From a virus: a DNA stretch of 40,643 nucleotides. Under the pieces are notes generated by a model, which worked only from the letters and a program-made list of their open reading frames with translations, was not told where the DNA came from and ran no database searches. This document shows positions 1-40,643 of this stretch, piece after piece. Position 1 is the first letter of the stretch. Every line of letters begins with the position of its first letter. Both the position numbers and the translations under genes were made by a program. The stretch spans positions 1 to 40,643 of the IMG/VR virus record IMGVR_UViG_3300023174_002413. One strand, written 5' to 3'.

Positions 1-214
1 TTGCTTCACCAAACAAATTATAAAGAACGATTATGTGATTGAGTATTAGTCTTTCTTTCAAATCGCCATTGTTTTTATACCTAGAGATTAATTTCTTAAG
101 ATATAAAAACTTCTTTAAATCATCTTCAAATTCTGCTAAACTATAACACTGCGTATTATCATAGTGATGCATTGCATAGATTAGAAAATTCGCCTCATTT
201 AACTTTTCATTCAT
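1..214 (-). CDS. Small conserved phage protein, 3' end missing
   Basis: An open frame starts with ATG at 214 and runs off the left edge without a stop, giving 71 residues beginning MNEKLNEANFLIYAMHHYDN. It is hydrophilic and predicted mostly helical, with clusters of Lys/Leu/Tyr. Short proteins with this kind of N-terminus (E-N-F-L-x-Y-A, then H-Y-D-N) are familiar to me from T4-like phages of aquatic bacteria, but no function is known. It sits just beyond the hairpin that follows the structural gene, so it probably begins its own unit or is read through. Upstream is a weak GAGAG ribosome-binding sequence. The frame is certain enough; function is unassigned. Confidence 0.7.
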   Translation of the reverse strand, partial: MNEKLNEANFLIYAMHHYDNTQCYSLAEFEDDLKKFLYLKKLISRYKNNGDLKERLILNHIIVLYNLFGEA

Positions 215-231
215 ACCACATTATATCTCTC

Positions 232-257
232 AAAAGAATGGGGGACATTCCCCCATT
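232..257 (-). terminator. Rho-independent terminator after the structural gene
   Basis: Read on the minus strand, an 8-bp perfect stem (AATGGGGG/CCCCCATT, positions 237-244 and 250-257) closes a 5-nt loop and is followed by CTTTTG. It lies 15 bases beyond the stop codon of the gene ending at 272. The U-run is short, so termination may be partial. Confidence 0.75.
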
Positions 258-271
258 TACATAACTACTTA

Positions 272-1039
272 TTAAGCGTCAGGCAGAACTGTATCGTCAG
301 AAGCATCAGAAGACATAGAACCCATAGCAACTAATGTCTCAGTAAATACACGACCAGCACGACCGCCAGTACCAACAGTACGACGAACCCAACCAGCGTG
401 AGTAGCAGCAATACCACTACCAGCACCATAACCTTGATCAGCTACAGCAGTTGCTTGGATAGTTGCTACAGCAGTAGCAAGTTCAAAGTATTGAGCATTG
501 TTACCAGTACCAGAAATATCAACTGCAGTGCCACCATCAGTAGCAGAAACTTTAAACGCATTGGCAGTTAAACCAGAAGCAATAACATAATATGTTGTGT
601 TATTTGTTAGACCAGTTGCAGCAGTACCACCACCATGGAAGTACTTAACAGCATCACCAGCACTTAGACCATGCGCTGTATAAGCGATAGTGTCAGTAGC
701 AATAGTAATACCAGTAGTAGGGATAGTGCGTCTTGGGATTGCGATAGCAACAGTTGGTACTGAAGTATAGCCAGTACCTGTATTAGTAATAGTAACAGCT
801 GTAACTACGCCACCAGCGATAGTAGCAGTAGCTGCAGCAGAAGATCCTGCGCCACCAGAGAAGGTAACTGCTGGTGCTTCTAAGTAACGAGCACCTGCAT
901 TGACAACAGCAACTGAAGTTATGTTATCGCCACCTGCTGTGATTTCGGTAGCATCCATACCGAATGTAATTGCTTTGTCAGCGTCTGATAGGTATTTTGG
1001 TTTACCTGCATCGCCATCTGTATTTGACCATAGTGCCAT
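272..1039 (-). CDS. Putative virion structural protein with beta-repeats
   Basis: A 255-residue, Ala/Gly/Thr-rich, Cys-free protein. Residues about 39-63 and 76-98 carry two copies of a loose repeat (T-S/A-V-x-V/I-x-N-x-G-x-x-Y-x-x-x-P-x-V), and residues about 137-170 contain LTNNTTYYVIASGLTANAF. Both are patterns seen in beta-rich head decoration and tail proteins of aquatic T4-like phages. The start is well set: ATG at 1039 has AAGGAG 8 bases upstream, and an exact T4 late promoter lies at 1067-1074. A terminator follows the stop. Late expression and composition support a virion role, but whether it is a head, neck or tail component cannot be told from sequence. Confidence 0.65.
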   Translation of the reverse strand: MALWSNTDGDAGKPKYLSDADKAITFGMDATEITAGGDNITSVAVVNAGARYLEAPAVTFSGGAGSSAAATATIAGGVVTAVTITNTGTGYTSVPTVAIAIPRRTIPTTGITIATDTIAYTAHGLSAGDAVKYFHGGGTAATGLTNNTTYYVIASGLTANAFKVSATDGGTAVDISGTGNNAQYFELATAVATIQATAVADQGYGAGSGIAATHAGWVRRTVGTGGRAGRVFTETLVAMGSMSSDASDDTVLPDA

Positions 1040-1065
1040 TTTAATTCTCCTTGAATTAGACTTGT

Positions 1066-1419
1066 TTATTTATAAGTTGACCCAGCTGCTTTCAGCTTGG
1101 ACATTGTTTTACGTGGTTTGTAGGAACCAGTGCGTTGACCAGTTTTACGACCAGCTGGTTTTTTATCTGGTTTCTTCATATCAGCTGCAGTTTCAAATGC
1201 ACCTTCTGGATCAACATAATCAGCGCCATATGAACGACCTTTAATTATAGTCTTTCCATCTGGACCTGGAGTATACTCAAGTAAGTGATCAGCTTCTTCT
1301 TTACGAAGAAGTTCGAAGTCGTGTCCGTCAACCTTACCATTTTTGTTCTTGTCGAGTTTGTGCTGTTTACCAATTAGTTTTTCTTCTAATCCTTGTAAAA
1401 ACTCTTTATATGATTTCAT
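1066..1419 (-). CDS. Possible internal start giving a C-terminal EF-hand protein
   Basis: In the same frame as the 740-residue gene, ATG at 1419 is preceded by GAGGA at ideal spacing and begins MKSYKEFLQGLEE, a copy of the N-terminal tag found on neighbouring proteins. Translation from here would give 117 residues with the EF-hand-like loop LDKNKNGKVDGHDF and a basic tail. Either two genes became fused or both products are made. The ribosome site and tag are seen; actual use of the start is inference. Confidence 0.4.
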   Translation of the reverse strand: MKSYKEFLQGLEEKLIGKQHKLDKNKNGKVDGHDFELLRKEEADHLLEYTPGPDGKTIIKGRSYGADYVDPEGAFETAADMKKPDKKPAGRKTGQRTGSYKPRKTMSKLKAAGSTYK

Positions 1420-3288
1420 ATTTTCCTCTTTTACTTTTTTAATTTTGGATACTGTTTTAGGTGCTGTTTCAAATTTCTCTTCATGAGGCTCTTGTCCAGC
1501 AGTATTAACTTTATCTACGTTAACACCTTTCTGCGCAGTGGCTTCATTGCGTAGCGCACGACCAATTGCTACGTTTTTTTCTCTAGCAGTTTTATGATCA
1601 GTGTCAGGAACTGGATTATTTAATTTATACTTGGCGCCACGAGAAGCGTCCATCATATTTTTCATAGTTTTATTTTGTTTAGCCTGATCAGATTTCTCAT
1701 CAAGAACTTCTTCATTAGTTGGCATGCCATTGATTGGCTTCTTAGTTGCTTTATATGCTTTGTGCTCAGGAGTGCCCTTAATATATTTTCTATCAGGTAC
1801 TGGAGCAACTGGAGCTTTTGAATTCTGGGCTATTGATGCTCTAGAATTTGGTGAGAAGTTTGTTGGAGAACCACCACCAATCTCGTCACCTTTACGACGA
1901 TAAGCAGATGCTGGCTTTTCGTAGTATCCTTCTTTAACTTCAGCCTCAGAGTATAAGTAATCAGCTGCAGTTTGAATATAATCAGTGGCAAGAGTAATCT
2001 TAGATTGTACCCATTCTGGCAAATCAGTATCTGGCTTTAAACAATCTTCAATCATTTCAGCACAGCGCACTAATGTTTTTAACTGATTCATAGCCATATC
2101 ACCTTCATAGCCATACTCTTGTTCATCTTTGGCTTCTTTAACTGGTTTCTTTTTAGAAACTTGATCCATTGCACGTTGAGCCAATGAACGTGCAGCATCC
2201 ATACCAGTACGATTTGGATTATTTGGTTTCTTAAAAGTAGATTTGTATGGTCCATCAAATGGCACATCATCTTTCTTTTCTTCTTTAACTGGCTGATTCA
2301 TATTTATTTGTTTATCATTCTCGCCATTAAAGAATTTAAATCCTTTAACCTTTTTACTCATAGTAGTATCCTTTGCTGTTGATGCAGATGGAGCAGAAGT
2401 TGTGGTATTCATGGCATCACCACCACCGATGTTACCTTGAAGAGTACCTTCTTTAAGTCTTGCTTTGGCAGCCATGAATGCGCCAATAGCCATCTTGCGA
2501 CGTTCTTCTTTAGACTTGTTATTAAACTTTGGATGAGTCGATTTAATAAAGTCATTAATATAAGCACCTGCGCCCATATCTGGACGTAGATCTTCTTGAA
2601 CAGTTTCTTCTTTAATATTCATACCTTTACGCACATCATTATACATGGCGTCCTTATGTTCTGGCTTCATCTTTGATGGAGCACCTTTATGAAACTCTGC
2701 CTTGTTACCAGAAGCAGCATGCTCACGCATTTTGCTAGCAGAGATACCAGTAGTACCTTCAGCATCTGGATCACGTTCACCAGAGGAATGAACAGTAATC
2801 TTTTTAAAGTTGTAATGACCATGACCAGAGTCTTTACCATTATACTTGTGAAGAAGATTATGCATCTCTTCATGGCGATCAGATCCAGCAACTACGTGTA
2901 AGTGAGTTGCGCCAGCAGCATGAGCAGCAGCAGCATGGTGTAGGATAGTTGGCTTATCTTTGTTTGCAGAACTTACATTAGTTCCAGGAAATGCGTTCTT
3001 AGCATGAGCAACTTTCTGTTCACCAGTCAATGGGTTTTTCTTAGCATCTTGGCTATGAGAAACTACAAGACTATGACTTGCGCCATGTTCCTTAGCGACT
3101 GAATGTAGTTTATTAACTACAGCTTCGTGGCCAGAAGTGATTGGGTTCATGCGACCAAATGCTAACACGTGGTGCTTTTCTACTTCTTCTTTCATACAAC
3201 TATCCTCTGCGCATGGTTTAGTTCCAGGTTTACGTTTGTAACCTGTCCAGCAATTACATTTTTCTTTTAATTCGTTATACGTAAGCAT
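1066..3288 (-). CDS. Polyprotein-like late protein with N-terminal T/HxGH nucleotidyltransferase
   Basis: A 740-residue protein from ATG at 3288 (GGAAT upstream). An upstream TTG is possible but lies inside the previous gene. It opens MLTYNELKE, resembling a capsid-targeting tag, then a four-Cys segment (C11, C13, C26, C31). Residues about 40-195 form a nucleotidyltransferase domain with FGRMNPITSGH (TSGH at 51-54) and ISASKMREH (182-190), as in adenylyl/cytidylyltransferases. The rest is Lys/Glu-rich low-complexity sequence joining short modules. These include SKEERRKMAIGAF, a helical QLKTLVRCAEMIEDC region and a C-terminal EF-hand-like loop DKNKNGKVDGHDF. Many (L/V)xE sites could be cut by the prohead protease. 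The enzyme substrate is unknown. Confidence 0.75.
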   Translation of the reverse strand: MLTYNELKEKCNCWTGYKRKPGTKPCAEDSCMKEEVEKHHVLAFGRMNPITSGHEAVVNKLHSVAKEHGASHSLVVSHSQDAKKNPLTGEQKVAHAKNAFPGTNVSSANKDKPTILHHAAAAHAAGATHLHVVAGSDRHEEMHNLLHKYNGKDSGHGHYNFKKITVHSSGERDPDAEGTTGISASKMREHAASGNKAEFHKGAPSKMKPEHKDAMYNDVRKGMNIKEETVQEDLRPDMGAGAYINDFIKSTHPKFNNKSKEERRKMAIGAFMAAKARLKEGTLQGNIGGGDAMNTTTSAPSASTAKDTTMSKKVKGFKFFNGENDKQINMNQPVKEEKKDDVPFDGPYKSTFKKPNNPNRTGMDAARSLAQRAMDQVSKKKPVKEAKDEQEYGYEGDMAMNQLKTLVRCAEMIEDCLKPDTDLPEWVQSKITLATDYIQTAADYLYSEAEVKEGYYEKPASAYRRKGDEIGGGSPTNFSPNSRASIAQNSKAPVAPVPDRKYIKGTPEHKAYKATKKPINGMPTNEEVLDEKSDQAKQNKTMKNMMDASRGAKYKLNNPVPDTDHKTAREKNVAIGRALRNEATAQKGVNVDKVNTAGQEPHEEKFETAPKTVSKIKKVKEENMKSYKEFLQGLEEKLIGKQHKLDKNKNGKVDGHDFELLRKEEADHLLEYTPGPDGKTIIKGRSYGADYVDPEGAFETAADMKKPDKKPAGRKTGQRTGSYKPRKTMSKLKAAGSTYK
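1067..1074 (-). promoter_or_regulatory. T4-type late promoter (TATAAATA)
   Basis: The minus strand reads TATAAATA exactly, the consensus T4 late -10 element recognised by gp55-bound RNA polymerase with gp33 and the gp45 clamp. It overlaps the stop codon of the upstream polyprotein-like gene and lies 28 bases before the structural gene start, so it should give that gene its own late transcript. Confidence 0.8.
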
Positions 3289-3289
3289 A

Positions 3290-4114
3290 TTAACAATTCC
3301 ACTTTCTAAGAGCCAATGCTTTACGACTTGGTTCACCATTTGGTTTCTTCATTGGTCCTTCCATGCCACCCATACGTGCACAGAAAGACTTACGGCGATT
3401 AGCTGCTTTACTTCCAGCTTTTAGTTTAGATGGCGGAGTAGTGACTGGTGCTTTTAGATTAGCACCTTTAGCATTGTATGCATCACGACCCTTTTGAGTC
3501 AAACCACCAGTAGAACTCTTATGTCCTTTGGCGTCTACTGCATATTCTAATAGTTCTTCGTCAGTTAGTTGTTCAAACTGTTCCCAAACAGATTCTGAAT
3601 CTAGATTGTGTAACATTGCTAGTTCTTCAACAACTTCTTCGATTAAATCAAACTGCGCCTCAACTTCTTCAGTTCTAGTTCTACGACCAGCAAAGTTATG
3701 TATACCTCTATCTTTTAATTCAGAACGAGATGCTTCATATTCATAAGGATTCTTATGAGCACTTGCTGATGTATTACCAAGAGTTTTAACTTTTTTATCT
3801 AAAGTTGAAGTTGCTTGTGTTTTAGCAATTTTGTTTGTTGCTCTATACAAACCAGTATCTCTTTTATCGCTAGTATCATTAGACTTTAAATTTTTATTAA
3901 CATAAGATTTTAAAGTTTTTGTATCTAACTCAGCAATCTGCTCAAATTCTTCGTTTGTTTGTGACGCTTTTAATGCATCTGCAGTTGGAGCACCTTTGCT
4001 TCCTGGCTTGCGCATGCGCTCACCAGAACCATTTTCAATTCTTTTACGCTTGGCGTGAATATTATCCCAAAGACCACGTTCACCTTCTTCTAGGTAGTTT
4101 TTAAATGTTAACAT
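3290..4114 (-). CDS. DUF6321-like late protein with capsid-targeting-type N-terminus
   Basis: A 274-residue basic protein. It begins MLTFKNYLEE, fitting the T4 internal-protein tag with L-E-E at residues 8-10. Residues about 11-50 (GLWDNIHAKRKRI, GERMRKPGSKGAPTADALK) form a conserved block often found in aquatic phage proteins. An acidic helical stretch lies around residues 148-190. The C-terminus (LTQKGRDAYNAKGANLKAP, then SKAANRRKSFCARMGG to RKALALRKWNC) matches, from memory, the DUF6321 family, whose function is unknown. One base separates it from the upstream gene and one from the downstream gene, so it is part of a tight late operon. A nucleic-acid-binding role is plausible from its charge but not shown. 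Confidence 0.75.
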   Translation of the reverse strand: MLTFKNYLEEGERGLWDNIHAKRKRIENGSGERMRKPGSKGAPTADALKASQTNEEFEQIAELDTKTLKSYVNKNLKSNDTSDKRDTGLYRATNKIAKTQATSTLDKKVKTLGNTSASAHKNPYEYEASRSELKDRGIHNFAGRRTRTEEVEAQFDLIEEVVEELAMLHNLDSESVWEQFEQLTDEELLEYAVDAKGHKSSTGGLTQKGRDAYNAKGANLKAPVTTPPSKLKAGSKAANRRKSFCARMGGMEGPMKKPNGEPSRKALALRKWNC

Positions 4115-4115
4115 A

Positions 4116-5162
4116 TTAGACTGCCTTTCCTGCGGATTTTAGTGAACTTAATGGATCACTTTGTGAATCAAACTTATGTGCTTGAGAAGCAAACTTCTTA
4201 CCATTATGATAGAAGTGAACAGAACCACCGCTTGATTTGACTGTAATATTCTTGTGGTCTTTTAGGATATGCTCATGGTCTTCACTTGGGCTACTTGCAT
4301 GGTGTTGGACACCCTTGGCAGTTTTGTAAGTGGTGTGTTTGATAAAGGTATGACCCTTTTCTTGAGCAGGTGTTTTATGAGCATGTAGAACTTCACGAAT
4401 ATGGTTAACAACATGCTCATGATTACCAGTATCTAAATGATGCTGGAGTTCAGCAGCATGACTGTGAGCAACTTTGTGTAATAGTACTTTGTTGCGTTCT
4501 TTAACATCAGCGTGCATCTTAGGATCTGCTTTCGCGATCTCTTTACGCTGTTCTTTATTCTTACCTTTTAATTGGGGATGCGCAGCAAGAATTCCTTCTT
4601 GATGTGCTTTGTAATGTTCTCTGGCTTTTGAACCACCAGATTCCATGCCAAGACTTGAAGAAGGAATATTCTTGCTAGAGTTATCGCTAACCTTTAGACT
4701 TACGCCATGGTGAGTTACTTTACCAGTCTTAGGATGCTTAGTGGAAACATAAACATCAGAAGAATCTTCTTTCTGGGATGCTTTGTGACCAGTTACCTTT
4801 TCTGTATCTCCAGGTTTGGAGGTATGAGTAACAGCATGAATAGAATGACCTGGATGAGTAGACTCAATATGCTTTTTAATATGTTCAGCAGCAGACTTGG
4901 CATTAGCATCAATGCGCTTATAGTCAGCTGGGTGAATTGAATCCTTTAATCGTTTATGAGTTTGCTCAGGAGTTTCATTGTGTTCATTAACATGTTTCTC
5001 CATATGCTTGCCACCATTAAGGTGCTTGCCAGTTAGAATCTCGTGTAGGACACCTTTAGTGTTATTCGAAACGCCACCTTCTTTAGAAGCATCATCTGCT
5101 GCTTCTGTCAGGTTATCTTCGAAATAGATTTCTTCGTTTAAGAATGATTTAAAGGATTTCAT
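4116..5162 (-). CDS. Histidine-rich, capsid-tagged PD-(D/E)XK nuclease-like protein
   Basis: A 348-residue protein with about 41 histidines (12%). It begins MKSFKSFLNE, matching the T4 capsid-targeting decapeptide, with L-N-E at 8-10 as the expected prohead-protease site. After the tag, KGVLHEILTGKHLNG (E41), then SSDVYVS (D136) and GVSLK (S155-L-K157), give the E...D...(E/S)xK arrangement of PD-(D/E)XK nucleases, with Ser replacing the usual Glu, a variant known in some restriction-like enzymes. The C-terminal half is helical and His-rich. It overlaps the upstream gene by 4 bases (ATGA). A nuclease role is inferred from motif spacing only; an inactive structural homologue is the main alternative. 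Confidence 0.65.
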   Translation of the reverse strand: MKSFKSFLNEEIYFEDNLTEAADDASKEGGVSNNTKGVLHEILTGKHLNGGKHMEKHVNEHNETPEQTHKRLKDSIHPADYKRIDANAKSAAEHIKKHIESTHPGHSIHAVTHTSKPGDTEKVTGHKASQKEDSSDVYVSTKHPKTGKVTHHGVSLKVSDNSSKNIPSSSLGMESGGSKAREHYKAHQEGILAAHPQLKGKNKEQRKEIAKADPKMHADVKERNKVLLHKVAHSHAAELQHHLDTGNHEHVVNHIREVLHAHKTPAQEKGHTFIKHTTYKTAKGVQHHASSPSEDHEHILKDHKNITVKSSGGSVHFYHNGKKFASQAHKFDSQSDPLSSLKSAGKAV

Positions 5163-6355
5163 TTACGCACCTTCAACAAGTTAGATCTTGCGAACTCAGC
5201 ACGATTCACAAGTTTGGAAGGTTCAGTCTTACCATTGTGTTCATGGTTAACAACAAAACCTTCTGGCTTAGATTCTTTACCTTCGATGTGGTGTTCATAA
5301 TTGCTATGACCACTTTCTAAGGATTTAACCAAAGAATTCTTCGCAGCAGCAAGATGATTATGTGCAGTCAATACGTTTTCGTAATGAGCCTTATTCTTTT
5401 CTACGTGATCAACTTCTTCTTTACCCTTGGCACGTTTGGCTTCTTGGGATTTCTCAGTCTTAACACCAGCAACTTGTTTAGCGTGATGTGATTCAAGATG
5501 CGCTTTAAAATCTTTTACGTTTGGAGTAGTGTTATTGCGAACAGTTGAATTAATGTAAGTGGCTAGATGACCATGCTCACCGCTATGTGAAGGGTGAATA
5601 GCATTATACATTTTGTCGCCATGAGTATCATGTACTGCTTTGGCAGCAGCCATATGTTTATGGAACTCATCTTGGTTTGCTTGAGAATGATTCGCTTTGC
5701 TAGTATCGTAGCTGGCATCGTGGTGATGCACGTCATCATGCTGTTTGAATTCATGATGATTAACTTCGTGGTGAGCAGACATTGAGTGAATGTCTTTACC
5801 GTGATATTGAGTATGAACCGCTACACCTACTTTGGCTTTCGCAGCTTTCTTGGCTTCATCGCCAGAAGCAGTATAGGTAATAGTGTTCGGAGTAAAGGAT
5901 GCTTTGCCAGTTTTCTTATCGTGCTTAACATCACCTTCAGAGTGCATAATGTCGCCCTGATAAACTTTACCCTTTGGAGTAACTTTAGGTAAGTGGTGTA
6001 ATGCAGCTTTTAATTTAGCAGCAAGACCTGGAGCATGACCATGGTTCTTATCAATATCAGCATCAGTGTGATTAATCTTTGGATCTTTGTTGAATGCTGA
6101 TTTAGAAGCAACAAAGAATTTACCATTCTTAGGGTGTGTGCCAAAAACTACAGCAGGAGAACCATCATACTTTGTAGTAAGATTAGAGTTGTTCTTGCCA
6201 GACTTCATGTGCTCATGCGCATGAGTCAAAGCTCCATGAGCATGCTCAAATCCATCGTGACCATGCATCAGTGGACGATCTTCAGGATGAGTAATGTGCT
6301 TTAGTTTAGTACCTTCTTCGGCAGCTTCTTTTAAGTATGTTTGAAATGATTTCAT
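5159..6355 (-). CDS. Histidine-rich, capsid-tagged ligase-like nucleotidyltransferase (DUF6267-like)
   Basis: A 398-residue protein with about 49 histidines. It begins MKSFQTYLKE, the capsid-targeting pattern with L-K-E at 8-10. The body carries the hallmark motifs of covalent nucleotidyltransferases (DNA/RNA ligases and capping enzymes): motif I KYDGS with candidate nucleotide-binding K62, motif III-like VYQGDIMHS (132-139), motif IV-like EGFVV (365-369), and a motif V-like SKLVNR with K381 near the C-terminus. The order and overall pattern match what I recall as DUF6267 of T4-like phages. No OB-fold or DNA-binding domain is obvious. Substrate is unknown: nick sealing, RNA repair or adenylylation of another molecule are all possible. 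Confidence 0.7.
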   Translation of the reverse strand: MKSFQTYLKEAAEEGTKLKHITHPEDRPLMHGHDGFEHAHGALTHAHEHMKSGKNNSNLTTKYDGSPAVVFGTHPKNGKFFVASKSAFNKDPKINHTDADIDKNHGHAPGLAAKLKAALHHLPKVTPKGKVYQGDIMHSEGDVKHDKKTGKASFTPNTITYTASGDEAKKAAKAKVGVAVHTQYHGKDIHSMSAHHEVNHHEFKQHDDVHHHDASYDTSKANHSQANQDEFHKHMAAAKAVHDTHGDKMYNAIHPSHSGEHGHLATYINSTVRNNTTPNVKDFKAHLESHHAKQVAGVKTEKSQEAKRAKGKEEVDHVEKNKAHYENVLTAHNHLAAAKNSLVKSLESGHSNYEHHIEGKESKPEGFVVNHEHNGKTEPSKLVNRAEFARSNLLKVRK

Positions 6356-6358
6356 TTG

Positions 6359-6805
6359 TTATCCTATTTTCTTAGCAGAAGCACGTAAGAACCATGCATG
6401 CTTCTGATGCGTATCGATTCGGTCAGCTATAAAATTACAAACACCTTGTTGTTTGTTGGTATTAGCAATAGTGAACACTTTATTTAGGCTGTCAAGGACT
6501 TCTTGATTTGCAGCAATAAGACTAGTAAAGATATCTTCAAGTTTCTCAACACGAGCAGTTTCTTCTTTTAATGTTTTATATTTAAACAATTCATCAAGAC
6601 TTACTGGAGCGTATTCATCTAACTTACGTAGAAGTTCAGCGATCGGATCTACTGATTCATAAACATCCGTATATAAATCGCCAAAGAACTCGTGGTACTG
6701 AGTGAACTCAATACCCTCAATGTTCCAGTGGAACTGATGTGCTTTGTAATACATTACAGTAGCATTCGCCAGCAAAACTTTAATTGCTGTTGTTAACTCA
6801 TTCAT
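6359..6805 (-). CDS. Dps/ferritin-like iron-binding protein
   Basis: A 148-residue four-helix protein of the Dps family, which oxidises Fe2+ with peroxide, stores iron and can shield DNA. The dinuclear ferroxidase ligands align exactly with E. coli Dps spacing: H26 (HWN), H38 (HE), D53 and E57 (DPIAE), corresponding to H51, H63, D78 and E82. It lacks the long Lys-rich N-terminal tail that E. coli Dps uses for DNA binding. It has no capsid-targeting tag, although it sits among tagged genes; its start overlaps the upstream nucleotidyltransferase by 4 bases (ATGA), implying coupled late translation. It could protect phage DNA or the infected cell from oxidative damage. Identity is confident, role inferred. 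Confidence 0.9.
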   Translation of the reverse strand: MNELTTAIKVLLANATVMYYKAHQFHWNIEGIEFTQYHEFFGDLYTDVYESVDPIAELLRKLDEYAPVSLDELFKYKTLKEETARVEKLEDIFTSLIAANQEVLDSLNKVFTIANTNKQQGVCNFIADRIDTHQKHAWFLRASAKKIG

Positions 6806-7662
6806 TGAACAACTCCAGTATTTGAAAACGGATCAAATGTCTTAGAAGTAAAATCTTGTGGAGCCAGACCAGCTGGATCATTATTTCTTACAGTAGATTT
6901 AAAAGACTTCAGCCTTTTCTTTTCTACTTTCTTCTCGACTAATTTAACATTCTGAATCCACTTACTAACTAATTTGCCAGTAGATTCTTTTAATAATAGG
7001 TGATTAGAACCACGCTTAACAATTTCATATTGTTGGCCATCGGCTTCTACTTGCTCACCAACATTAAAGATTTCGCCACGGAAATATTGTTCACGTAGTT
7101 GGTCTTTAACTAAATTAATTTCTTCTTTGATTGGGTCAAGTCCTGACCCAACTCTAATATCATTCATCAATCTACGAGAATCAATGTCGCGAATTGATGA
7201 AGGTAGATTCTTTTTAAAATCTTCGTATAAACCTTTAACTGCATAATTACGAGTAGCATCTTCAGTATCAGGATCTTTATCCATAGCTGATATGACTGTA
7301 GCTTCCTTTAGAGATTTCTTCATGGAAGCTACTTTGTCTGCGCTCGTAACAATGATAATATGACGATAGGTTTCTTTTAGTTTAGCAACCACTTCGCTCA
7401 TATTATCAGAGTAAGTATTGAACTGCGTGTTCGGAAACAACGTATTCAAATACTGCAATTTCTTTTCTACAATTAAAGGATTCTTTTTCGCATCGCTTGA
7501 ATCGGATGCATAAATGGCGTAGCTGGCATTCTTTTGCTCGGCTACAGATTTGACTGCCTTGATCAGAAGTTCGTGTCCGATGGTCGGAGGGTTAAACTTT
7601 GAACAGGCTAGAACTATCGTTTTACTCGGTAGTTCTCTGATTAGTTGTCTATAATCTTTCAT
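6802..7662 (-). CDS. T/HxGH-family nucleotidyltransferase with capsid-targeting-type N-terminus
   Basis: A 286-residue protein. It begins MKDYRQLIRE, which fits the T4 capsid tag with I-R-E at 8-10. The nucleotidyltransferase core follows: SKFNPPTIGH (T27-x-G29-H30) is the nucleotide-binding signature of the NMNAT/cytidylyltransferase superfamily, then DAKKNPL, also present in the 740-residue paralogue. Residues about 202-243 (GEQVEADGQQYEIVKRG to KWIQNVKL) form a small beta-barrel, KOW-like module shared by several T4-like phage proteins. Pro/Gly/Asn-rich tail. An exact late promoter lies 32 bases upstream of the ATG. It may make or consume NAD or a CDP-compound, but the substrate cannot be read from sequence. 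Confidence 0.75.
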   Translation of the reverse strand: MKDYRQLIRELPSKTIVLACSKFNPPTIGHELLIKAVKSVAEQKNASYAIYASDSSDAKKNPLIVEKKLQYLNTLFPNTQFNTYSDNMSEVVAKLKETYRHIIIVTSADKVASMKKSLKEATVISAMDKDPDTEDATRNYAVKGLYEDFKKNLPSSIRDIDSRRLMNDIRVGSGLDPIKEEINLVKDQLREQYFRGEIFNVGEQVEADGQQYEIVKRGSNHLLLKESTGKLVSKWIQNVKLVEKKVEKKRLKSFKSTVRNNDPAGLAPQDFTSKTFDPFSNTGVVQ

Positions 7663-7693
7663 TTAATCCATCAATTAAGTAGTGTTATATGGT

Positions 7694-7701
7694 TATTTAT
7701 A
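7694..7701 (-). promoter_or_regulatory. T4-type late promoter (TATAAATA)
   Basis: An exact TATAAATA on the minus strand in the 50-base gap between the nuclease-like gene ending at 7713 and the nucleotidyltransferase starting at 7662. It is correctly placed to drive the whole tagged-protein/Dps operon down to about 1066. Confidence 0.85.
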
Positions 7702-7712
7702 AGATGTCTACT

Positions 7713-8513
7713 TTAAGAAGCAAACGCTTTGAGTAGTAGCTGGTTTTCGGTTTGCTTATACGCAGCAGTATTGATAGTTACGTTGTTTGGGGCGGAGATC
7801 GGACATAGGTTATATGCGGACTTCTTAACATTAGAGAATTCTAATGTCATAACAAACTGATAATCCCCACCACCCTTAGACTGGCAGCGAACCCTAATTC
7901 TTGCAGAGGCGCAATTAGAGAAGTCTTCGATTTTCTTTTGTAGTTTGGCATTTAGTTTCAGAGGGTCTAACTTATTCATTAGATAGAAACCATGAGTACC
8001 CACGTTGAGGTAGTGGGTTTTCTTTTTATTATAGTAGTCGCAGATGGCTTTGGCTGGGACTGTTATATGAACTTCGTTCTCGCCTTTGAAGTTCTCAATA
8101 TCAATCTCATACGCTTTACGTTTGTCTTTGATACCACCTGTTAGAATCTTTTTACCAGCTTGGTCGTTCTGTAGGATTGGAACCTTACCACGCCATCGAG
8201 CACCCTCTGCACCAGAGGTATTCATATTCTGTAGGAGTTTATATTTGGTGGCGATTTCCTTCATCATTTCCTTTTCAGGATCGCCTTTGACATCACCGAA
8301 GTCCCATTTACCTTTGTAGTATTTTAGAACCAGTGAACCAGCTGCAGTTGGAGAGATCTTTAACTCGCAACCTGCTGGAGTTTTAACGCTTTTGGTCACA
8401 ATAGATAAATCTGGTTTATCGTGAGATGCGCCAGCAACACCCCCAACTGAGATGCCAAATTTCTCTAACGCTTTATAAGCATTCGCTTCGTAAACAAAAC
8501 CTTGTTGTGCCAT
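7713..8513 (-). CDS. Putative PD-(D/E)XK endonuclease
   Basis: A 266-residue protein. The N-terminal part shows GFVYEANAYKAL (E9), ASHDKPDLSIV (D35) and AGCELKIS (E50-L-K52), the E...D-x14-ExK layout of PD-(D/E)XK nucleases, followed by SPTAAGSLVLKYYKGKW. The C-terminal two thirds are mixed alpha/beta with no recognised domain. Similar proteins are, from memory, conserved in T4-like phages without assigned function. It lies between the late tagged-protein operon and the metallopeptidase/modification genes, with 25 bases to the upstream gene. A nuclease beside a DNA-modification cluster could act on unmodified host DNA, or in packaging or repair. The fold assignment is moderate, the role speculative. 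Confidence 0.6.
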   Translation of the reverse strand: MAQQGFVYEANAYKALEKFGISVGGVAGASHDKPDLSIVTKSVKTPAGCELKISPTAAGSLVLKYYKGKWDFGDVKGDPEKEMMKEIATKYKLLQNMNTSGAEGARWRGKVPILQNDQAGKKILTGGIKDKRKAYEIDIENFKGENEVHITVPAKAICDYYNKKKTHYLNVGTHGFYLMNKLDPLKLNAKLQKKIEDFSNCASARIRVRCQSKGGGDYQFVMTLEFSNVKKSAYNLCPISAPNNVTINTAAYKQTENQLLLKAFAS

Positions 8514-8538
8514 TATGACCCCTATACTTTTGGTATAT

Positions 8539-9234
8539 TTAGGTCATGCGATTATACTTGCGATCCCATTTACCGATCTGGTCTATAATCTTACGAGTGG
8601 CTATGTTGTTTCTTAAGTCGTAGTTGAACGTCTTTAAGAAATAGTGGAGAGTAGATGAATCTCGTTTTGTCTTATAACGATTTAGCAGGATGCTAATATC
8701 TACCTTTGGTCGGCGCATTTTAAAATCTAGATACACACAATGCGCATATGCTTGTATCTCATCGAACTCAGAAAGATATTCTCGTTGAGCATCTTTCTTG
8801 GCGATTCCTACTTTTTTGTATGGAACTACGTAAGTGCTCCACTCATCACCACGTCTATTGAACTGCATGAAGTGAATCAACTCATGCATCAAAGTTTGCA
8901 TTAGACGCATCTTGAATGATGCCCAAGAGGTTTGGGTAAATGGGAATGTGTTAAACTTTTCAGTATAGATATGAAGAGAACATTGACGCTTATCTGGGTC
9001 ATATTCCCCACCAATCGCTACGTAGTTTTCAGTCCACTTTGCTTTGGACTTTTCTTTCCTCCATACTATTTTAGTTCGCCATTTTTTAACATAATTAGAT
9101 AAGCCATCTTTATCATTTACATAGAGATCTAGATCTCTCCACACTTTGGCTGGAATGAGTTTTGCTCTGAATGGTTTCTCATCAAAGTTGAGAATGTCCA
9201 TCCAATCGAAAGTTGCGTTCTCTAGGAAATTCAT
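8539..9234 (-). CDS. Zinc-metallopeptidase-like protein (HExxH)
   Basis: A 231-residue soluble protein with LMHELIHFMQF, an HExxH zinc site (H117, E118, H121). It is followed about 35-40 residues later by REYLSEFDEIQAYAH, where E156 or E159 may be the third ligand. This is a zincin arrangement; the short single-domain form is reminiscent of SprT-like or M-type phage peptidases, but I do not recognise a specific family. No signal peptide or transmembrane segment is visible, so it probably acts inside the cell or virion. It follows the P-loop kinase by 20 bases, at the tail of the modification gene run. Possible roles are protein-DNA crosslink removal or processing of a phage protein; both are guesses. 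Confidence 0.65.
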   Translation of the reverse strand: MNFLENATFDWMDILNFDEKPFRAKLIPAKVWRDLDLYVNDKDGLSNYVKKWRTKIVWRKEKSKAKWTENYVAIGGEYDPDKRQCSLHIYTEKFNTFPFTQTSWASFKMRLMQTLMHELIHFMQFNRRGDEWSTYVVPYKKVGIAKKDAQREYLSEFDEIQAYAHCVYLDFKMRRPKVDISILLNRYKTKRDSSTLHYFLKTFNYDLRNNIATRKIIDQIGKWDRKYNRMT

Positions 9235-9254
9235 AGTCCCTAGAAGATGCTTGC

Positions 9255-9863
9255 TTAAATAAACTGCTTCTCAATAAATGCAAGAACCTTCCCCTGCTCC
9301 TCTAAGTTAGTGTTTACAAACTCAGTGATATATGGCATCAATTCAAAATTAGACATCAGATTACTATATTTAGTTTCTCTTCCACGTAGGAATTGCTCAG
9401 ATTGGTCGGATCCACGTTCTTTATAGCGTTGTTCTAAAATATCTTTGGGAGCCTTTAGGAATACCACTTCCAGCTGAGTATTCGGGAGACCCATACAGAA
9501 CTCTAGGAATGATTGGTTAAAAACCCGATCTCCTTCAAAAAGGATATTACAATTATGAGAAGCGATCCATTCTTGGAGGGGTGGCTGAACAGCCATGGAT
9601 AGTCGGTCAGTTCCAGCGAATACTTCACCTTCCTCATACTTGCCAAGAATGTATAGATCTCGTTCAGTATTATAGCTGGCATTTACCAACTTGGCAGGGG
9701 AAACTTCTAGCCAAGTTTTATCTTCCATAAACTTACGGAACAAAGTAGTCTTACCAGTTCCAGGAGAACCACCAACTGCGATAATCTTTCTAGTCTTCAT
9801 AGGATTCGTTACCCTTTCTACATTGATGGTGTCAACTACACCTACGTTTTCATTAAATGCCAT
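9255..9863 (-). CDS. P-loop kinase, candidate 5-hydroxymethyl-base DNA kinase
   Basis: A 202-residue P-loop kinase. Walker A is GSPGTGKT at 32-39. A Walker B-like ILFEGDR follows near 107-113, with an Arg-rich lid (QRYKER, then RGRETKY at about 145-165). The fold is that of nucleoside/polynucleotide kinases. Phage P-loop kinases that phosphorylate 5-hydroxymethyluracil within DNA have been characterised in hypermodified phages, and this one sits in a run with an amino acid:DNA transferase-like gene and a TET/JBP dioxygenase. That makes a DNA-base kinase the best reading. The alternative is a deoxynucleotide or polynucleotide kinase. It overlaps the preceding gene by 11 bases, indicating coupled translation. 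Confidence 0.75.
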   Translation of the reverse strand: MAFNENVGVVDTINVERVTNPMKTRKIIAVGGSPGTGKTTLFRKFMEDKTWLEVSPAKLVNASYNTERDLYILGKYEEGEVFAGTDRLSMAVQPPLQEWIASHNCNILFEGDRVFNQSFLEFCMGLPNTQLEVVFLKAPKDILEQRYKERGSDQSEQFLRGRETKYSNLMSNFELMPYITEFVNTNLEEQGKVLAFIEKQFI

Positions 9864-10308
9864 TTCTAATTTCCTCGATCATTTTAATCAGTTCTTCTTT
9901 ACTGAATACCCAAACTCTTCCACGGAATGAATGTGTGTCGCTATCTATTTCAGTTTTCTTAGTGAAGGTCATTTTATTGGTAACTTCTTCAGAAGCCAAC
10001 TTTGCTAGATTACGCTTAATCTCAGAAGCATAATCTATATTACTTTCTCGTAGTTTCATAAGTTCAAACTCTTGAACACGATGCTGAACAGTTATTTCAT
10101 TCAACTGATAACGATCTAAAATAACTTCAGTTGGAGTGCGGATTGGTGAGATAATACCAGAACTAGTAGTAATAGTACTTGCGCTACCCATAGTCATTGG
10201 TGATGATGAAACAGTAACATGAGGTGTTGTTGTCATTGTAATACAACCACCTGCATCTTCATACATCGCACCAGTCAATCCACCAAATTGTCCTTTAGTA
10301 ATAGCCAT
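9853..10308 (-). CDS. Unknown protein in the modification cluster
   Basis: A 151-residue protein I do not recognise. Residues 1-60 are Gly/Thr/Ser/Met-rich and low complexity (TMTTTPHVTVSSSPMTMG). Residues about 60-150 are helical and charged, ending FRGRVWVFSKEELIKMIEEIRN. The C-terminal half could bind a partner or nucleic acid. Its ATG overlaps the stop of the amino acid:DNA transferase-like gene (TAATG), and its own end overlaps the kinase gene, so it is translated between two predicted DNA-modifying enzymes and may be an accessory subunit. The Ser/Thr-rich N-terminus also resembles structural phage proteins, so a virion role is not excluded. Confidence 0.6.
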   Translation of the reverse strand: MAITKGQFGGLTGAMYEDAGGCITMTTTPHVTVSSSPMTMGSASTITTSSGIISPIRTPTEVILDRYQLNEITVQHRVQEFELMKLRESNIDYASEIKRNLAKLASEEVTNKMTFTKKTEIDSDTHSFRGRVWVFSKEELIKMIEEIRNGI

Positions 10309-11324
10309 TAAAAATTCTCCAATCCAATTAACATAGGTTCTTCATCATCAAACATCCATTCCAAGTTTTCTATTCTACCTGATTTTATAAATGCAGGAAA
10401 CTTTTCTTTATCGATTCCTCTTTTGTTATCCAAGCGCAAGTCAATAGTTTCATCTCTTGCTTGCCAAAGAACATCCCAATCAATACCATACCACCCATCA
10501 CCGTCAGCTTTGATAATCTCTTCAGCCTGACGATCTAGGTAATATCCAAGGTAACGACCATGATGCGCTCTAAATATTTTCTTGAAAGAACATAAACAGG
10601 TTTCCATTGTAAAGAAATCTATTTGCGTTTCCAAATCTGGGAATCTATCTTTTGTTTCGGTAAGAATACTGGTGGCTTCACACTCAAGAGACGCATACTC
10701 GCCTGCAGTGAGTTTTCTATCCATATCGTCATGCCTGCCGAGGGCGCATAGTAATCCATTGCGATGAGAGCGAGAGCCATCATAATCATCCAGCATGAGA
10801 CTAGTAGGGCTGATGCGAATACCAGCGGTATGCTTAAGATGCTGAAGATAAAACCAAGTGGAATAGCGACCAAACTTATGCAACCCAGACTTAACGCTTT
10901 CCCACAGGTTATCAAAGTTTGCTTCCTCATTGTCTCCATAAAAACCTTCCATTCTTTCTCGTTGTGTTCTGTTACCAATGAATTGTTGATAAGAAGCAAA
11001 CATGGCAGGTAGATGCCCTTTGTTCCACTTTGTATCAGTTTGGTAACGTAATCGTTTATAATTTGTTGCGTTCCATTGCGTAATTCTATCAACTGTTGCT
11101 AATTCATAATCAGGAAATTCATTCATCAATACCCACGCAGTTGGTAGTTGATAAGTGTTACCGTAAAGCCAAGCAAACCAAAGACGTTGTTCGTCATTAT
11201 GTTCGTATCTTTTATTGAGATAATTAGTGCACCAAACAGCTGGGTCACAGTCATCATATTTCAACGACCATGCGTACCAGCGTATGAATGCTTCTCTATT
11301 ATTTTGTGGTTGGCGGTAGTCCAA
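10308..11324 (-). CDS. Amino acid:DNA transferase-like protein (aGPT-pyrophosphorylase family)
   Basis: A 338-residue, Trp/Tyr-rich helical protein. Blocks include EQRLWFAWLYGNTYQLPTAW (45-64), NEFPD, YKRLRYQTDTKWNKGHLP (89-106), GRYSTWFYLQHLK (152-164) and DDYDGSRSHRNGL (179-191). I recognise these as the alpha-glutamyl/putrescinyl-thymine pyrophosphorylase group, also called amino acid:DNA transferases. Such enzymes replace the (pyro)phosphate on an activated hydroxymethyl base in DNA with an amine or amino acid. The start is TTG: AAAGG stands 8 bases upstream and the first in-frame ATG is 66 codons further on, inside the conserved block. It overlaps the ParB-like gene by 26 bases and abuts the unknown gene before the kinase. 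Confidence 0.75.
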   Translation of the reverse strand: MDYRQPQNNREAFIRWYAWSLKYDDCDPAVWCTNYLNKRYEHNDEQRLWFAWLYGNTYQLPTAWVLMNEFPDYELATVDRITQWNATNYKRLRYQTDTKWNKGHLPAMFASYQQFIGNRTQRERMEGFYGDNEEANFDNLWESVKSGLHKFGRYSTWFYLQHLKHTAGIRISPTSLMLDDYDGSRSHRNGLLCALGRHDDMDRKLTAGEYASLECEATSILTETKDRFPDLETQIDFFTMETCLCSFKKIFRAHHGRYLGYYLDRQAEEIIKADGDGWYGIDWDVLWQARDETIDLRLDNKRGIDKEKFPAFIKSGRIENLEWMFDDEEPMLIGLENF

Positions 11325-12615
11325 GAATATTACCTTTGTTAAATGGGTCTAAGAACATAAGAGTAATATTATTGATTCCATGCCATTTCATATTCTCTTT
11401 AAATAGTTCTAAATGTTTTTTCTGTTTTGATAACATAGTAGCTGTTGGATAGTGAATTAAAATTATACCTTTCTTCTTCTTTCCAGTAGTCATTAATGTT
11501 TGAATACCACCGAATCCAGAATTATTAATGCTATCAATTTTTTGAACTTCAATAGCACAATCTTTATGTTTATATTTTAATGCCCTACCATAATCATTAA
11601 GTTCTGTTTTGTCATATGCTATAAAGTTAATGTCAGCCTTTAACCTGTCTTCTTTACGTTGTTTTTCATATTCATCGCAGTAATAACGAATAGAGGATTC
11701 TGCATGTTGACTTATCAACTGATCAATAGCAATATCTTTAAACTCTGAAGAAGTACCTTTCAATTTAGGTAAAACTTCACCAATCATCTTAATACGTTTC
11801 TTTAAATCATCAATTGAATTGCCAGCTTGGATAAATGTTCGGTTATTCATTTGAGCACCGAAATGAACAAGATTATGTCTTTTGTTTTTAAATAATGCTC
11901 TTGGTAGAATTACTGCAGGTAATGTAACCCACTTATGTTCAATGGCTTTCTTTAGTCGGTGACTACCTTCAACTAATTCTTCTATTGCTCCTGTTTCATC
12001 GTTTGAAACGAGAACGATTGGTGTTAAATATTTTCGTGCTTCATCTGGTTTAGAAAACCAACGCTCCAAATCTTGGAGATTCTGTTTATCATAAGTGTAA
12101 TATCTTGGTTGAGTTTTGTCTAAGAGGGCTACCAATGCAACAGCAACTTCTACTGAAGGATATTGACCCATCTTAACTTTCTCAGCCAAATCTTCCATCT
12201 CACGAGCATCAGCAAGTTGATCTGAAACCATAATAGTTTTTACAAGTTTCTCAACCTTACCATCAATGATATCGGTCATCTGTTTAAACAGATCGGAGTC
12301 GCACTCATAAGAACTATCAACTCCAGCACCACCACCATTGGTGGAATTATAGAAGTTTGGATTGTGCATAGCATCATAATGACAAAGCAATTGACGCTCA
12401 TTATTACGTGCTTCTACGAGAGGGATTGGATCAGTAAGCCACTTGAATGTTAACTTACCTTGAGAACGATCTGCCAAGAATTTTGGATGCTCGCAAGAAC
12501 CAAAATAATTTTCATCTTTTGGAGTGTTCGTCAATTTATAACTACCTACGTATTTTAGAGCACCATTTCCTGGATTGCTCGGCACAAGAGTATAGTTACG
12601 TCCCATTTCTTTCAT
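11299..12615 (-). CDS. ParB/Srx-like domain protein of the modification cluster
   Basis: A 438-residue protein. Residues about 195-240 contain LTPIVLVSNDETG then EELVEGSHRLKKAIEHKWVT, the G-(S/N)-H-R motif (217-220) typical of ParB-like/sulfiredoxin-fold domains that bind CTP or ATP and sometimes act as nucleases. A long helical region follows, and residues about 330-430 resemble a separate alpha/beta domain (INFIAYDKTELNDYGRAL, KGIILIHYPTATML). ParB-like proteins recur in predicted DNA-modification operons. ATG at 12615 has GGAAC upstream and is the first gene behind a strong sigma70-type promoter. It may target modification to sites or couple it to DNA cutting; that is inference. Confidence 0.65.
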   Translation of the reverse strand: MKEMGRNYTLVPSNPGNGALKYVGSYKLTNTPKDENYFGSCEHPKFLADRSQGKLTFKWLTDPIPLVEARNNERQLLCHYDAMHNPNFYNSTNGGGAGVDSSYECDSDLFKQMTDIIDGKVEKLVKTIMVSDQLADAREMEDLAEKVKMGQYPSVEVAVALVALLDKTQPRYYTYDKQNLQDLERWFSKPDEARKYLTPIVLVSNDETGAIEELVEGSHRLKKAIEHKWVTLPAVILPRALFKNKRHNLVHFGAQMNNRTFIQAGNSIDDLKKRIKMIGEVLPKLKGTSSEFKDIAIDQLISQHAESSIRYYCDEYEKQRKEDRLKADINFIAYDKTELNDYGRALKYKHKDCAIEVQKIDSINNSGFGGIQTLMTTGKKKKGIILIHYPTATMLSKQKKHLELFKENMKWHGINNITLMFLDPFNKGNILGLPPTTK

Positions 12616-12648
12616 AATATAGTTCCATTTTCAATTGTTACAACCACT

Positions 12649-12677
12649 ATTATACCCTATTTCGCAATAAAAGTAAA
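12649..12677 (-). promoter_or_regulatory. sigma70-type promoter before the ParB-like gene
   Basis: On the minus strand TTTACT (12672-12677), a 17-base spacer and TATAAT (12649-12654). The flanks TCGCTTTACTTTTAT and GTATAATAGT are shared with three other promoters in the window. It should drive the ParB-like, transferase, kinase and peptidase genes. Confidence 0.85.
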
Positions 12678-12689
12678 GCGATATTTGAC

Positions 12690-13241
12690 TCAAAAATCGT
12701 CTATTTTGACCCTATTTTGGGTATTTGCAAGGTCGTAGAGGGTCGTACAACCCCCCTTACCCTTTCGGTTGACCGCTTTATTGATAGTCGTGTCGGAGAG
12801 GTCGTAGTCGCCCTCTAAGAAGGTATTTCCCCCTATTCTAAACACCGATAGAGAGCATCCGCTCTTTTGGGCTCCCCAAAATTTAAACCCAAGACGCTCG
12901 TAAAACCCCACTGCGGACTTCTCAGAGGATACCCTGAAGTAAGTTGCGCCATTTGCTCTGGCACGTTTTAAAGAATCCTCGCATAACAATCGAGCCGAAC
13001 CTTTACCTCTATGCTTTACAAATGTATGTAAGAGTTGTAGGTTAGCAACATGTGGTTTTGTTTTGGAAATGGTAGTGATAATTGCAGCAGTTAAATCATT
13101 ACCATCATATGCGCCAATACAATAATTCCATTGGTCTTGCATATCTGCTTTGGCAACAAATGTCTTGGCAAAGTTATCTTCTTTGTCAGTGCTTATTGCT
13201 GAAATAAAATCAGCACGTGAACACTTAGACAACTTCAACAT
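12690..13241 (-). CDS. GNAT-family N-acetyltransferase
   Basis: A 183-residue protein. The acetyl-CoA-binding motif A is clear: LLHTFVKHRGKGSARLL (HRGKGSA pyrophosphate loop near residues 77-83), then RANGATYFRVSSEKSAVGFYERLGFKFWG, the standard GNAT motif B with the Y-E-R-L-G-F signature. A C-terminal extension of about 45 residues (GDYDLSDTTINKAVNRKG) has no obvious match and is encoded by DNA noticeably richer in G/C runs than its neighbours. It overlaps the amidoligase gene by 17 bases. In this setting it may acetylate an amino group added to the modified base, or inactivate a host factor. The fold is confident; the substrate is inferred. Confidence 0.85.
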   Translation of the reverse strand: MLKLSKCSRADFISAISTDKEDNFAKTFVAKADMQDQWNYCIGAYDGNDLTAAIITTISKTKPHVANLQLLHTFVKHRGKGSARLLCEDSLKRARANGATYFRVSSEKSAVGFYERLGFKFWGAQKSGCSLSVFRIGGNTFLEGDYDLSDTTINKAVNRKGKGGCTTLYDLANTQNRVKIDDF

Positions 13242-14109
13242 AAGTCCTTACCTTCTCACCACGATCTTCTGGATGCTTAGTTTTCTCCCAACCAATAAAC
13301 TGATGGAGATCCCAAATCATTGGAGGGAATTTATAATTATTATTTGAAAGTAATTGTACTACTGGTTCATCAGTATTCAACGCAGCATCAAGAAAGTCTT
13401 GAACAAAACGGAAACAAGATTCAAGTTCCGTACGATCCATTGTACCACGGAACAATCTAAACTCTACAGTATCGATATGCTTTAGTGCGTACATATTAAT
13501 AGCGTAGCGGAATGGGCGACCCATTGATACACCATCTTTACCTGCAGCGTGCATCTTAATGAATGAATCAAAGTCAGTCGCTAGATTAATAATGTTATCA
13601 GCCATATAGTCAGGCAGAGTTCGACCACCATCAAACTTCAAATACATCTTTGCTCCTTTAGCACCTTTCATTTGATTGTGCTCAAAGTAACCATACACGT
13701 TCTCTACTGTTTCGTGTTGGTTTTCTTTAATGTATTTGGTTAGACGCTTTAGTGCATCGATATCATCACGTAGATTAGGCACACGACAGTGAATGTGTGT
13801 ATGAGCAGTAGCACCAATTGTAGGTGGAGTACCATTGTCGATGAATAGTTTTTGTAGTTCAAAATATCGATCAACTTGTTCTTGCCAAGTCTTAGTCGGT
13901 TTAGTATTGATTTCCCCACCGACTGGAGGATTTTCACCAAGTGGGTCAGCGCAGACATATTGATATGGCTCTCTTAAGTTAATAATATCTCGCTCTGAAT
14001 ATTCCCAAGTGCCGAGATGTTCTGGAATTGAAAAAGAGCGAGGAACATCACCCCACTCTATTTCCATTCCGTAAGTAAATTTATCAGTTGGATATGGTTT
14101 GAGTTTCAT
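13225..14109 (-). CDS. Amidoligase-family carboxylate-amine ligase
   Basis: A 294-residue protein with the amidoligase pattern of the glutamine-synthetase/GCS-like superfamily. It has YGMEIEWGD near 13-21, a His-rich ATHTHIH-like strand (H103, H105, H107), and TVEFRLFRGTMD (214-225) with E216 and R218. Family members join a carboxylate to an amine with ATP, and phage copies have been predicted to extend modified bases or peptides. Its ATG overlaps the glutamine amidotransferase gene by 26 bases, so the two are probably translated together. A simple model has the amidotransferase supplying ammonia or an amine and this enzyme forming an amide, on the DNA base or a small precursor. Family assignment is good; substrate unknown. 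Confidence 0.8.
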   Translation of the reverse strand: MKLKPYPTDKFTYGMEIEWGDVPRSFSIPEHLGTWEYSERDIINLREPYQYVCADPLGENPPVGGEINTKPTKTWQEQVDRYFELQKLFIDNGTPPTIGATAHTHIHCRVPNLRDDIDALKRLTKYIKENQHETVENVYGYFEHNQMKGAKGAKMYLKFDGGRTLPDYMADNIINLATDFDSFIKMHAAGKDGVSMGRPFRYAINMYALKHIDTVEFRLFRGTMDRTELESCFRFVQDFLDAALNTDEPVVQLLSNNNYKFPPMIWDLHQFIGWEKTKHPEDRGEKVRTYVEVV

Positions 14110-14788
14110 AATCTACTTTCTGTAAATCAGTTTTTGTTGTTTGAACAACTTCAACATTCATAGTCATGCGTTCATCAAATGTAAGATACGTATTCATTGG
14201 AACTTCCACTGCTGGCATTTTAATACCTGCACGTTTAGGGATATCCGCAGTAGAAGTAATTATAACGCCATTCGTTAGAGAAGTCAAGTATAATGGACGC
14301 TTACCATTACGATATGCAAGAAGTTTCTTATCAGCAGTAAGTTCGCAAACTGCCATTGATGCATCTGGATATTCTTCAAGAGGTGAATCAGAATGTAATA
14401 CTAATTCAGAATCATTCTTAGTTTCACATTTGTAGTTGAATAACTTATCCCAGTTCTCTGCTAGTTCTTGAGTAATAACTCCATTGTGAACAATAGAGTG
14501 TTCATCATTTGCTATCGGCTGGTTATACAATAGATCGCTAGTGCTATATCTACAATGACCAATAAGGTAAAGATTACCGTCATCATTAACCATCTCCTCT
14601 AAATTATCTAAATGAACAAATCTATCAGCAGGAACTGGCTCTTTGAATGTTAGAACCTTACCATTATAAATGATAGACATACCTGTTGCATGCATTCCTC
14701 GAATCTTAGACTCAAGGAATACCTTACGGATAGTTTCAAAATCCTTTGGTGTAGGATTCTGAATCAAAGCACCAATGACGCTACACAT
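14084..14788 (-). CDS. Class II glutamine amidotransferase (Ntn glutaminase)
   Basis: A 234-residue single-domain glutaminase. The sequence starts MCSVIGA, leaving Cys2 as the N-terminal nucleophile after Met removal. Further Ntn-amidotransferase signatures are RGMHATGMS, GHCRYSTSD (glutamine-carboxylate binding Arg), VHNGVI (oxyanion Asn-Gly) and KNDSELVL. It hydrolyses glutamine to release ammonia. It lacks the synthase domain found in GlmS, PurF or AsnB, so the acceptor must be on another protein, and the adjacent amidoligase is the obvious partner. ATG overlaps the dioxygenase stop (TAATG). It could alternatively act in a surface or nucleotide pathway, but the location within the modification run favours DNA. 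Confidence 0.9.
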   Translation of the reverse strand: MCSVIGALIQNPTPKDFETIRKVFLESKIRGMHATGMSIIYNGKVLTFKEPVPADRFVHLDNLEEMVNDDGNLYLIGHCRYSTSDLLYNQPIANDEHSIVHNGVITQELAENWDKLFNYKCETKNDSELVLHSDSPLEEYPDASMAVCELTADKKLLAYRNGKRPLYLTSLTNGVIITSTADIPKRAGIKMPAVEVPMNTYLTFDERMTMNVEVVQTTKTDLQKVDYETQTISN

Positions 14789-16101
14789 TAAAAGAAACCC
14801 TCAAGCGAAGAAGCATTGGCTTCTGGATGATATTTGTGTAGTTCTTCTTGACCCAATTTAGATTCAAGATAGTCATACCACTCTTGACTATCCCACATAG
14901 ATTCAGATACACCATTCCATAGTGGTTTCCAAAGTGGATGTTCTTTGTTCAGTCTACGTGATTCAACAAAGTTATATCGTGTATCTTCATACTCAAACGA
15001 TCCAAGTTCTAACATTTTCTCACGGAAATAACAAACCAATGATACACGCTCAGAACCTTCTTCACATTTGATCTCAGTATTACCATGCATGACTTCATGG
15101 TTGTTAATCAATAACAAATCTCCAGGTCTTACATTTACCGCAACACGATATTCTGGAGCAATCAAATAACCGCCAGTATATCTACCATCATTAGATAGTG
15201 TTAACAGATTGGAAAGACCTTCATTCAAATCGCCAGCATCATAGTGAGCAGCAGTGCGGAATGTTTTGTTAACAGTGATAGTTGTGAATGGTGTTCCTGG
15301 AACAAGGAATCGTGGGTCTAGTTTCTCAGCAGCTTCCATCTGATTACCATAACGCCATGGCAATAGATCTTTGAAACCTTTGGCAAGATTTTGTAGGAAT
15401 GGATATGCCATCTGAAACTTCTCAAAGTTATCACGTGTATAAGAAGTAGCACGACCATATGGAATACGTGGGTAACGATCGAACCAACCAGCAATACCAG
15501 AGTTAACTGCAGTACCGTAAGTAGTGGTACTAACCATCTTCAGAACTTCTTCAGTTGCAGTTGCTCGTTCTTGACGACTCATTGGTTTGATAGAATCCAA
15601 CCATGCTTCAAAATCAAACTTACCACGGAAACGTGAGATAACCCATACGTTATTCTTACCGCTACCGCCAGCCATTTTCTTATCTACTTCTCGTGGATAT
15701 TTCGCACGGATAGTTTCAATTACGTCTTCGTTATCCAATGAGGAGTTACGATTCTTAAGTAACTGCTCCATCATTTCTTGTTGGTAATTTGTTACCCACT
15801 CACGACCTTCTGAGGTGGCAACAATGCCATCTTTGATACCAGAAGCAAGTCCGCGATTCTCTGTGCGAATAGCTGCTTCTCTAAGTCCTGTGTATGCTGC
15901 ATCTTGTTGTTCTTTACTAAAATAATTCTTACGAAACTTCAATACGATTCGTTTTTCTGAAATGGGATCTTCACCCATTTGTGGTGGCATATAAACATCA
16001 GTATCTTCTTCAATAAGATGATCATAATGTGATTCATCAACAAACTTACCAAGAAGATGTTCACAATTGTGTTTTTGCTCAGCTACAATTACCTTAACCA
16101 T
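14788..16101 (-). CDS. TET/JBP-family DNA dioxygenase
   Basis: A 437-residue Fe(II)/2-oxoglutarate dioxygenase. The metal-binding HxD is H286-Y-D288 in FRTAAHYDAGD. The distal His is in NNHEVMHGNTE (H339, or H335), and R352 in ERVSL is the likely 2-oxoglutarate ligand. The VNKTFRTAAHYDxGD and VRPGDLLLINNHEVMHG context is that of the TET/JBP family, which hydroxylates the 5-methyl group of thymine or 5-methylcytosine in DNA. The last residues, ASSLEGFF, resemble the polymerase tail SSLEDFFG and sliding-clamp-binding peptides. It directly follows the helicase gene (9 bases), so it is co-transcribed with replication genes. No cytosine methyltransferase or dUMP hydroxymethylase is in the window, making thymine the simplest substrate. 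Confidence 0.88.
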   Translation of the reverse strand: MVKVIVAEQKHNCEHLLGKFVDESHYDHLIEEDTDVYMPPQMGEDPISEKRIVLKFRKNYFSKEQQDAAYTGLREAAIRTENRGLASGIKDGIVATSEGREWVTNYQQEMMEQLLKNRNSSLDNEDVIETIRAKYPREVDKKMAGGSGKNNVWVISRFRGKFDFEAWLDSIKPMSRQERATATEEVLKMVSTTTYGTAVNSGIAGWFDRYPRIPYGRATSYTRDNFEKFQMAYPFLQNLAKGFKDLLPWRYGNQMEAAEKLDPRFLVPGTPFTTITVNKTFRTAAHYDAGDLNEGLSNLLTLSNDGRYTGGYLIAPEYRVAVNVRPGDLLLINNHEVMHGNTEIKCEEGSERVSLVCYFREKMLELGSFEYEDTRYNFVESRRLNKEHPLWKPLWNGVSESMWDSQEWYDYLESKLGQEELHKYHPEANASSLEGFF

Positions 16102-16110
16102 ATTTTTCTC

Positions 16111-17505
16111 CTAAAACTTAAATCCACTGAATGCTTCTGCTTTTTGTCGTTTACCAAATTCGCTCTTATCAAACATAGGTACATCATCTTGAACTTGTCC
16201 AGCATCAGACAATCCTACTTGAGCAGACGCTTCAACATCATATAACTTCATCTTTGCTCTATCAACACCAATAACAAATCTCTTATAATAACTAGGATCG
16301 TTATAACGATTCTTCAATTGCTTCACAATAATTTGATTCAACTGTTCAAGTTCTTCATTTGAAACTAACGCAAACATTAAGTCAGCAGTGGCAGGTAATC
16401 CAAATGATTCAGAAGTATCTTCCAAACCTGGATCGCTATTTGTAAATCCACTTCGAGTAGTTTGTGTGGCTGAAACAATCGGAACATTATATTCTACTGC
16501 CAAACCACGCAACTCTTCAGCGATGGACTTAATATATGTATAAGAGTTAATACTTCCACCTTGCTTCATTCGCTGACTTGCGCAAATATTAAGATAGTCA
16601 ATGAAGATAATATCAGGAAGAAACTCACGCTTCAACTTCAACTCTTCAAGCAATGCTCTAAAGTGACCAGCGTGTGCGCCAGCAGTTGGATATTCCTTGA
16701 CGATTAATTTACCTTGAGTTTTACTAGAGATCTTCTTAATACGATTATCAAAGATATCTTTATCAATGACTTTCAATTCATCCATGGTAAGGTTCAACAA
16801 ATTCGCATCGATACGTTCAGCGATACGTTCTTCAGCCATTTCCATAGTAATGTAAAGCACGTTCTTACCTTGAGTCAATACTCCAGCTGCAACGTGACAC
16901 ATAAACAAAGACTTACCAACACCAGTACCAGCCAGAACAATGTTAAGAGTTTTCTTGGACAAACCACCTTTGGTGATTTTGTTGAACATGTCTAGGTCGA
17001 ATGGAACCTTCTCTTCAATGCGGTGATAATAGTCATAACGAGCATCGCTGTCTTCGATGTAATCGTGACCAACGTGATTATCGAAAGAGATGGCAAGAGC
17101 ATCAGAAAGGATAGAAGGTATGGAATCTTTGGTGTTAACTTTATCTCCGCCATCAATGATTCGGATCGAGTGTAAAATTGCATTATAGACTGCCTTATCT
17201 TTACAGAACTTCTCTGTTTGTTCCAACATCCATGACTCATTAACTTCCTCATGAGTCATCGTATCTACATAATTATTAATCTCAGCAAGTTCTTTGTCGT
17301 TGATATCAGTTCGGTTTCCTACCTCAATTGATAGGATCTCTTTGGTTAATGGTTTGTTATACTTCGTAAAGAATTCCACAATAATCTTAGAAAGGATTGC
17401 TTCTTTTCTTTCAGAGAAATAATCAGTTCTAATAAAGGGAATTACTTTACGACAATACTGTTCATCATATACAAGATTACTTAAAATCTTTGTTTCAATT
17501 CTCAT
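16111..17505 (-). CDS. 41: Replicative DNA helicase, gp41-type
   Basis: A 464-residue DnaB-family hexameric helicase equivalent to T4 gp41. Walker A (AGTGVGKSLF), the Walker B region (IIFIDYLNI), SATQTTRSGF and the C-terminal Arg-finger region (GVDRAKMKLYD) are in the expected order. The first 150 residues form the helical N-terminal domain used for hexamer and primase contacts. The start is taken at ATG 17505; an upstream TTG is possible but is not needed. It overlaps the preceding small gene by 11 bases. It unwinds the fork on the lagging-strand template with a primase that is not in this window. Confidence 0.95.
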   Translation of the reverse strand: MRIETKILSNLVYDEQYCRKVIPFIRTDYFSERKEAILSKIIVEFFTKYNKPLTKEILSIEVGNRTDINDKELAEINNYVDTMTHEEVNESWMLEQTEKFCKDKAVYNAILHSIRIIDGGDKVNTKDSIPSILSDALAISFDNHVGHDYIEDSDARYDYYHRIEEKVPFDLDMFNKITKGGLSKKTLNIVLAGTGVGKSLFMCHVAAGVLTQGKNVLYITMEMAEERIAERIDANLLNLTMDELKVIDKDIFDNRIKKISSKTQGKLIVKEYPTAGAHAGHFRALLEELKLKREFLPDIIFIDYLNICASQRMKQGGSINSYTYIKSIAEELRGLAVEYNVPIVSATQTTRSGFTNSDPGLEDTSESFGLPATADLMFALVSNEELEQLNQIIVKQLKNRYNDPSYYKRFVIGVDRAKMKLYDVEASAQVGLSDAGQVQDDVPMFDKSEFGKRQKAEAFSGFKF

Positions 17506-17797
17506 CAATTCCGCCAGTGTAAGTAATATTATTTTTCTGTAGTTGATCCATCATAATAAACTGAAGTAAGTCGCCGATGTAGTGTTCAAACTCTTCAGCG
17601 ACATACTCTTGTTCATTTTCTAGAACCTCATACTCAAAGCAAAGTTTGCAAGTATCATCTTCTTGTTCCTCAAACCTTACCTTACCGTAAGTATAAATTA
17701 TACCTGAATATGGTCCAGAAGTCAACTTTATTGCGTCAACTCCTGTTTTGCGATTCTCAACTACAACGAATGGAGGTTTCGCAAGATGTTCACTCAT
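17495..17797 (-). CDS. Small conserved protein between uvsX and 41
   Basis: A 100-residue acidic protein (DAIKLTSGPYSGIIYTYGKVRFEE), with a predicted beta-rich first half and a helical, Glu-rich second half (EEFEHYIGDLLQFIMMDQL). It overlaps uvsX by 8 bases and the helicase gene by 11, so it is tightly locked into the recombination/replication operon. T4 encodes gp40, a head-assembly factor, at the equivalent place, but no similarity to gp40 is apparent. A small accessory of UvsX or the helicase is possible. Function unknown. Confidence 0.75.
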   Translation of the reverse strand: MSEHLAKPPFVVVENRKTGVDAIKLTSGPYSGIIYTYGKVRFEEQEDDTCKLCFEYEVLENEQEYVAEEFEHYIGDLLQFIMMDQLQKNNITYTGGIDEN

Positions 17798-18860
17798 CGA
17801 ATTCTAGAGCCTCAAGTGCATCGTCAAGGTCATCGCGCATCATTACCTCACCTTGACCAATTGAATATTTGTTCTTGATGTGATCATAGAAAGATTTACT
17901 TGTAAGAATTGGCAACCAGAAATCTTTTGAGTCAGTATCTTTGATACGATATTTCTTCTCATCAATCTCACCAGTTTCTTTGTTAACCTTTTGATACCAA
18001 CCATTGCTTGGTTTGATAACATGTCCTGATTCCAAAGCAACATCTAACAAGCCAGACCATTTGCTTAGACCACCATCGAAAGTAACATTGACAGGAATCT
18101 TTGATTTTTCTTTAACATAACGACTCTTCTCTACGTTAATGATAAAGTTGTAACCAACAATCTCTGTTCCTTCTTTCTCTTGTTGACGACCAAGAATATA
18201 TACGTTATCCGCAGAATACATTGCACCAGTGCCACCACCAACGATGGCTTTCGGGAACAAACCGATCTCCATGTAAGTGTGGTTAACAACAACCAAAGGA
18301 ATATCCTTCAAGTTCAAATGGGGTGTTACCATACGGAACAAAGACTTCATTTGTTTTGCTCGAGTCATATCCGCAGTAGACTTACCTTCCATGGCATCAT
18401 CAACTTCTTTCTTTGACGCAAGATTACCAATTGAATCAATAACAATAATCAAATGGTCACCACGTTCAACATTAGACAACTGTTGCATAATGTCAAACTT
18501 CAATTGTTCTACATCGGTAAGGGGAGTGTGCACAACACGCTTCGTGTCGATTCCGAAAGTATCAAAGTAAGACTGAGGAGTACCGAACTCAGAATCGTAA
18601 AAAAGTAAAGCAGCATCTGGATATTTGTCCAAGTAAGATTTTGCCATCAATAAGCTGAAAGCAGTTTTAAAGTGTTTCGATGGACCAGCCCACATAGTAA
18701 TACCTGGAGTAAGTCCACCATCAAGGCGACCCGAAAGGGCTACGTTGATAATTGGAACAGAAGTAGGAATCATATCCTTCTTCTTAAAGAACTTTGATTC
18801 AGAAAGAATCGCAGAGTCTTTGATAGTGGAATTCTTTTTAATTTTGTCTAGGATGCTCAT
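17790..18860 (-). CDS. uvsX: RecA-like recombinase UvsX
   Basis: A 356-residue RecA-family strand-exchange protein. The phage-type Walker A GPSKHFKTAFS (T4: GPSKSFKS), Walker B LIIVIDSIG, the acidic YDSEFG strand and VVVNHTYMEIG are in the UvsX order. The C-terminal acidic tail (DDLDDALEALEFDE) is typical of RecA-like proteins. It drives recombination-dependent replication and repair with UvsY and gp32, neither seen here. Thioredoxin lies one base upstream, and a small unknown gene overlaps downstream. ATG at 18860 follows a plausible TAAAGGT ribosome site. Confidence 0.96.
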   Translation of the reverse strand: MSILDKIKKNSTIKDSAILSESKFFKKKDMIPTSVPIINVALSGRLDGGLTPGITMWAGPSKHFKTAFSLLMAKSYLDKYPDAALLFYDSEFGTPQSYFDTFGIDTKRVVHTPLTDVEQLKFDIMQQLSNVERGDHLIIVIDSIGNLASKKEVDDAMEGKSTADMTRAKQMKSLFRMVTPHLNLKDIPLVVVNHTYMEIGLFPKAIVGGGTGAMYSADNVYILGRQQEKEGTEIVGYNFIINVEKSRYVKEKSKIPVNVTFDGGLSKWSGLLDVALESGHVIKPSNGWYQKVNKETGEIDEKKYRIKDTDSKDFWLPILTSKSFYDHIKNKYSIGQGEVMMRDDLDDALEALEFDE

Positions 18861-18861
18861 A

Positions 18862-19113
18862 TTATACCTTTAGGAAATCTAACAATTGGGATTCAGTCAT
18901 TGCGCCAACATGACGTCTAACTTCTGCGTTGTTATCATCAATAAGGATAACAGTTGGAACAGAACGAACACCAAACTCAACTGAGGTCATTAGTTCCTCA
19001 TCAATATTAATGTTCTCGATTGGAAACTTAATCTGATCTTCAATAGACTTAAATGTCATTGCTAGACCTTTGCATGGTCCACACCACTCTGCGTAAAATT
19101 TTAAAACTTTCAT
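18862..19113 (-). CDS. Thioredoxin
   Basis: An 83-residue thioredoxin fold with the active site WCGPCK at residues 10-15, cis-Pro context VRSVPTVILID and a C-terminal helix. It is shorter than E. coli thioredoxin (about 108 residues), lacking the first strand/helix, as in many phage thioredoxins. The position between a 2-oxoglutarate dioxygenase and UvsX suggests redox support of replication enzymes, for example ribonucleotide reductase, although no reductase gene is in the window. T4 instead has glutaredoxin NrdC. Confidence 0.93.
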   Translation of the reverse strand: MKVLKFYAEWCGPCKGLAMTFKSIEDQIKFPIENINIDEELMTSVEFGVRSVPTVILIDDNNAEVRRHVGAMTESQLLDFLKV

Positions 19114-19121
19114 ATATTCTC

Positions 19122-19670
19122 CTATGGATTATTTTTCGAATGTGGAACATCAAAGACAAATGTAATCCTTGTGCAATCGCCAGTGTTCTCAGTTCCGTGC
19201 TTTAACTTATTGTTGAACCAAAGTAATGTTCCAGGTTCAACATCTACATACTCATCACCTACAAAATATCTATATCTTCCTAGAATGGATAAATGGTAAC
19301 GATCTCGTGTAAGATAGTAAGTCCCCTCATCAATGTGTAAACCAACATGACCACCAACTGGAAGCGAAAGGAATCCACATCGACTAAACTTCTTGAAATT
19401 CCGCTTCATAAAACCTACAACTTCAGTATGATGTTTTATAGCAGGGGTTGGAATACAAATCTCACTATCACCAACAAAGTCTTCTGCTTTTTCTACACCA
19501 CCCATTACTAATTGTAATGCATCTACTGGTAAATCAGCAAACCCTCTATCAATCAAAGAACCTGCGTTCTCTATACTTTTTTGTGAACCCCAATCAGTTG
19601 GGTGTTCCTTCAATTGTTTCACAATCTTTGAAACATTGATTCCAGTTTTAATGATGCGAATATTAGCCAA
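19122..19670 (-). CDS. Aspartyl/asparaginyl beta-hydroxylase-like dioxygenase
   Basis: A 182-residue double-stranded beta-helix protein. HVGLHIDEG gives the HxD iron site, LKHGTENTGDCTRITFVFDV gives the distal His and the 2-oxoglutarate Arg, and RYRYFVGDEY lies between, as in aspartyl/asparaginyl beta-hydroxylases. Translation very probably starts at TTG 19670: a full GGAGG lies 7 bases upstream and the next in-frame ATG is about 55 codons later. It overlaps the end of the polymerase gene by 8 bases. Substrate unknown. Small 2-oxoglutarate oxygenases are common in aquatic T4-like phages; protein or DNA hydroxylation are both possible, and it could help the modification pathway downstream. Confidence 0.85.
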   Translation of the reverse strand: MANIRIIKTGINVSKIVKQLKEHPTDWGSQKSIENAGSLIDRGFADLPVDALQLVMGGVEKAEDFVGDSEICIPTPAIKHHTEVVGFMKRNFKKFSRCGFLSLPVGGHVGLHIDEGTYYLTRDRYHLSILGRYRYFVGDEYVDVEPGTLLWFNNKLKHGTENTGDCTRITFVFDVPHSKNNP

Positions 19671-22149
19671 AGAAATCCTCCAACGAACTTTGCTCCGATG
19701 TAGACCAACCTAGTGGTTGAATTACAATCTGAAGAGCATCAAGGAATACTTTCTCAAACATCTTATCATAATCTATGTAGGAGTTCAATTCAAACTCTGC
19801 TGGCAACTCTTGACTAAACGCAATAACATCTTCTTGAAACGGATTTGGTTTACGAACATAGACAAATTTAATTTTATCACCATCACGAATCGGCTGATAC
19901 TTTCTATCAAGACCCTTCTTCTTTACATAGTGATTAAACAATAATGCACCACGAACATGAATCGGAGTACCCTTAGAATAGATAGGCGAACCAGCGTACT
20001 GTTTCATACCATTTACACCACGAGGAAACGCAATCTCTTCAATCGGAAGTTTATCAAACTCTTTTCTAAATTCCATGATATAGTTCTGAAGATCGGCTTG
20101 ATTACCTTTAAGAATAACCTCAATCGAATCTCGCAACTTGTCACGAATAACCGCTGGCGTAGAAGACTTGACCATCTCCAGCCCCATAACTTTAATCTTA
20201 GGTTTCTCATACTGAACACCCTCCGAATTATGAACATTAAGAATATATCTTTTCTTAGCAGTCCAGATACCTTTGTCTGCCAAGACCTCACGCTTCATCT
20301 GCATCTTCTGACTATATGCATTCATGTAGTCAGCAAGTTCTTGATAACCACTATCAATGAATGGCTGGAAAACATCTTCACAGATCTTATCCATAAACTT
20401 AATCTTCTGCTCATCAGTCTTACCAACACAGGTTTGTTCAACCAATGTTTCAAGAGTAAGATAGATTGAGTCAGTGTCGATCGCAACTACATAATCTTTA
20501 TCCTCAGTCTTGAGAGTCTTGTTCATGAATGCATTCAACTTGTTTGCCATCCAACGAATGGACAACTGACCAGAAGTTGTAATACCCTCAGCCATACGAA
20601 TATCGAAGTAGCGGAAGTATTGATTACCCATAGCACCATAAGCTGAGTTTAACGCAATCTTCATGGCCATCTGCAGATTATTTAAACGAGAGATATCCTT
20701 GAGTAGATGTTTCTGAGATTTATCTTTCTCATATTCCTGTTGAACCTTCAGCATCTGTTTCTTAAACTTGCTTCGGTCAACATACATCTTTTCCATCAAC
20801 TCAGGCATGAACCCCTTAAACTCTTTGGTATAAGTCCAGCCATTGGCAGTCAAAGCAAGATCTCGTTGTTTAACATATGTAGTATCAATCTCTTGATTCA
20901 AAAGTTTATCAACAGTGACACTAATCTTTTCTGAAGTCAAAGTCTCAGGACTAATGTTATACTGCATAATCAAATGCGGATACAATGAGTTCAAGTCAAA
21001 CGATGCCATCCATTTATGTAAACCAACGATTGGATCTTTAACATAAGCACCTTCAAACTGAGCATCTTTGCCAGAGTAAGACTTTGCTGGAACAACAATA
21101 CCCTTCTTACGCAAATGGTTATAGATAATCGTATCCCACATACGAACCTGCGAATAAACATCCTCGAAATTAATCTTAGCATTATACGCCATGGTCAAAT
21201 GCAGTTCAATCAAACGCATCTTATCTTCTAACTTGTCAACCAACTCTACGTCATGAATGTTATAGTCAACGAATTGTTGCCAGTGATTGGTGTAGAAATC
21301 TTTGAATGAATCGCCTGGATTTACTTTCTTCTTATCACCAAGTTCTTCGCCAGCGATATAGTCAAGGCGATATGATTCTTGTTTAGAATATGTATATTTC
21401 TTATACAATTCAAGATAATCTAACTGAGCAATACCAACGATATCGTAGTGAATCTCTTCATTACCTTTGATGAAAGTCTTACGCTCATTGACATATCCCC
21501 ATGGACTTAATTTGTTGGATTCACCATCACCAAGTTCACGTTCAATCCTACGAATGAGATATGGCATATCGAAAAAGTCAGTATTCCAACCAGTGATAAC
21601 ATCAGGATGGCTCTTAGACCAAAACTCTAGGAATTGCGTAAGAAGATTGTGTTCATCTTTACAATTAACATAGATTACATCTTCACGTGGATTAACATAC
21701 GCTTTACTACCGAAAGTAATAATCCGTTTAGTTGCTAATTCTTTGACTGTGATTAGAAGAACTTCTTCATTTGCTGCACGGATGTCTGGGAATCCATTTT
21801 CTGTGGCAGTCTCAATGTCGATGGTGAACACTTTAATCTGTTCCATATCCCAATTGACATCATGCGAATAGTTATCGCTGATGTATTGATATGCATAGTT
21901 TGAGTTACCATAAACATCAAACCCCTCAACACCCTCATATCGTTTAATGAATTCTCTGGTATCTTTAATAGATCCAGGATTCACTTCATCAACGAATGAT
22001 CCCTCCAGTGTCTTCCACTTGGAGGGTTTCTTTGAAGTTACATAAAGTGTTGGGCTGAAATCTAGTTTGCGTTGGTATCGTTTACCATTCTCAACACCAC
22101 GAATGAAGATTCGATCTCCAATCGGGTGTACCGAAGTATAAAATTCCAT
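19663..22149 (-). CDS. 43: Family B DNA polymerase, gp43-type
   Basis: An 828-residue replicative DNA polymerase (T4 gp43 is 898). The 3'-5' exonuclease domain is intact: DIET (111-114), NTDFFDMPYL and the later YNIHDVELVDKL motif. Polymerase motif A DLNSLYPHLI, motif B (KIALNSAYGAMGNQYFRYFD) and motif C DTDSIYL are present in order. The C-terminal SSLEDFFG is a gp45-clamp-binding-type peptide comparable in position and character to T4 gp43's tail. It has no intein or split. A sigma70-type promoter inside the upstream exonuclease gene could supply an extra transcript. It shares TAATG with the DexA-like gene. Confidence 0.97.
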   Translation of the reverse strand: MEFYTSVHPIGDRIFIRGVENGKRYQRKLDFSPTLYVTSKKPSKWKTLEGSFVDEVNPGSIKDTREFIKRYEGVEGFDVYGNSNYAYQYISDNYSHDVNWDMEQIKVFTIDIETATENGFPDIRAANEEVLLITVKELATKRIITFGSKAYVNPREDVIYVNCKDEHNLLTQFLEFWSKSHPDVITGWNTDFFDMPYLIRRIERELGDGESNKLSPWGYVNERKTFIKGNEEIHYDIVGIAQLDYLELYKKYTYSKQESYRLDYIAGEELGDKKKVNPGDSFKDFYTNHWQQFVDYNIHDVELVDKLEDKMRLIELHLTMAYNAKINFEDVYSQVRMWDTIIYNHLRKKGIVVPAKSYSGKDAQFEGAYVKDPIVGLHKWMASFDLNSLYPHLIMQYNISPETLTSEKISVTVDKLLNQEIDTTYVKQRDLALTANGWTYTKEFKGFMPELMEKMYVDRSKFKKQMLKVQQEYEKDKSQKHLLKDISRLNNLQMAMKIALNSAYGAMGNQYFRYFDIRMAEGITTSGQLSIRWMANKLNAFMNKTLKTEDKDYVVAIDTDSIYLTLETLVEQTCVGKTDEQKIKFMDKICEDVFQPFIDSGYQELADYMNAYSQKMQMKREVLADKGIWTAKKRYILNVHNSEGVQYEKPKIKVMGLEMVKSSTPAVIRDKLRDSIEVILKGNQADLQNYIMEFRKEFDKLPIEEIAFPRGVNGMKQYAGSPIYSKGTPIHVRGALLFNHYVKKKGLDRKYQPIRDGDKIKFVYVRKPNPFQEDVIAFSQELPAEFELNSYIDYDKMFEKVFLDALQIVIQPLGWSTSEQSSLEDFFG

Positions 22150-22718
22150 TAAGACTTTCCATACATTAACATCATAGCATCAAGAGCACAGTCATGAACA
22201 GGGTGGTGTTTAATAACTTGGGCTCGTTCAAATAGAGGATGGTTCACATCACAATAACCATTAGTTCCGCCACTCATTAAATCAACAGCAGTTCTAACGT
22301 CCCTCCACATATTATACCCTGTAATTGGTTGCATGTCAAGTTTTTTAGCAAGGGAATCAATTGCCATTTGATCAAGAGAACCTCGTGCCCACATAGTCTG
22401 ACCATTTGCATTAATGAACTTGTTCATATAGTTATGCAACTCTTTGATTGCATCTTCTGCATAAAGGTCAGTTGAGTTTGCATCAAATGATACACTGCGA
22501 GTATACTCGTGTTGATTTGACCACCACTCAAGTGTCCCAACATCCACAGTACGTCCAAGACGTTTTGCTTGATCTTTTGCATTCAACTTAACAAAGCAAG
22601 CATTATCTAACAGGTCTTGATATGTTGGACGCTTCTCTGGATCGAAGTGAATCAATGCAGCTGAAAGGATAACTGCATTTGATTCAACACCCAAAGTTTC
22701 TACGTCAAAAATAAACAT
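22149..22718 (-). CDS. dexA: DnaQ-like 3'-5' exonuclease (DexA-type)
   Basis: A 189-residue DEDD-family exonuclease. FDVETLG (D4, E6) is ExoI, TMWARGSLDQMAIDSL gives ExoII, and HHPVHDCALDAMML gives ExoIII with the H-x4-D form (DEDDh). The length and the WWSNQHEYTRSVSF region fit T4 DexA (exonuclease A), which degrades short single-stranded DNA and helps recycle host DNA. It abuts the polymerase gene by TAATG, but it is separate from the polymerase's own proofreading domain. The DexA name is by similarity; a general DnaQ-like role is the safe reading. Confidence 0.85.
   Translation of the reverse strand: MFIFDVETLGVESNAVILSAALIHFDPEKRPTYQDLLDNACFVKLNAKDQAKRLGRTVDVGTLEWWSNQHEYTRSVSFDANSTDLYAEDAIKELHNYMNKFINANGQTMWARGSLDQMAIDSLAKKLDMQPITGYNMWRDVRTAVDLMSGGTNGYCDVNHPLFERAQVIKHHPVHDCALDAMMLMYGKS
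22311..22339 (-). promoter_or_regulatory. sigma70-type promoter inside the DexA-like gene
   Basis: The minus strand has TTGACA (22334-22339), a 17-base spacer and TATAAT (22311-22316), both consensus. The start point would be about 155 bases before the polymerase ATG, giving gene 43 its own transcript. Confidence 0.7.
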
Positions 22719-23008
22719 TAAAAGTCCCTCGTTTCGCCATCTTTAGTAAAGAAAGTTCGAATCTTTTGTTCGTCAGTCCAATCAGAACAATAATCATTAT
22801 CAATATCACAGATATCTAATGCTTCCATTGTGGAAACTACTCGATGGCTTACAATAGTTTCACCAAGCCACTTCTGTGAGAATTCTTTTGGACGCTCCAT
22901 TGTTACATCATCTAAAGCATATTCAGGATGATCTTTTGGTGCTTCAATAACATATCGCTCACGAAAGGTAGAAATACATTCAACCATTACCCATACTTTA
23001 TCACTCAT
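22718..23008 (-). CDS. Conserved phage hypothetical protein
   Basis: A 96-residue acidic protein. WVMVECISTFRERYVIEAP at the N-terminus, then KEFSQKWLGETIVSHRVVS and ALDICDIDNDY, form a pattern I recall from other aquatic phages, with no known role. It is probably a small alpha/beta fold. Its end overlaps the DexA-like start (TAATG) and its start overlaps the upstream gene by 8 bases, so it belongs to the same nucleic-acid-metabolism operon. Confidence 0.75.
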   Translation of the reverse strand: MSDKVWVMVECISTFRERYVIEAPKDHPEYALDDVTMERPKEFSQKWLGETIVSHRVVSTMEALDICDIDNDYCSDWTDEQKIRTFFTKDGETRDF

Positions 23009-23369
23009 CAGTCATCTCCTTAGTTAATTCCAGCGAATTCTTTAATGCTTTGCCAGCAACTCGCAATCCATATTCCATCTCACGATTTTTCTGAACAAGC
23101 AATCTATTTTTTCTTAGAGCATCTTGATAGTTGTCATATACTTCAATAGTATCTTGTTTCATTTTTTCAACCCAAGTAGTTACTTTATGAATAGTAACCC
23201 AAGAACCATCAGCAAGTTTAGTGTGACCATCACGAATACGGAATTCGTCAGTCCAGCGTTCACTATTCTTATAAGATGGCATTGGCTCAAACAAAAATAA
23301 TTCTTGTTGTTCTAATTTCTGAAGAAGAACATCAAAGTTCTTTTCAATAGAATCTTTACCATAAAACAT
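23001..23369 (-). CDS. Conserved phage hypothetical protein
   Basis: A 122-residue charged protein, beta-like in the middle (EFRIRDGHTKLADGSWVTIHKV) and helical at the C-terminus (KNREMEYGLRVAGKALKNSL). No domain is recognised. Start and stop each touch or overlap neighbouring genes (the ATG shares its last base region with the upstream stop), consistent with a coupled operon. No function proposed. Confidence 0.7.
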   Translation of the reverse strand: MFYGKDSIEKNFDVLLQKLEQQELFLFEPMPSYKNSERWTDEFRIRDGHTKLADGSWVTIHKVTTWVEKMKQDTIEVYDNYQDALRKNRLLVQKNREMEYGLRVAGKALKNSLELTKEMTDE

Positions 23370-23899
23370 TATTCTTCTCCTTCATCAGATTCATATTGTT
23401 GTTCACGACCATTCATGGCTGCGTGAATGTCACACAATGTTTGATGCCAACCATCAGTATATGTTTTTCCTGGAGCACCACATTCTTCACAGGTACGATA
23501 ACTCATAGACTCTGCGAAAGAAATATACTGATAGTGTTTGTCAGTTGCAGCCTGAACATAGAAACGAAGTCCACCGAACTTCTCTTTAACTTGAACAGCA
23601 ACTGGAACCTTCAAAGTTTCTTCATCTAGTTTCGCTTTTGCTTCATCAACAGCTTCTTGCGTTACTGTTTTTGTTCCGTAAAGAACATTACCAACACCAA
23701 CTTCTGCGAGATGATCATAACGACTTTTTGCGCCACGATAATCAGAAGTCAATAGACCACAAAGTGTATCGATGATATTATACCAACCATCACCACATTC
23801 AAAACCCCAGCACATTGCTGTGTTCTGCATATTCTCATTGCGATCTCGAAAGACCAGAGGATAACGTGCACAGAGTGCTTCGTCTAATTCTTTTCTCAT
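23369..23899 (-). CDS. Hypothetical protein with a zinc-ribbon-like C-terminus
   Basis: A 176-residue protein from ATG 23899, chosen because AGGA lies 7 bases upstream; an earlier TTG is too close to that site. The N-terminal part has CWGFECGDGWYNIIDTLC, and KFGGLRFYVQAATD occurs in the middle. The C-terminal part has CEECGAPGKTYTDGWHQTLC, with two Cys pairs plus His that could hold zinc. It is conserved, from memory, in diverse phages. It overlaps the upstream gene by 4 bases. A nucleic-acid-binding role is plausible, unproven. Confidence 0.75.
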   Translation of the reverse strand: MRKELDEALCARYPLVFRDRNENMQNTAMCWGFECGDGWYNIIDTLCGLLTSDYRGAKSRYDHLAEVGVGNVLYGTKTVTQEAVDEAKAKLDEETLKVPVAVQVKEKFGGLRFYVQAATDKHYQYISFAESMSYRTCEECGAPGKTYTDGWHQTLCDIHAAMNGREQQYESDEGEE

Positions 23900-24261
23900 G
23901 ACCAAGTCCTATGATTTTCTGCCACATGTTCAAGTCCATCGTATTCACTGATATGCCATTCAACATCATCTGGAATATCCAAGATTGCTAGTTCTGATGC
24001 CCAACCCCATGAGTCTTTACCCAGTTCTTCAATCACTGCAATCAAATCTGGATCATTACGTTGTTCATAGAACTCATACTCACTTAGGTATGTCGCATCA
24101 GATTGTGGACTACCTGCTTTGTAGTAGTCTGAATCATTTCCACGAATTGGCCATTTAGCTGGCACTTTATCGAACGCAATACCTTTACGGTCCAGTAACT
24201 TCTCAAATGCTTCATTCGAAATACCGAACCCACCAAAACAACGATTAATTGCTACTTTCAT
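23896..24261 (-). CDS. Conserved phage hypothetical protein
   Basis: A 121-residue acidic protein beginning MKVAINRCFGGFGISNEA, a recognisable N-terminal signature of a widespread phage family of unknown function. WGWASELAILDIPDDVEWHISEYDG near the C-terminus is also characteristic. It overlaps the DNA ligase gene by 4 bases and has a consensus promoter about 100 bases upstream, inside that gene. Confidence 0.8.
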   Translation of the reverse strand: MKVAINRCFGGFGISNEAFEKLLDRKGIAFDKVPAKWPIRGNDSDYYKAGSPQSDATYLSEYEFYEQRNDPDLIAVIEELGKDSWGWASELAILDIPDDVEWHISEYDGLEHVAENHRTWS

Positions 24262-25559
24262 TTTATATCCTTTGAACTATCTGCGATATCTTTATCATCA
24301 CGAATTTCAACAAAGATTGGAAGGAACAAACTTTCCTCTCCCAACTTATTCTTTATTCGACTATTATACTTGATTGCCACAATTTTGTCAAGTATTTCTT
24401 TCCCTAGATTCTTGCGATGTGCATCATTGAAACCAGAGCCCACGTTTACCTTAATCTTACCATCAGAAGATTCGCAAACAATTGCACCAAGCATACCTGC
24501 ATATTTACCAGTACCTTCTTCAATTGCAACAATCTTCAGGTCACACTCAAGTTCACCTTTGAATTTAATCTGATGCTTTGCACGCTTGTCTTCCCAAACA
24601 CCAGAGCCATCCTTAAGAATGATGCCTTCGTAACCTTCTGCAAGATATCCTTGGAAAATCTCTTGGGCTTCTTCAAGGGTTTGTACGATAGTTGAAGTTA
24701 CATTCCAAATCTTTTTGCCAGCCGACTTCTGCTTTGAAACAATTGCTTCAAGAGTTGAGTATCGTTTTGAGTATGGAGTGCCACAATATCCGTCAACGAA
24801 TTGAACGTAAGGAATCAAATCCCAAACAGTGGCGTGAACCATTGCTGCTTCTTCTGCAGAGATAGTACCTTTGTTTGCTTTGTTTAAGATTCCATTGCCA
24901 GTCTGGCGATCAGCAAACTGATGATCACCGTCAAACATAACCAGAAGTTCTCCATCAAACACGCAATCGATAGACCCAGCAAGAGCAATAAATTCTTGCT
25001 CGAGGTTACCCAATAAGAGGATTTCTTTTCCATTTCTGCTCCTAAATTCACATTTACCATCACGGACAATAGCATTGAATCGCATACCATCCATCTTCAT
25101 TTGAGCATAAGCAGGAAAATTAATTTTATCAACCAGCTTCTGTTCGAATGGGCTACACAACATACATGGATATTCGGTGATCAATCCTGGCCAAACATCG
25201 TTGGCAGTTGATACCTGAACCCCACAATCTAAACTCTTATCAATGATACGCTCAAGAACCTTTGCGTCATCTTCATTAAGTGAAGACAATAACATGCGCA
25301 GATATTCAATCGCTGCATTACCTGTAACTTGTCTAGATGATAAGTCATACAACGCAGGTAAGATTGATTCAATGTTGGCATTAGTGCCATCACATTTATA
25401 TGTAGGAATCTTGCGCTGATAGAACTGAGTAAATGGGCATAGAGCCAAACGAATTACTTCACGCAAGGTTTCATGCCCTTGGTGTTCACGCAGTTTCTCT
25501 AACTTATAATTGCGCGATGGATTGGCAGCGAGGTCATTAAAGAGTGCATTAATATTCAT
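24258..25559 (-). CDS. 30: ATP-dependent DNA ligase, gp30-type
   Basis: A 433-residue ATP-dependent DNA ligase. Motif I is AQMKMDGMR, with the adenylated Lys near residue 154. Motif III is CVFDGELLV, motif IV YEGIILK, and motif V AKHQIKFKGELECDL. It has a helical N-terminal domain (about 130 residues) before the adenylation domain and an OB-fold region (GAIVCESSDGKIKVNVGSGF) after it, the layout of T4 gp30. It seals Okazaki fragments and recombination nicks. Its C-terminal codons contain a promoter for downstream genes. It overlaps the upstream small gene by 4 bases. Confidence 0.95.
   Translation of the reverse strand: MNINALFNDLAANPSRNYKLEKLREHQGHETLREVIRLALCPFTQFYQRKIPTYKCDGTNANIESILPALYDLSSRQVTGNAAIEYLRMLLSSLNEDDAKVLERIIDKSLDCGVQVSTANDVWPGLITEYPCMLCSPFEQKLVDKINFPAYAQMKMDGMRFNAIVRDGKCEFRSRNGKEILLLGNLEQEFIALAGSIDCVFDGELLVMFDGDHQFADRQTGNGILNKANKGTISAEEAAMVHATVWDLIPYVQFVDGYCGTPYSKRYSTLEAIVSKQKSAGKKIWNVTSTIVQTLEEAQEIFQGYLAEGYEGIILKDGSGVWEDKRAKHQIKFKGELECDLKIVAIEEGTGKYAGMLGAIVCESSDGKIKVNVGSGFNDAHRKNLGKEILDKIVAIKYNSRIKNKLGEESLFLPIFVEIRDDKDIADSSKDIK
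24363..24391 (-). promoter_or_regulatory. sigma70-type promoter inside the ligase gene
   Basis: TTGACA (24386-24391), a 17-base spacer and TATAAT (24363-24368) on the minus strand, within the last 40 codons of DNA ligase. It would drive the small conserved genes and DexA downstream. Confidence 0.7.
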
Positions 25560-25744
25560 TTGTGTTTCAATTCCTTAAAAGTTCTATATCTCATATCCCA
25601 ACGAATTGGGTTTTTGAATTTCTTAATCTCACCTGTTACCGTATTATAGAATGCATAGATTTTGCTTTTGCTATCACTGGTATAGTAGATATGGTTTGGA
25701 ACATTATGTTCTTTCCAGTTGGTGGTCTCTTGGAAAACTCTCAT
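25556..25744 (-). CDS. Small hypothetical protein upstream of ligase
   Basis: A 62-residue basic protein (NHIYYTSDSKSKIYAFYNTV, then RWDMRYRTFKELKHK). It is beta-rich with aromatic residues and has no recognised domain. Four-base ATGA-type overlaps on both sides couple it to the ligase gene and to the preceding 123-residue gene. Conserved arrangement suggests it is real; function unknown. Confidence 0.65.
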   Translation of the reverse strand: MRVFQETTNWKEHNVPNHIYYTSDSKSKIYAFYNTVTGEIKKFKNPIRWDMRYRTFKELKHK

Positions 25745-26112
25745 GCGGTTTTCCTGAAGTAACCATAAGGAAGACCCTGCGTAAAGCAGAAGTACTCGAA
25801 GTCGCCATTAGCACCCTCAGCATCCATCAACCATGCGATTACTCGCTCACGATTGGTTCCAGTGTGCATAAGGTTCAACACACGATCTTCAAAGTCAACG
25901 ATGGCTTTGGCTTCGCTTTCTTTGCGGGTGATCTCTTCACGCTCAATAACTTTACCAAGGGTTTCAAATTCTGCCATGAATTGTTCCTCAGTCCACTCGG
26001 TGGTGTCGATACCACGAGGGCGACTACCATACGCATCTTTATACATATCCCAGTATTGGCACTGCATTTGTTCCAACACAGACATCTCTTCCCAAGATTT
26101 GAATTCAGACAT
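25741..26112 (-). CDS. Small acidic helical hypothetical protein
   Basis: A 123-residue protein rich in Glu, Met and aromatic residues (MSEFKSWEEMSVLEQMQ, YWDMYKDAYGSRPRG). A charged helix (EREEITRKESEAKAI) lies mid-protein, and the C-terminus ends DFEYFCFTQGLPYGYFRK. The composition is more like a compact helical regulator than an enzyme. It lies in the early operon that starts at the promoter near 26360 and runs into DNA ligase. No function recognised. Confidence 0.7.
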   Translation of the reverse strand: MSEFKSWEEMSVLEQMQCQYWDMYKDAYGSRPRGIDTTEWTEEQFMAEFETLGKVIEREEITRKESEAKAIVDFEDRVLNLMHTGTNRERVIAWLMDAEGANGDFEYFCFTQGLPYGYFRKTA

Positions 26113-26128
26113 TTATGATCTCCTAAAA

Positions 26129-26323
26129 TTAAACGAACGACTTACGTGGAAAACCAACAGCGAAACCAGAAGTACCAGTGGATGCTTGTTTGGTAACTTT
26201 GGAACGCATAACCAGCTTTGGTCCTTTGCGCGATTTTACAACCTCAATAGAACCACCTTGCTTCAAGAATTTCTTAACAGCATTTTCGGTTTCGATACGC
26301 AACTGGGCTTTAGACTTATACAT
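26129..26323 (-). CDS. Small basic hypothetical protein, first gene of an early operon
   Basis: A 64-residue Lys/Arg-rich protein (KKFLKQGGSIEVVKSRKGPKL). The start is set at ATG 26323, where AGGA is 7 bases upstream; an ATG two codons earlier lies too near the ribosome site. The high positive charge fits nucleic-acid binding. It is the first gene after a strong promoter, with about 25 bases of leader. Confidence 0.7.
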   Translation of the reverse strand: MYKSKAQLRIETENAVKKFLKQGGSIEVVKSRKGPKLVMRSKVTKQASTGTSGFAVGFPRKSFV

Positions 26324-26355
26324 AATCATTTCCTTTTTTCATCATTTATACAACT

Positions 26356-26384
26356 ATTATACTCCAAGATTGCATTAAAGTAAA
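26356..26384 (-). promoter_or_regulatory. sigma70-type early promoter (repeat family)
   Basis: TTTACT (26379-26384), a 17-base spacer and TATAAT (26356-26361) on the minus strand. It lies inside the conserved block TCGCTTTACTTTAATGCA and GTATAATAGTTGTATAA, shared with promoters near 12660, 34790 and 37290. A terminator hairpin ends 12 bases before the -35. Confidence 0.88.
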
Positions 26385-26395
26385 GCGAAATGTTG

Positions 26396-26419
26396 AAAAA
26401 CCCTACAGTTTGTAGGGTT
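26396..26419 (-). terminator. Terminator just upstream of the early promoter
   Basis: On the minus strand, AACCCTAC/GTAGGGTT form an 8-bp perfect stem with a 5-base loop, followed by TTTC (five T in a row including two stem bases). It separates the Sm-like unit from the operon that begins at 26356. Confidence 0.75.
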
Positions 26420-26557
26420 ATCTTAAGTCATTGATTTTTAATACTTTTTTATTAGTATTTAGACCCCGAGAGAGGGCTGTAGAGCCGTTGGGGAGGTAGG
26501 GGTGGGTAAACCCCTGTTTGAAGCCGAAAAACGTCCCTACGGTCGTTTTGGCACGTC
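26420..26557 (-). other. GC-rich structured spacer, possible small RNA or 3' UTR
   Basis: This 138-base gene-free stretch has no good reading frame but several inverted repeats. These are CCCC...GGGG enclosing GGCT/AGCC (about 26464-26492), AGGGGT/ACCCCT (about 26499-26516), and GCCAAAACG/CGTTTTTCGGC (about 26524-26553). It is clearly richer in G/C than its surroundings. It lies between the Sm-like gene stop and the terminator, so it would be transcribed as the 3' end of that mRNA. A structured UTR or processed small RNA is possible; nothing matches a known RNA family by eye. Confidence 0.4.
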
Positions 26558-26860
26558 CTACGAGACGATTTGAAGTCCACTTAAAGCACTGGCAGGAACG
26601 ACCTCGATACCTGATCCGAAGATTCGGTTATATTCATTCGCCATATTCTTTGATGGAGTACCTTCAGTTGCAATAGAAGAAGCGTATAAAGTAATATCGC
26701 TTTCGGCATATGGCATATATGGAGCAAGTCCAACACCAACACCCTTTTCTGTTTGCTGAATTACAATTGCAGCAGGTTCAGATAATGTATATCCAAGTCC
26801 ATTCACTTCAGTCTTGGCAATAATCTCTTCACCATTCAATAATTTAAAAACTTTAATCAT
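26558..26860 (-). CDS. Sm-like (LSm) domain phage protein
   Basis: A 100-residue beta-rich protein (MIKVFKLLNGEEIIAKTEV, then LSEPAAIVIQQTEKG and GLAPYMPYAESDITLYASSI). The N-terminal L-x-N-G-E-E-I-I-A strand pattern and the P-A-x-I following it resemble Sm-fold proteins, as annotated in T4-like aquatic phages. Such proteins form rings that bind RNA, as Hfq does. The C-terminus NEYNRIFGSGIEVVP is conserved in this group. An RNA-chaperone role is inference. A structured GC-rich region follows the stop codon, which would be an apt RNA target. Confidence 0.7.
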   Translation of the reverse strand: MIKVFKLLNGEEIIAKTEVNGLGYTLSEPAAIVIQQTEKGVGVGLAPYMPYAESDITLYASSIATEGTPSKNMANEYNRIFGSGIEVVPASALSGLQIVS

Positions 26861-26861
26861 A

Positions 26862-27065
26862 TTATTCCTCTATCATGTATTCAATAAAATCTGCTGCTTG
26901 GTTTTGATCATGGAAGTATTGCATAATAATTTTATCCATGTCATATACGTGTTGCATAAAAACTAGAATCTGTTTATTCTTATACACCGATACCTTGAGC
27001 ATCCAATTCCCTCTGCGAACCAGAAAGAAAGAGATTAGGTTTGGTGATAGTTTTGCTTTCATCAT
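26862..27065 (-). CDS. Small hypothetical protein
   Basis: A 67-residue protein (LRRxNWMLKVSVYKNKQ-like centre, helical DQNQAADFIEYMIEE end), one base from the Sm-like gene. It starts with two ATGs in a row and no strong ribosome site. Composition (Met, aromatic, Lys) is ordinary. It follows rubredoxin after a hairpin. It may be real given the tight packing, but I recognise nothing in it. Confidence 0.55.
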   Translation of the reverse strand: MMKAKLSPNLISFFLVRRGNWMLKVSVYKNKQILVFMQHVYDMDKIIMQYFHDQNQAADFIEYMIEE

Positions 27066-27068
27066 AAC

Positions 27069-27102
27069 AAGTATTTAGGGGAACCCGAAAGTCCCCCTAC
27101 TT
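27069..27102 (-). terminator. Hairpin after rubredoxin
   Basis: AAGTA/TACTT closes an inner GGGGAAC/GTCCCCC-type stem with a small bulge and loop, directly after the rubredoxin stop. There is no U-run on the minus strand, so it may protect the mRNA end or attenuate rather than terminate. Confidence 0.45.
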
Positions 27103-27113
27103 GTCATGACTAA

Positions 27114-27242
27114 TTACATTTCTACATAATCTTCTTTACCAACACCACACTCTGGGCATTCAAAGTCAGCAGGAAGATCTTCCCACTTACCTTCAGTTGC
27201 TTCATCATGGACGTGGCCACATACTATACATACGTAATCCAT
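27114..27242 (-). CDS. Rubredoxin
   Basis: A 42-residue rubredoxin. YVCIVCGHVHDE (C5, C8) and DFECPECGVGKEDY (C29, C32) supply the four-Cys iron site, with KWEDLPADF between, the classic rubredoxin signature. It carries single electrons. Its ATG overlaps the rubrerythrin stop (TAATG), so the two proteins are made together and it is the natural electron donor for that enzyme. At 42 residues it is slightly shorter than the usual 45-55. The assignment is very secure. Confidence 0.95.
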   Translation of the reverse strand: MDYVCIVCGHVHDEATEGKWEDLPADFECPECGVGKEDYVEM

Positions 27243-27688
27243 TATAGACTCCCCAAAACTTGTTTATAAGCATTAGCATGTCGTTCTTCTACTTTCTTCA
27301 AAGCATTGAAACGCTTTTCTGCCTTTGCTAGAATTACTTTGAACTCTTCAGCGTGTTCTTTAGATTCAGTAATCTGTTCAGCAAATTCATTTTTTGCTAA
27401 AGGATTCTGATCAAGTTGCGCTTCCAATTCAAATTTTGGATACATCGTAGTAAACTCATAAGTCTCACCCTCAATTGCTTTCTCTAGGCATTCCTTTGTT
27501 GAAGGTTTCCCGATTAGCAATTCTAGATGACCCCATGCATGTTTAATTTCTTGGTCAGCAGTATGTTCAAAATGTTTCGCTACATCTTCAAATCCTTCTT
27601 CACGAGCAATCTTTGCGAAGTAACGATATTTAATATGCGCCATTGACTCTCCAGCCAGTGCGCTCTCAAGGTTATTTAATGTTGTCAT
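27242..27688 (-). CDS. Rubrerythrin (peroxide-reducing diiron protein)
   Basis: A 148-residue four-helix-bundle diiron protein. GESMAHIKYRYFA and ADQEIKHAWGHLELL give the first two Glu/ExxH helices, and the second half (GETYEFTTMYPKF, ITESKEHAEEFKVIL) repeats the ligand pattern. It reduces hydrogen peroxide to water. It lacks the C-terminal rubredoxin domain of classical rubrerythrins; that domain is a separate overlapping gene downstream. Upstream is a 27-codon frame ending one base before the ATG. It is uncommon in phages and suggests oxidative or oxygen stress during infection. Confidence 0.93.
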   Translation of the reverse strand: MTTLNNLESALAGESMAHIKYRYFAKIAREEGFEDVAKHFEHTADQEIKHAWGHLELLIGKPSTKECLEKAIEGETYEFTTMYPKFELEAQLDQNPLAKNEFAEQITESKEHAEEFKVILAKAEKRFNALKKVEERHANAYKQVLGSL

Positions 27689-27689
27689 A

Positions 27690-27773
27690 TTATTTCTTAT
27701 CAGTTGGAGTTGGTGGCACTTTGCCGTTTACCCAATCCCAATCATCATCTGTCATTGGGATCCAATTAGTCAT
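27690..27773 (-). CDS. Possible 27-residue protein upstream of rubrerythrin
   Basis: ATG at 27773 opens MTNWIPMTDDDWDWVNGK and stops one base before the rubrerythrin start, a spacing typical of coupled genes. It is acidic and Trp-rich. The ribosome site (AAAAGATT) is weak. It could be a tiny gene or a leader peptide; comparison with related phages would decide. Confidence 0.4.
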   Translation of the reverse strand: MTNWIPMTDDDWDWVNGKVPPTPTDKK

Positions 27774-27845
27774 AATCTTTTGAACCTGTCGGCTTTATGT
27801 TTTCTCATCATAATGAGACCTTCATATAGCCCACTGGTCACACCT

Positions 27846-28352
27846 TTACAAAGTTTCAGCAGCTTTTGCATATGCGTCCTCTGTAAGTAATTGTTTCTTG
27901 CCAGCAGATTTAACTGGGATTTTCTTTGGTTTCTTTTCCTCTGGAATCAAACGCTCCAGAGCAATTTTAAGCATACCATTGAACAGTTCTGCATTTTTCA
28001 CTTCAATGTGATCATCAATAGCGAAGGCACGAGTAAATGCACGAGTGGCAATACCTTTGAATAAGAAGTTATCTTCTTGAGCATCAGTGCTTGCGTCAAC
28101 ATTACCCTTAACAATTAACTTACCACCATCAATAGTGATGTCGATCTCAGACTCACCGAAACCAGCAACTGCCAATTCGATTGTGTATGAGTTCTCATCA
28201 TTCTTACGAATGTTGTATGGAGGATAGTTAGGGATATTCTTTGTCAAATCATCATGAAAGTTTTGCAAACGCTTGAATTGGTCATCGAAACCAATAAAGA
28301 ATTTGTCAAGGTCTTGTGAAAAGAATGCAGGTACGAATGATTTAGTAACCAT
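27846..28352 (-). CDS. Small heat-shock protein Hsp20
   Basis: A 168-residue alpha-crystallin-type chaperone from ATG 28352, where GGAGATC is an excellent ribosome site; an upstream in-frame start lacks one. PPYNIRKNDENSYTIELAVAGF opens the alpha-crystallin domain (about 47-140). GKLIVKG and the A-x-x-x-x-G-x-L motif (AELFNGMLKIAL) close it, as in IbpA. A Lys/Pro-rich tail follows. It holds unfolded proteins for refolding. Hsp20 is a hallmark of aquatic T4-like phages and may assist folding of virion or replication proteins. Confidence 0.93.
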   Translation of the reverse strand: MVTKSFVPAFFSQDLDKFFIGFDDQFKRLQNFHDDLTKNIPNYPPYNIRKNDENSYTIELAVAGFGESEIDITIDGGKLIVKGNVDASTDAQEDNFLFKGIATRAFTRAFAIDDHIEVKNAELFNGMLKIALERLIPEEKKPKKIPVKSAGKKQLLTEDAYAKAAETL

Positions 28353-28362
28353 GTTGATCTCC

Positions 28363-28590
28363 TTACTTTTTAGTTGCGAATGCTTTTTTAGCATCAAAAG
28401 AAGTTGCCGATGTACCCAATGTAGTAAAGAAATCTACTGTGGTCTTAGCGACAGTCTTAGCAAATGATTGCTGAGCATCGATGAAAGTTTGGAGTTGTTT
28501 TGCGACTTCATCGTTTTGAACGAATGTCTTAACGAATTGAGTCTTTGCACCAGAGATGGTGTCGATGGATGTGTTGATTGCTTGTAACAT
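28363..28590 (-). CDS. Small helical, phasin-like protein
   Basis: A 75-residue all-helical protein (AINTSIDTISGAKTQFVKTFV, then QTFIDAQQSFAKTVAKTT). It has a regular hydrophobic/Thr-Ala pattern resembling the coiled-coil core of phasins, although too short to assign. AGGAG lies at good distance before its ATG. It precedes Hsp20 in the same unit, with a 139-base structured leader upstream. Possibly a chaperone partner; no firm function. Confidence 0.65.
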   Translation of the reverse strand: MLQAINTSIDTISGAKTQFVKTFVQNDEVAKQLQTFIDAQQSFAKTVAKTTVDFFTTLGTSATSFDAKKAFATKK

Positions 28591-28729
28591 ATAGTTCTCC
28601 TATTAAGCGAGTTAAATTAAAATTGATACCCCGAAGGCATATCAGGTGCTGGTTACTGTTTCCAGCGATGACTTAACGTATCATCAGCTTTAATACGATT
28701 CGTATCTTAGCGGTCCTAAGGTGAATACT
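28591..28729 (-). promoter_or_regulatory. Structured leader between small gene and phasin-like gene
   Basis: This 139-base gap has several small inverted repeats. They are CTTAG/CTAAG (about 28706-28720), the perfect palindrome ATACGATTCGTAT (about 28693-28706), GATGA/TCATC, CTGG/CCAG, and a GATA-CC(UUCG)GG-TATC hairpin at 28625-28643 followed by AATTTTAATTT on the minus strand. The last resembles T4 UUCG terminators. It may terminate the RegA/clamp transcript partly or regulate the Hsp20 unit. No consensus promoter was found in it. Confidence 0.45.
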
Positions 28730-28906
28730 TTATGCAGCTGGTAGTTCAGCTGCAGCTGTTGCTTGTGCAGCAACAATTGCTTCGGCTTGTGGGTCGCCTT
28801 GTTGTTTAATTTTAACAACTAGGCTGGCAACTTCCTCGAAAGGATGCTTACCCAACACTGCAAGAATCATATTTACTTCATTAATTTCAAGTTCAAGTTT
28901 AATCAT
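28730..28906 (-). CDS. 58-residue conserved small phage protein
   Basis: ATG at 28906 begins MIKLELEINEVNMILAVLGK and continues to a TAA at 28730. The first 35 residues form an amphipathic helix (HPFEEVASLVVKIKQQ), and the Ala-rich tail (AAQATAAAELPAA) is flexible. It overlaps the RegA stop by ATGA, implying coupled translation. The N-terminal pattern is common among T4-like phage small proteins. Function unknown. Confidence 0.8.
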   Translation of the reverse strand: MIKLELEINEVNMILAVLGKHPFEEVASLVVKIKQQGDPQAEAIVAAQATAAAELPAA

Positions 28907-29322
28907 TTTGATTTTTTTCCTATGTTATATTTCGGTACTAATTCCCATTGATCTTTCTCTTTGAAAGATACAACTTTAATTTGCGACAGAGATGCTTTCT
29001 GGTCGGCTTGAGAATTATTTAGTATCTTTAACAGATCCCAATCCTGAAGCAAACCAGCTATCGCATTTCTACGCTCAATATCACCTGCAGTGATATTCGA
29101 TTCTTTACCGTCCAAAGCAAATAGTTCTTTGAAGTGAACGATAAAATACCTACCCTGCTTATGCAGGATATGGCAAGATTGGTACAGTTTGTTTTCTTTC
29201 CTAGAAGCAATGCCAATGCGAGTCAAAGTTTCACGAACCTTTAGAAAGTTGTCAGGTTCAGGTAAAACCACTTCAAGCATGGACTCTGGCGTCCAGTCGT
29301 AATAAATCATTTCAACAGTCAT
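28903..29322 (-). CDS. regA: RegA translational repressor
   Basis: A 139-residue RNA-binding repressor of early phage mRNAs. DNFLKVRETLTRIGIASRKENK, LYQSCHILHKQGRYFIVHFKELF and the end QWELVPKYNIG match T4 RegA across its length (T4 is 122 residues). The N-terminus is about 15 residues longer here (MTVEMIYYDWTPESM). The gene order gp45-gp44-gp62-regA is the T4 order. RegA binds the start regions of mRNAs including clamp-loader genes, so autogenous and operon control is expected. Confidence 0.95.
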   Translation of the reverse strand: MTVEMIYYDWTPESMLEVVLPEPDNFLKVRETLTRIGIASRKENKLYQSCHILHKQGRYFIVHFKELFALDGKESNITAGDIERRNAIAGLLQDWDLLKILNNSQADQKASLSQIKVVSFKEKDQWELVPKYNIGKKSK

Positions 29323-29702
29323 GATTTTCCACCTTTGTATAATTTTTCTTTTATCATGATCAAGTTTTCTTCGGACAGGACTTTAAGTGCTTCTGTCGCT
29401 TTCTCACTTGAATACCCATAATACTCTTTAACAAGTTCAAGAGATTCGGTTTCAGCATCCTTTTTGGACCACTTACTAAATCTCTTCTTCCTTGAAATAA
29501 TATTTAGGAAAAAGAAAAACTGCATATCTTTATCCAAACCAGCATGTTGATTCATCTGATTTGCATAAAAGATCGTATCGGGAAAATACGATAACCCTCT
29601 ATTTATTAGAAAAGGTTTATAATCCTTACCTGCTTGTGGATCGTTTTCAAATAAATTTTGTTTGGTTGAATTTATTGCATTTAAAAAGTCAAAGGGGGAC
29701 AT
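29319..29702 (-). CDS. 62: Clamp-loader small subunit gp62
   Basis: A 127-residue protein. SPFDFLNAINSTKQNLFE, YFPDTIFYANQMNQHAGLDK and FFFLNIISRKKRFSKW are the recognisable gp62 blocks. It is shorter than T4 gp62 (187 residues), lacking part of the C-terminus. One gp62 joins four gp44 to load the gp45 clamp onto primed DNA. It overlaps RegA by 4 bases and the inserted 60-residue gene by 14. The assignment rests on motifs and gene order, and both agree. Confidence 0.92.
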   Translation of the reverse strand: MSPFDFLNAINSTKQNLFENDPQAGKDYKPFLINRGLSYFPDTIFYANQMNQHAGLDKDMQFFFFLNIISRKKRFSKWSKKDAETESLELVKEYYGYSSEKATEALKVLSEENLIMIKEKLYKGGKS

Positions 29703-29871
29703 ATTCTTTCACAATCCATCGCGATGCGGCATCTTGTGCCTTTTCAATTGTGTGAAAGGTCTCATATTGAGTATTAGATGTTTCATCATCATAGAATGCA
29801 ACAGAGAAATCTTTAGTGATCAATGCTTCAATAGTTGCTGTTCTTTTTTCATTCTCATAAAAATCTTGCAT
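29689..29871 (-). CDS. Small unknown inserted between genes 62 and 44
   Basis: A 60-residue acidic protein (EALITKDFSVAFYDDETSNT, then FHTIEKAQDAASRWIVKEYV). The pattern looks like a small alpha/beta domain with a C-terminal helix. T4 has no gene here. It overlaps gp62 by 14 bases, so translation is coupled. No function recognised. Confidence 0.65.
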   Translation of the reverse strand: MQDFYENEKRTATIEALITKDFSVAFYDDETSNTQYETFHTIEKAQDAASRWIVKEYVPL

Positions 29872-29872
29872 A

Positions 29873-30199
29873 TTAAAATCCCATTTCTTTTAAGTTTGAT
29901 GTATCTGCCATAAATTTTTTATTAGGGAATCGTTCAGCTAATACCTTTTCAACTTCTTCCCTAGTCGAACCCTGACCCATAAAATCATTGTTCTCTTTAT
30001 TATATATGTAGTATACACCCTTTACTTGTTCAATGAAAATCTTAATAGTATTTTCAGAATACTTTTCAGTAACAGCAGAATCTACTTGTTCCATGAACTT
30101 ATCTACAATACGCTTTGAATGTCTCTCCCTAGCATACCATCCATAAACAGCACCCATAAACCAAATAACAACCCACAACAAATAATCATATAATTCCAT
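29873..30199 (-). CDS. Membrane-anchored small protein between genes 62 and 44
   Basis: A 108-residue protein with one N-terminal membrane helix (LLWVVIWFMGAVYGWYA, about 7-23), positive residues just after it (RERHSKR), then a soluble domain (FIEQVKGVYYIYNKENNDFMG) and a helical end. This suggests a single-pass inner-membrane protein with its soluble part inside. T4 has no equivalent within the clamp-loader operon. It may tether replication to the membrane, but that is a guess. Confidence 0.7.
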   Translation of the reverse strand: MELYDYLLWVVIWFMGAVYGWYARERHSKRIVDKFMEQVDSAVTEKYSENTIKIFIEQVKGVYYIYNKENNDFMGQGSTREEVEKVLAERFPNKKFMADTSNLKEMGF

Positions 30200-30206
30200 C
30201 TCACCC

Positions 30207-31157
30207 TCACTTAAATTTACAATTGGCCATGATTTCTGTCAACGCTGCCATAATATTTAGTTCGTGATCAGCAACAAATGCTGCTTTATACTGATAGTCA
30301 GCTAGGACTAAAACCAAAGAAGGAATACTTTCTGGTACCATATGCTCGTTTGCGTTATCGTATAACTCGCGAAACAATGCCACTGTATCAGAATCAGAAT
30401 TTTTACCTACCCATTTACGGACATTGGTAAAGTCTTTTTCTCTCATCATCTTAACAAGATCTTTGAAAGATTCCTGACTCATATTAACTAAGATACCAGT
30501 ATCAATCTTACCTGAAACACTATAACGCTGAAGTTCGTTCAGAACCCTGCGGTAATCTGGAAAGTGTTTAGTGATTAATTCAGCAACTACTTTCTGATCA
30601 AATTCAACACCCTCTTGTTTAAGAATCTGAGATGCTCGTTTAAAGAAAGTGCCAAGTAGAACCTGCTTATCTTTATTATCAATCTTAAAGTCAATACAAG
30701 CGCAACGAGAATGAATCGCTTCTAAGATACGATTCTTAAAGTTACAAGTAAAGATAAAGCGACAATTAGCAGAGAACTCTTCAATAAAACTACGCAAGGC
30801 TGGCTGAGTAGAATTGGCTTGAAGGTAATCTGCCTCATCGATAATAACAATCTTTGGTGAATCAGTTAGGGATACCGTTGAAGCGAATCCTTTAATCTTA
30901 GTTCGAAGAGTATCAATACCTGATTCCTCTGAGCCGTTGATCATAATATATTCAGCACCAATCTCATTACATAGTGCTTTTGCTACGGTAGTTTTACCTA
31001 CACCAGCTGTTCCCGAAAGAAGAAAGTGGGGTAGTTCGCCTTGGGCGATATACTGTTTGAATGTATCCTTCAAAGATTCAGGAAGAACACACTCATCTAT
31101 CTTCTGTGGGCGATACTTCTCAACCCACAGAAATTGGTCATCACGAAATTCAATCAT
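30207..31157 (-). CDS. 44: Clamp-loader ATPase subunit gp44
   Basis: A 316-residue AAA+ protein from ATG 31157, with GGAG 6 bases upstream; an adjacent GTG is less well placed. LWVEKYRPQKIDECVLP is the RFC-type N-terminus. Walker A is SGTAGVGKTT, Walker B IIDEAD, sensor I FTCNF, and the SRC Arg-finger IHSRCACIDF is present. Four copies with gp62 load the gp45 ring. Order and motifs match T4 gp44. Confidence 0.97.
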   Translation of the reverse strand: MIEFRDDQFLWVEKYRPQKIDECVLPESLKDTFKQYIAQGELPHFLLSGTAGVGKTTVAKALCNEIGAEYIMINGSEESGIDTLRTKIKGFASTVSLTDSPKIVIIDEADYLQANSTQPALRSFIEEFSANCRFIFTCNFKNRILEAIHSRCACIDFKIDNKDKQVLLGTFFKRASQILKQEGVEFDQKVVAELITKHFPDYRRVLNELQRYSVSGKIDTGILVNMSQESFKDLVKMMREKDFTNVRKWVGKNSDSDTVALFRELYDNANEHMVPESIPSLVLVLADYQYKAAFVADHELNIMAALTEIMANCKFK

Positions 31158-31160
31158 CAC

Positions 31161-31472
31161 TTACTCCATAAACATAATAAGAGTTGCAGTAGATTCTTCT
31201 TGTTTGGGTCTAATGGTTATTGGTTTATCCAAATCAACTTTACCCTTTACTGAATCCCATGCAGGGATACACATATTTCTAACATCATTGGGGTGTTTTG
31301 CTTTCTTCTCACTTTCTGTGTAAAAATTAGCAATCCATTCCCATTCTTTATGATATTCGCACCAAACAAGTTTTGGTATTGTTTTACCTGTTTCTAAATC
31401 AATTGTGTATAATTCTTCTTTTGGTAAAACTTTACGATTAACACGTGGGCTTTCTATGTGTTTCCGTTTCAT
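31161..31472 (-). CDS. Unknown protein between genes 44 and 45
   Basis: A 103-residue basic protein (MKRKHIESPRVNRKVLPKEEL, then PKLVWCEYHKEWEWIANFYT). C-x2-H-x(3)-W features are present but give no complete zinc site. It follows the clamp gene by 17 bases and abuts gp44. T4 encodes nothing between 45 and 44. It could be a clamp or clamp-loader accessory; unassigned. Confidence 0.65.
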   Translation of the reverse strand: MKRKHIESPRVNRKVLPKEELYTIDLETGKTIPKLVWCEYHKEWEWIANFYTESEKKAKHPNDVRNMCIPAWDSVKGKVDLDKPITIRPKQEESTATLIMFME

Positions 31473-31489
31473 AATATAGGACTTTCAAA

Positions 31490-32146
31490 TTAAACTTCGA
31501 ATGTAGAATCTGCCTCAACTGCAACATAATAAACTAGATCGCCAGCACCTTTGAAGCGAGAGATCTTCTTACTTGAAATAGACACTTGATAGTCACCTGG
31601 AATCATCTTTAGGTTTTCTACCTTCAAATTAACCTTGAACTTCTTATCAGTTGTGCCAACTGTAGAGTTATAAGAGTTACCAGTTGCGTTCTTTTTGTCG
31701 CCAACAACTACTGTGATAGATGAACCATCACCAACAATTGATACGTCAGAAGCACGCAATACAGATGCAGTGCGTTGAATCATGCTGAGCATATTAGCAC
31801 TCATAGGGAATTCAATTTCTGCATCAGGGAAGGTGATTGCTTTTTGCGGAGCAGTCAATACGCTTGCATCAGCTGCGAAATACTTAATGCTGTTGCCACC
31901 CTGTTCAATCGTTACCCATTTCTCATTGAATGTCAATTCTGGATCTTCGAACAAAGACATGGCACCGAGGAACTCATTGAGGTCATAGATACCAAAGTCA
32001 GGGAATGTTTCAGTAACAACTGCATCTGCCATTACATTTTTCTGAGCCGAGATAGTGGCTAGTTTATTACCAGACTTCAAAAGCAAATTGCTGTTAATAC
32101 CAGCAAAATTCTTAATCAATCCTACGGTTTCTTTAGATAGTTTCAT
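31490..32146 (-). CDS. 45: Sliding clamp gp45
   Basis: A 218-residue protein of the T4 gp45 family (T4: 228). MKLSKETVGLIKNFAGINSN, NEFLGAMSLFEDPELTF and the repeated two-domain beta pattern ending YYVAVEADSTF are characteristic. Three subunits form the ring that tethers the polymerase; in T4 it is also the mobile activator of late transcription, which fits the TATAAATA late promoters found here. A consensus promoter lies 43 bases before the ATG. C-terminal clamp-binding tails are visible on the polymerase and, unexpectedly, on the TET/JBP dioxygenase. Confidence 0.96.
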   Translation of the reverse strand: MKLSKETVGLIKNFAGINSNLLLKSGNKLATISAQKNVMADAVVTETFPDFGIYDLNEFLGAMSLFEDPELTFNEKWVTIEQGGNSIKYFAADASVLTAPQKAITFPDAEIEFPMSANMLSMIQRTASVLRASDVSIVGDGSSITVVVGDKKNATGNSYNSTVGTTDKKFKVNLKVENLKMIPGDYQVSISSKKISRFKGAGDLVYYVAVEADSTFEV

Positions 32147-32188
32147 TTAGATTTCCTTTTTCAATTAACATAATAATATGTATAATAC

Positions 32189-32217
32189 ATTATACTTCAA
32201 AATGGGGTATATGTCAA
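32189..32217 (-). promoter_or_regulatory. sigma70-type promoter of the clamp operon
   Basis: Perfect consensus boxes on the minus strand: TTGACA (32212-32217), 17 bases, TATAAT (32189-32194). It begins 43 bases before the gp45 ATG and lies right after the diphosphohydrolase-like gene. Confidence 0.9.
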
Positions 32218-32219
32218 AT

Positions 32220-32555
32220 TTATTTTTCAACAGAATACTTTACATCGTGTTCATATAAGAACATTAAGCAACACATTGCATGCGCCAAATGATTCTTGCC
32301 AGTCTCGGGATCGTTTTGCTCACCCTCTTTCCATGCCCAAAGATGTCTTTGCATTGCGTCAAAGTATCTGCGTTTTGAGTCAGGAACATTCTTCCAATTA
32401 TCTGGCTCGTATTTCTCTGCGCCAAATGTTAGAATTTCTACAGTTGCTTTTAATGCAAGTGGTGGTAGTAAACCATACTGTAGTTTACCACCATCAAATT
32501 TACGACCACCTGTGGTGGCGATCTGAGATGCTTTAACTTCTTCTGGTGATACCAT
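32220..32555 (-). CDS. dATP/dGTP diphosphohydrolase-like protein (DUF5664)
   Basis: A 111-residue protein starting at ATG 32555, with GGAGG just upstream. GGRKFDGGKLQYGLLPPLAL, FGAEKYEPDNW, RYFDAMQRHLWAWKEGE and HLAHAMCCLMFLYEHD are the signature blocks of the DUF5664 (dATP/dGTP diphosphohydrolase N-terminal) family. These are all-alpha, MazG-like dNTP hydrolases, including the MazZ proteins of some Z-genome phages. It probably trims host or excess dNTPs for phage DNA synthesis. No PurZ or DatZ partner is seen, so base-Z synthesis is not implied. Its start overlaps the tiny membrane gene by one base. Confidence 0.82.
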   Translation of the reverse strand: MVSPEEVKASQIATTGGRKFDGGKLQYGLLPPLALKATVEILTFGAEKYEPDNWKNVPDSKRRYFDAMQRHLWAWKEGEQNDPETGKNHLAHAMCCLMFLYEHDVKYSVEK

Positions 32556-32656
32556 CAATCCTCCGATGTTTCTTTACTGTTCTTCAAACAGGAAATACCT
32601 TTCCAAACTATCGCAATGATAATAAGGAGAGTGATACCTAAAATAATCTCAATCAT
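32555..32656 (-). CDS. Tiny single-pass membrane protein
   Basis: A 33-residue frame, MIEIILGITLLIIIAIVWKG then a short polar tail. Residues 3-18 form one membrane helix, and a strong GGAGGAAAT ribosome site precedes its ATG. Its TGA overlaps the ATG of the diphosphohydrolase-like gene. Length, ribosome site and overlap make it a real gene despite its size. Function unknown. Confidence 0.75.
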   Translation of the reverse strand: MIEIILGITLLIIIAIVWKGISCLKNSKETSED

Positions 32657-32682
32657 ATTTCCTCCAAATGAATGCTACAAAT

Positions 32683-32702
32683 GAGCACTCCGAAGAATGC
32701 CC
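32683..32702 (-). terminator. UUCG-tetraloop terminator
   Basis: On the minus strand GGGCATTC-TTCG-GAGTGCTC forms an 8-bp stem (two G-T pairs) capped by the very stable C(UUCG)G loop typical of T4 terminators, then ATTTGT. It separates the winged-helix gene from the small membrane gene. Confidence 0.65.
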
Positions 32703-32719
32703 ATTTATAACTCACTTAA

Positions 32720-32980
32720 TTAAACTGTACGAGTAAATACAGAAGAACCACGCACAGCTGCAGCAAGAGCAACCATAGCACGAGTTGGTTTGCCGATGCG
32801 GTACTTAACTACTTCAGCACCATTTACAACTGCTGGGTTAGAGTAAACGCAGTAGCCTTGCTCACGCAAGTTACGGATTGTGGACGCTGGATGAGCGATA
32901 CCGAAAGAAGCAGAGATTTGCTTTGCGGTGAATGCTTTACCAGCATTAAGGTGCTTCAACAGCAAGTTTTGTTTAGACAT
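32720..32980 (-). CDS. Small winged-helix/HTH DNA-binding-like protein
   Basis: An 86-residue protein from ATG 32980; the longer frame to 33058 is unlikely because it crosses the upstream terminator. LLLKHLNAGKAFTAKQISASFGI and ASTIRNLREQGYCVYSN form a helix-turn-helix with recognition helix and wing, as in MarR/ArsR-like folds. A basic tail follows. Likely a small transcription regulator, or a copy of the HTH modules used in phage AAA+ partners. GGAGT lies upstream of the ATG. A terminator on each side isolates it. Confidence 0.75.
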   Translation of the reverse strand: MSKQNLLLKHLNAGKAFTAKQISASFGIAHPASTIRNLREQGYCVYSNPAVVNGAEVVKYRIGKPTRAMVALAAAVRGSSVFTRTV

Positions 32981-33010
32981 TTTAAAATGACTCCATAATT
33001 TAACCATCAC

Positions 33011-33053
33011 AAAATAAAAAAACCAGAGGGGAGATGGCAGTGACCCCTCTGGT
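33011..33053 (-). terminator. Strong intrinsic terminator
   Basis: A 10-bp perfect stem, ACCAGAGGGG/CCCCTCTGGT (33022-33031 and 33044-33053), with a 12-base loop and then TTTTTTATTTT on the minus strand. It lies 15 bases after the stop of the 150-residue gene and is the clearest terminator in the window. Confidence 0.93.
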
Positions 33054-33067
33054 ACCAAAGACGTGAG

Positions 33068-33520
33068 TTAGACTTCGATGCCGTTCTCACGTAGGATCTG
33101 ATTGAAGTCTTCCGTATCTTGGTCAACTTCAACAGAATCATTGATAATCTTTTCAAGACGAGTAGTCTCAGAAAGATCAGTAGAAGGTTTGCTCTTGGCA
33201 GTAACCTTAACTACTTTCTTGTTCTTAACAATCTTGCTTGACGCAGGTTTGTTGGTTAGATCTTTCGCATACTTGGAAAGTTCTGCTTCAGTAGGAACTG
33301 GCAATTGGTAAACACCACGTTCTACTTTATTGGTCTTGAACAACCAGTTAGGATAACCAATCTTGACAGCACCTACACTACGCTTAGATGCCAAATCTTG
33401 GGTAATGGCTACAACTTCCTTCAAAGAGATCTTGCCATTTTTCTTAAGAGAGGGTTGGGCTTCAATCAAAGCAACAACGCATTTCTTTTGAGCCATGCTC
33501 AGGTCAGCGAATTTCAACAT
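33068..33520 (-). CDS. Companion protein sharing a motif with the MoxR-like ATPase
   Basis: A 150-residue basic protein from ATG 33520 (AGGA 8 bases upstream; an earlier TTG is too close). The N-terminal 75 residues are helical and end PNWLFKTNKVERGVYQL (57-73), which matches the MoxR-like neighbour's KWLMENKVSRGLYAI. A Lys/Ser-rich linker and an acidic C-terminal helix (DSVEVDQDTEDFNQILRENG) follow. The shared block looks like a small winged-helix recognition module. It has its own consensus promoter and ends at a strong terminator. Function unknown, probably linked to the ATPase. Confidence 0.7.
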   Translation of the reverse strand: MLKFADLSMAQKKCVVALIEAQPSLKKNGKISLKEVVAITQDLASKRSVGAVKIGYPNWLFKTNKVERGVYQLPVPTEAELSKYAKDLTNKPASSKIVKNKKVVKVTAKSKPSTDLSETTRLEKIINDSVEVDQDTEDFNQILRENGIEV

Positions 33521-33550
33521 AATCAATTTCCTTTTTCAGTTTCAAATAAT

Positions 33551-33579
33551 ATTATACTACGATTTAGATTGCAAGTCAA
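33551..33579 (-). promoter_or_regulatory. sigma70-type promoter for the 150-residue gene
   Basis: TTGACT (33574-33579), 17 bases, TATAAT (33551-33556) on the minus strand, between the ATPase stop codon and the next gene. Confidence 0.85.
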
Positions 33580-33581
33580 GT

Positions 33582-34733
33582 TTAAAATGGAACCTCATCA
33601 CTTGCAGGTGGAGCAACTTCAGGTGTTGCAATAACCTCAGGTGCAGGGTTTGCAACTTTATCATACAGGTCGATGAACGCATTCTTAGTAGCAGTATCAA
33701 AACGATTGCAGCAAAGTTCTACTGCTTTCTCACGTTTCTTAAAGATTGCAAACGCACGAACAATATGAATCATACGACGAGTCGTAATAGTTTCATCCAC
33801 ACCACCATCAGCAAAGGTGCGACGAATTGCGTCAGCCCACTTAACTAATGTCTCCGCAAACTCTTGGTCTTTGCAACCATAAGAGTCCATCAGATTCTCA
33901 ATAATCTTTTGCTCAATCTTAGCATTAGGATAATCCTGTTCAAACGTAACAGCAAATCGCTCCAAGAATGCTTCGTTCAAGACGTTCGTACCGATGTAAC
34001 GACCATCATCGCTACCCTTACCCTTGGTGTTAGCAGTGGCAAAGATATTGAATCCAGATGCTGGAACAATCATCTCGTTCTTGAGTTTGAAGTAGTAAGG
34101 TTTACCCTCGAGGATCGGTTGCAAGCAAAGCAAAGTATTTGCTGAGCCAGCGTCAATCTCATCAAGCAATAGTGTGCAACCAGTTCGCATAGCGATAAGA
34201 ACTGGACCTTCAACGATAATCACGTTACCGTCTTCAAGGGTTTTCGTGCCGATGAGTTGTTCTTCATCAGTCATCATGTTCAAGTTAACACGAATCAATG
34301 GACGCTTATGCTTGGCACAAATCTGTTCAATCATAGTTGACTTGCCATTCCCAGTCGGACCACTGATGTAGGCTGGATAGAAAATCTTCGCCTTAATAAT
34401 ATTTTCCAAGTCGGCATAGTTACCGAATGGAACAAAGTTCGGATCCTTCGCAGGGATCAAAGATGCTGTATTAGTATAATCCACTGTGAATGATTCTTCC
34501 TGTTTCAACGCAGTATTTCCAACTACCATGGGTTTGCTACCATTAATAGCATACAAGCCACGACTTACTTTATTTTCCATCAACCACTTGGGTGATGTTT
34601 TGGTTCCAAGAACACGCATCGTTTCTAGCAACTGCGCATTTTGTACGACACCCTCTGTCTTAACATCGGGGAATAATTCAAACAGTTTGGTCTCAAACTC
34701 AGTCTGAAATGCAGGGTCAATCTTAGCCATCAT
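33582..34733 (-). CDS. cobS: MoxR/CobS-like AAA+ ATPase
   Basis: A 383-residue AAA+ ATPase. Walker A is GPTGNGKS at 125-132, Walker B TLLLDEID, sensor 1 FATANTKG, and the Arg-finger region NVLNEAFLERFAV. This is the CobS branch of MoxR ATPases carried by many aquatic T4-like phages. Residues 48-62 share a winged-helix-like motif with the downstream gene. The C-terminal tail is Pro/Glu/Ala-rich. ATGATG at the start leaves two choices, the second having better spacing from GAGG. With the zincin/vWA gene just upstream it forms a MoxR-vWA pair. The cobS name is by family; a role in cobalamin synthesis is unproven. Confidence 0.88.
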   Translation of the reverse strand: MMAKIDPAFQTEFETKLFELFPDVKTEGVVQNAQLLETMRVLGTKTSPKWLMENKVSRGLYAINGSKPMVVGNTALKQEESFTVDYTNTASLIPAKDPNFVPFGNYADLENIIKAKIFYPAYISGPTGNGKSTMIEQICAKHKRPLIRVNLNMMTDEEQLIGTKTLEDGNVIIVEGPVLIAMRTGCTLLLDEIDAGSANTLLCLQPILEGKPYYFKLKNEMIVPASGFNIFATANTKGKGSDDGRYIGTNVLNEAFLERFAVTFEQDYPNAKIEQKIIENLMDSYGCKDQEFAETLVKWADAIRRTFADGGVDETITTRRMIHIVRAFAIFKKREKAVELCCNRFDTATKNAFIDLYDKVANPAPEVIATPEVAPPASDEVPF

Positions 34734-34779
34734 ATATCCTCTTTCAAAAAAACACCATAATCAATCAACTTATACAACT

Positions 34780-34808
34780 ATTATACGCCAACCTTGCATT
34801 AAAGTAAA
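34780..34808 (-). promoter_or_regulatory. sigma70-type promoter (repeat family) before the AAA+ gene
   Basis: TTTACT (34803-34808), 17 bases, TATAAT (34780-34785), in the shared block TCGCTTTACTTTAATGCA and GTATAATAGTTGTATAA. It drives the MoxR-like ATPase gene. Confidence 0.88.
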
Positions 34809-34837
34809 GCGAAATTTTGTATTCCCTTCCAGATTTG

Positions 34838-34855
34838 AGGGGAATAAAATCCCCT
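34838..34855 (-). terminator. Hairpin between the vWA gene and the next promoter
   Basis: AGGGGA/TCCCCT, a 6-bp stem with 6-base loop, 15 bases after the stop of the vWA-type gene. There is no T-run behind it, so it is a weak terminator or mRNA-protecting hairpin. Confidence 0.4.
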
Positions 34856-34869
34856 TTAAAATCAACAAC

Positions 34870-37056
34870 TTACGCAACGTAGCCTACGAACCTATTGAGT
34901 AGGACTCGGGAGGTCTTCTTTACGTTCAAAAACTTACCGAATTCCTTTGCAATAACCTTTGCGTTGGCATCGGCTTTTACATCGAGGTCAGATTCAACAA
35001 TCTTTGTTGCAGTTTGGGGGATCAAGAACAAGTCATCACGACCAGTATTCTTGATTGACGCAAACCCTTGGTGACGGAAGTCTTTCCTCCAAGATTCAAT
35101 TTGAGAATAAACATCACCATTGAATGAAGGTAGGTTAGAATTCAACGCACACTGCAAGTCACGACGAGCATTGCGGCAGATATAGAAACCAACAACCATA
35201 ATATTATGACGATCTTTAATCATACGCAAGTAGGTTTCAGTTTGAGGATTTGCGAATCTTGTCAACTGATAAGTCTTTTGCGTAACTTCATCACGGATAA
35301 AATGCTTCTGTTTGATTTTCTTTGTCATACCATTGGCATCATACCCATAGCGTGTATCAGACATATCACCTTCAGAAGAATACAGCGGACCACCCTCACC
35401 ATCAGTCAAAGTAATCAAAGTCAGTTTCTCAATAGAATTCTGTTTGATATACTTGTCGATGTTTAGATACATCCATACCAATGCTTCGTTCAGCGGAGTA
35501 CCACCAGTGCTATAACCTTCGTTCCATTGGAATCTACGATTGATAACACGTTTACCCATAGAATGGAATTCGCTGGTAGTCATCTTGCTAGAGAACAACT
35601 CAAGGAGATGGAAGTTGTTGCTGGCATTAGTCAAGATATTCTTACCTTCATTACGGATACGTTTGTTGGTAATGAATTCACGTTGACGAGCATATTCTGC
35701 ATCAGAAGGATATTTACGATCATTGTATTGCGATGTGAACGCCAATACACGATATGGGATATTGATTCGAGCGCAGAACATAGCCAAGTTGATAACCTGC
35801 TTCAGTGTATCCTCAAGAACACCATCCATTGAGCCTGACCAGTCGAGCAAGAACAACATGCCATGGTTCTTACCTTGTGGAAGAACAGTAACACGTTTGA
35901 ACAAGTCATCCTGCAATTTATATGCATAGACTTTCTTCATGTCCAACGAACCAGACTTAGAAACCTGAGCACGTTTGTATAGGGCTGCAGACTTACGCAT
36001 CTCAAACTCTTTTACCAAGTAGTTGACTGCGCTAGTAGTCTCGGCTTTGAACTTATCGTACTTACCATTCTCAGATGCAATAATATTGCGATCTTCTTCA
36101 GTAAGATTCTCTTCATCTTTGACCCATACTGCTTTGGTCTCATTAAGAATTGTTTTGTAACCAATCACTGGGTCAACCAAATAATCTTTATCAAATTCAT
36201 GATAGAGATATTCAGTACTTTCATCAGCGAGGTCTTCTAATTTCTCAGCGAATGCTTTCTCAGTTTTGGATTCAAGTTCTTGGTCGCCAACAGAAGGAGA
36301 TTCTTGTTCTTCTTTCTTTTCTTCTTCACCAGAAGATTTTTGTTTGGCTGGCTTGAGTTCTTGATCTTGTTCTTCGTCAGTTTCTTCGAAGTCGTCAAAG
36401 TCAATATCACTGTCGTCAAACTCACCATCTTGATCTTCACTTTCTTCAAGATCTTCGATATCTTCAGGGGTTTGATTTTGTAATGCTTTCTTCTTCTTTT
36501 CTTCCAGCTGTTCTTTTGAGTAAGCCCAAATCTCTTCAGCCAACTCAATTACTTCAGCAACAGTCTCGGTGCGTTCAGCACGATTTGCGAACTGGCGTTC
36601 TTCAGGTGAAAATTGAACACCACACGAGAAACCTGCTTTGAAGTAAAGATTGATTTTATCAATCAACAGCAAGTCGTCAAAGGATTGAACTTGCTTAACA
36701 CCAAAGAAGTCGCGATCGTTCAGTTGCTTATATCCTTCGTTCATACGCTTACGCAGACCTGGATATTTGCGTTTGATGAGTTTCTCAATACGCACATCTT
36801 CCAGTACGTTGAGGTAAGTCATGATTTTGGAGTTCTGAGCGATTGGCTCAAAATAGTCGTCGGTTGTATATAATGCGTGACCGACTTCGTGACCAACAAG
36901 CATGTCCTCAATCTCGGGAGTCATATCCTTCCAAAGAGGTAGTGTTAGTACACGGGATTTTACATCGAATGATGCAGTGCGAGTTCTTGCACGCTGAACT
37001 GAAAGATTCTCAGTAGCGAGTAGACGTGCGGAAAGGTCTGATGATTTGATATCCAT
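34870..37056 (-). CDS. cobT: CobT-like protein with zincin motif and von Willebrand A domain
   Basis: A 728-residue protein. The N-terminal region holds HEVGHALY (56-63), an HExxH zincin motif with E86 (NVLEDVR) as a possible third ligand. Residues about 195-262 are very acidic (DDSDIDFDDFEETDEEQDQ), the CobT-type linker. The C-terminal vWA domain has the MIDAS LLDWSGSMDG (D405-x-S407-x-S409), a TGGTPL Thr and TLTDGEGG. It is paired with the MoxR/CobS-like ATPase downstream. Such ATPase-vWA pairs load metals or remodel protein complexes. The zincin head suggests a protease or a scaffold. Whether it serves cobalt chelation, virion maturation or host takeover is unknown. Confidence 0.85.
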   Translation of the reverse strand: MDIKSSDLSARLLATENLSVQRARTRTASFDVKSRVLTLPLWKDMTPEIEDMLVGHEVGHALYTTDDYFEPIAQNSKIMTYLNVLEDVRIEKLIKRKYPGLRKRMNEGYKQLNDRDFFGVKQVQSFDDLLLIDKINLYFKAGFSCGVQFSPEERQFANRAERTETVAEVIELAEEIWAYSKEQLEEKKKKALQNQTPEDIEDLEESEDQDGEFDDSDIDFDDFEETDEEQDQELKPAKQKSSGEEEKKEEQESPSVGDQELESKTEKAFAEKLEDLADESTEYLYHEFDKDYLVDPVIGYKTILNETKAVWVKDEENLTEEDRNIIASENGKYDKFKAETTSAVNYLVKEFEMRKSAALYKRAQVSKSGSLDMKKVYAYKLQDDLFKRVTVLPQGKNHGMLFLLDWSGSMDGVLEDTLKQVINLAMFCARINIPYRVLAFTSQYNDRKYPSDAEYARQREFITNKRIRNEGKNILTNASNNFHLLELFSSKMTTSEFHSMGKRVINRRFQWNEGYSTGGTPLNEALVWMYLNIDKYIKQNSIEKLTLITLTDGEGGPLYSSEGDMSDTRYGYDANGMTKKIKQKHFIRDEVTQKTYQLTRFANPQTETYLRMIKDRHNIMVVGFYICRNARRDLQCALNSNLPSFNGDVYSQIESWRKDFRHQGFASIKNTGRDDLFLIPQTATKIVESDLDVKADANAKVIAKEFGKFLNVKKTSRVLLNRFVGYVA

Positions 37057-37241
37057 TATAGGTACTCTCCAGCAGCAGCGATATCCATTTCAAAATCAGT
37101 GAGCAATTTTTCAACTTGGTCACGATTCGCCAAAGTAAGGTTATCATTGAACACCAATTCTTCTTCGATGCCATATGTATGGCAAAGTTTGGCTAGTTCG
37201 TAGTCGTTAAAGTCCGACCACATATCCTTATGAATTTGCAT
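37056..37241 (-). CDS. Small acidic protein leading the CobT-like operon
   Basis: A 61-residue acidic helical protein (DFNDYELAKLCHTYGIEEELVF, then EKLLTDFEMDIAAAGEYL). It shares one base with the CobT-like ATG, so it is translationally coupled, and is the first gene after a strong promoter. It may be a small partner of the vWA protein. I recognise no family. Confidence 0.7.
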   Translation of the reverse strand: MQIHKDMWSDFNDYELAKLCHTYGIEEELVFNDNLTLANRDQVEKLLTDFEMDIAAAGEYL

Positions 37242-37272
37242 AATATATACCTTTCAATCAATTTATACAACT

Positions 37273-37301
37273 ATTATACTCCAACAATGCATAAAAGTAA
37301 A
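37273..37301 (-). promoter_or_regulatory. sigma70-type promoter (repeat family) for the CobT-like operon
   Basis: TTTACT (37296-37301), 17 bases, TATAAT (37273-37278), inside the shared block TCGCTTTACTTTTATGCA and GTATAATAGTTGTATAA. It follows the hairpin at the end of gene 46. Confidence 0.88.
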
Positions 37302-37359
37302 GCGATATTTGATCTTTTTTGCAGAAATATCGTAAGTTGTTGATTTTAAAGGGTTTTTT

Positions 37360-37380
37360 AACCCTACGGAGAGTAGGGTT
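37360..37380 (-). terminator. Hairpin overlapping the gene 46 stop codon
   Basis: AACCCTAC/GTAGGGTT, 8-bp perfect stem, 5-base loop, using the stop codon itself. On the minus strand it is followed by A, not T, so it may only slow or protect. The stem is the same sequence as the terminator near 26400. Confidence 0.5.
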
Positions 37381-39091
37381 ATACCATAACTGAGAAGTCG
37401 TTACGTTTTTCAAACTTTACCACGGATCTAAACTTATCGAACAGCTGATCGCCCTTATGGCTGATAACAAAGATATTTGAGTGTTCACCGAGAGTATTCA
37501 TAAGGTTTAAGAAGTAATCAGTTCCTGCTGTATCCAAACTTGAATCAAAGATCTCATCAAGCAAGAGAAGGTTGGTGTTGACCGAGTTCTTCATCTTTGC
37601 AATAGATCGCCAAGTGAAAAGAATTGCAAGGTCAATACGCATCTTCTCACCCTCAGAGAAACTTGCGTAAGTAAACTCGTCTCGGAAACGAGATTTAATC
37701 TTTTCGTTGAACGCTTCGTCAAGTTCAAAGTGGATATACGTATCCATAGCATTCAGATACTTGTTAATCAACTTATTCATTGCTGGCAAATACTCACGAA
37801 TAATCGCAGTCTTAATTCCAGTGTCTTTCAGAAGAACACTAGCAACTTCTTCAATGTTACGATGTTCAAGCAACTGATTCTTTTGAGTAATCTTATTTAA
37901 TGCATCTTGAGCGAGATCTTTTAATTTGGTCTTCTCCTCATCGATGTTAGTTGTGTCAGATTTAACCCTTTGGGTCTCAGCTTCAAGTTCACGGATTTGT
38001 TTGTTGAGTAAGGTGATCGTACTGTTTCTTGTAGATAACTCAATGTTCTTATCGGTAATTTTTTCAACCACTTTGTTAATCTCAGATAACTTTTCGTTGA
38101 GGTTTGTAAGTATCGTTTCGAGTTCATTAATCTTTGCGTTGTTGCCCAACATTTTCTCATTAAGGTCTTTGACAATACTTGCTTTGTATTCCTCTGCGAT
38201 ATCTTGGTTACAACTTGGACATACGTCATGTTCGTTAAAAAACTCCGAGTGGTGCTCGCAAGTTTCGATTTTCTGGAGCAACTTACTTCTAATGGTTTTG
38301 GCTTTGTCGATGTCTTCAGCAATAGTTTCCTTGTCAGTGATGCTTGCTTTAAGAGTATTGATCTCCTCCAAGATGGCGCTGATCTCGCTCTCACATGATA
38401 AAATCTCAATAGAGTTAGCAGAAATTTTTGTTCCGATACTTTCGATGGCGCTCGTTTTTGCTTCAGAAATAGTTTTGATGATCGCTTGCTGGCTTTCAAC
38501 TTTATCCTTTGCGCTTTTGATGTCATTCTCTGTCTTGGTAATATCATTTTTAGTCTCCTGCGCTTTTTCTTTCAATAACGAATTCATTGTAGAGAAAATT
38601 CTAATGTCAAGAATATCCTCAATAACTTCTCTGCGTTGAGAAGATGATAACTGCATAAATGGAACAAATGACGCAGAACCTAAAATAACAACTTGGGTAA
38701 ACGTCTTATAATTCAATCGAAGGATTTGTTGCTCAAGGATCTTTTGATAATCCCGAGAAGCAGCATCTTGGTTAATCATTTCATTATCGCACCAAATCTC
38801 AAAGACGTTTGGTTTAATACCACGAATGATTTTATATTCTTTACCATTGATATCAAACTCAACCTCAACCAAACAACCCTTACCATTAATAGAGTTAATC
38901 AATTGACCTTTGTTAACATTACGAAAAGGTTTTCCAAACAATGAAAAGCACAATGCGTCTAAGATTGTGCTTTTACCTTCACCATTTTTACCAATGATTA
39001 GCGTAGTTGCAGATTTGTTTAAGAGAACCTTATTAGGTGAATTGCCAGTAGAAAGAAAGTTCTTCCAGCTTACACTTTTAAATACGATCAT
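37379..39091 (-). CDS. 46: Recombination nuclease ATPase subunit gp46 (Rad50-like)
   Basis: A 570-residue SMC-like ATPase matching T4 gp46 (560). Walker A GKNGEGKST is at about 34-42. Two long coiled-coil arms surround a zinc hook CPSC (in NEHDVCPSCNQDI), the ABC signature is FSEGEKMRID, and Walker B is NLLLLDEIFDSSLD. With gp47 it resects DNA ends for recombination-dependent replication and degrades host DNA. An 88-residue gene is inserted between the two subunits and overlaps this start by 4 bases. Confidence 0.96.
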   Translation of the reverse strand: MIVFKSVSWKNFLSTGNSPNKVLLNKSATTLIIGKNGEGKSTILDALCFSLFGKPFRNVNKGQLINSINGKGCLVEVEFDINGKEYKIIRGIKPNVFEIWCDNEMINQDAASRDYQKILEQQILRLNYKTFTQVVILGSASFVPFMQLSSSQRREVIEDILDIRIFSTMNSLLKEKAQETKNDITKTENDIKSAKDKVESQQAIIKTISEAKTSAIESIGTKISANSIEILSCESEISAILEEINTLKASITDKETIAEDIDKAKTIRSKLLQKIETCEHHSEFFNEHDVCPSCNQDIAEEYKASIVKDLNEKMLGNNAKINELETILTNLNEKLSEINKVVEKITDKNIELSTRNSTITLLNKQIRELEAETQRVKSDTTNIDEEKTKLKDLAQDALNKITQKNQLLEHRNIEEVASVLLKDTGIKTAIIREYLPAMNKLINKYLNAMDTYIHFELDEAFNEKIKSRFRDEFTYASFSEGEKMRIDLAILFTWRSIAKMKNSVNTNLLLLDEIFDSSLDTAGTDYFLNLMNTLGEHSNIFVISHKGDQLFDKFRSVVKFEKRNDFSVMV

Positions 39092-39354
39092 TTACCCATC
39101 CATTTCCAGCCTAAGAAATACTTCATCATAAACTTTTGAAGTTTGCTTGGTTGTTTCTTTTCATTAGGAATTTCCCAATCGCCTAATCGTGTTGACCAAG
39201 TAACATCACCACCACTAGATAATAAAGTAAAACCAGTACCACCAACAAGTGGCAGTGTTGTATACAACTTTGGCTTATCACATTCAGTAAAATCTAAATC
39301 AAGTTTAATCTGTTCAGTAAGTGGCCAGAAGAATTGAATTTCTTGTTGGTACAT
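39088..39354 (-). CDS. Small unknown between genes 46 and 47
   Basis: An 88-residue protein (MYQQEIQFFWPLTEQIKLDLDF, PLVGGTGFTLLSSGGDVTWSTRLG, ending FMMKYFLGWKWMGK). It has a beta-rich centre and a basic, aromatic C-terminal helix that could touch membrane or DNA. It overlaps gp47 (TAATG type) and gp46 (4 bases), so all three are co-translated. From memory, similar small genes occur here in other aquatic T4-like phages. Possibly a third subunit of the nuclease; no evidence beyond position. Confidence 0.7.
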   Translation of the reverse strand: MYQQEIQFFWPLTEQIKLDLDFTECDKPKLYTTLPLVGGTGFTLLSSGGDVTWSTRLGDWEIPNEKKQPSKLQKFMMKYFLGWKWMGK

Positions 39355-40409
39355 TAGATAACCTCTATGTTAATCGCCTCAGTATATAAGCCACGCATAT
39401 ATGACTTAACTTTTTCTTTGTCAACATCAGTTTCAATTGATTCAATATAATTAGAAAGAACAGAAACTGTATCTTCTAAATTAATCTCTTCATTAATTTC
39501 ACCTTCTTGAAATTCAGAAAAGTCTTCCACAATTTTAATTTCGTGGCAACCTTTATTATATAACTTCTGAATGAATTTGTCAAATTTATAAAAGTCAGTC
39601 TTTTCCAAAACAACTAATTTTACATATTTGTTCTCAAGATCTAAACTGTCGAGGTTAATCGGCTCGACTTCTTTATCGGTGTATTCGAGTCTTTCGAACA
39701 TTCGATAAGGATTTTCAACGAAGTCGAGTTGTCTTGTAGCGAAGTCGAACAAGTGGAATCCTCTGGGATCGTTATAATCCTGCCAAGTAAGTTCGTACGG
39801 ATTTCCCAGATAGTGAATATTGCTGTTGTTACTACGATGATGATAATGACCACTAAAGACCAAATCAAATTTGCTGAAAGTTTCTGCAGAAAATCCTTCA
39901 TGGGATTCCATTCCTCTATACATTGCGAACCCAGCAATCTCAAGATGCCCCATGCATAATGTAGAAGTGGTGTTCTTTATTTCATCAAGACTTTGCGTAT
40001 AGTTTTCAGGACAGATCCAAGGTAACATACAAACCTCAAAACCATTTACGTTGATAGTTTTTGGTTCATGAATAACTTCAATATTGTTATACTCAGCAAG
40101 CAATAAGTCAGGGGAGTTTACTTCATTAGTGTTTTTAAAATAAGTGTCATGATTGCCAGCCAACATATAAACAGTAATGCCACGCTCTTCCAATTTATCG
40201 AAGAACATTTTCTTGGCACGATCGAGGGCATAGAAGTTGACATATTTACGTCTATCAAATGTATCACCAAGAACAAGAACAGTGTCAATGCCAGATGCGT
40301 CAAGAGTAGGAAAGAAAGTATTGTCATAGAATTTTTGAAAGAAGTCTAGAAAAGCAATACTATCATTCCTTGCACCAAAGTGCTGGTCAGTAATAATCGC
40401 TACCTTCAA
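39354..40409 (-). CDS. 47: Recombination nuclease subunit gp47 (Mre11-like)
   Basis: A 351-residue calcineurin-like phosphoesterase, T4 gp47 type. The dimetal motifs are in order: ITDQHFG (D8, H10), VLGDTFDRR, LAGNHDTYF, CMGHLEIAG and FSGHYHHR. Translation must start at TTG 40409. No ATG exists before the catalytic Asp8, AGG lies 6 bases upstream, and the TTGA overlaps the stop of the AAA+ gene. It cuts DNA ends with gp46. Confidence 0.96.
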   Translation of the reverse strand: MKVAIITDQHFGARNDSIAFLDFFQKFYDNTFFPTLDASGIDTVLVLGDTFDRRKYVNFYALDRAKKMFFDKLEERGITVYMLAGNHDTYFKNTNEVNSPDLLLAEYNNIEVIHEPKTINVNGFEVCMLPWICPENYTQSLDEIKNTTSTLCMGHLEIAGFAMYRGMESHEGFSAETFSKFDLVFSGHYHHRSNNSNIHYLGNPYELTWQDYNDPRGFHLFDFATRQLDFVENPYRMFERLEYTDKEVEPINLDSLDLENKYVKLVVLEKTDFYKFDKFIQKLYNKGCHEIKIVEDFSEFQEGEINEEINLEDTVSVLSNYIESIETDVDKEKVKSYMRGLYTEAINIEVI

Positions 40410-40643
40410 ATGAAACCTACTTTTCTATTACCTGATTTAGTCATACCTTCAGTCCTTTGATTAAACACTTCTGCGATAGAATATGTATCTTTAATTTCTG
40501 GAAGAACAACACCCAATCGTTTTGCTAATTTCTCAGCATCACCATATGATAGATTATCGAAGGTAACAATATCAAAACATCTTCCTGGACGAACCAGCGC
40601 AGAATCAACATCACGAATGGATGGTAAGTTGGTAGAGAAAATC
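40406..40643 (-). CDS. AAA+ ATPase, C-terminal 78 residues
   Basis: An open frame entering from the right edge and ending at TGA 40406. IFSTNLPSIRDVDSALVRPG then RCFDIVTFDNLS is the second region of homology of classical AAA proteins (proteasome ATPase/FtsH/Vps4 type), with D-x-A-L-x-R-P-G-R carrying the Arg finger, followed by the helical lid. The C-terminal tail is basic (TKSGNRKVGF). It overlaps the gp47 TTG start. The upstream part with Walker motifs lies outside the window. The substrate to be remodelled is unknown. Confidence 0.85.
   Translation of the reverse strand, partial: IFSTNLPSIRDVDSALVRPGRCFDIVTFDNLSYGDAEKLAKRLGVVLPEIKDTYSIAEVFNQRTEGMTKSGNRKVGFI

Follow-up and report, generated by a model that had tools for sequence, protein, structure and literature searches.

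A TET/JBP dioxygenase cassette of a T4-like phage as a candidate pathway for post-replicative DNA base hypermodification

Introduction

Must a phage that decorates its DNA bases make the hydroxymethyl group at the nucleotide level, or can it place this group by oxidising finished DNA? The question is raised by a run of genes in the window (the whole stretch of DNA analysed here, a 40.6-kb virus record that is itself a fragment), whose carrier is a T4-like phage. Phages ViI, M6 and phiW-14 hypermodify thymidine by way of 5hmdU, a 5hmdU DNA kinase and an alkylamine or amino acid transferase. Their system shares with the window a DNA-base kinase and the amino acid:DNA transferase (ADDT) family (in ViI), but the 5hmdU is believed to arise there at the nucleotide level, where the window has a TET enzyme; a hydroxymethyl pyrimidine that bears a side chain of amino type would be expected in both (PMC6449724). 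Cytosine is the target of the published phage TET pathway (Burke 2021, cited in PMC12730594), in which TET oxidises a 5-methylated pyrimidine within DNA and a decorator follows, as we propose for the window. The order of events proposed for the window, with thymine hydroxylated within DNA and then decorated, also resembles kinetoplastid base J synthesis (JBP1/2 and a glucosyltransferase).

Organisation and gene content of the cassette

The TET-to-kinase cassette spans positions 9255-16101 and comprises eight open reading frames (Table 1). A sequence-only reading of the locus had described an adjacent, mostly overlapping set of minus-strand genes, and the open reading frames agree with the span and strand that it gave: six of the seven junctions from TET to kinase are overlaps of 1 to 26 bases, the sole non-overlapping one being a 74-base gap between the GNAT and ParB-like genes. 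The gene for the 151-aa protein, which belongs to a family (F5) with 20 members across the compared loci, overlaps both the ADDT and the kinase genes. The SprT-like gene borders the cassette, as it does glycosyltransferase-type loci, and its product probably lies outside the modification pathway. The gene families proposed by that reading were borne out by Pfam matches over cut-off for the dioxygenase (Tet_JBP), glutaminase (GATase_6), acetyltransferase (Acetyltransf_10), amino acid:DNA transferase (ADDT) and kinase (Ploopntkinase3); Amidoligase_2 fell under its cut-off, and the ParB-like protein had no Pfam match.

Table 1. Genes of the cassette and its SprT-like neighbour, with positions in the window and supporting matches.
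Feature	Position	Strand	Evidence
SprT-like protein	8539..9234	(-)	Pfam SprT-like E 0.094, under cut-off
P-loop kinase (Ploopntkinase3), 202 aa	9255..9863	(-)	PF18751 E 1.5e-7, over cut-off
151-aa protein without assigned function	9853..10308	(-)	DUF1690 E 1.7e-4, under cut-off
Amino acid:DNA transferase (ADDT, aGPT-Pplase2 family), 338 aa	10308..11324	(-)	PF18724 E 1.5e-22
ParB/Srx-like protein, GIY-YIG-like N-terminal part, 438 aa	11299..12615	(-)	AlphaFold2 model
GNAT acyltransferase, 183 aa	12690..13241	(-)	PF13673 (Acetyltransf_10) E 1.6e-11, over cut-off
Amidoligase, GS/GCS fold, 294 aa	13225..14109	(-)	PF12224 E 0.017, under cut-off; AlphaFold2 model
Class-II glutaminase (N-terminal Cys type), 234 aa	14084..14788	(-)	GATase_6 E 2.9e-9, over cut-off
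TET/JBP 2-oxoglutarate/Fe(II) dioxygenase, 437 aa	14788..16101	(-)	PF12851 E 6.5e-26

The window TET scored 90.9 bits against Tet_JBP (curated cut-off 34.9), and its profile reached human TET2 (E 2.1e-4). The residues singled out beforehand (H286 and D288 of the HxD motif, H339 and R352) proved invariant in an alignment of 17 TETs. D291, which is near-invariant and aligns with the HRDLHN stretch of human TET2, does not tell thymine from 5mC, and we know of no residue rule that decides between the two for TET. The enzyme would probably catalyse the first step of the pathway, oxidation of a 5-methylpyrimidine in DNA, with thymine as the probable target. TET matches among phages also included Nonlabens, HTVC112P, S-CBWM1 and Melnitz. 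The annotation 'SNF2 DNA repair protein', carried in Cr30, DLP6 and S-CBWM1, was rejected because no SNF2 family matched at E ≤ 1 in a scan of the homologue from the window.

Against PF18724, the window ADDT scored 80.9 bits (cut-off 26.2), and one match each was found in seven IMG/VR records (the window included) and in Cr30 among the 11 records searched. One further locus (L053) has a 343-aa ADDT-like protein with no Pfam match at E ≤ 0.5 and a 317-aa neighbour under the ADDT cut-off. For the kinase, at 31.6 bits against PF18751 (cut-off 27), the predicted role is phosphorylation of the hydroxymethyl base within DNA, by analogy with a 5hmdU DNA kinase that acts in vitro on the 5hmdU of phage SP8 DNA (PMC7653180). 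The P-loop pattern is present in 27/31 kinase-family open reading frames, the other four being three of 113-114 aa and the Cr30 member. HMUD2 (PF18747) was not among the best 25 of the 30 families matched by the window kinase at E ≤ 1. Taken as one gene run, TET, Ploopntkinase3 and ADDT make up a putative thymidine-hypermodification gene set, in which TET would be the source of the hydroxymethyl group.

In the glutaminase family, 44/44 members have NQP, HNG and an MC among their first 25 residues, and 42/44 have GHxR[YFW]ST, motifs which we take to be catalytic; a phmmer search of the PDB gave no match at E ≤ 0.01. Although the window amidoligase reached only 15.4 bits against Amidoligase_2 (cut-off 22), 11 of the 29 aligned members matched this family at E ≤ 0.01 (best 4.5e-5). 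Its AlphaFold2 model (pLDDT 79, pTM 0.83) resembles GS, GCS, YbdK and GmaS chains with Z scores of 9.0 to 10.3 among the best 50 matches listed (best Foldseek E 2.6e-4), and as modelled the protein has a carboxylate-amine ligase (GS/GCS) fold.

Two homologues of the ParB-like protein match ParB_N, under the cut-off. In its AlphaFold2 model (pTM 0.54 overall), residues 151-258 form a ParB/sulfiredoxin-like domain, with Z scores of 10.2 to ParB and 8.6 to sulfiredoxin. Across 20 homologues, Y8, Y22 and G24 are nearly invariant and E73 and N90 invariant. We liken this N-terminal part by eye to a GIY-YIG motif, a reading drawn from the motif, and no GIY-YIG nuclease appeared among the matches listed for the model. 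The gene is an optional member of the cassette.

Linkage and exchange of downstream modules

Loci came back with the same gene set whether amidoligase or ADDT was the query. Where the flank sufficed, loci recruited through amidoligase carried glutaminase in 74/74 cases, GNAT in 73/73, TET in 52/53, ADDT in 37/37 and kinase in 26/26, and ADDT-recruited loci carried kinase in 51/51, TET in 29/29 and glutaminase in 39/39; these counts each stand within one recruitment and without dereplication, the contigs of the two recruitments overlap, and one contig can bear several locus numbers (e.g. L008, L110, L181). Amidoligase was present in 19/41 ADDT-recruited loci with enough flank and not found in the other 22, and both it and GNAT are absent from some loci, and an obligatory trio of glutaminase, amidoligase and GNAT was rejected on this ground.

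Among 44 complete intervals between TET and SprT, 25 held ADDT and kinase, 19 (one of them assigned by eye) held a glycosyltransferase, and none held both; glutaminase accompanied 24/25 of the former and 0/19 of the latter. The family resembling glycosyltransferases by eye (F16, in L061 and L067) had no Pfam match at E ≤ 0.5 in L061, the member scanned. Dereplication at 97% left 34 intervals, 21 with ADDT and kinase and 13 with a glycosyltransferase. On a TET tree of these 34 rows, module type changed 5 times (4 forced by the starred branches; 4-5 in bootstrap), and 5 changes were likewise counted on a quick 82-row tree, in which the isolates sat on long branches and 13 rows were unlabelled. 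TET stays constant, and modules of several types lie behind it. No ADDT was found in the glycosyltransferase-type record G003 (165,633 bp), and TAGT lies behind two close relatives of the window TET (L083, L084). The replacement of the dressing step by glycosyltransferases in relatives points to a putative modular system for disguising DNA.

Related genes occur in the cultured phages Cr30, DLP6 and those of Coopervirus. In the Caulobacter phage Cr30, TET and ADDT occur together with a strong ThyA and with a TAGT-like gene that scores under cut-off (E 8.5e-4); the candidate for its kinase falls under the Ploopntkinase3 cut-off. In DLP6, for which 18 enzymes were tried in a restriction test (PMC5349666), TET is present, ADDT was not found, and no decorator was identified beside TET.

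Source of the hydroxymethyl group and the target base

A ThyA-family enzyme was found in 9/9 sampled TET-less ADDT phages and in 1/8 TET-bearing ones (Cr30; Fisher p 4e-4), a comparison of hand-picked, non-independent controls (10 of 376 records; 4/9 TET-less phages are Ackermannviridae by their records) that covers, of the ViI, M6 and phiW-14 system, Vi01. None of six long (148-174 kb) IMG/VR records of the window's cassette type carried the family. ThyX was found in 6/12 records, and the records searched lacked another recognised hydroxymethyl source. Kinase type follows a similar division: the TET-less ADDT phages carry HMUD2 in 8/9 cases, as against Ploopntkinase3 in the window, and HMUD2 was absent from 9/9 TET-bearing records, a set that includes G003, with the window record outside that search. 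The tracking is imperfect, as the TET-less Montesquieu has Ploopntkinase3. These gene patterns lend good support to the proposal of the sequence-only reading that oxidation would occur on DNA and not on nucleotides: the ThyA family is found in 0/6 long records of the cassette type against 9/9 TET-less ADDT phages, and ADDT is swapped for a glycosyltransferase behind the same TET.

As to the base, no C5-cytosine methyltransferase (PF00145) was detected in 21 TET-bearing records, ten of at least 147 kb and 11 under 130 kb; 18 are environmental contigs of uncertain completeness, and the isolate genomes deposited as complete (Cr30, DLP6, C48C1) are all at least 147 kb. The absence is not final for the window's own phage, the window being a fragment. 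By this argument from absence, thymine is the likeliest TET substrate, and a host enzyme could make 5mC.

Discussion

We consider it probable, at roughly two chances in three, that the cassette encodes a post-replicative DNA base hypermodification pathway of a T4-like phage, with TET supplying the hydroxymethyl base. We infer the substrate, order of steps, donor, product and purpose as follows. TET/JBP would hydroxylate the methyl group of a pyrimidine in DNA, most likely converting thymine to 5-hydroxymethyluracil by JBP-like chemistry; the P-loop kinase would phosphorylate the hydroxymethyl group, and ADDT would swap the phosphate for an amino nucleophile (amino acid or ammonia). Glutaminase may provide ammonia, the amidoligase, where present, may form an amide bond on the side chain, and GNAT may acylate an amine; such amide extension and acylation are plausible. 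In relatives, a glycosyltransferase would act on the same TET product in place of all steps after oxidation. The purpose would be evasion of host nucleases.

Part of this scheme would change if glutaminase, amidoligase and GNAT formed a separate module making a small molecule or modifying proteins, leaving base modification to TET, kinase and ADDT. Locus L163, where these three genes stand with a ParB-like gene and a partial ADDT but lack a neighbouring TET, fits such a division, and work by Iyer from 2009 is said to place GS-like amidoligases with partner enzymes in other settings. We nevertheless find it doubtful, given the confinement of glutaminase to ADDT-type intervals and the overlap of the three genes with TET and each other. 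That the hydroxymethyl base is made as a nucleotide by a non-ThyA enzyme, leaving TET to erase host methyl marks or to carry side-chain oxidation further, is highly improbable: the window is a record of 40.6 kb and other IMG/VR records, too, may lack part of their genomes, but TET and ThyA-family enzymes are complementary and TET stays constant while the modules downstream vary.

A cytosine route, with TET oxidising 5mC from a host or undetected phage methyltransferase and kinase and ADDT, or a glycosyltransferase, building on 5hmC, is unlikely. T6-like phages have, to our knowledge, no TET. TAGT behind close relatives of the window TET resembles the cytosine system and speaks for this route, but was dropped as proof of it because reports place TAGT in T6-like phages as well, with addition of a second glucose as its presumed role (PMC13390438). 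Phages with a C5-methyltransferase, TET and glycosyltransferases do make glycosylated cytosine (Burke 2021, via PMC12730594); the present records differ in lacking PF00145, the three complete isolates among them, and the window's decorator is ADDT with a kinase. Moreover, phage ViI, whose ADDT is a relative, carries modified thymidine (PMC6449724). Base J would be matched most closely by the glycosyltransferase-type relatives; the decorating step predicted for the window differs in being of amino type.

The sequence-only reading knew of no description of this exact combination, which holds in part: a ParB-like, tet-like, aGPT-Pplase2 (ADDT) and 5-hmU kinase set is described as putative thymidine hypermodification in Rhodococcus phage Tonitrus (PMC11955845), while our limited literature search found no published description of glutaminase, amidoligase and GNAT added to such a cassette. 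These actinophage systems (Tonitrus; Coopervirus, e.g. Mycobacterium phage Magpie) share the ParB-like, TET-like, ADDT and P-loop kinase genes with the window. Magpie differs in its divergent TET-like gene (26-28 bits, under the 34.9 cut-off), in having no glutaminase, amidoligase or GNAT among genes 1-4 scanned, and in its genome, which is of 71 kb and of a different type; the ParB-like label of its gene 1 comes from the annotation of the record, with no Pfam match. New in the present case are the extension by glutaminase, GNAT and amidoligase, the occurrence in a T4-like phage and the swapping of the modules downstream of TET.

More tentatively, at somewhat short of even odds, a family of T4-like phages may use TET to oxidise thymine in finished DNA to 5-hydroxymethyluracil as an exchangeable platform, on which kinase, ADDT and the glutaminase, amidoligase and GNAT would build an amide- or acyl-capped amino side chain in some members, and a glycosyltransferase a phage counterpart of base J in their sisters. 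We know of no DNA with an amide- or acyl-capped amino side chain of that kind. If true, phages would have a second way of placing 5-hydroxymethyluracil in their DNA, namely oxidation once replication is done; 5-hydroxymethyluracil would serve as a common platform for interchangeable decorations, and new nucleosides with amide- or acyl-capped amino side chains would be predicted.

Architecture of the cassette

The window, a virus record of 40,643 bp, carries T4-type replication genes (UvsX, DnaB-type helicase, family B polymerase, sliding clamp, and clamp loader), together with proteins matching recombination endonuclease subunits of DLP6. Between the helicase and an SprT-like gene, a minus-strand run encodes a TET/JBP dioxygenase (TET), class-II glutaminase, amidoligase, GNAT, ParB-like protein, amino acid:DNA transferase (ADDT, aGPT-Pplase2 family), 151-aa protein, and P-loop kinase, with 6/7 gene junctions overlapping by 1 to 26 bases. 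The gene assignments of the sequence-only reading were borne out: TET, glutaminase, GNAT, ADDT, and kinase passed Pfam cut-offs. The amidoligase is itself under the cut-off, but 11/29 aligned members gave family matches (E <= 0.01), and its predicted structure (pLDDT 79, pTM 0.83) resembles chains of glutamine synthetase, gamma-glutamylcysteine synthetase, YbdK, and GmaS. The ParB-like protein had no match in Pfam; residues 151-258 of its model matched ParB (Z 10.2) and sulfiredoxin (Z 8.6). Its first 90 residues hold conserved Y/YIG/E/N positions, which we take to be GIY-YIG nuclease-like, and the protein may act as a nuclease, either of homing type or tied to the modification.

Conserved linkage across IMG/VR

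Loci were recruited from IMG/VR by TET (305 relatives), amidoligase (406), and ADDT (at least 572), keeping the closest 80 each time; the three sets overlap in contigs. Among the closest 80 of the 406 amidoligase relatives, loci with enough flank carried glutaminase (74/74), GNAT (73/73), TET (52/53), ADDT (37/37), and kinase (26/26), and two glycosyltransferase queries matched 0/80. The corresponding figures for the closest 80 of the at least 572 ADDT relatives were 51/51 for kinase, 29/29 for TET, 39/39 for glutaminase, and 19/41 for amidoligase, again with 0/80 glycosyltransferase matches. Where amidoligase was missing from ADDT-recruited loci (n = 22), a 212-226-aa protein of the GNAT cluster, identified by Pfam on two representatives, sits between glutaminase and ADDT. 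GNAT is absent from locus L053 and from four complete TET-to-SprT intervals with a low-molecular-weight-phosphatase-like protein (Pfam on one of the four). Judged by these co-occurrence counts, TET, glutaminase, ADDT, and kinase are the stable set, with amidoligase optional and GNAT nearly constant.

Two probable sources of the hydroxymethyl group

In ViI, M6, and phiW-14, 5hmdU is thought to be incorporated during replication (PMC6449724, in excerpt), and according to the consulted part of a pelagiphage paper (PMC9599517), M6-like phages invariably combine a thymidylate synthase homologue with a transferase from this family's other clade. As controls, 10 ADDT phages were hand-picked from 376 records with an ADDT match, and nine of them lack TET and encode a ThyA-family enzyme. 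In the remaining one, Mycobacterium phage Magpie (filed as Coopervirus), a search found no ThyA-family enzyme; its TET-like gene, which at 26-28 bits stays below the cut-off of 34.9, lies between ADDT and a gene annotated as ParB-like, and Ploopntkinase3 (E 9.3e-73) comes after ADDT. A figure legend of PMC12730594 counts gp2 of Mycobacterium phage Cooper as a TET/JBP member.

The window, 3 isolates, and 17 further IMG/VR records make up a set of 21 that carry TET; a ThyA-family enzyme occurred in one of them (Cr30, E 3.9e-113), and ThyX in 6 of the 12 searched for it. Of the eight ADDT phages compared that have TET (Magpie, Cr30, and six contigs of 148-174 kb), one has a ThyA-family enzyme, versus 9/9 of those lacking TET (Fisher p = 4e-4, on hand-chosen rows of which several are kin). 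HMUD2 (Pfam '5-hmdU DNA kinase 2', matched by ViI) was present in 8/9 TET-less versus 0/9 TET-bearing records, the latter including a glycosyltransferase-type record; TET-less Montesquieu has Ploopntkinase3 instead. Because both ThyA-family content and kinase type differ in this way, ADDT appears to be fed by two routes, a ThyA-type enzyme acting at the nucleotide or TET acting on DNA. No C5-cytosine methyltransferase was found in the 21 TET-carrying records, so thymine is the only 5-methyl base these phages surely have, although host-made 5mC could conceivably serve as a TET substrate.

Exchange of decorating modules

TET intervals were taken from 83 loci and from the window; 44 of these 84 extend to SprT and can be read whole, and the 40 open ones, including isolates L002-L004, were left out. 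ADDT and kinase occupy 25/44, accompanied by glutaminase, amidoligase, and GNAT in 18, without GNAT in four, and without amidoligase in two; the remaining one, L053, has two weak ADDT-like proteins and lacks glutaminase. In 19/44 a glycosyltransferase takes their place: Glycos_transf_1 in 16 (one cluster, identified by Pfam on members L029 and L057, the latter an open interval), a TET-associated glycosyltransferase (TAGT) in two, and in L061 a protein that is glycosyltransferase-like by eye, with no Pfam match. ADDT and kinase together with a glycosyltransferase were seen in 0/44.

Dereplication at 97% TET identity left 34 intervals (21 ADDT and kinase, 13 glycosyltransferase), whose TET tree shows five type changes, four being forced by well supported branches alone and 4-5 appearing in bootstrap trees. 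Such an arrangement, in which a single TET is paired with various decorators at the same position, is to be expected if TET makes a common hydroxymethyl intermediate. Two 114-aa kinase-like ORFs without a P-loop pattern, each beside a Glycos_transf_1-type glycosyltransferase, are probably remnants of an ADDT-type module. Genome-wide, ADDT was found once in each of six long cassette-type records and not in the glycosyltransferase-type record of 165,633 bp.

In that record (L028), searches for C5-methyltransferase, ThyA, and ADDT found none. Wherever L028 and L029-L046 are readable whole, a Glycos_transf_1-type protein comes after TET, and these loci offer a candidate phage counterpart of base J.

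Three isolates count against a simple exchange. Cr30 has TET, ADDT, and, adjoining ADDT, a TAGT-like protein under the cut-off (E 8.5e-4); with an inositol-1-phosphate synthase also close by, the group may make an unusual decoration. In DLP6, TET is followed by a peptide deformylase, with no decorator identified beside TET and no ADDT in a genome-wide search. C48C1 likewise yielded no ADDT genome-wide; its 344-aa protein after TET has no Pfam match, and the GLF gene that follows suggests a galactofuranose-type decoration. The radical SAM protein of L009 and L010, with a weak B12-binding match under the cut-off, may represent a further variant of the pathway. TET relatives in KU682439.2, NC_025422.1, and NC_048106.1 are annotated 'SNF2 DNA repair protein', a name presumably carried over from JBP2.

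Coordinates of features in the window and recruited loci
Record	Feature	Position	Remark
Window	SprT-like gene	8539-9234	cassette border
Window	ParB-like protein	11299-12615	GIY-YIG-like plus ParB-like, divergent, optional
Window	Helicase	16111-17508	cassette border
Window	Asp/Arg-hydroxylase-family 2OG oxygenase	19122-19670	upstream; in 37/84 loci
L003 (Cr30)	Inositol-1-phosphate synthase close to TET, ADDT, TAGT-like protein	12001-18474	
L004 (C48C1)	TET, 344-aa protein, UDP-galactopyranose mutase	13353-15382	GLF, E 5.6e-52
L009	Radical SAM protein	15514-17010	between ADDT and 151-aa gene family, ahead of kinase; also in L010
L025	Kinase-like ORF	11783-12127	
L028	Kinase-like ORF	11750-12094	
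L163	Glutaminase, amidoligase, GNAT, ParB-like, ADDT	5319-9119	no adjoining TET; adjoins ORF resembling nucleotide-sugar epimerase (by eye)

Relation to known systems and proposed pathway

The proposed pathway is of a kind already known from published thymidine hypermodification. TET-started pathways were reportedly predicted by Iyer in 2013, and that work may cover more of this combination. Rhodococcus phage Tonitrus has a putative thymidine hypermodification system of parB-like, tet-like, aGPT-Pplase2, and 5-hmU kinase genes (PMC11955845, in excerpt), a core it has in common with the window cassette. Our literature search, whose reach stopped short of the main papers of the field, found no published TET system with amidoligase and glutaminase; the accessible text of PMC7824862, a jumbo phage survey, names JBP and, within the title of a reference, amidoligase, and reports TET/JBP absent there. 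New here are TET as the probable hydroxymethyl source in T4-like ADDT phages, the accessory enzymes, and the clear exchange pattern with glycosyltransferases.

In the best-supported pathway, whose chemical details we infer, TET would oxidise thymine in DNA to 5hmU, Ploopntkinase3 would phosphorylate it, and ADDT would substitute an amino nucleophile, with glutaminase supplying either ADDT or the amidoligase with ammonia, and GNAT performing an acylation. Since glutaminase persists where amidoligase is absent, we lean towards ammonia being consumed in the ADDT step or close to it; amidoligase and GNAT would then add variable caps. As the DNA of ViI, M6, and phiW-14 resists restriction (PMC6449724, in excerpt), the modification probably serves resistance to host nucleases.
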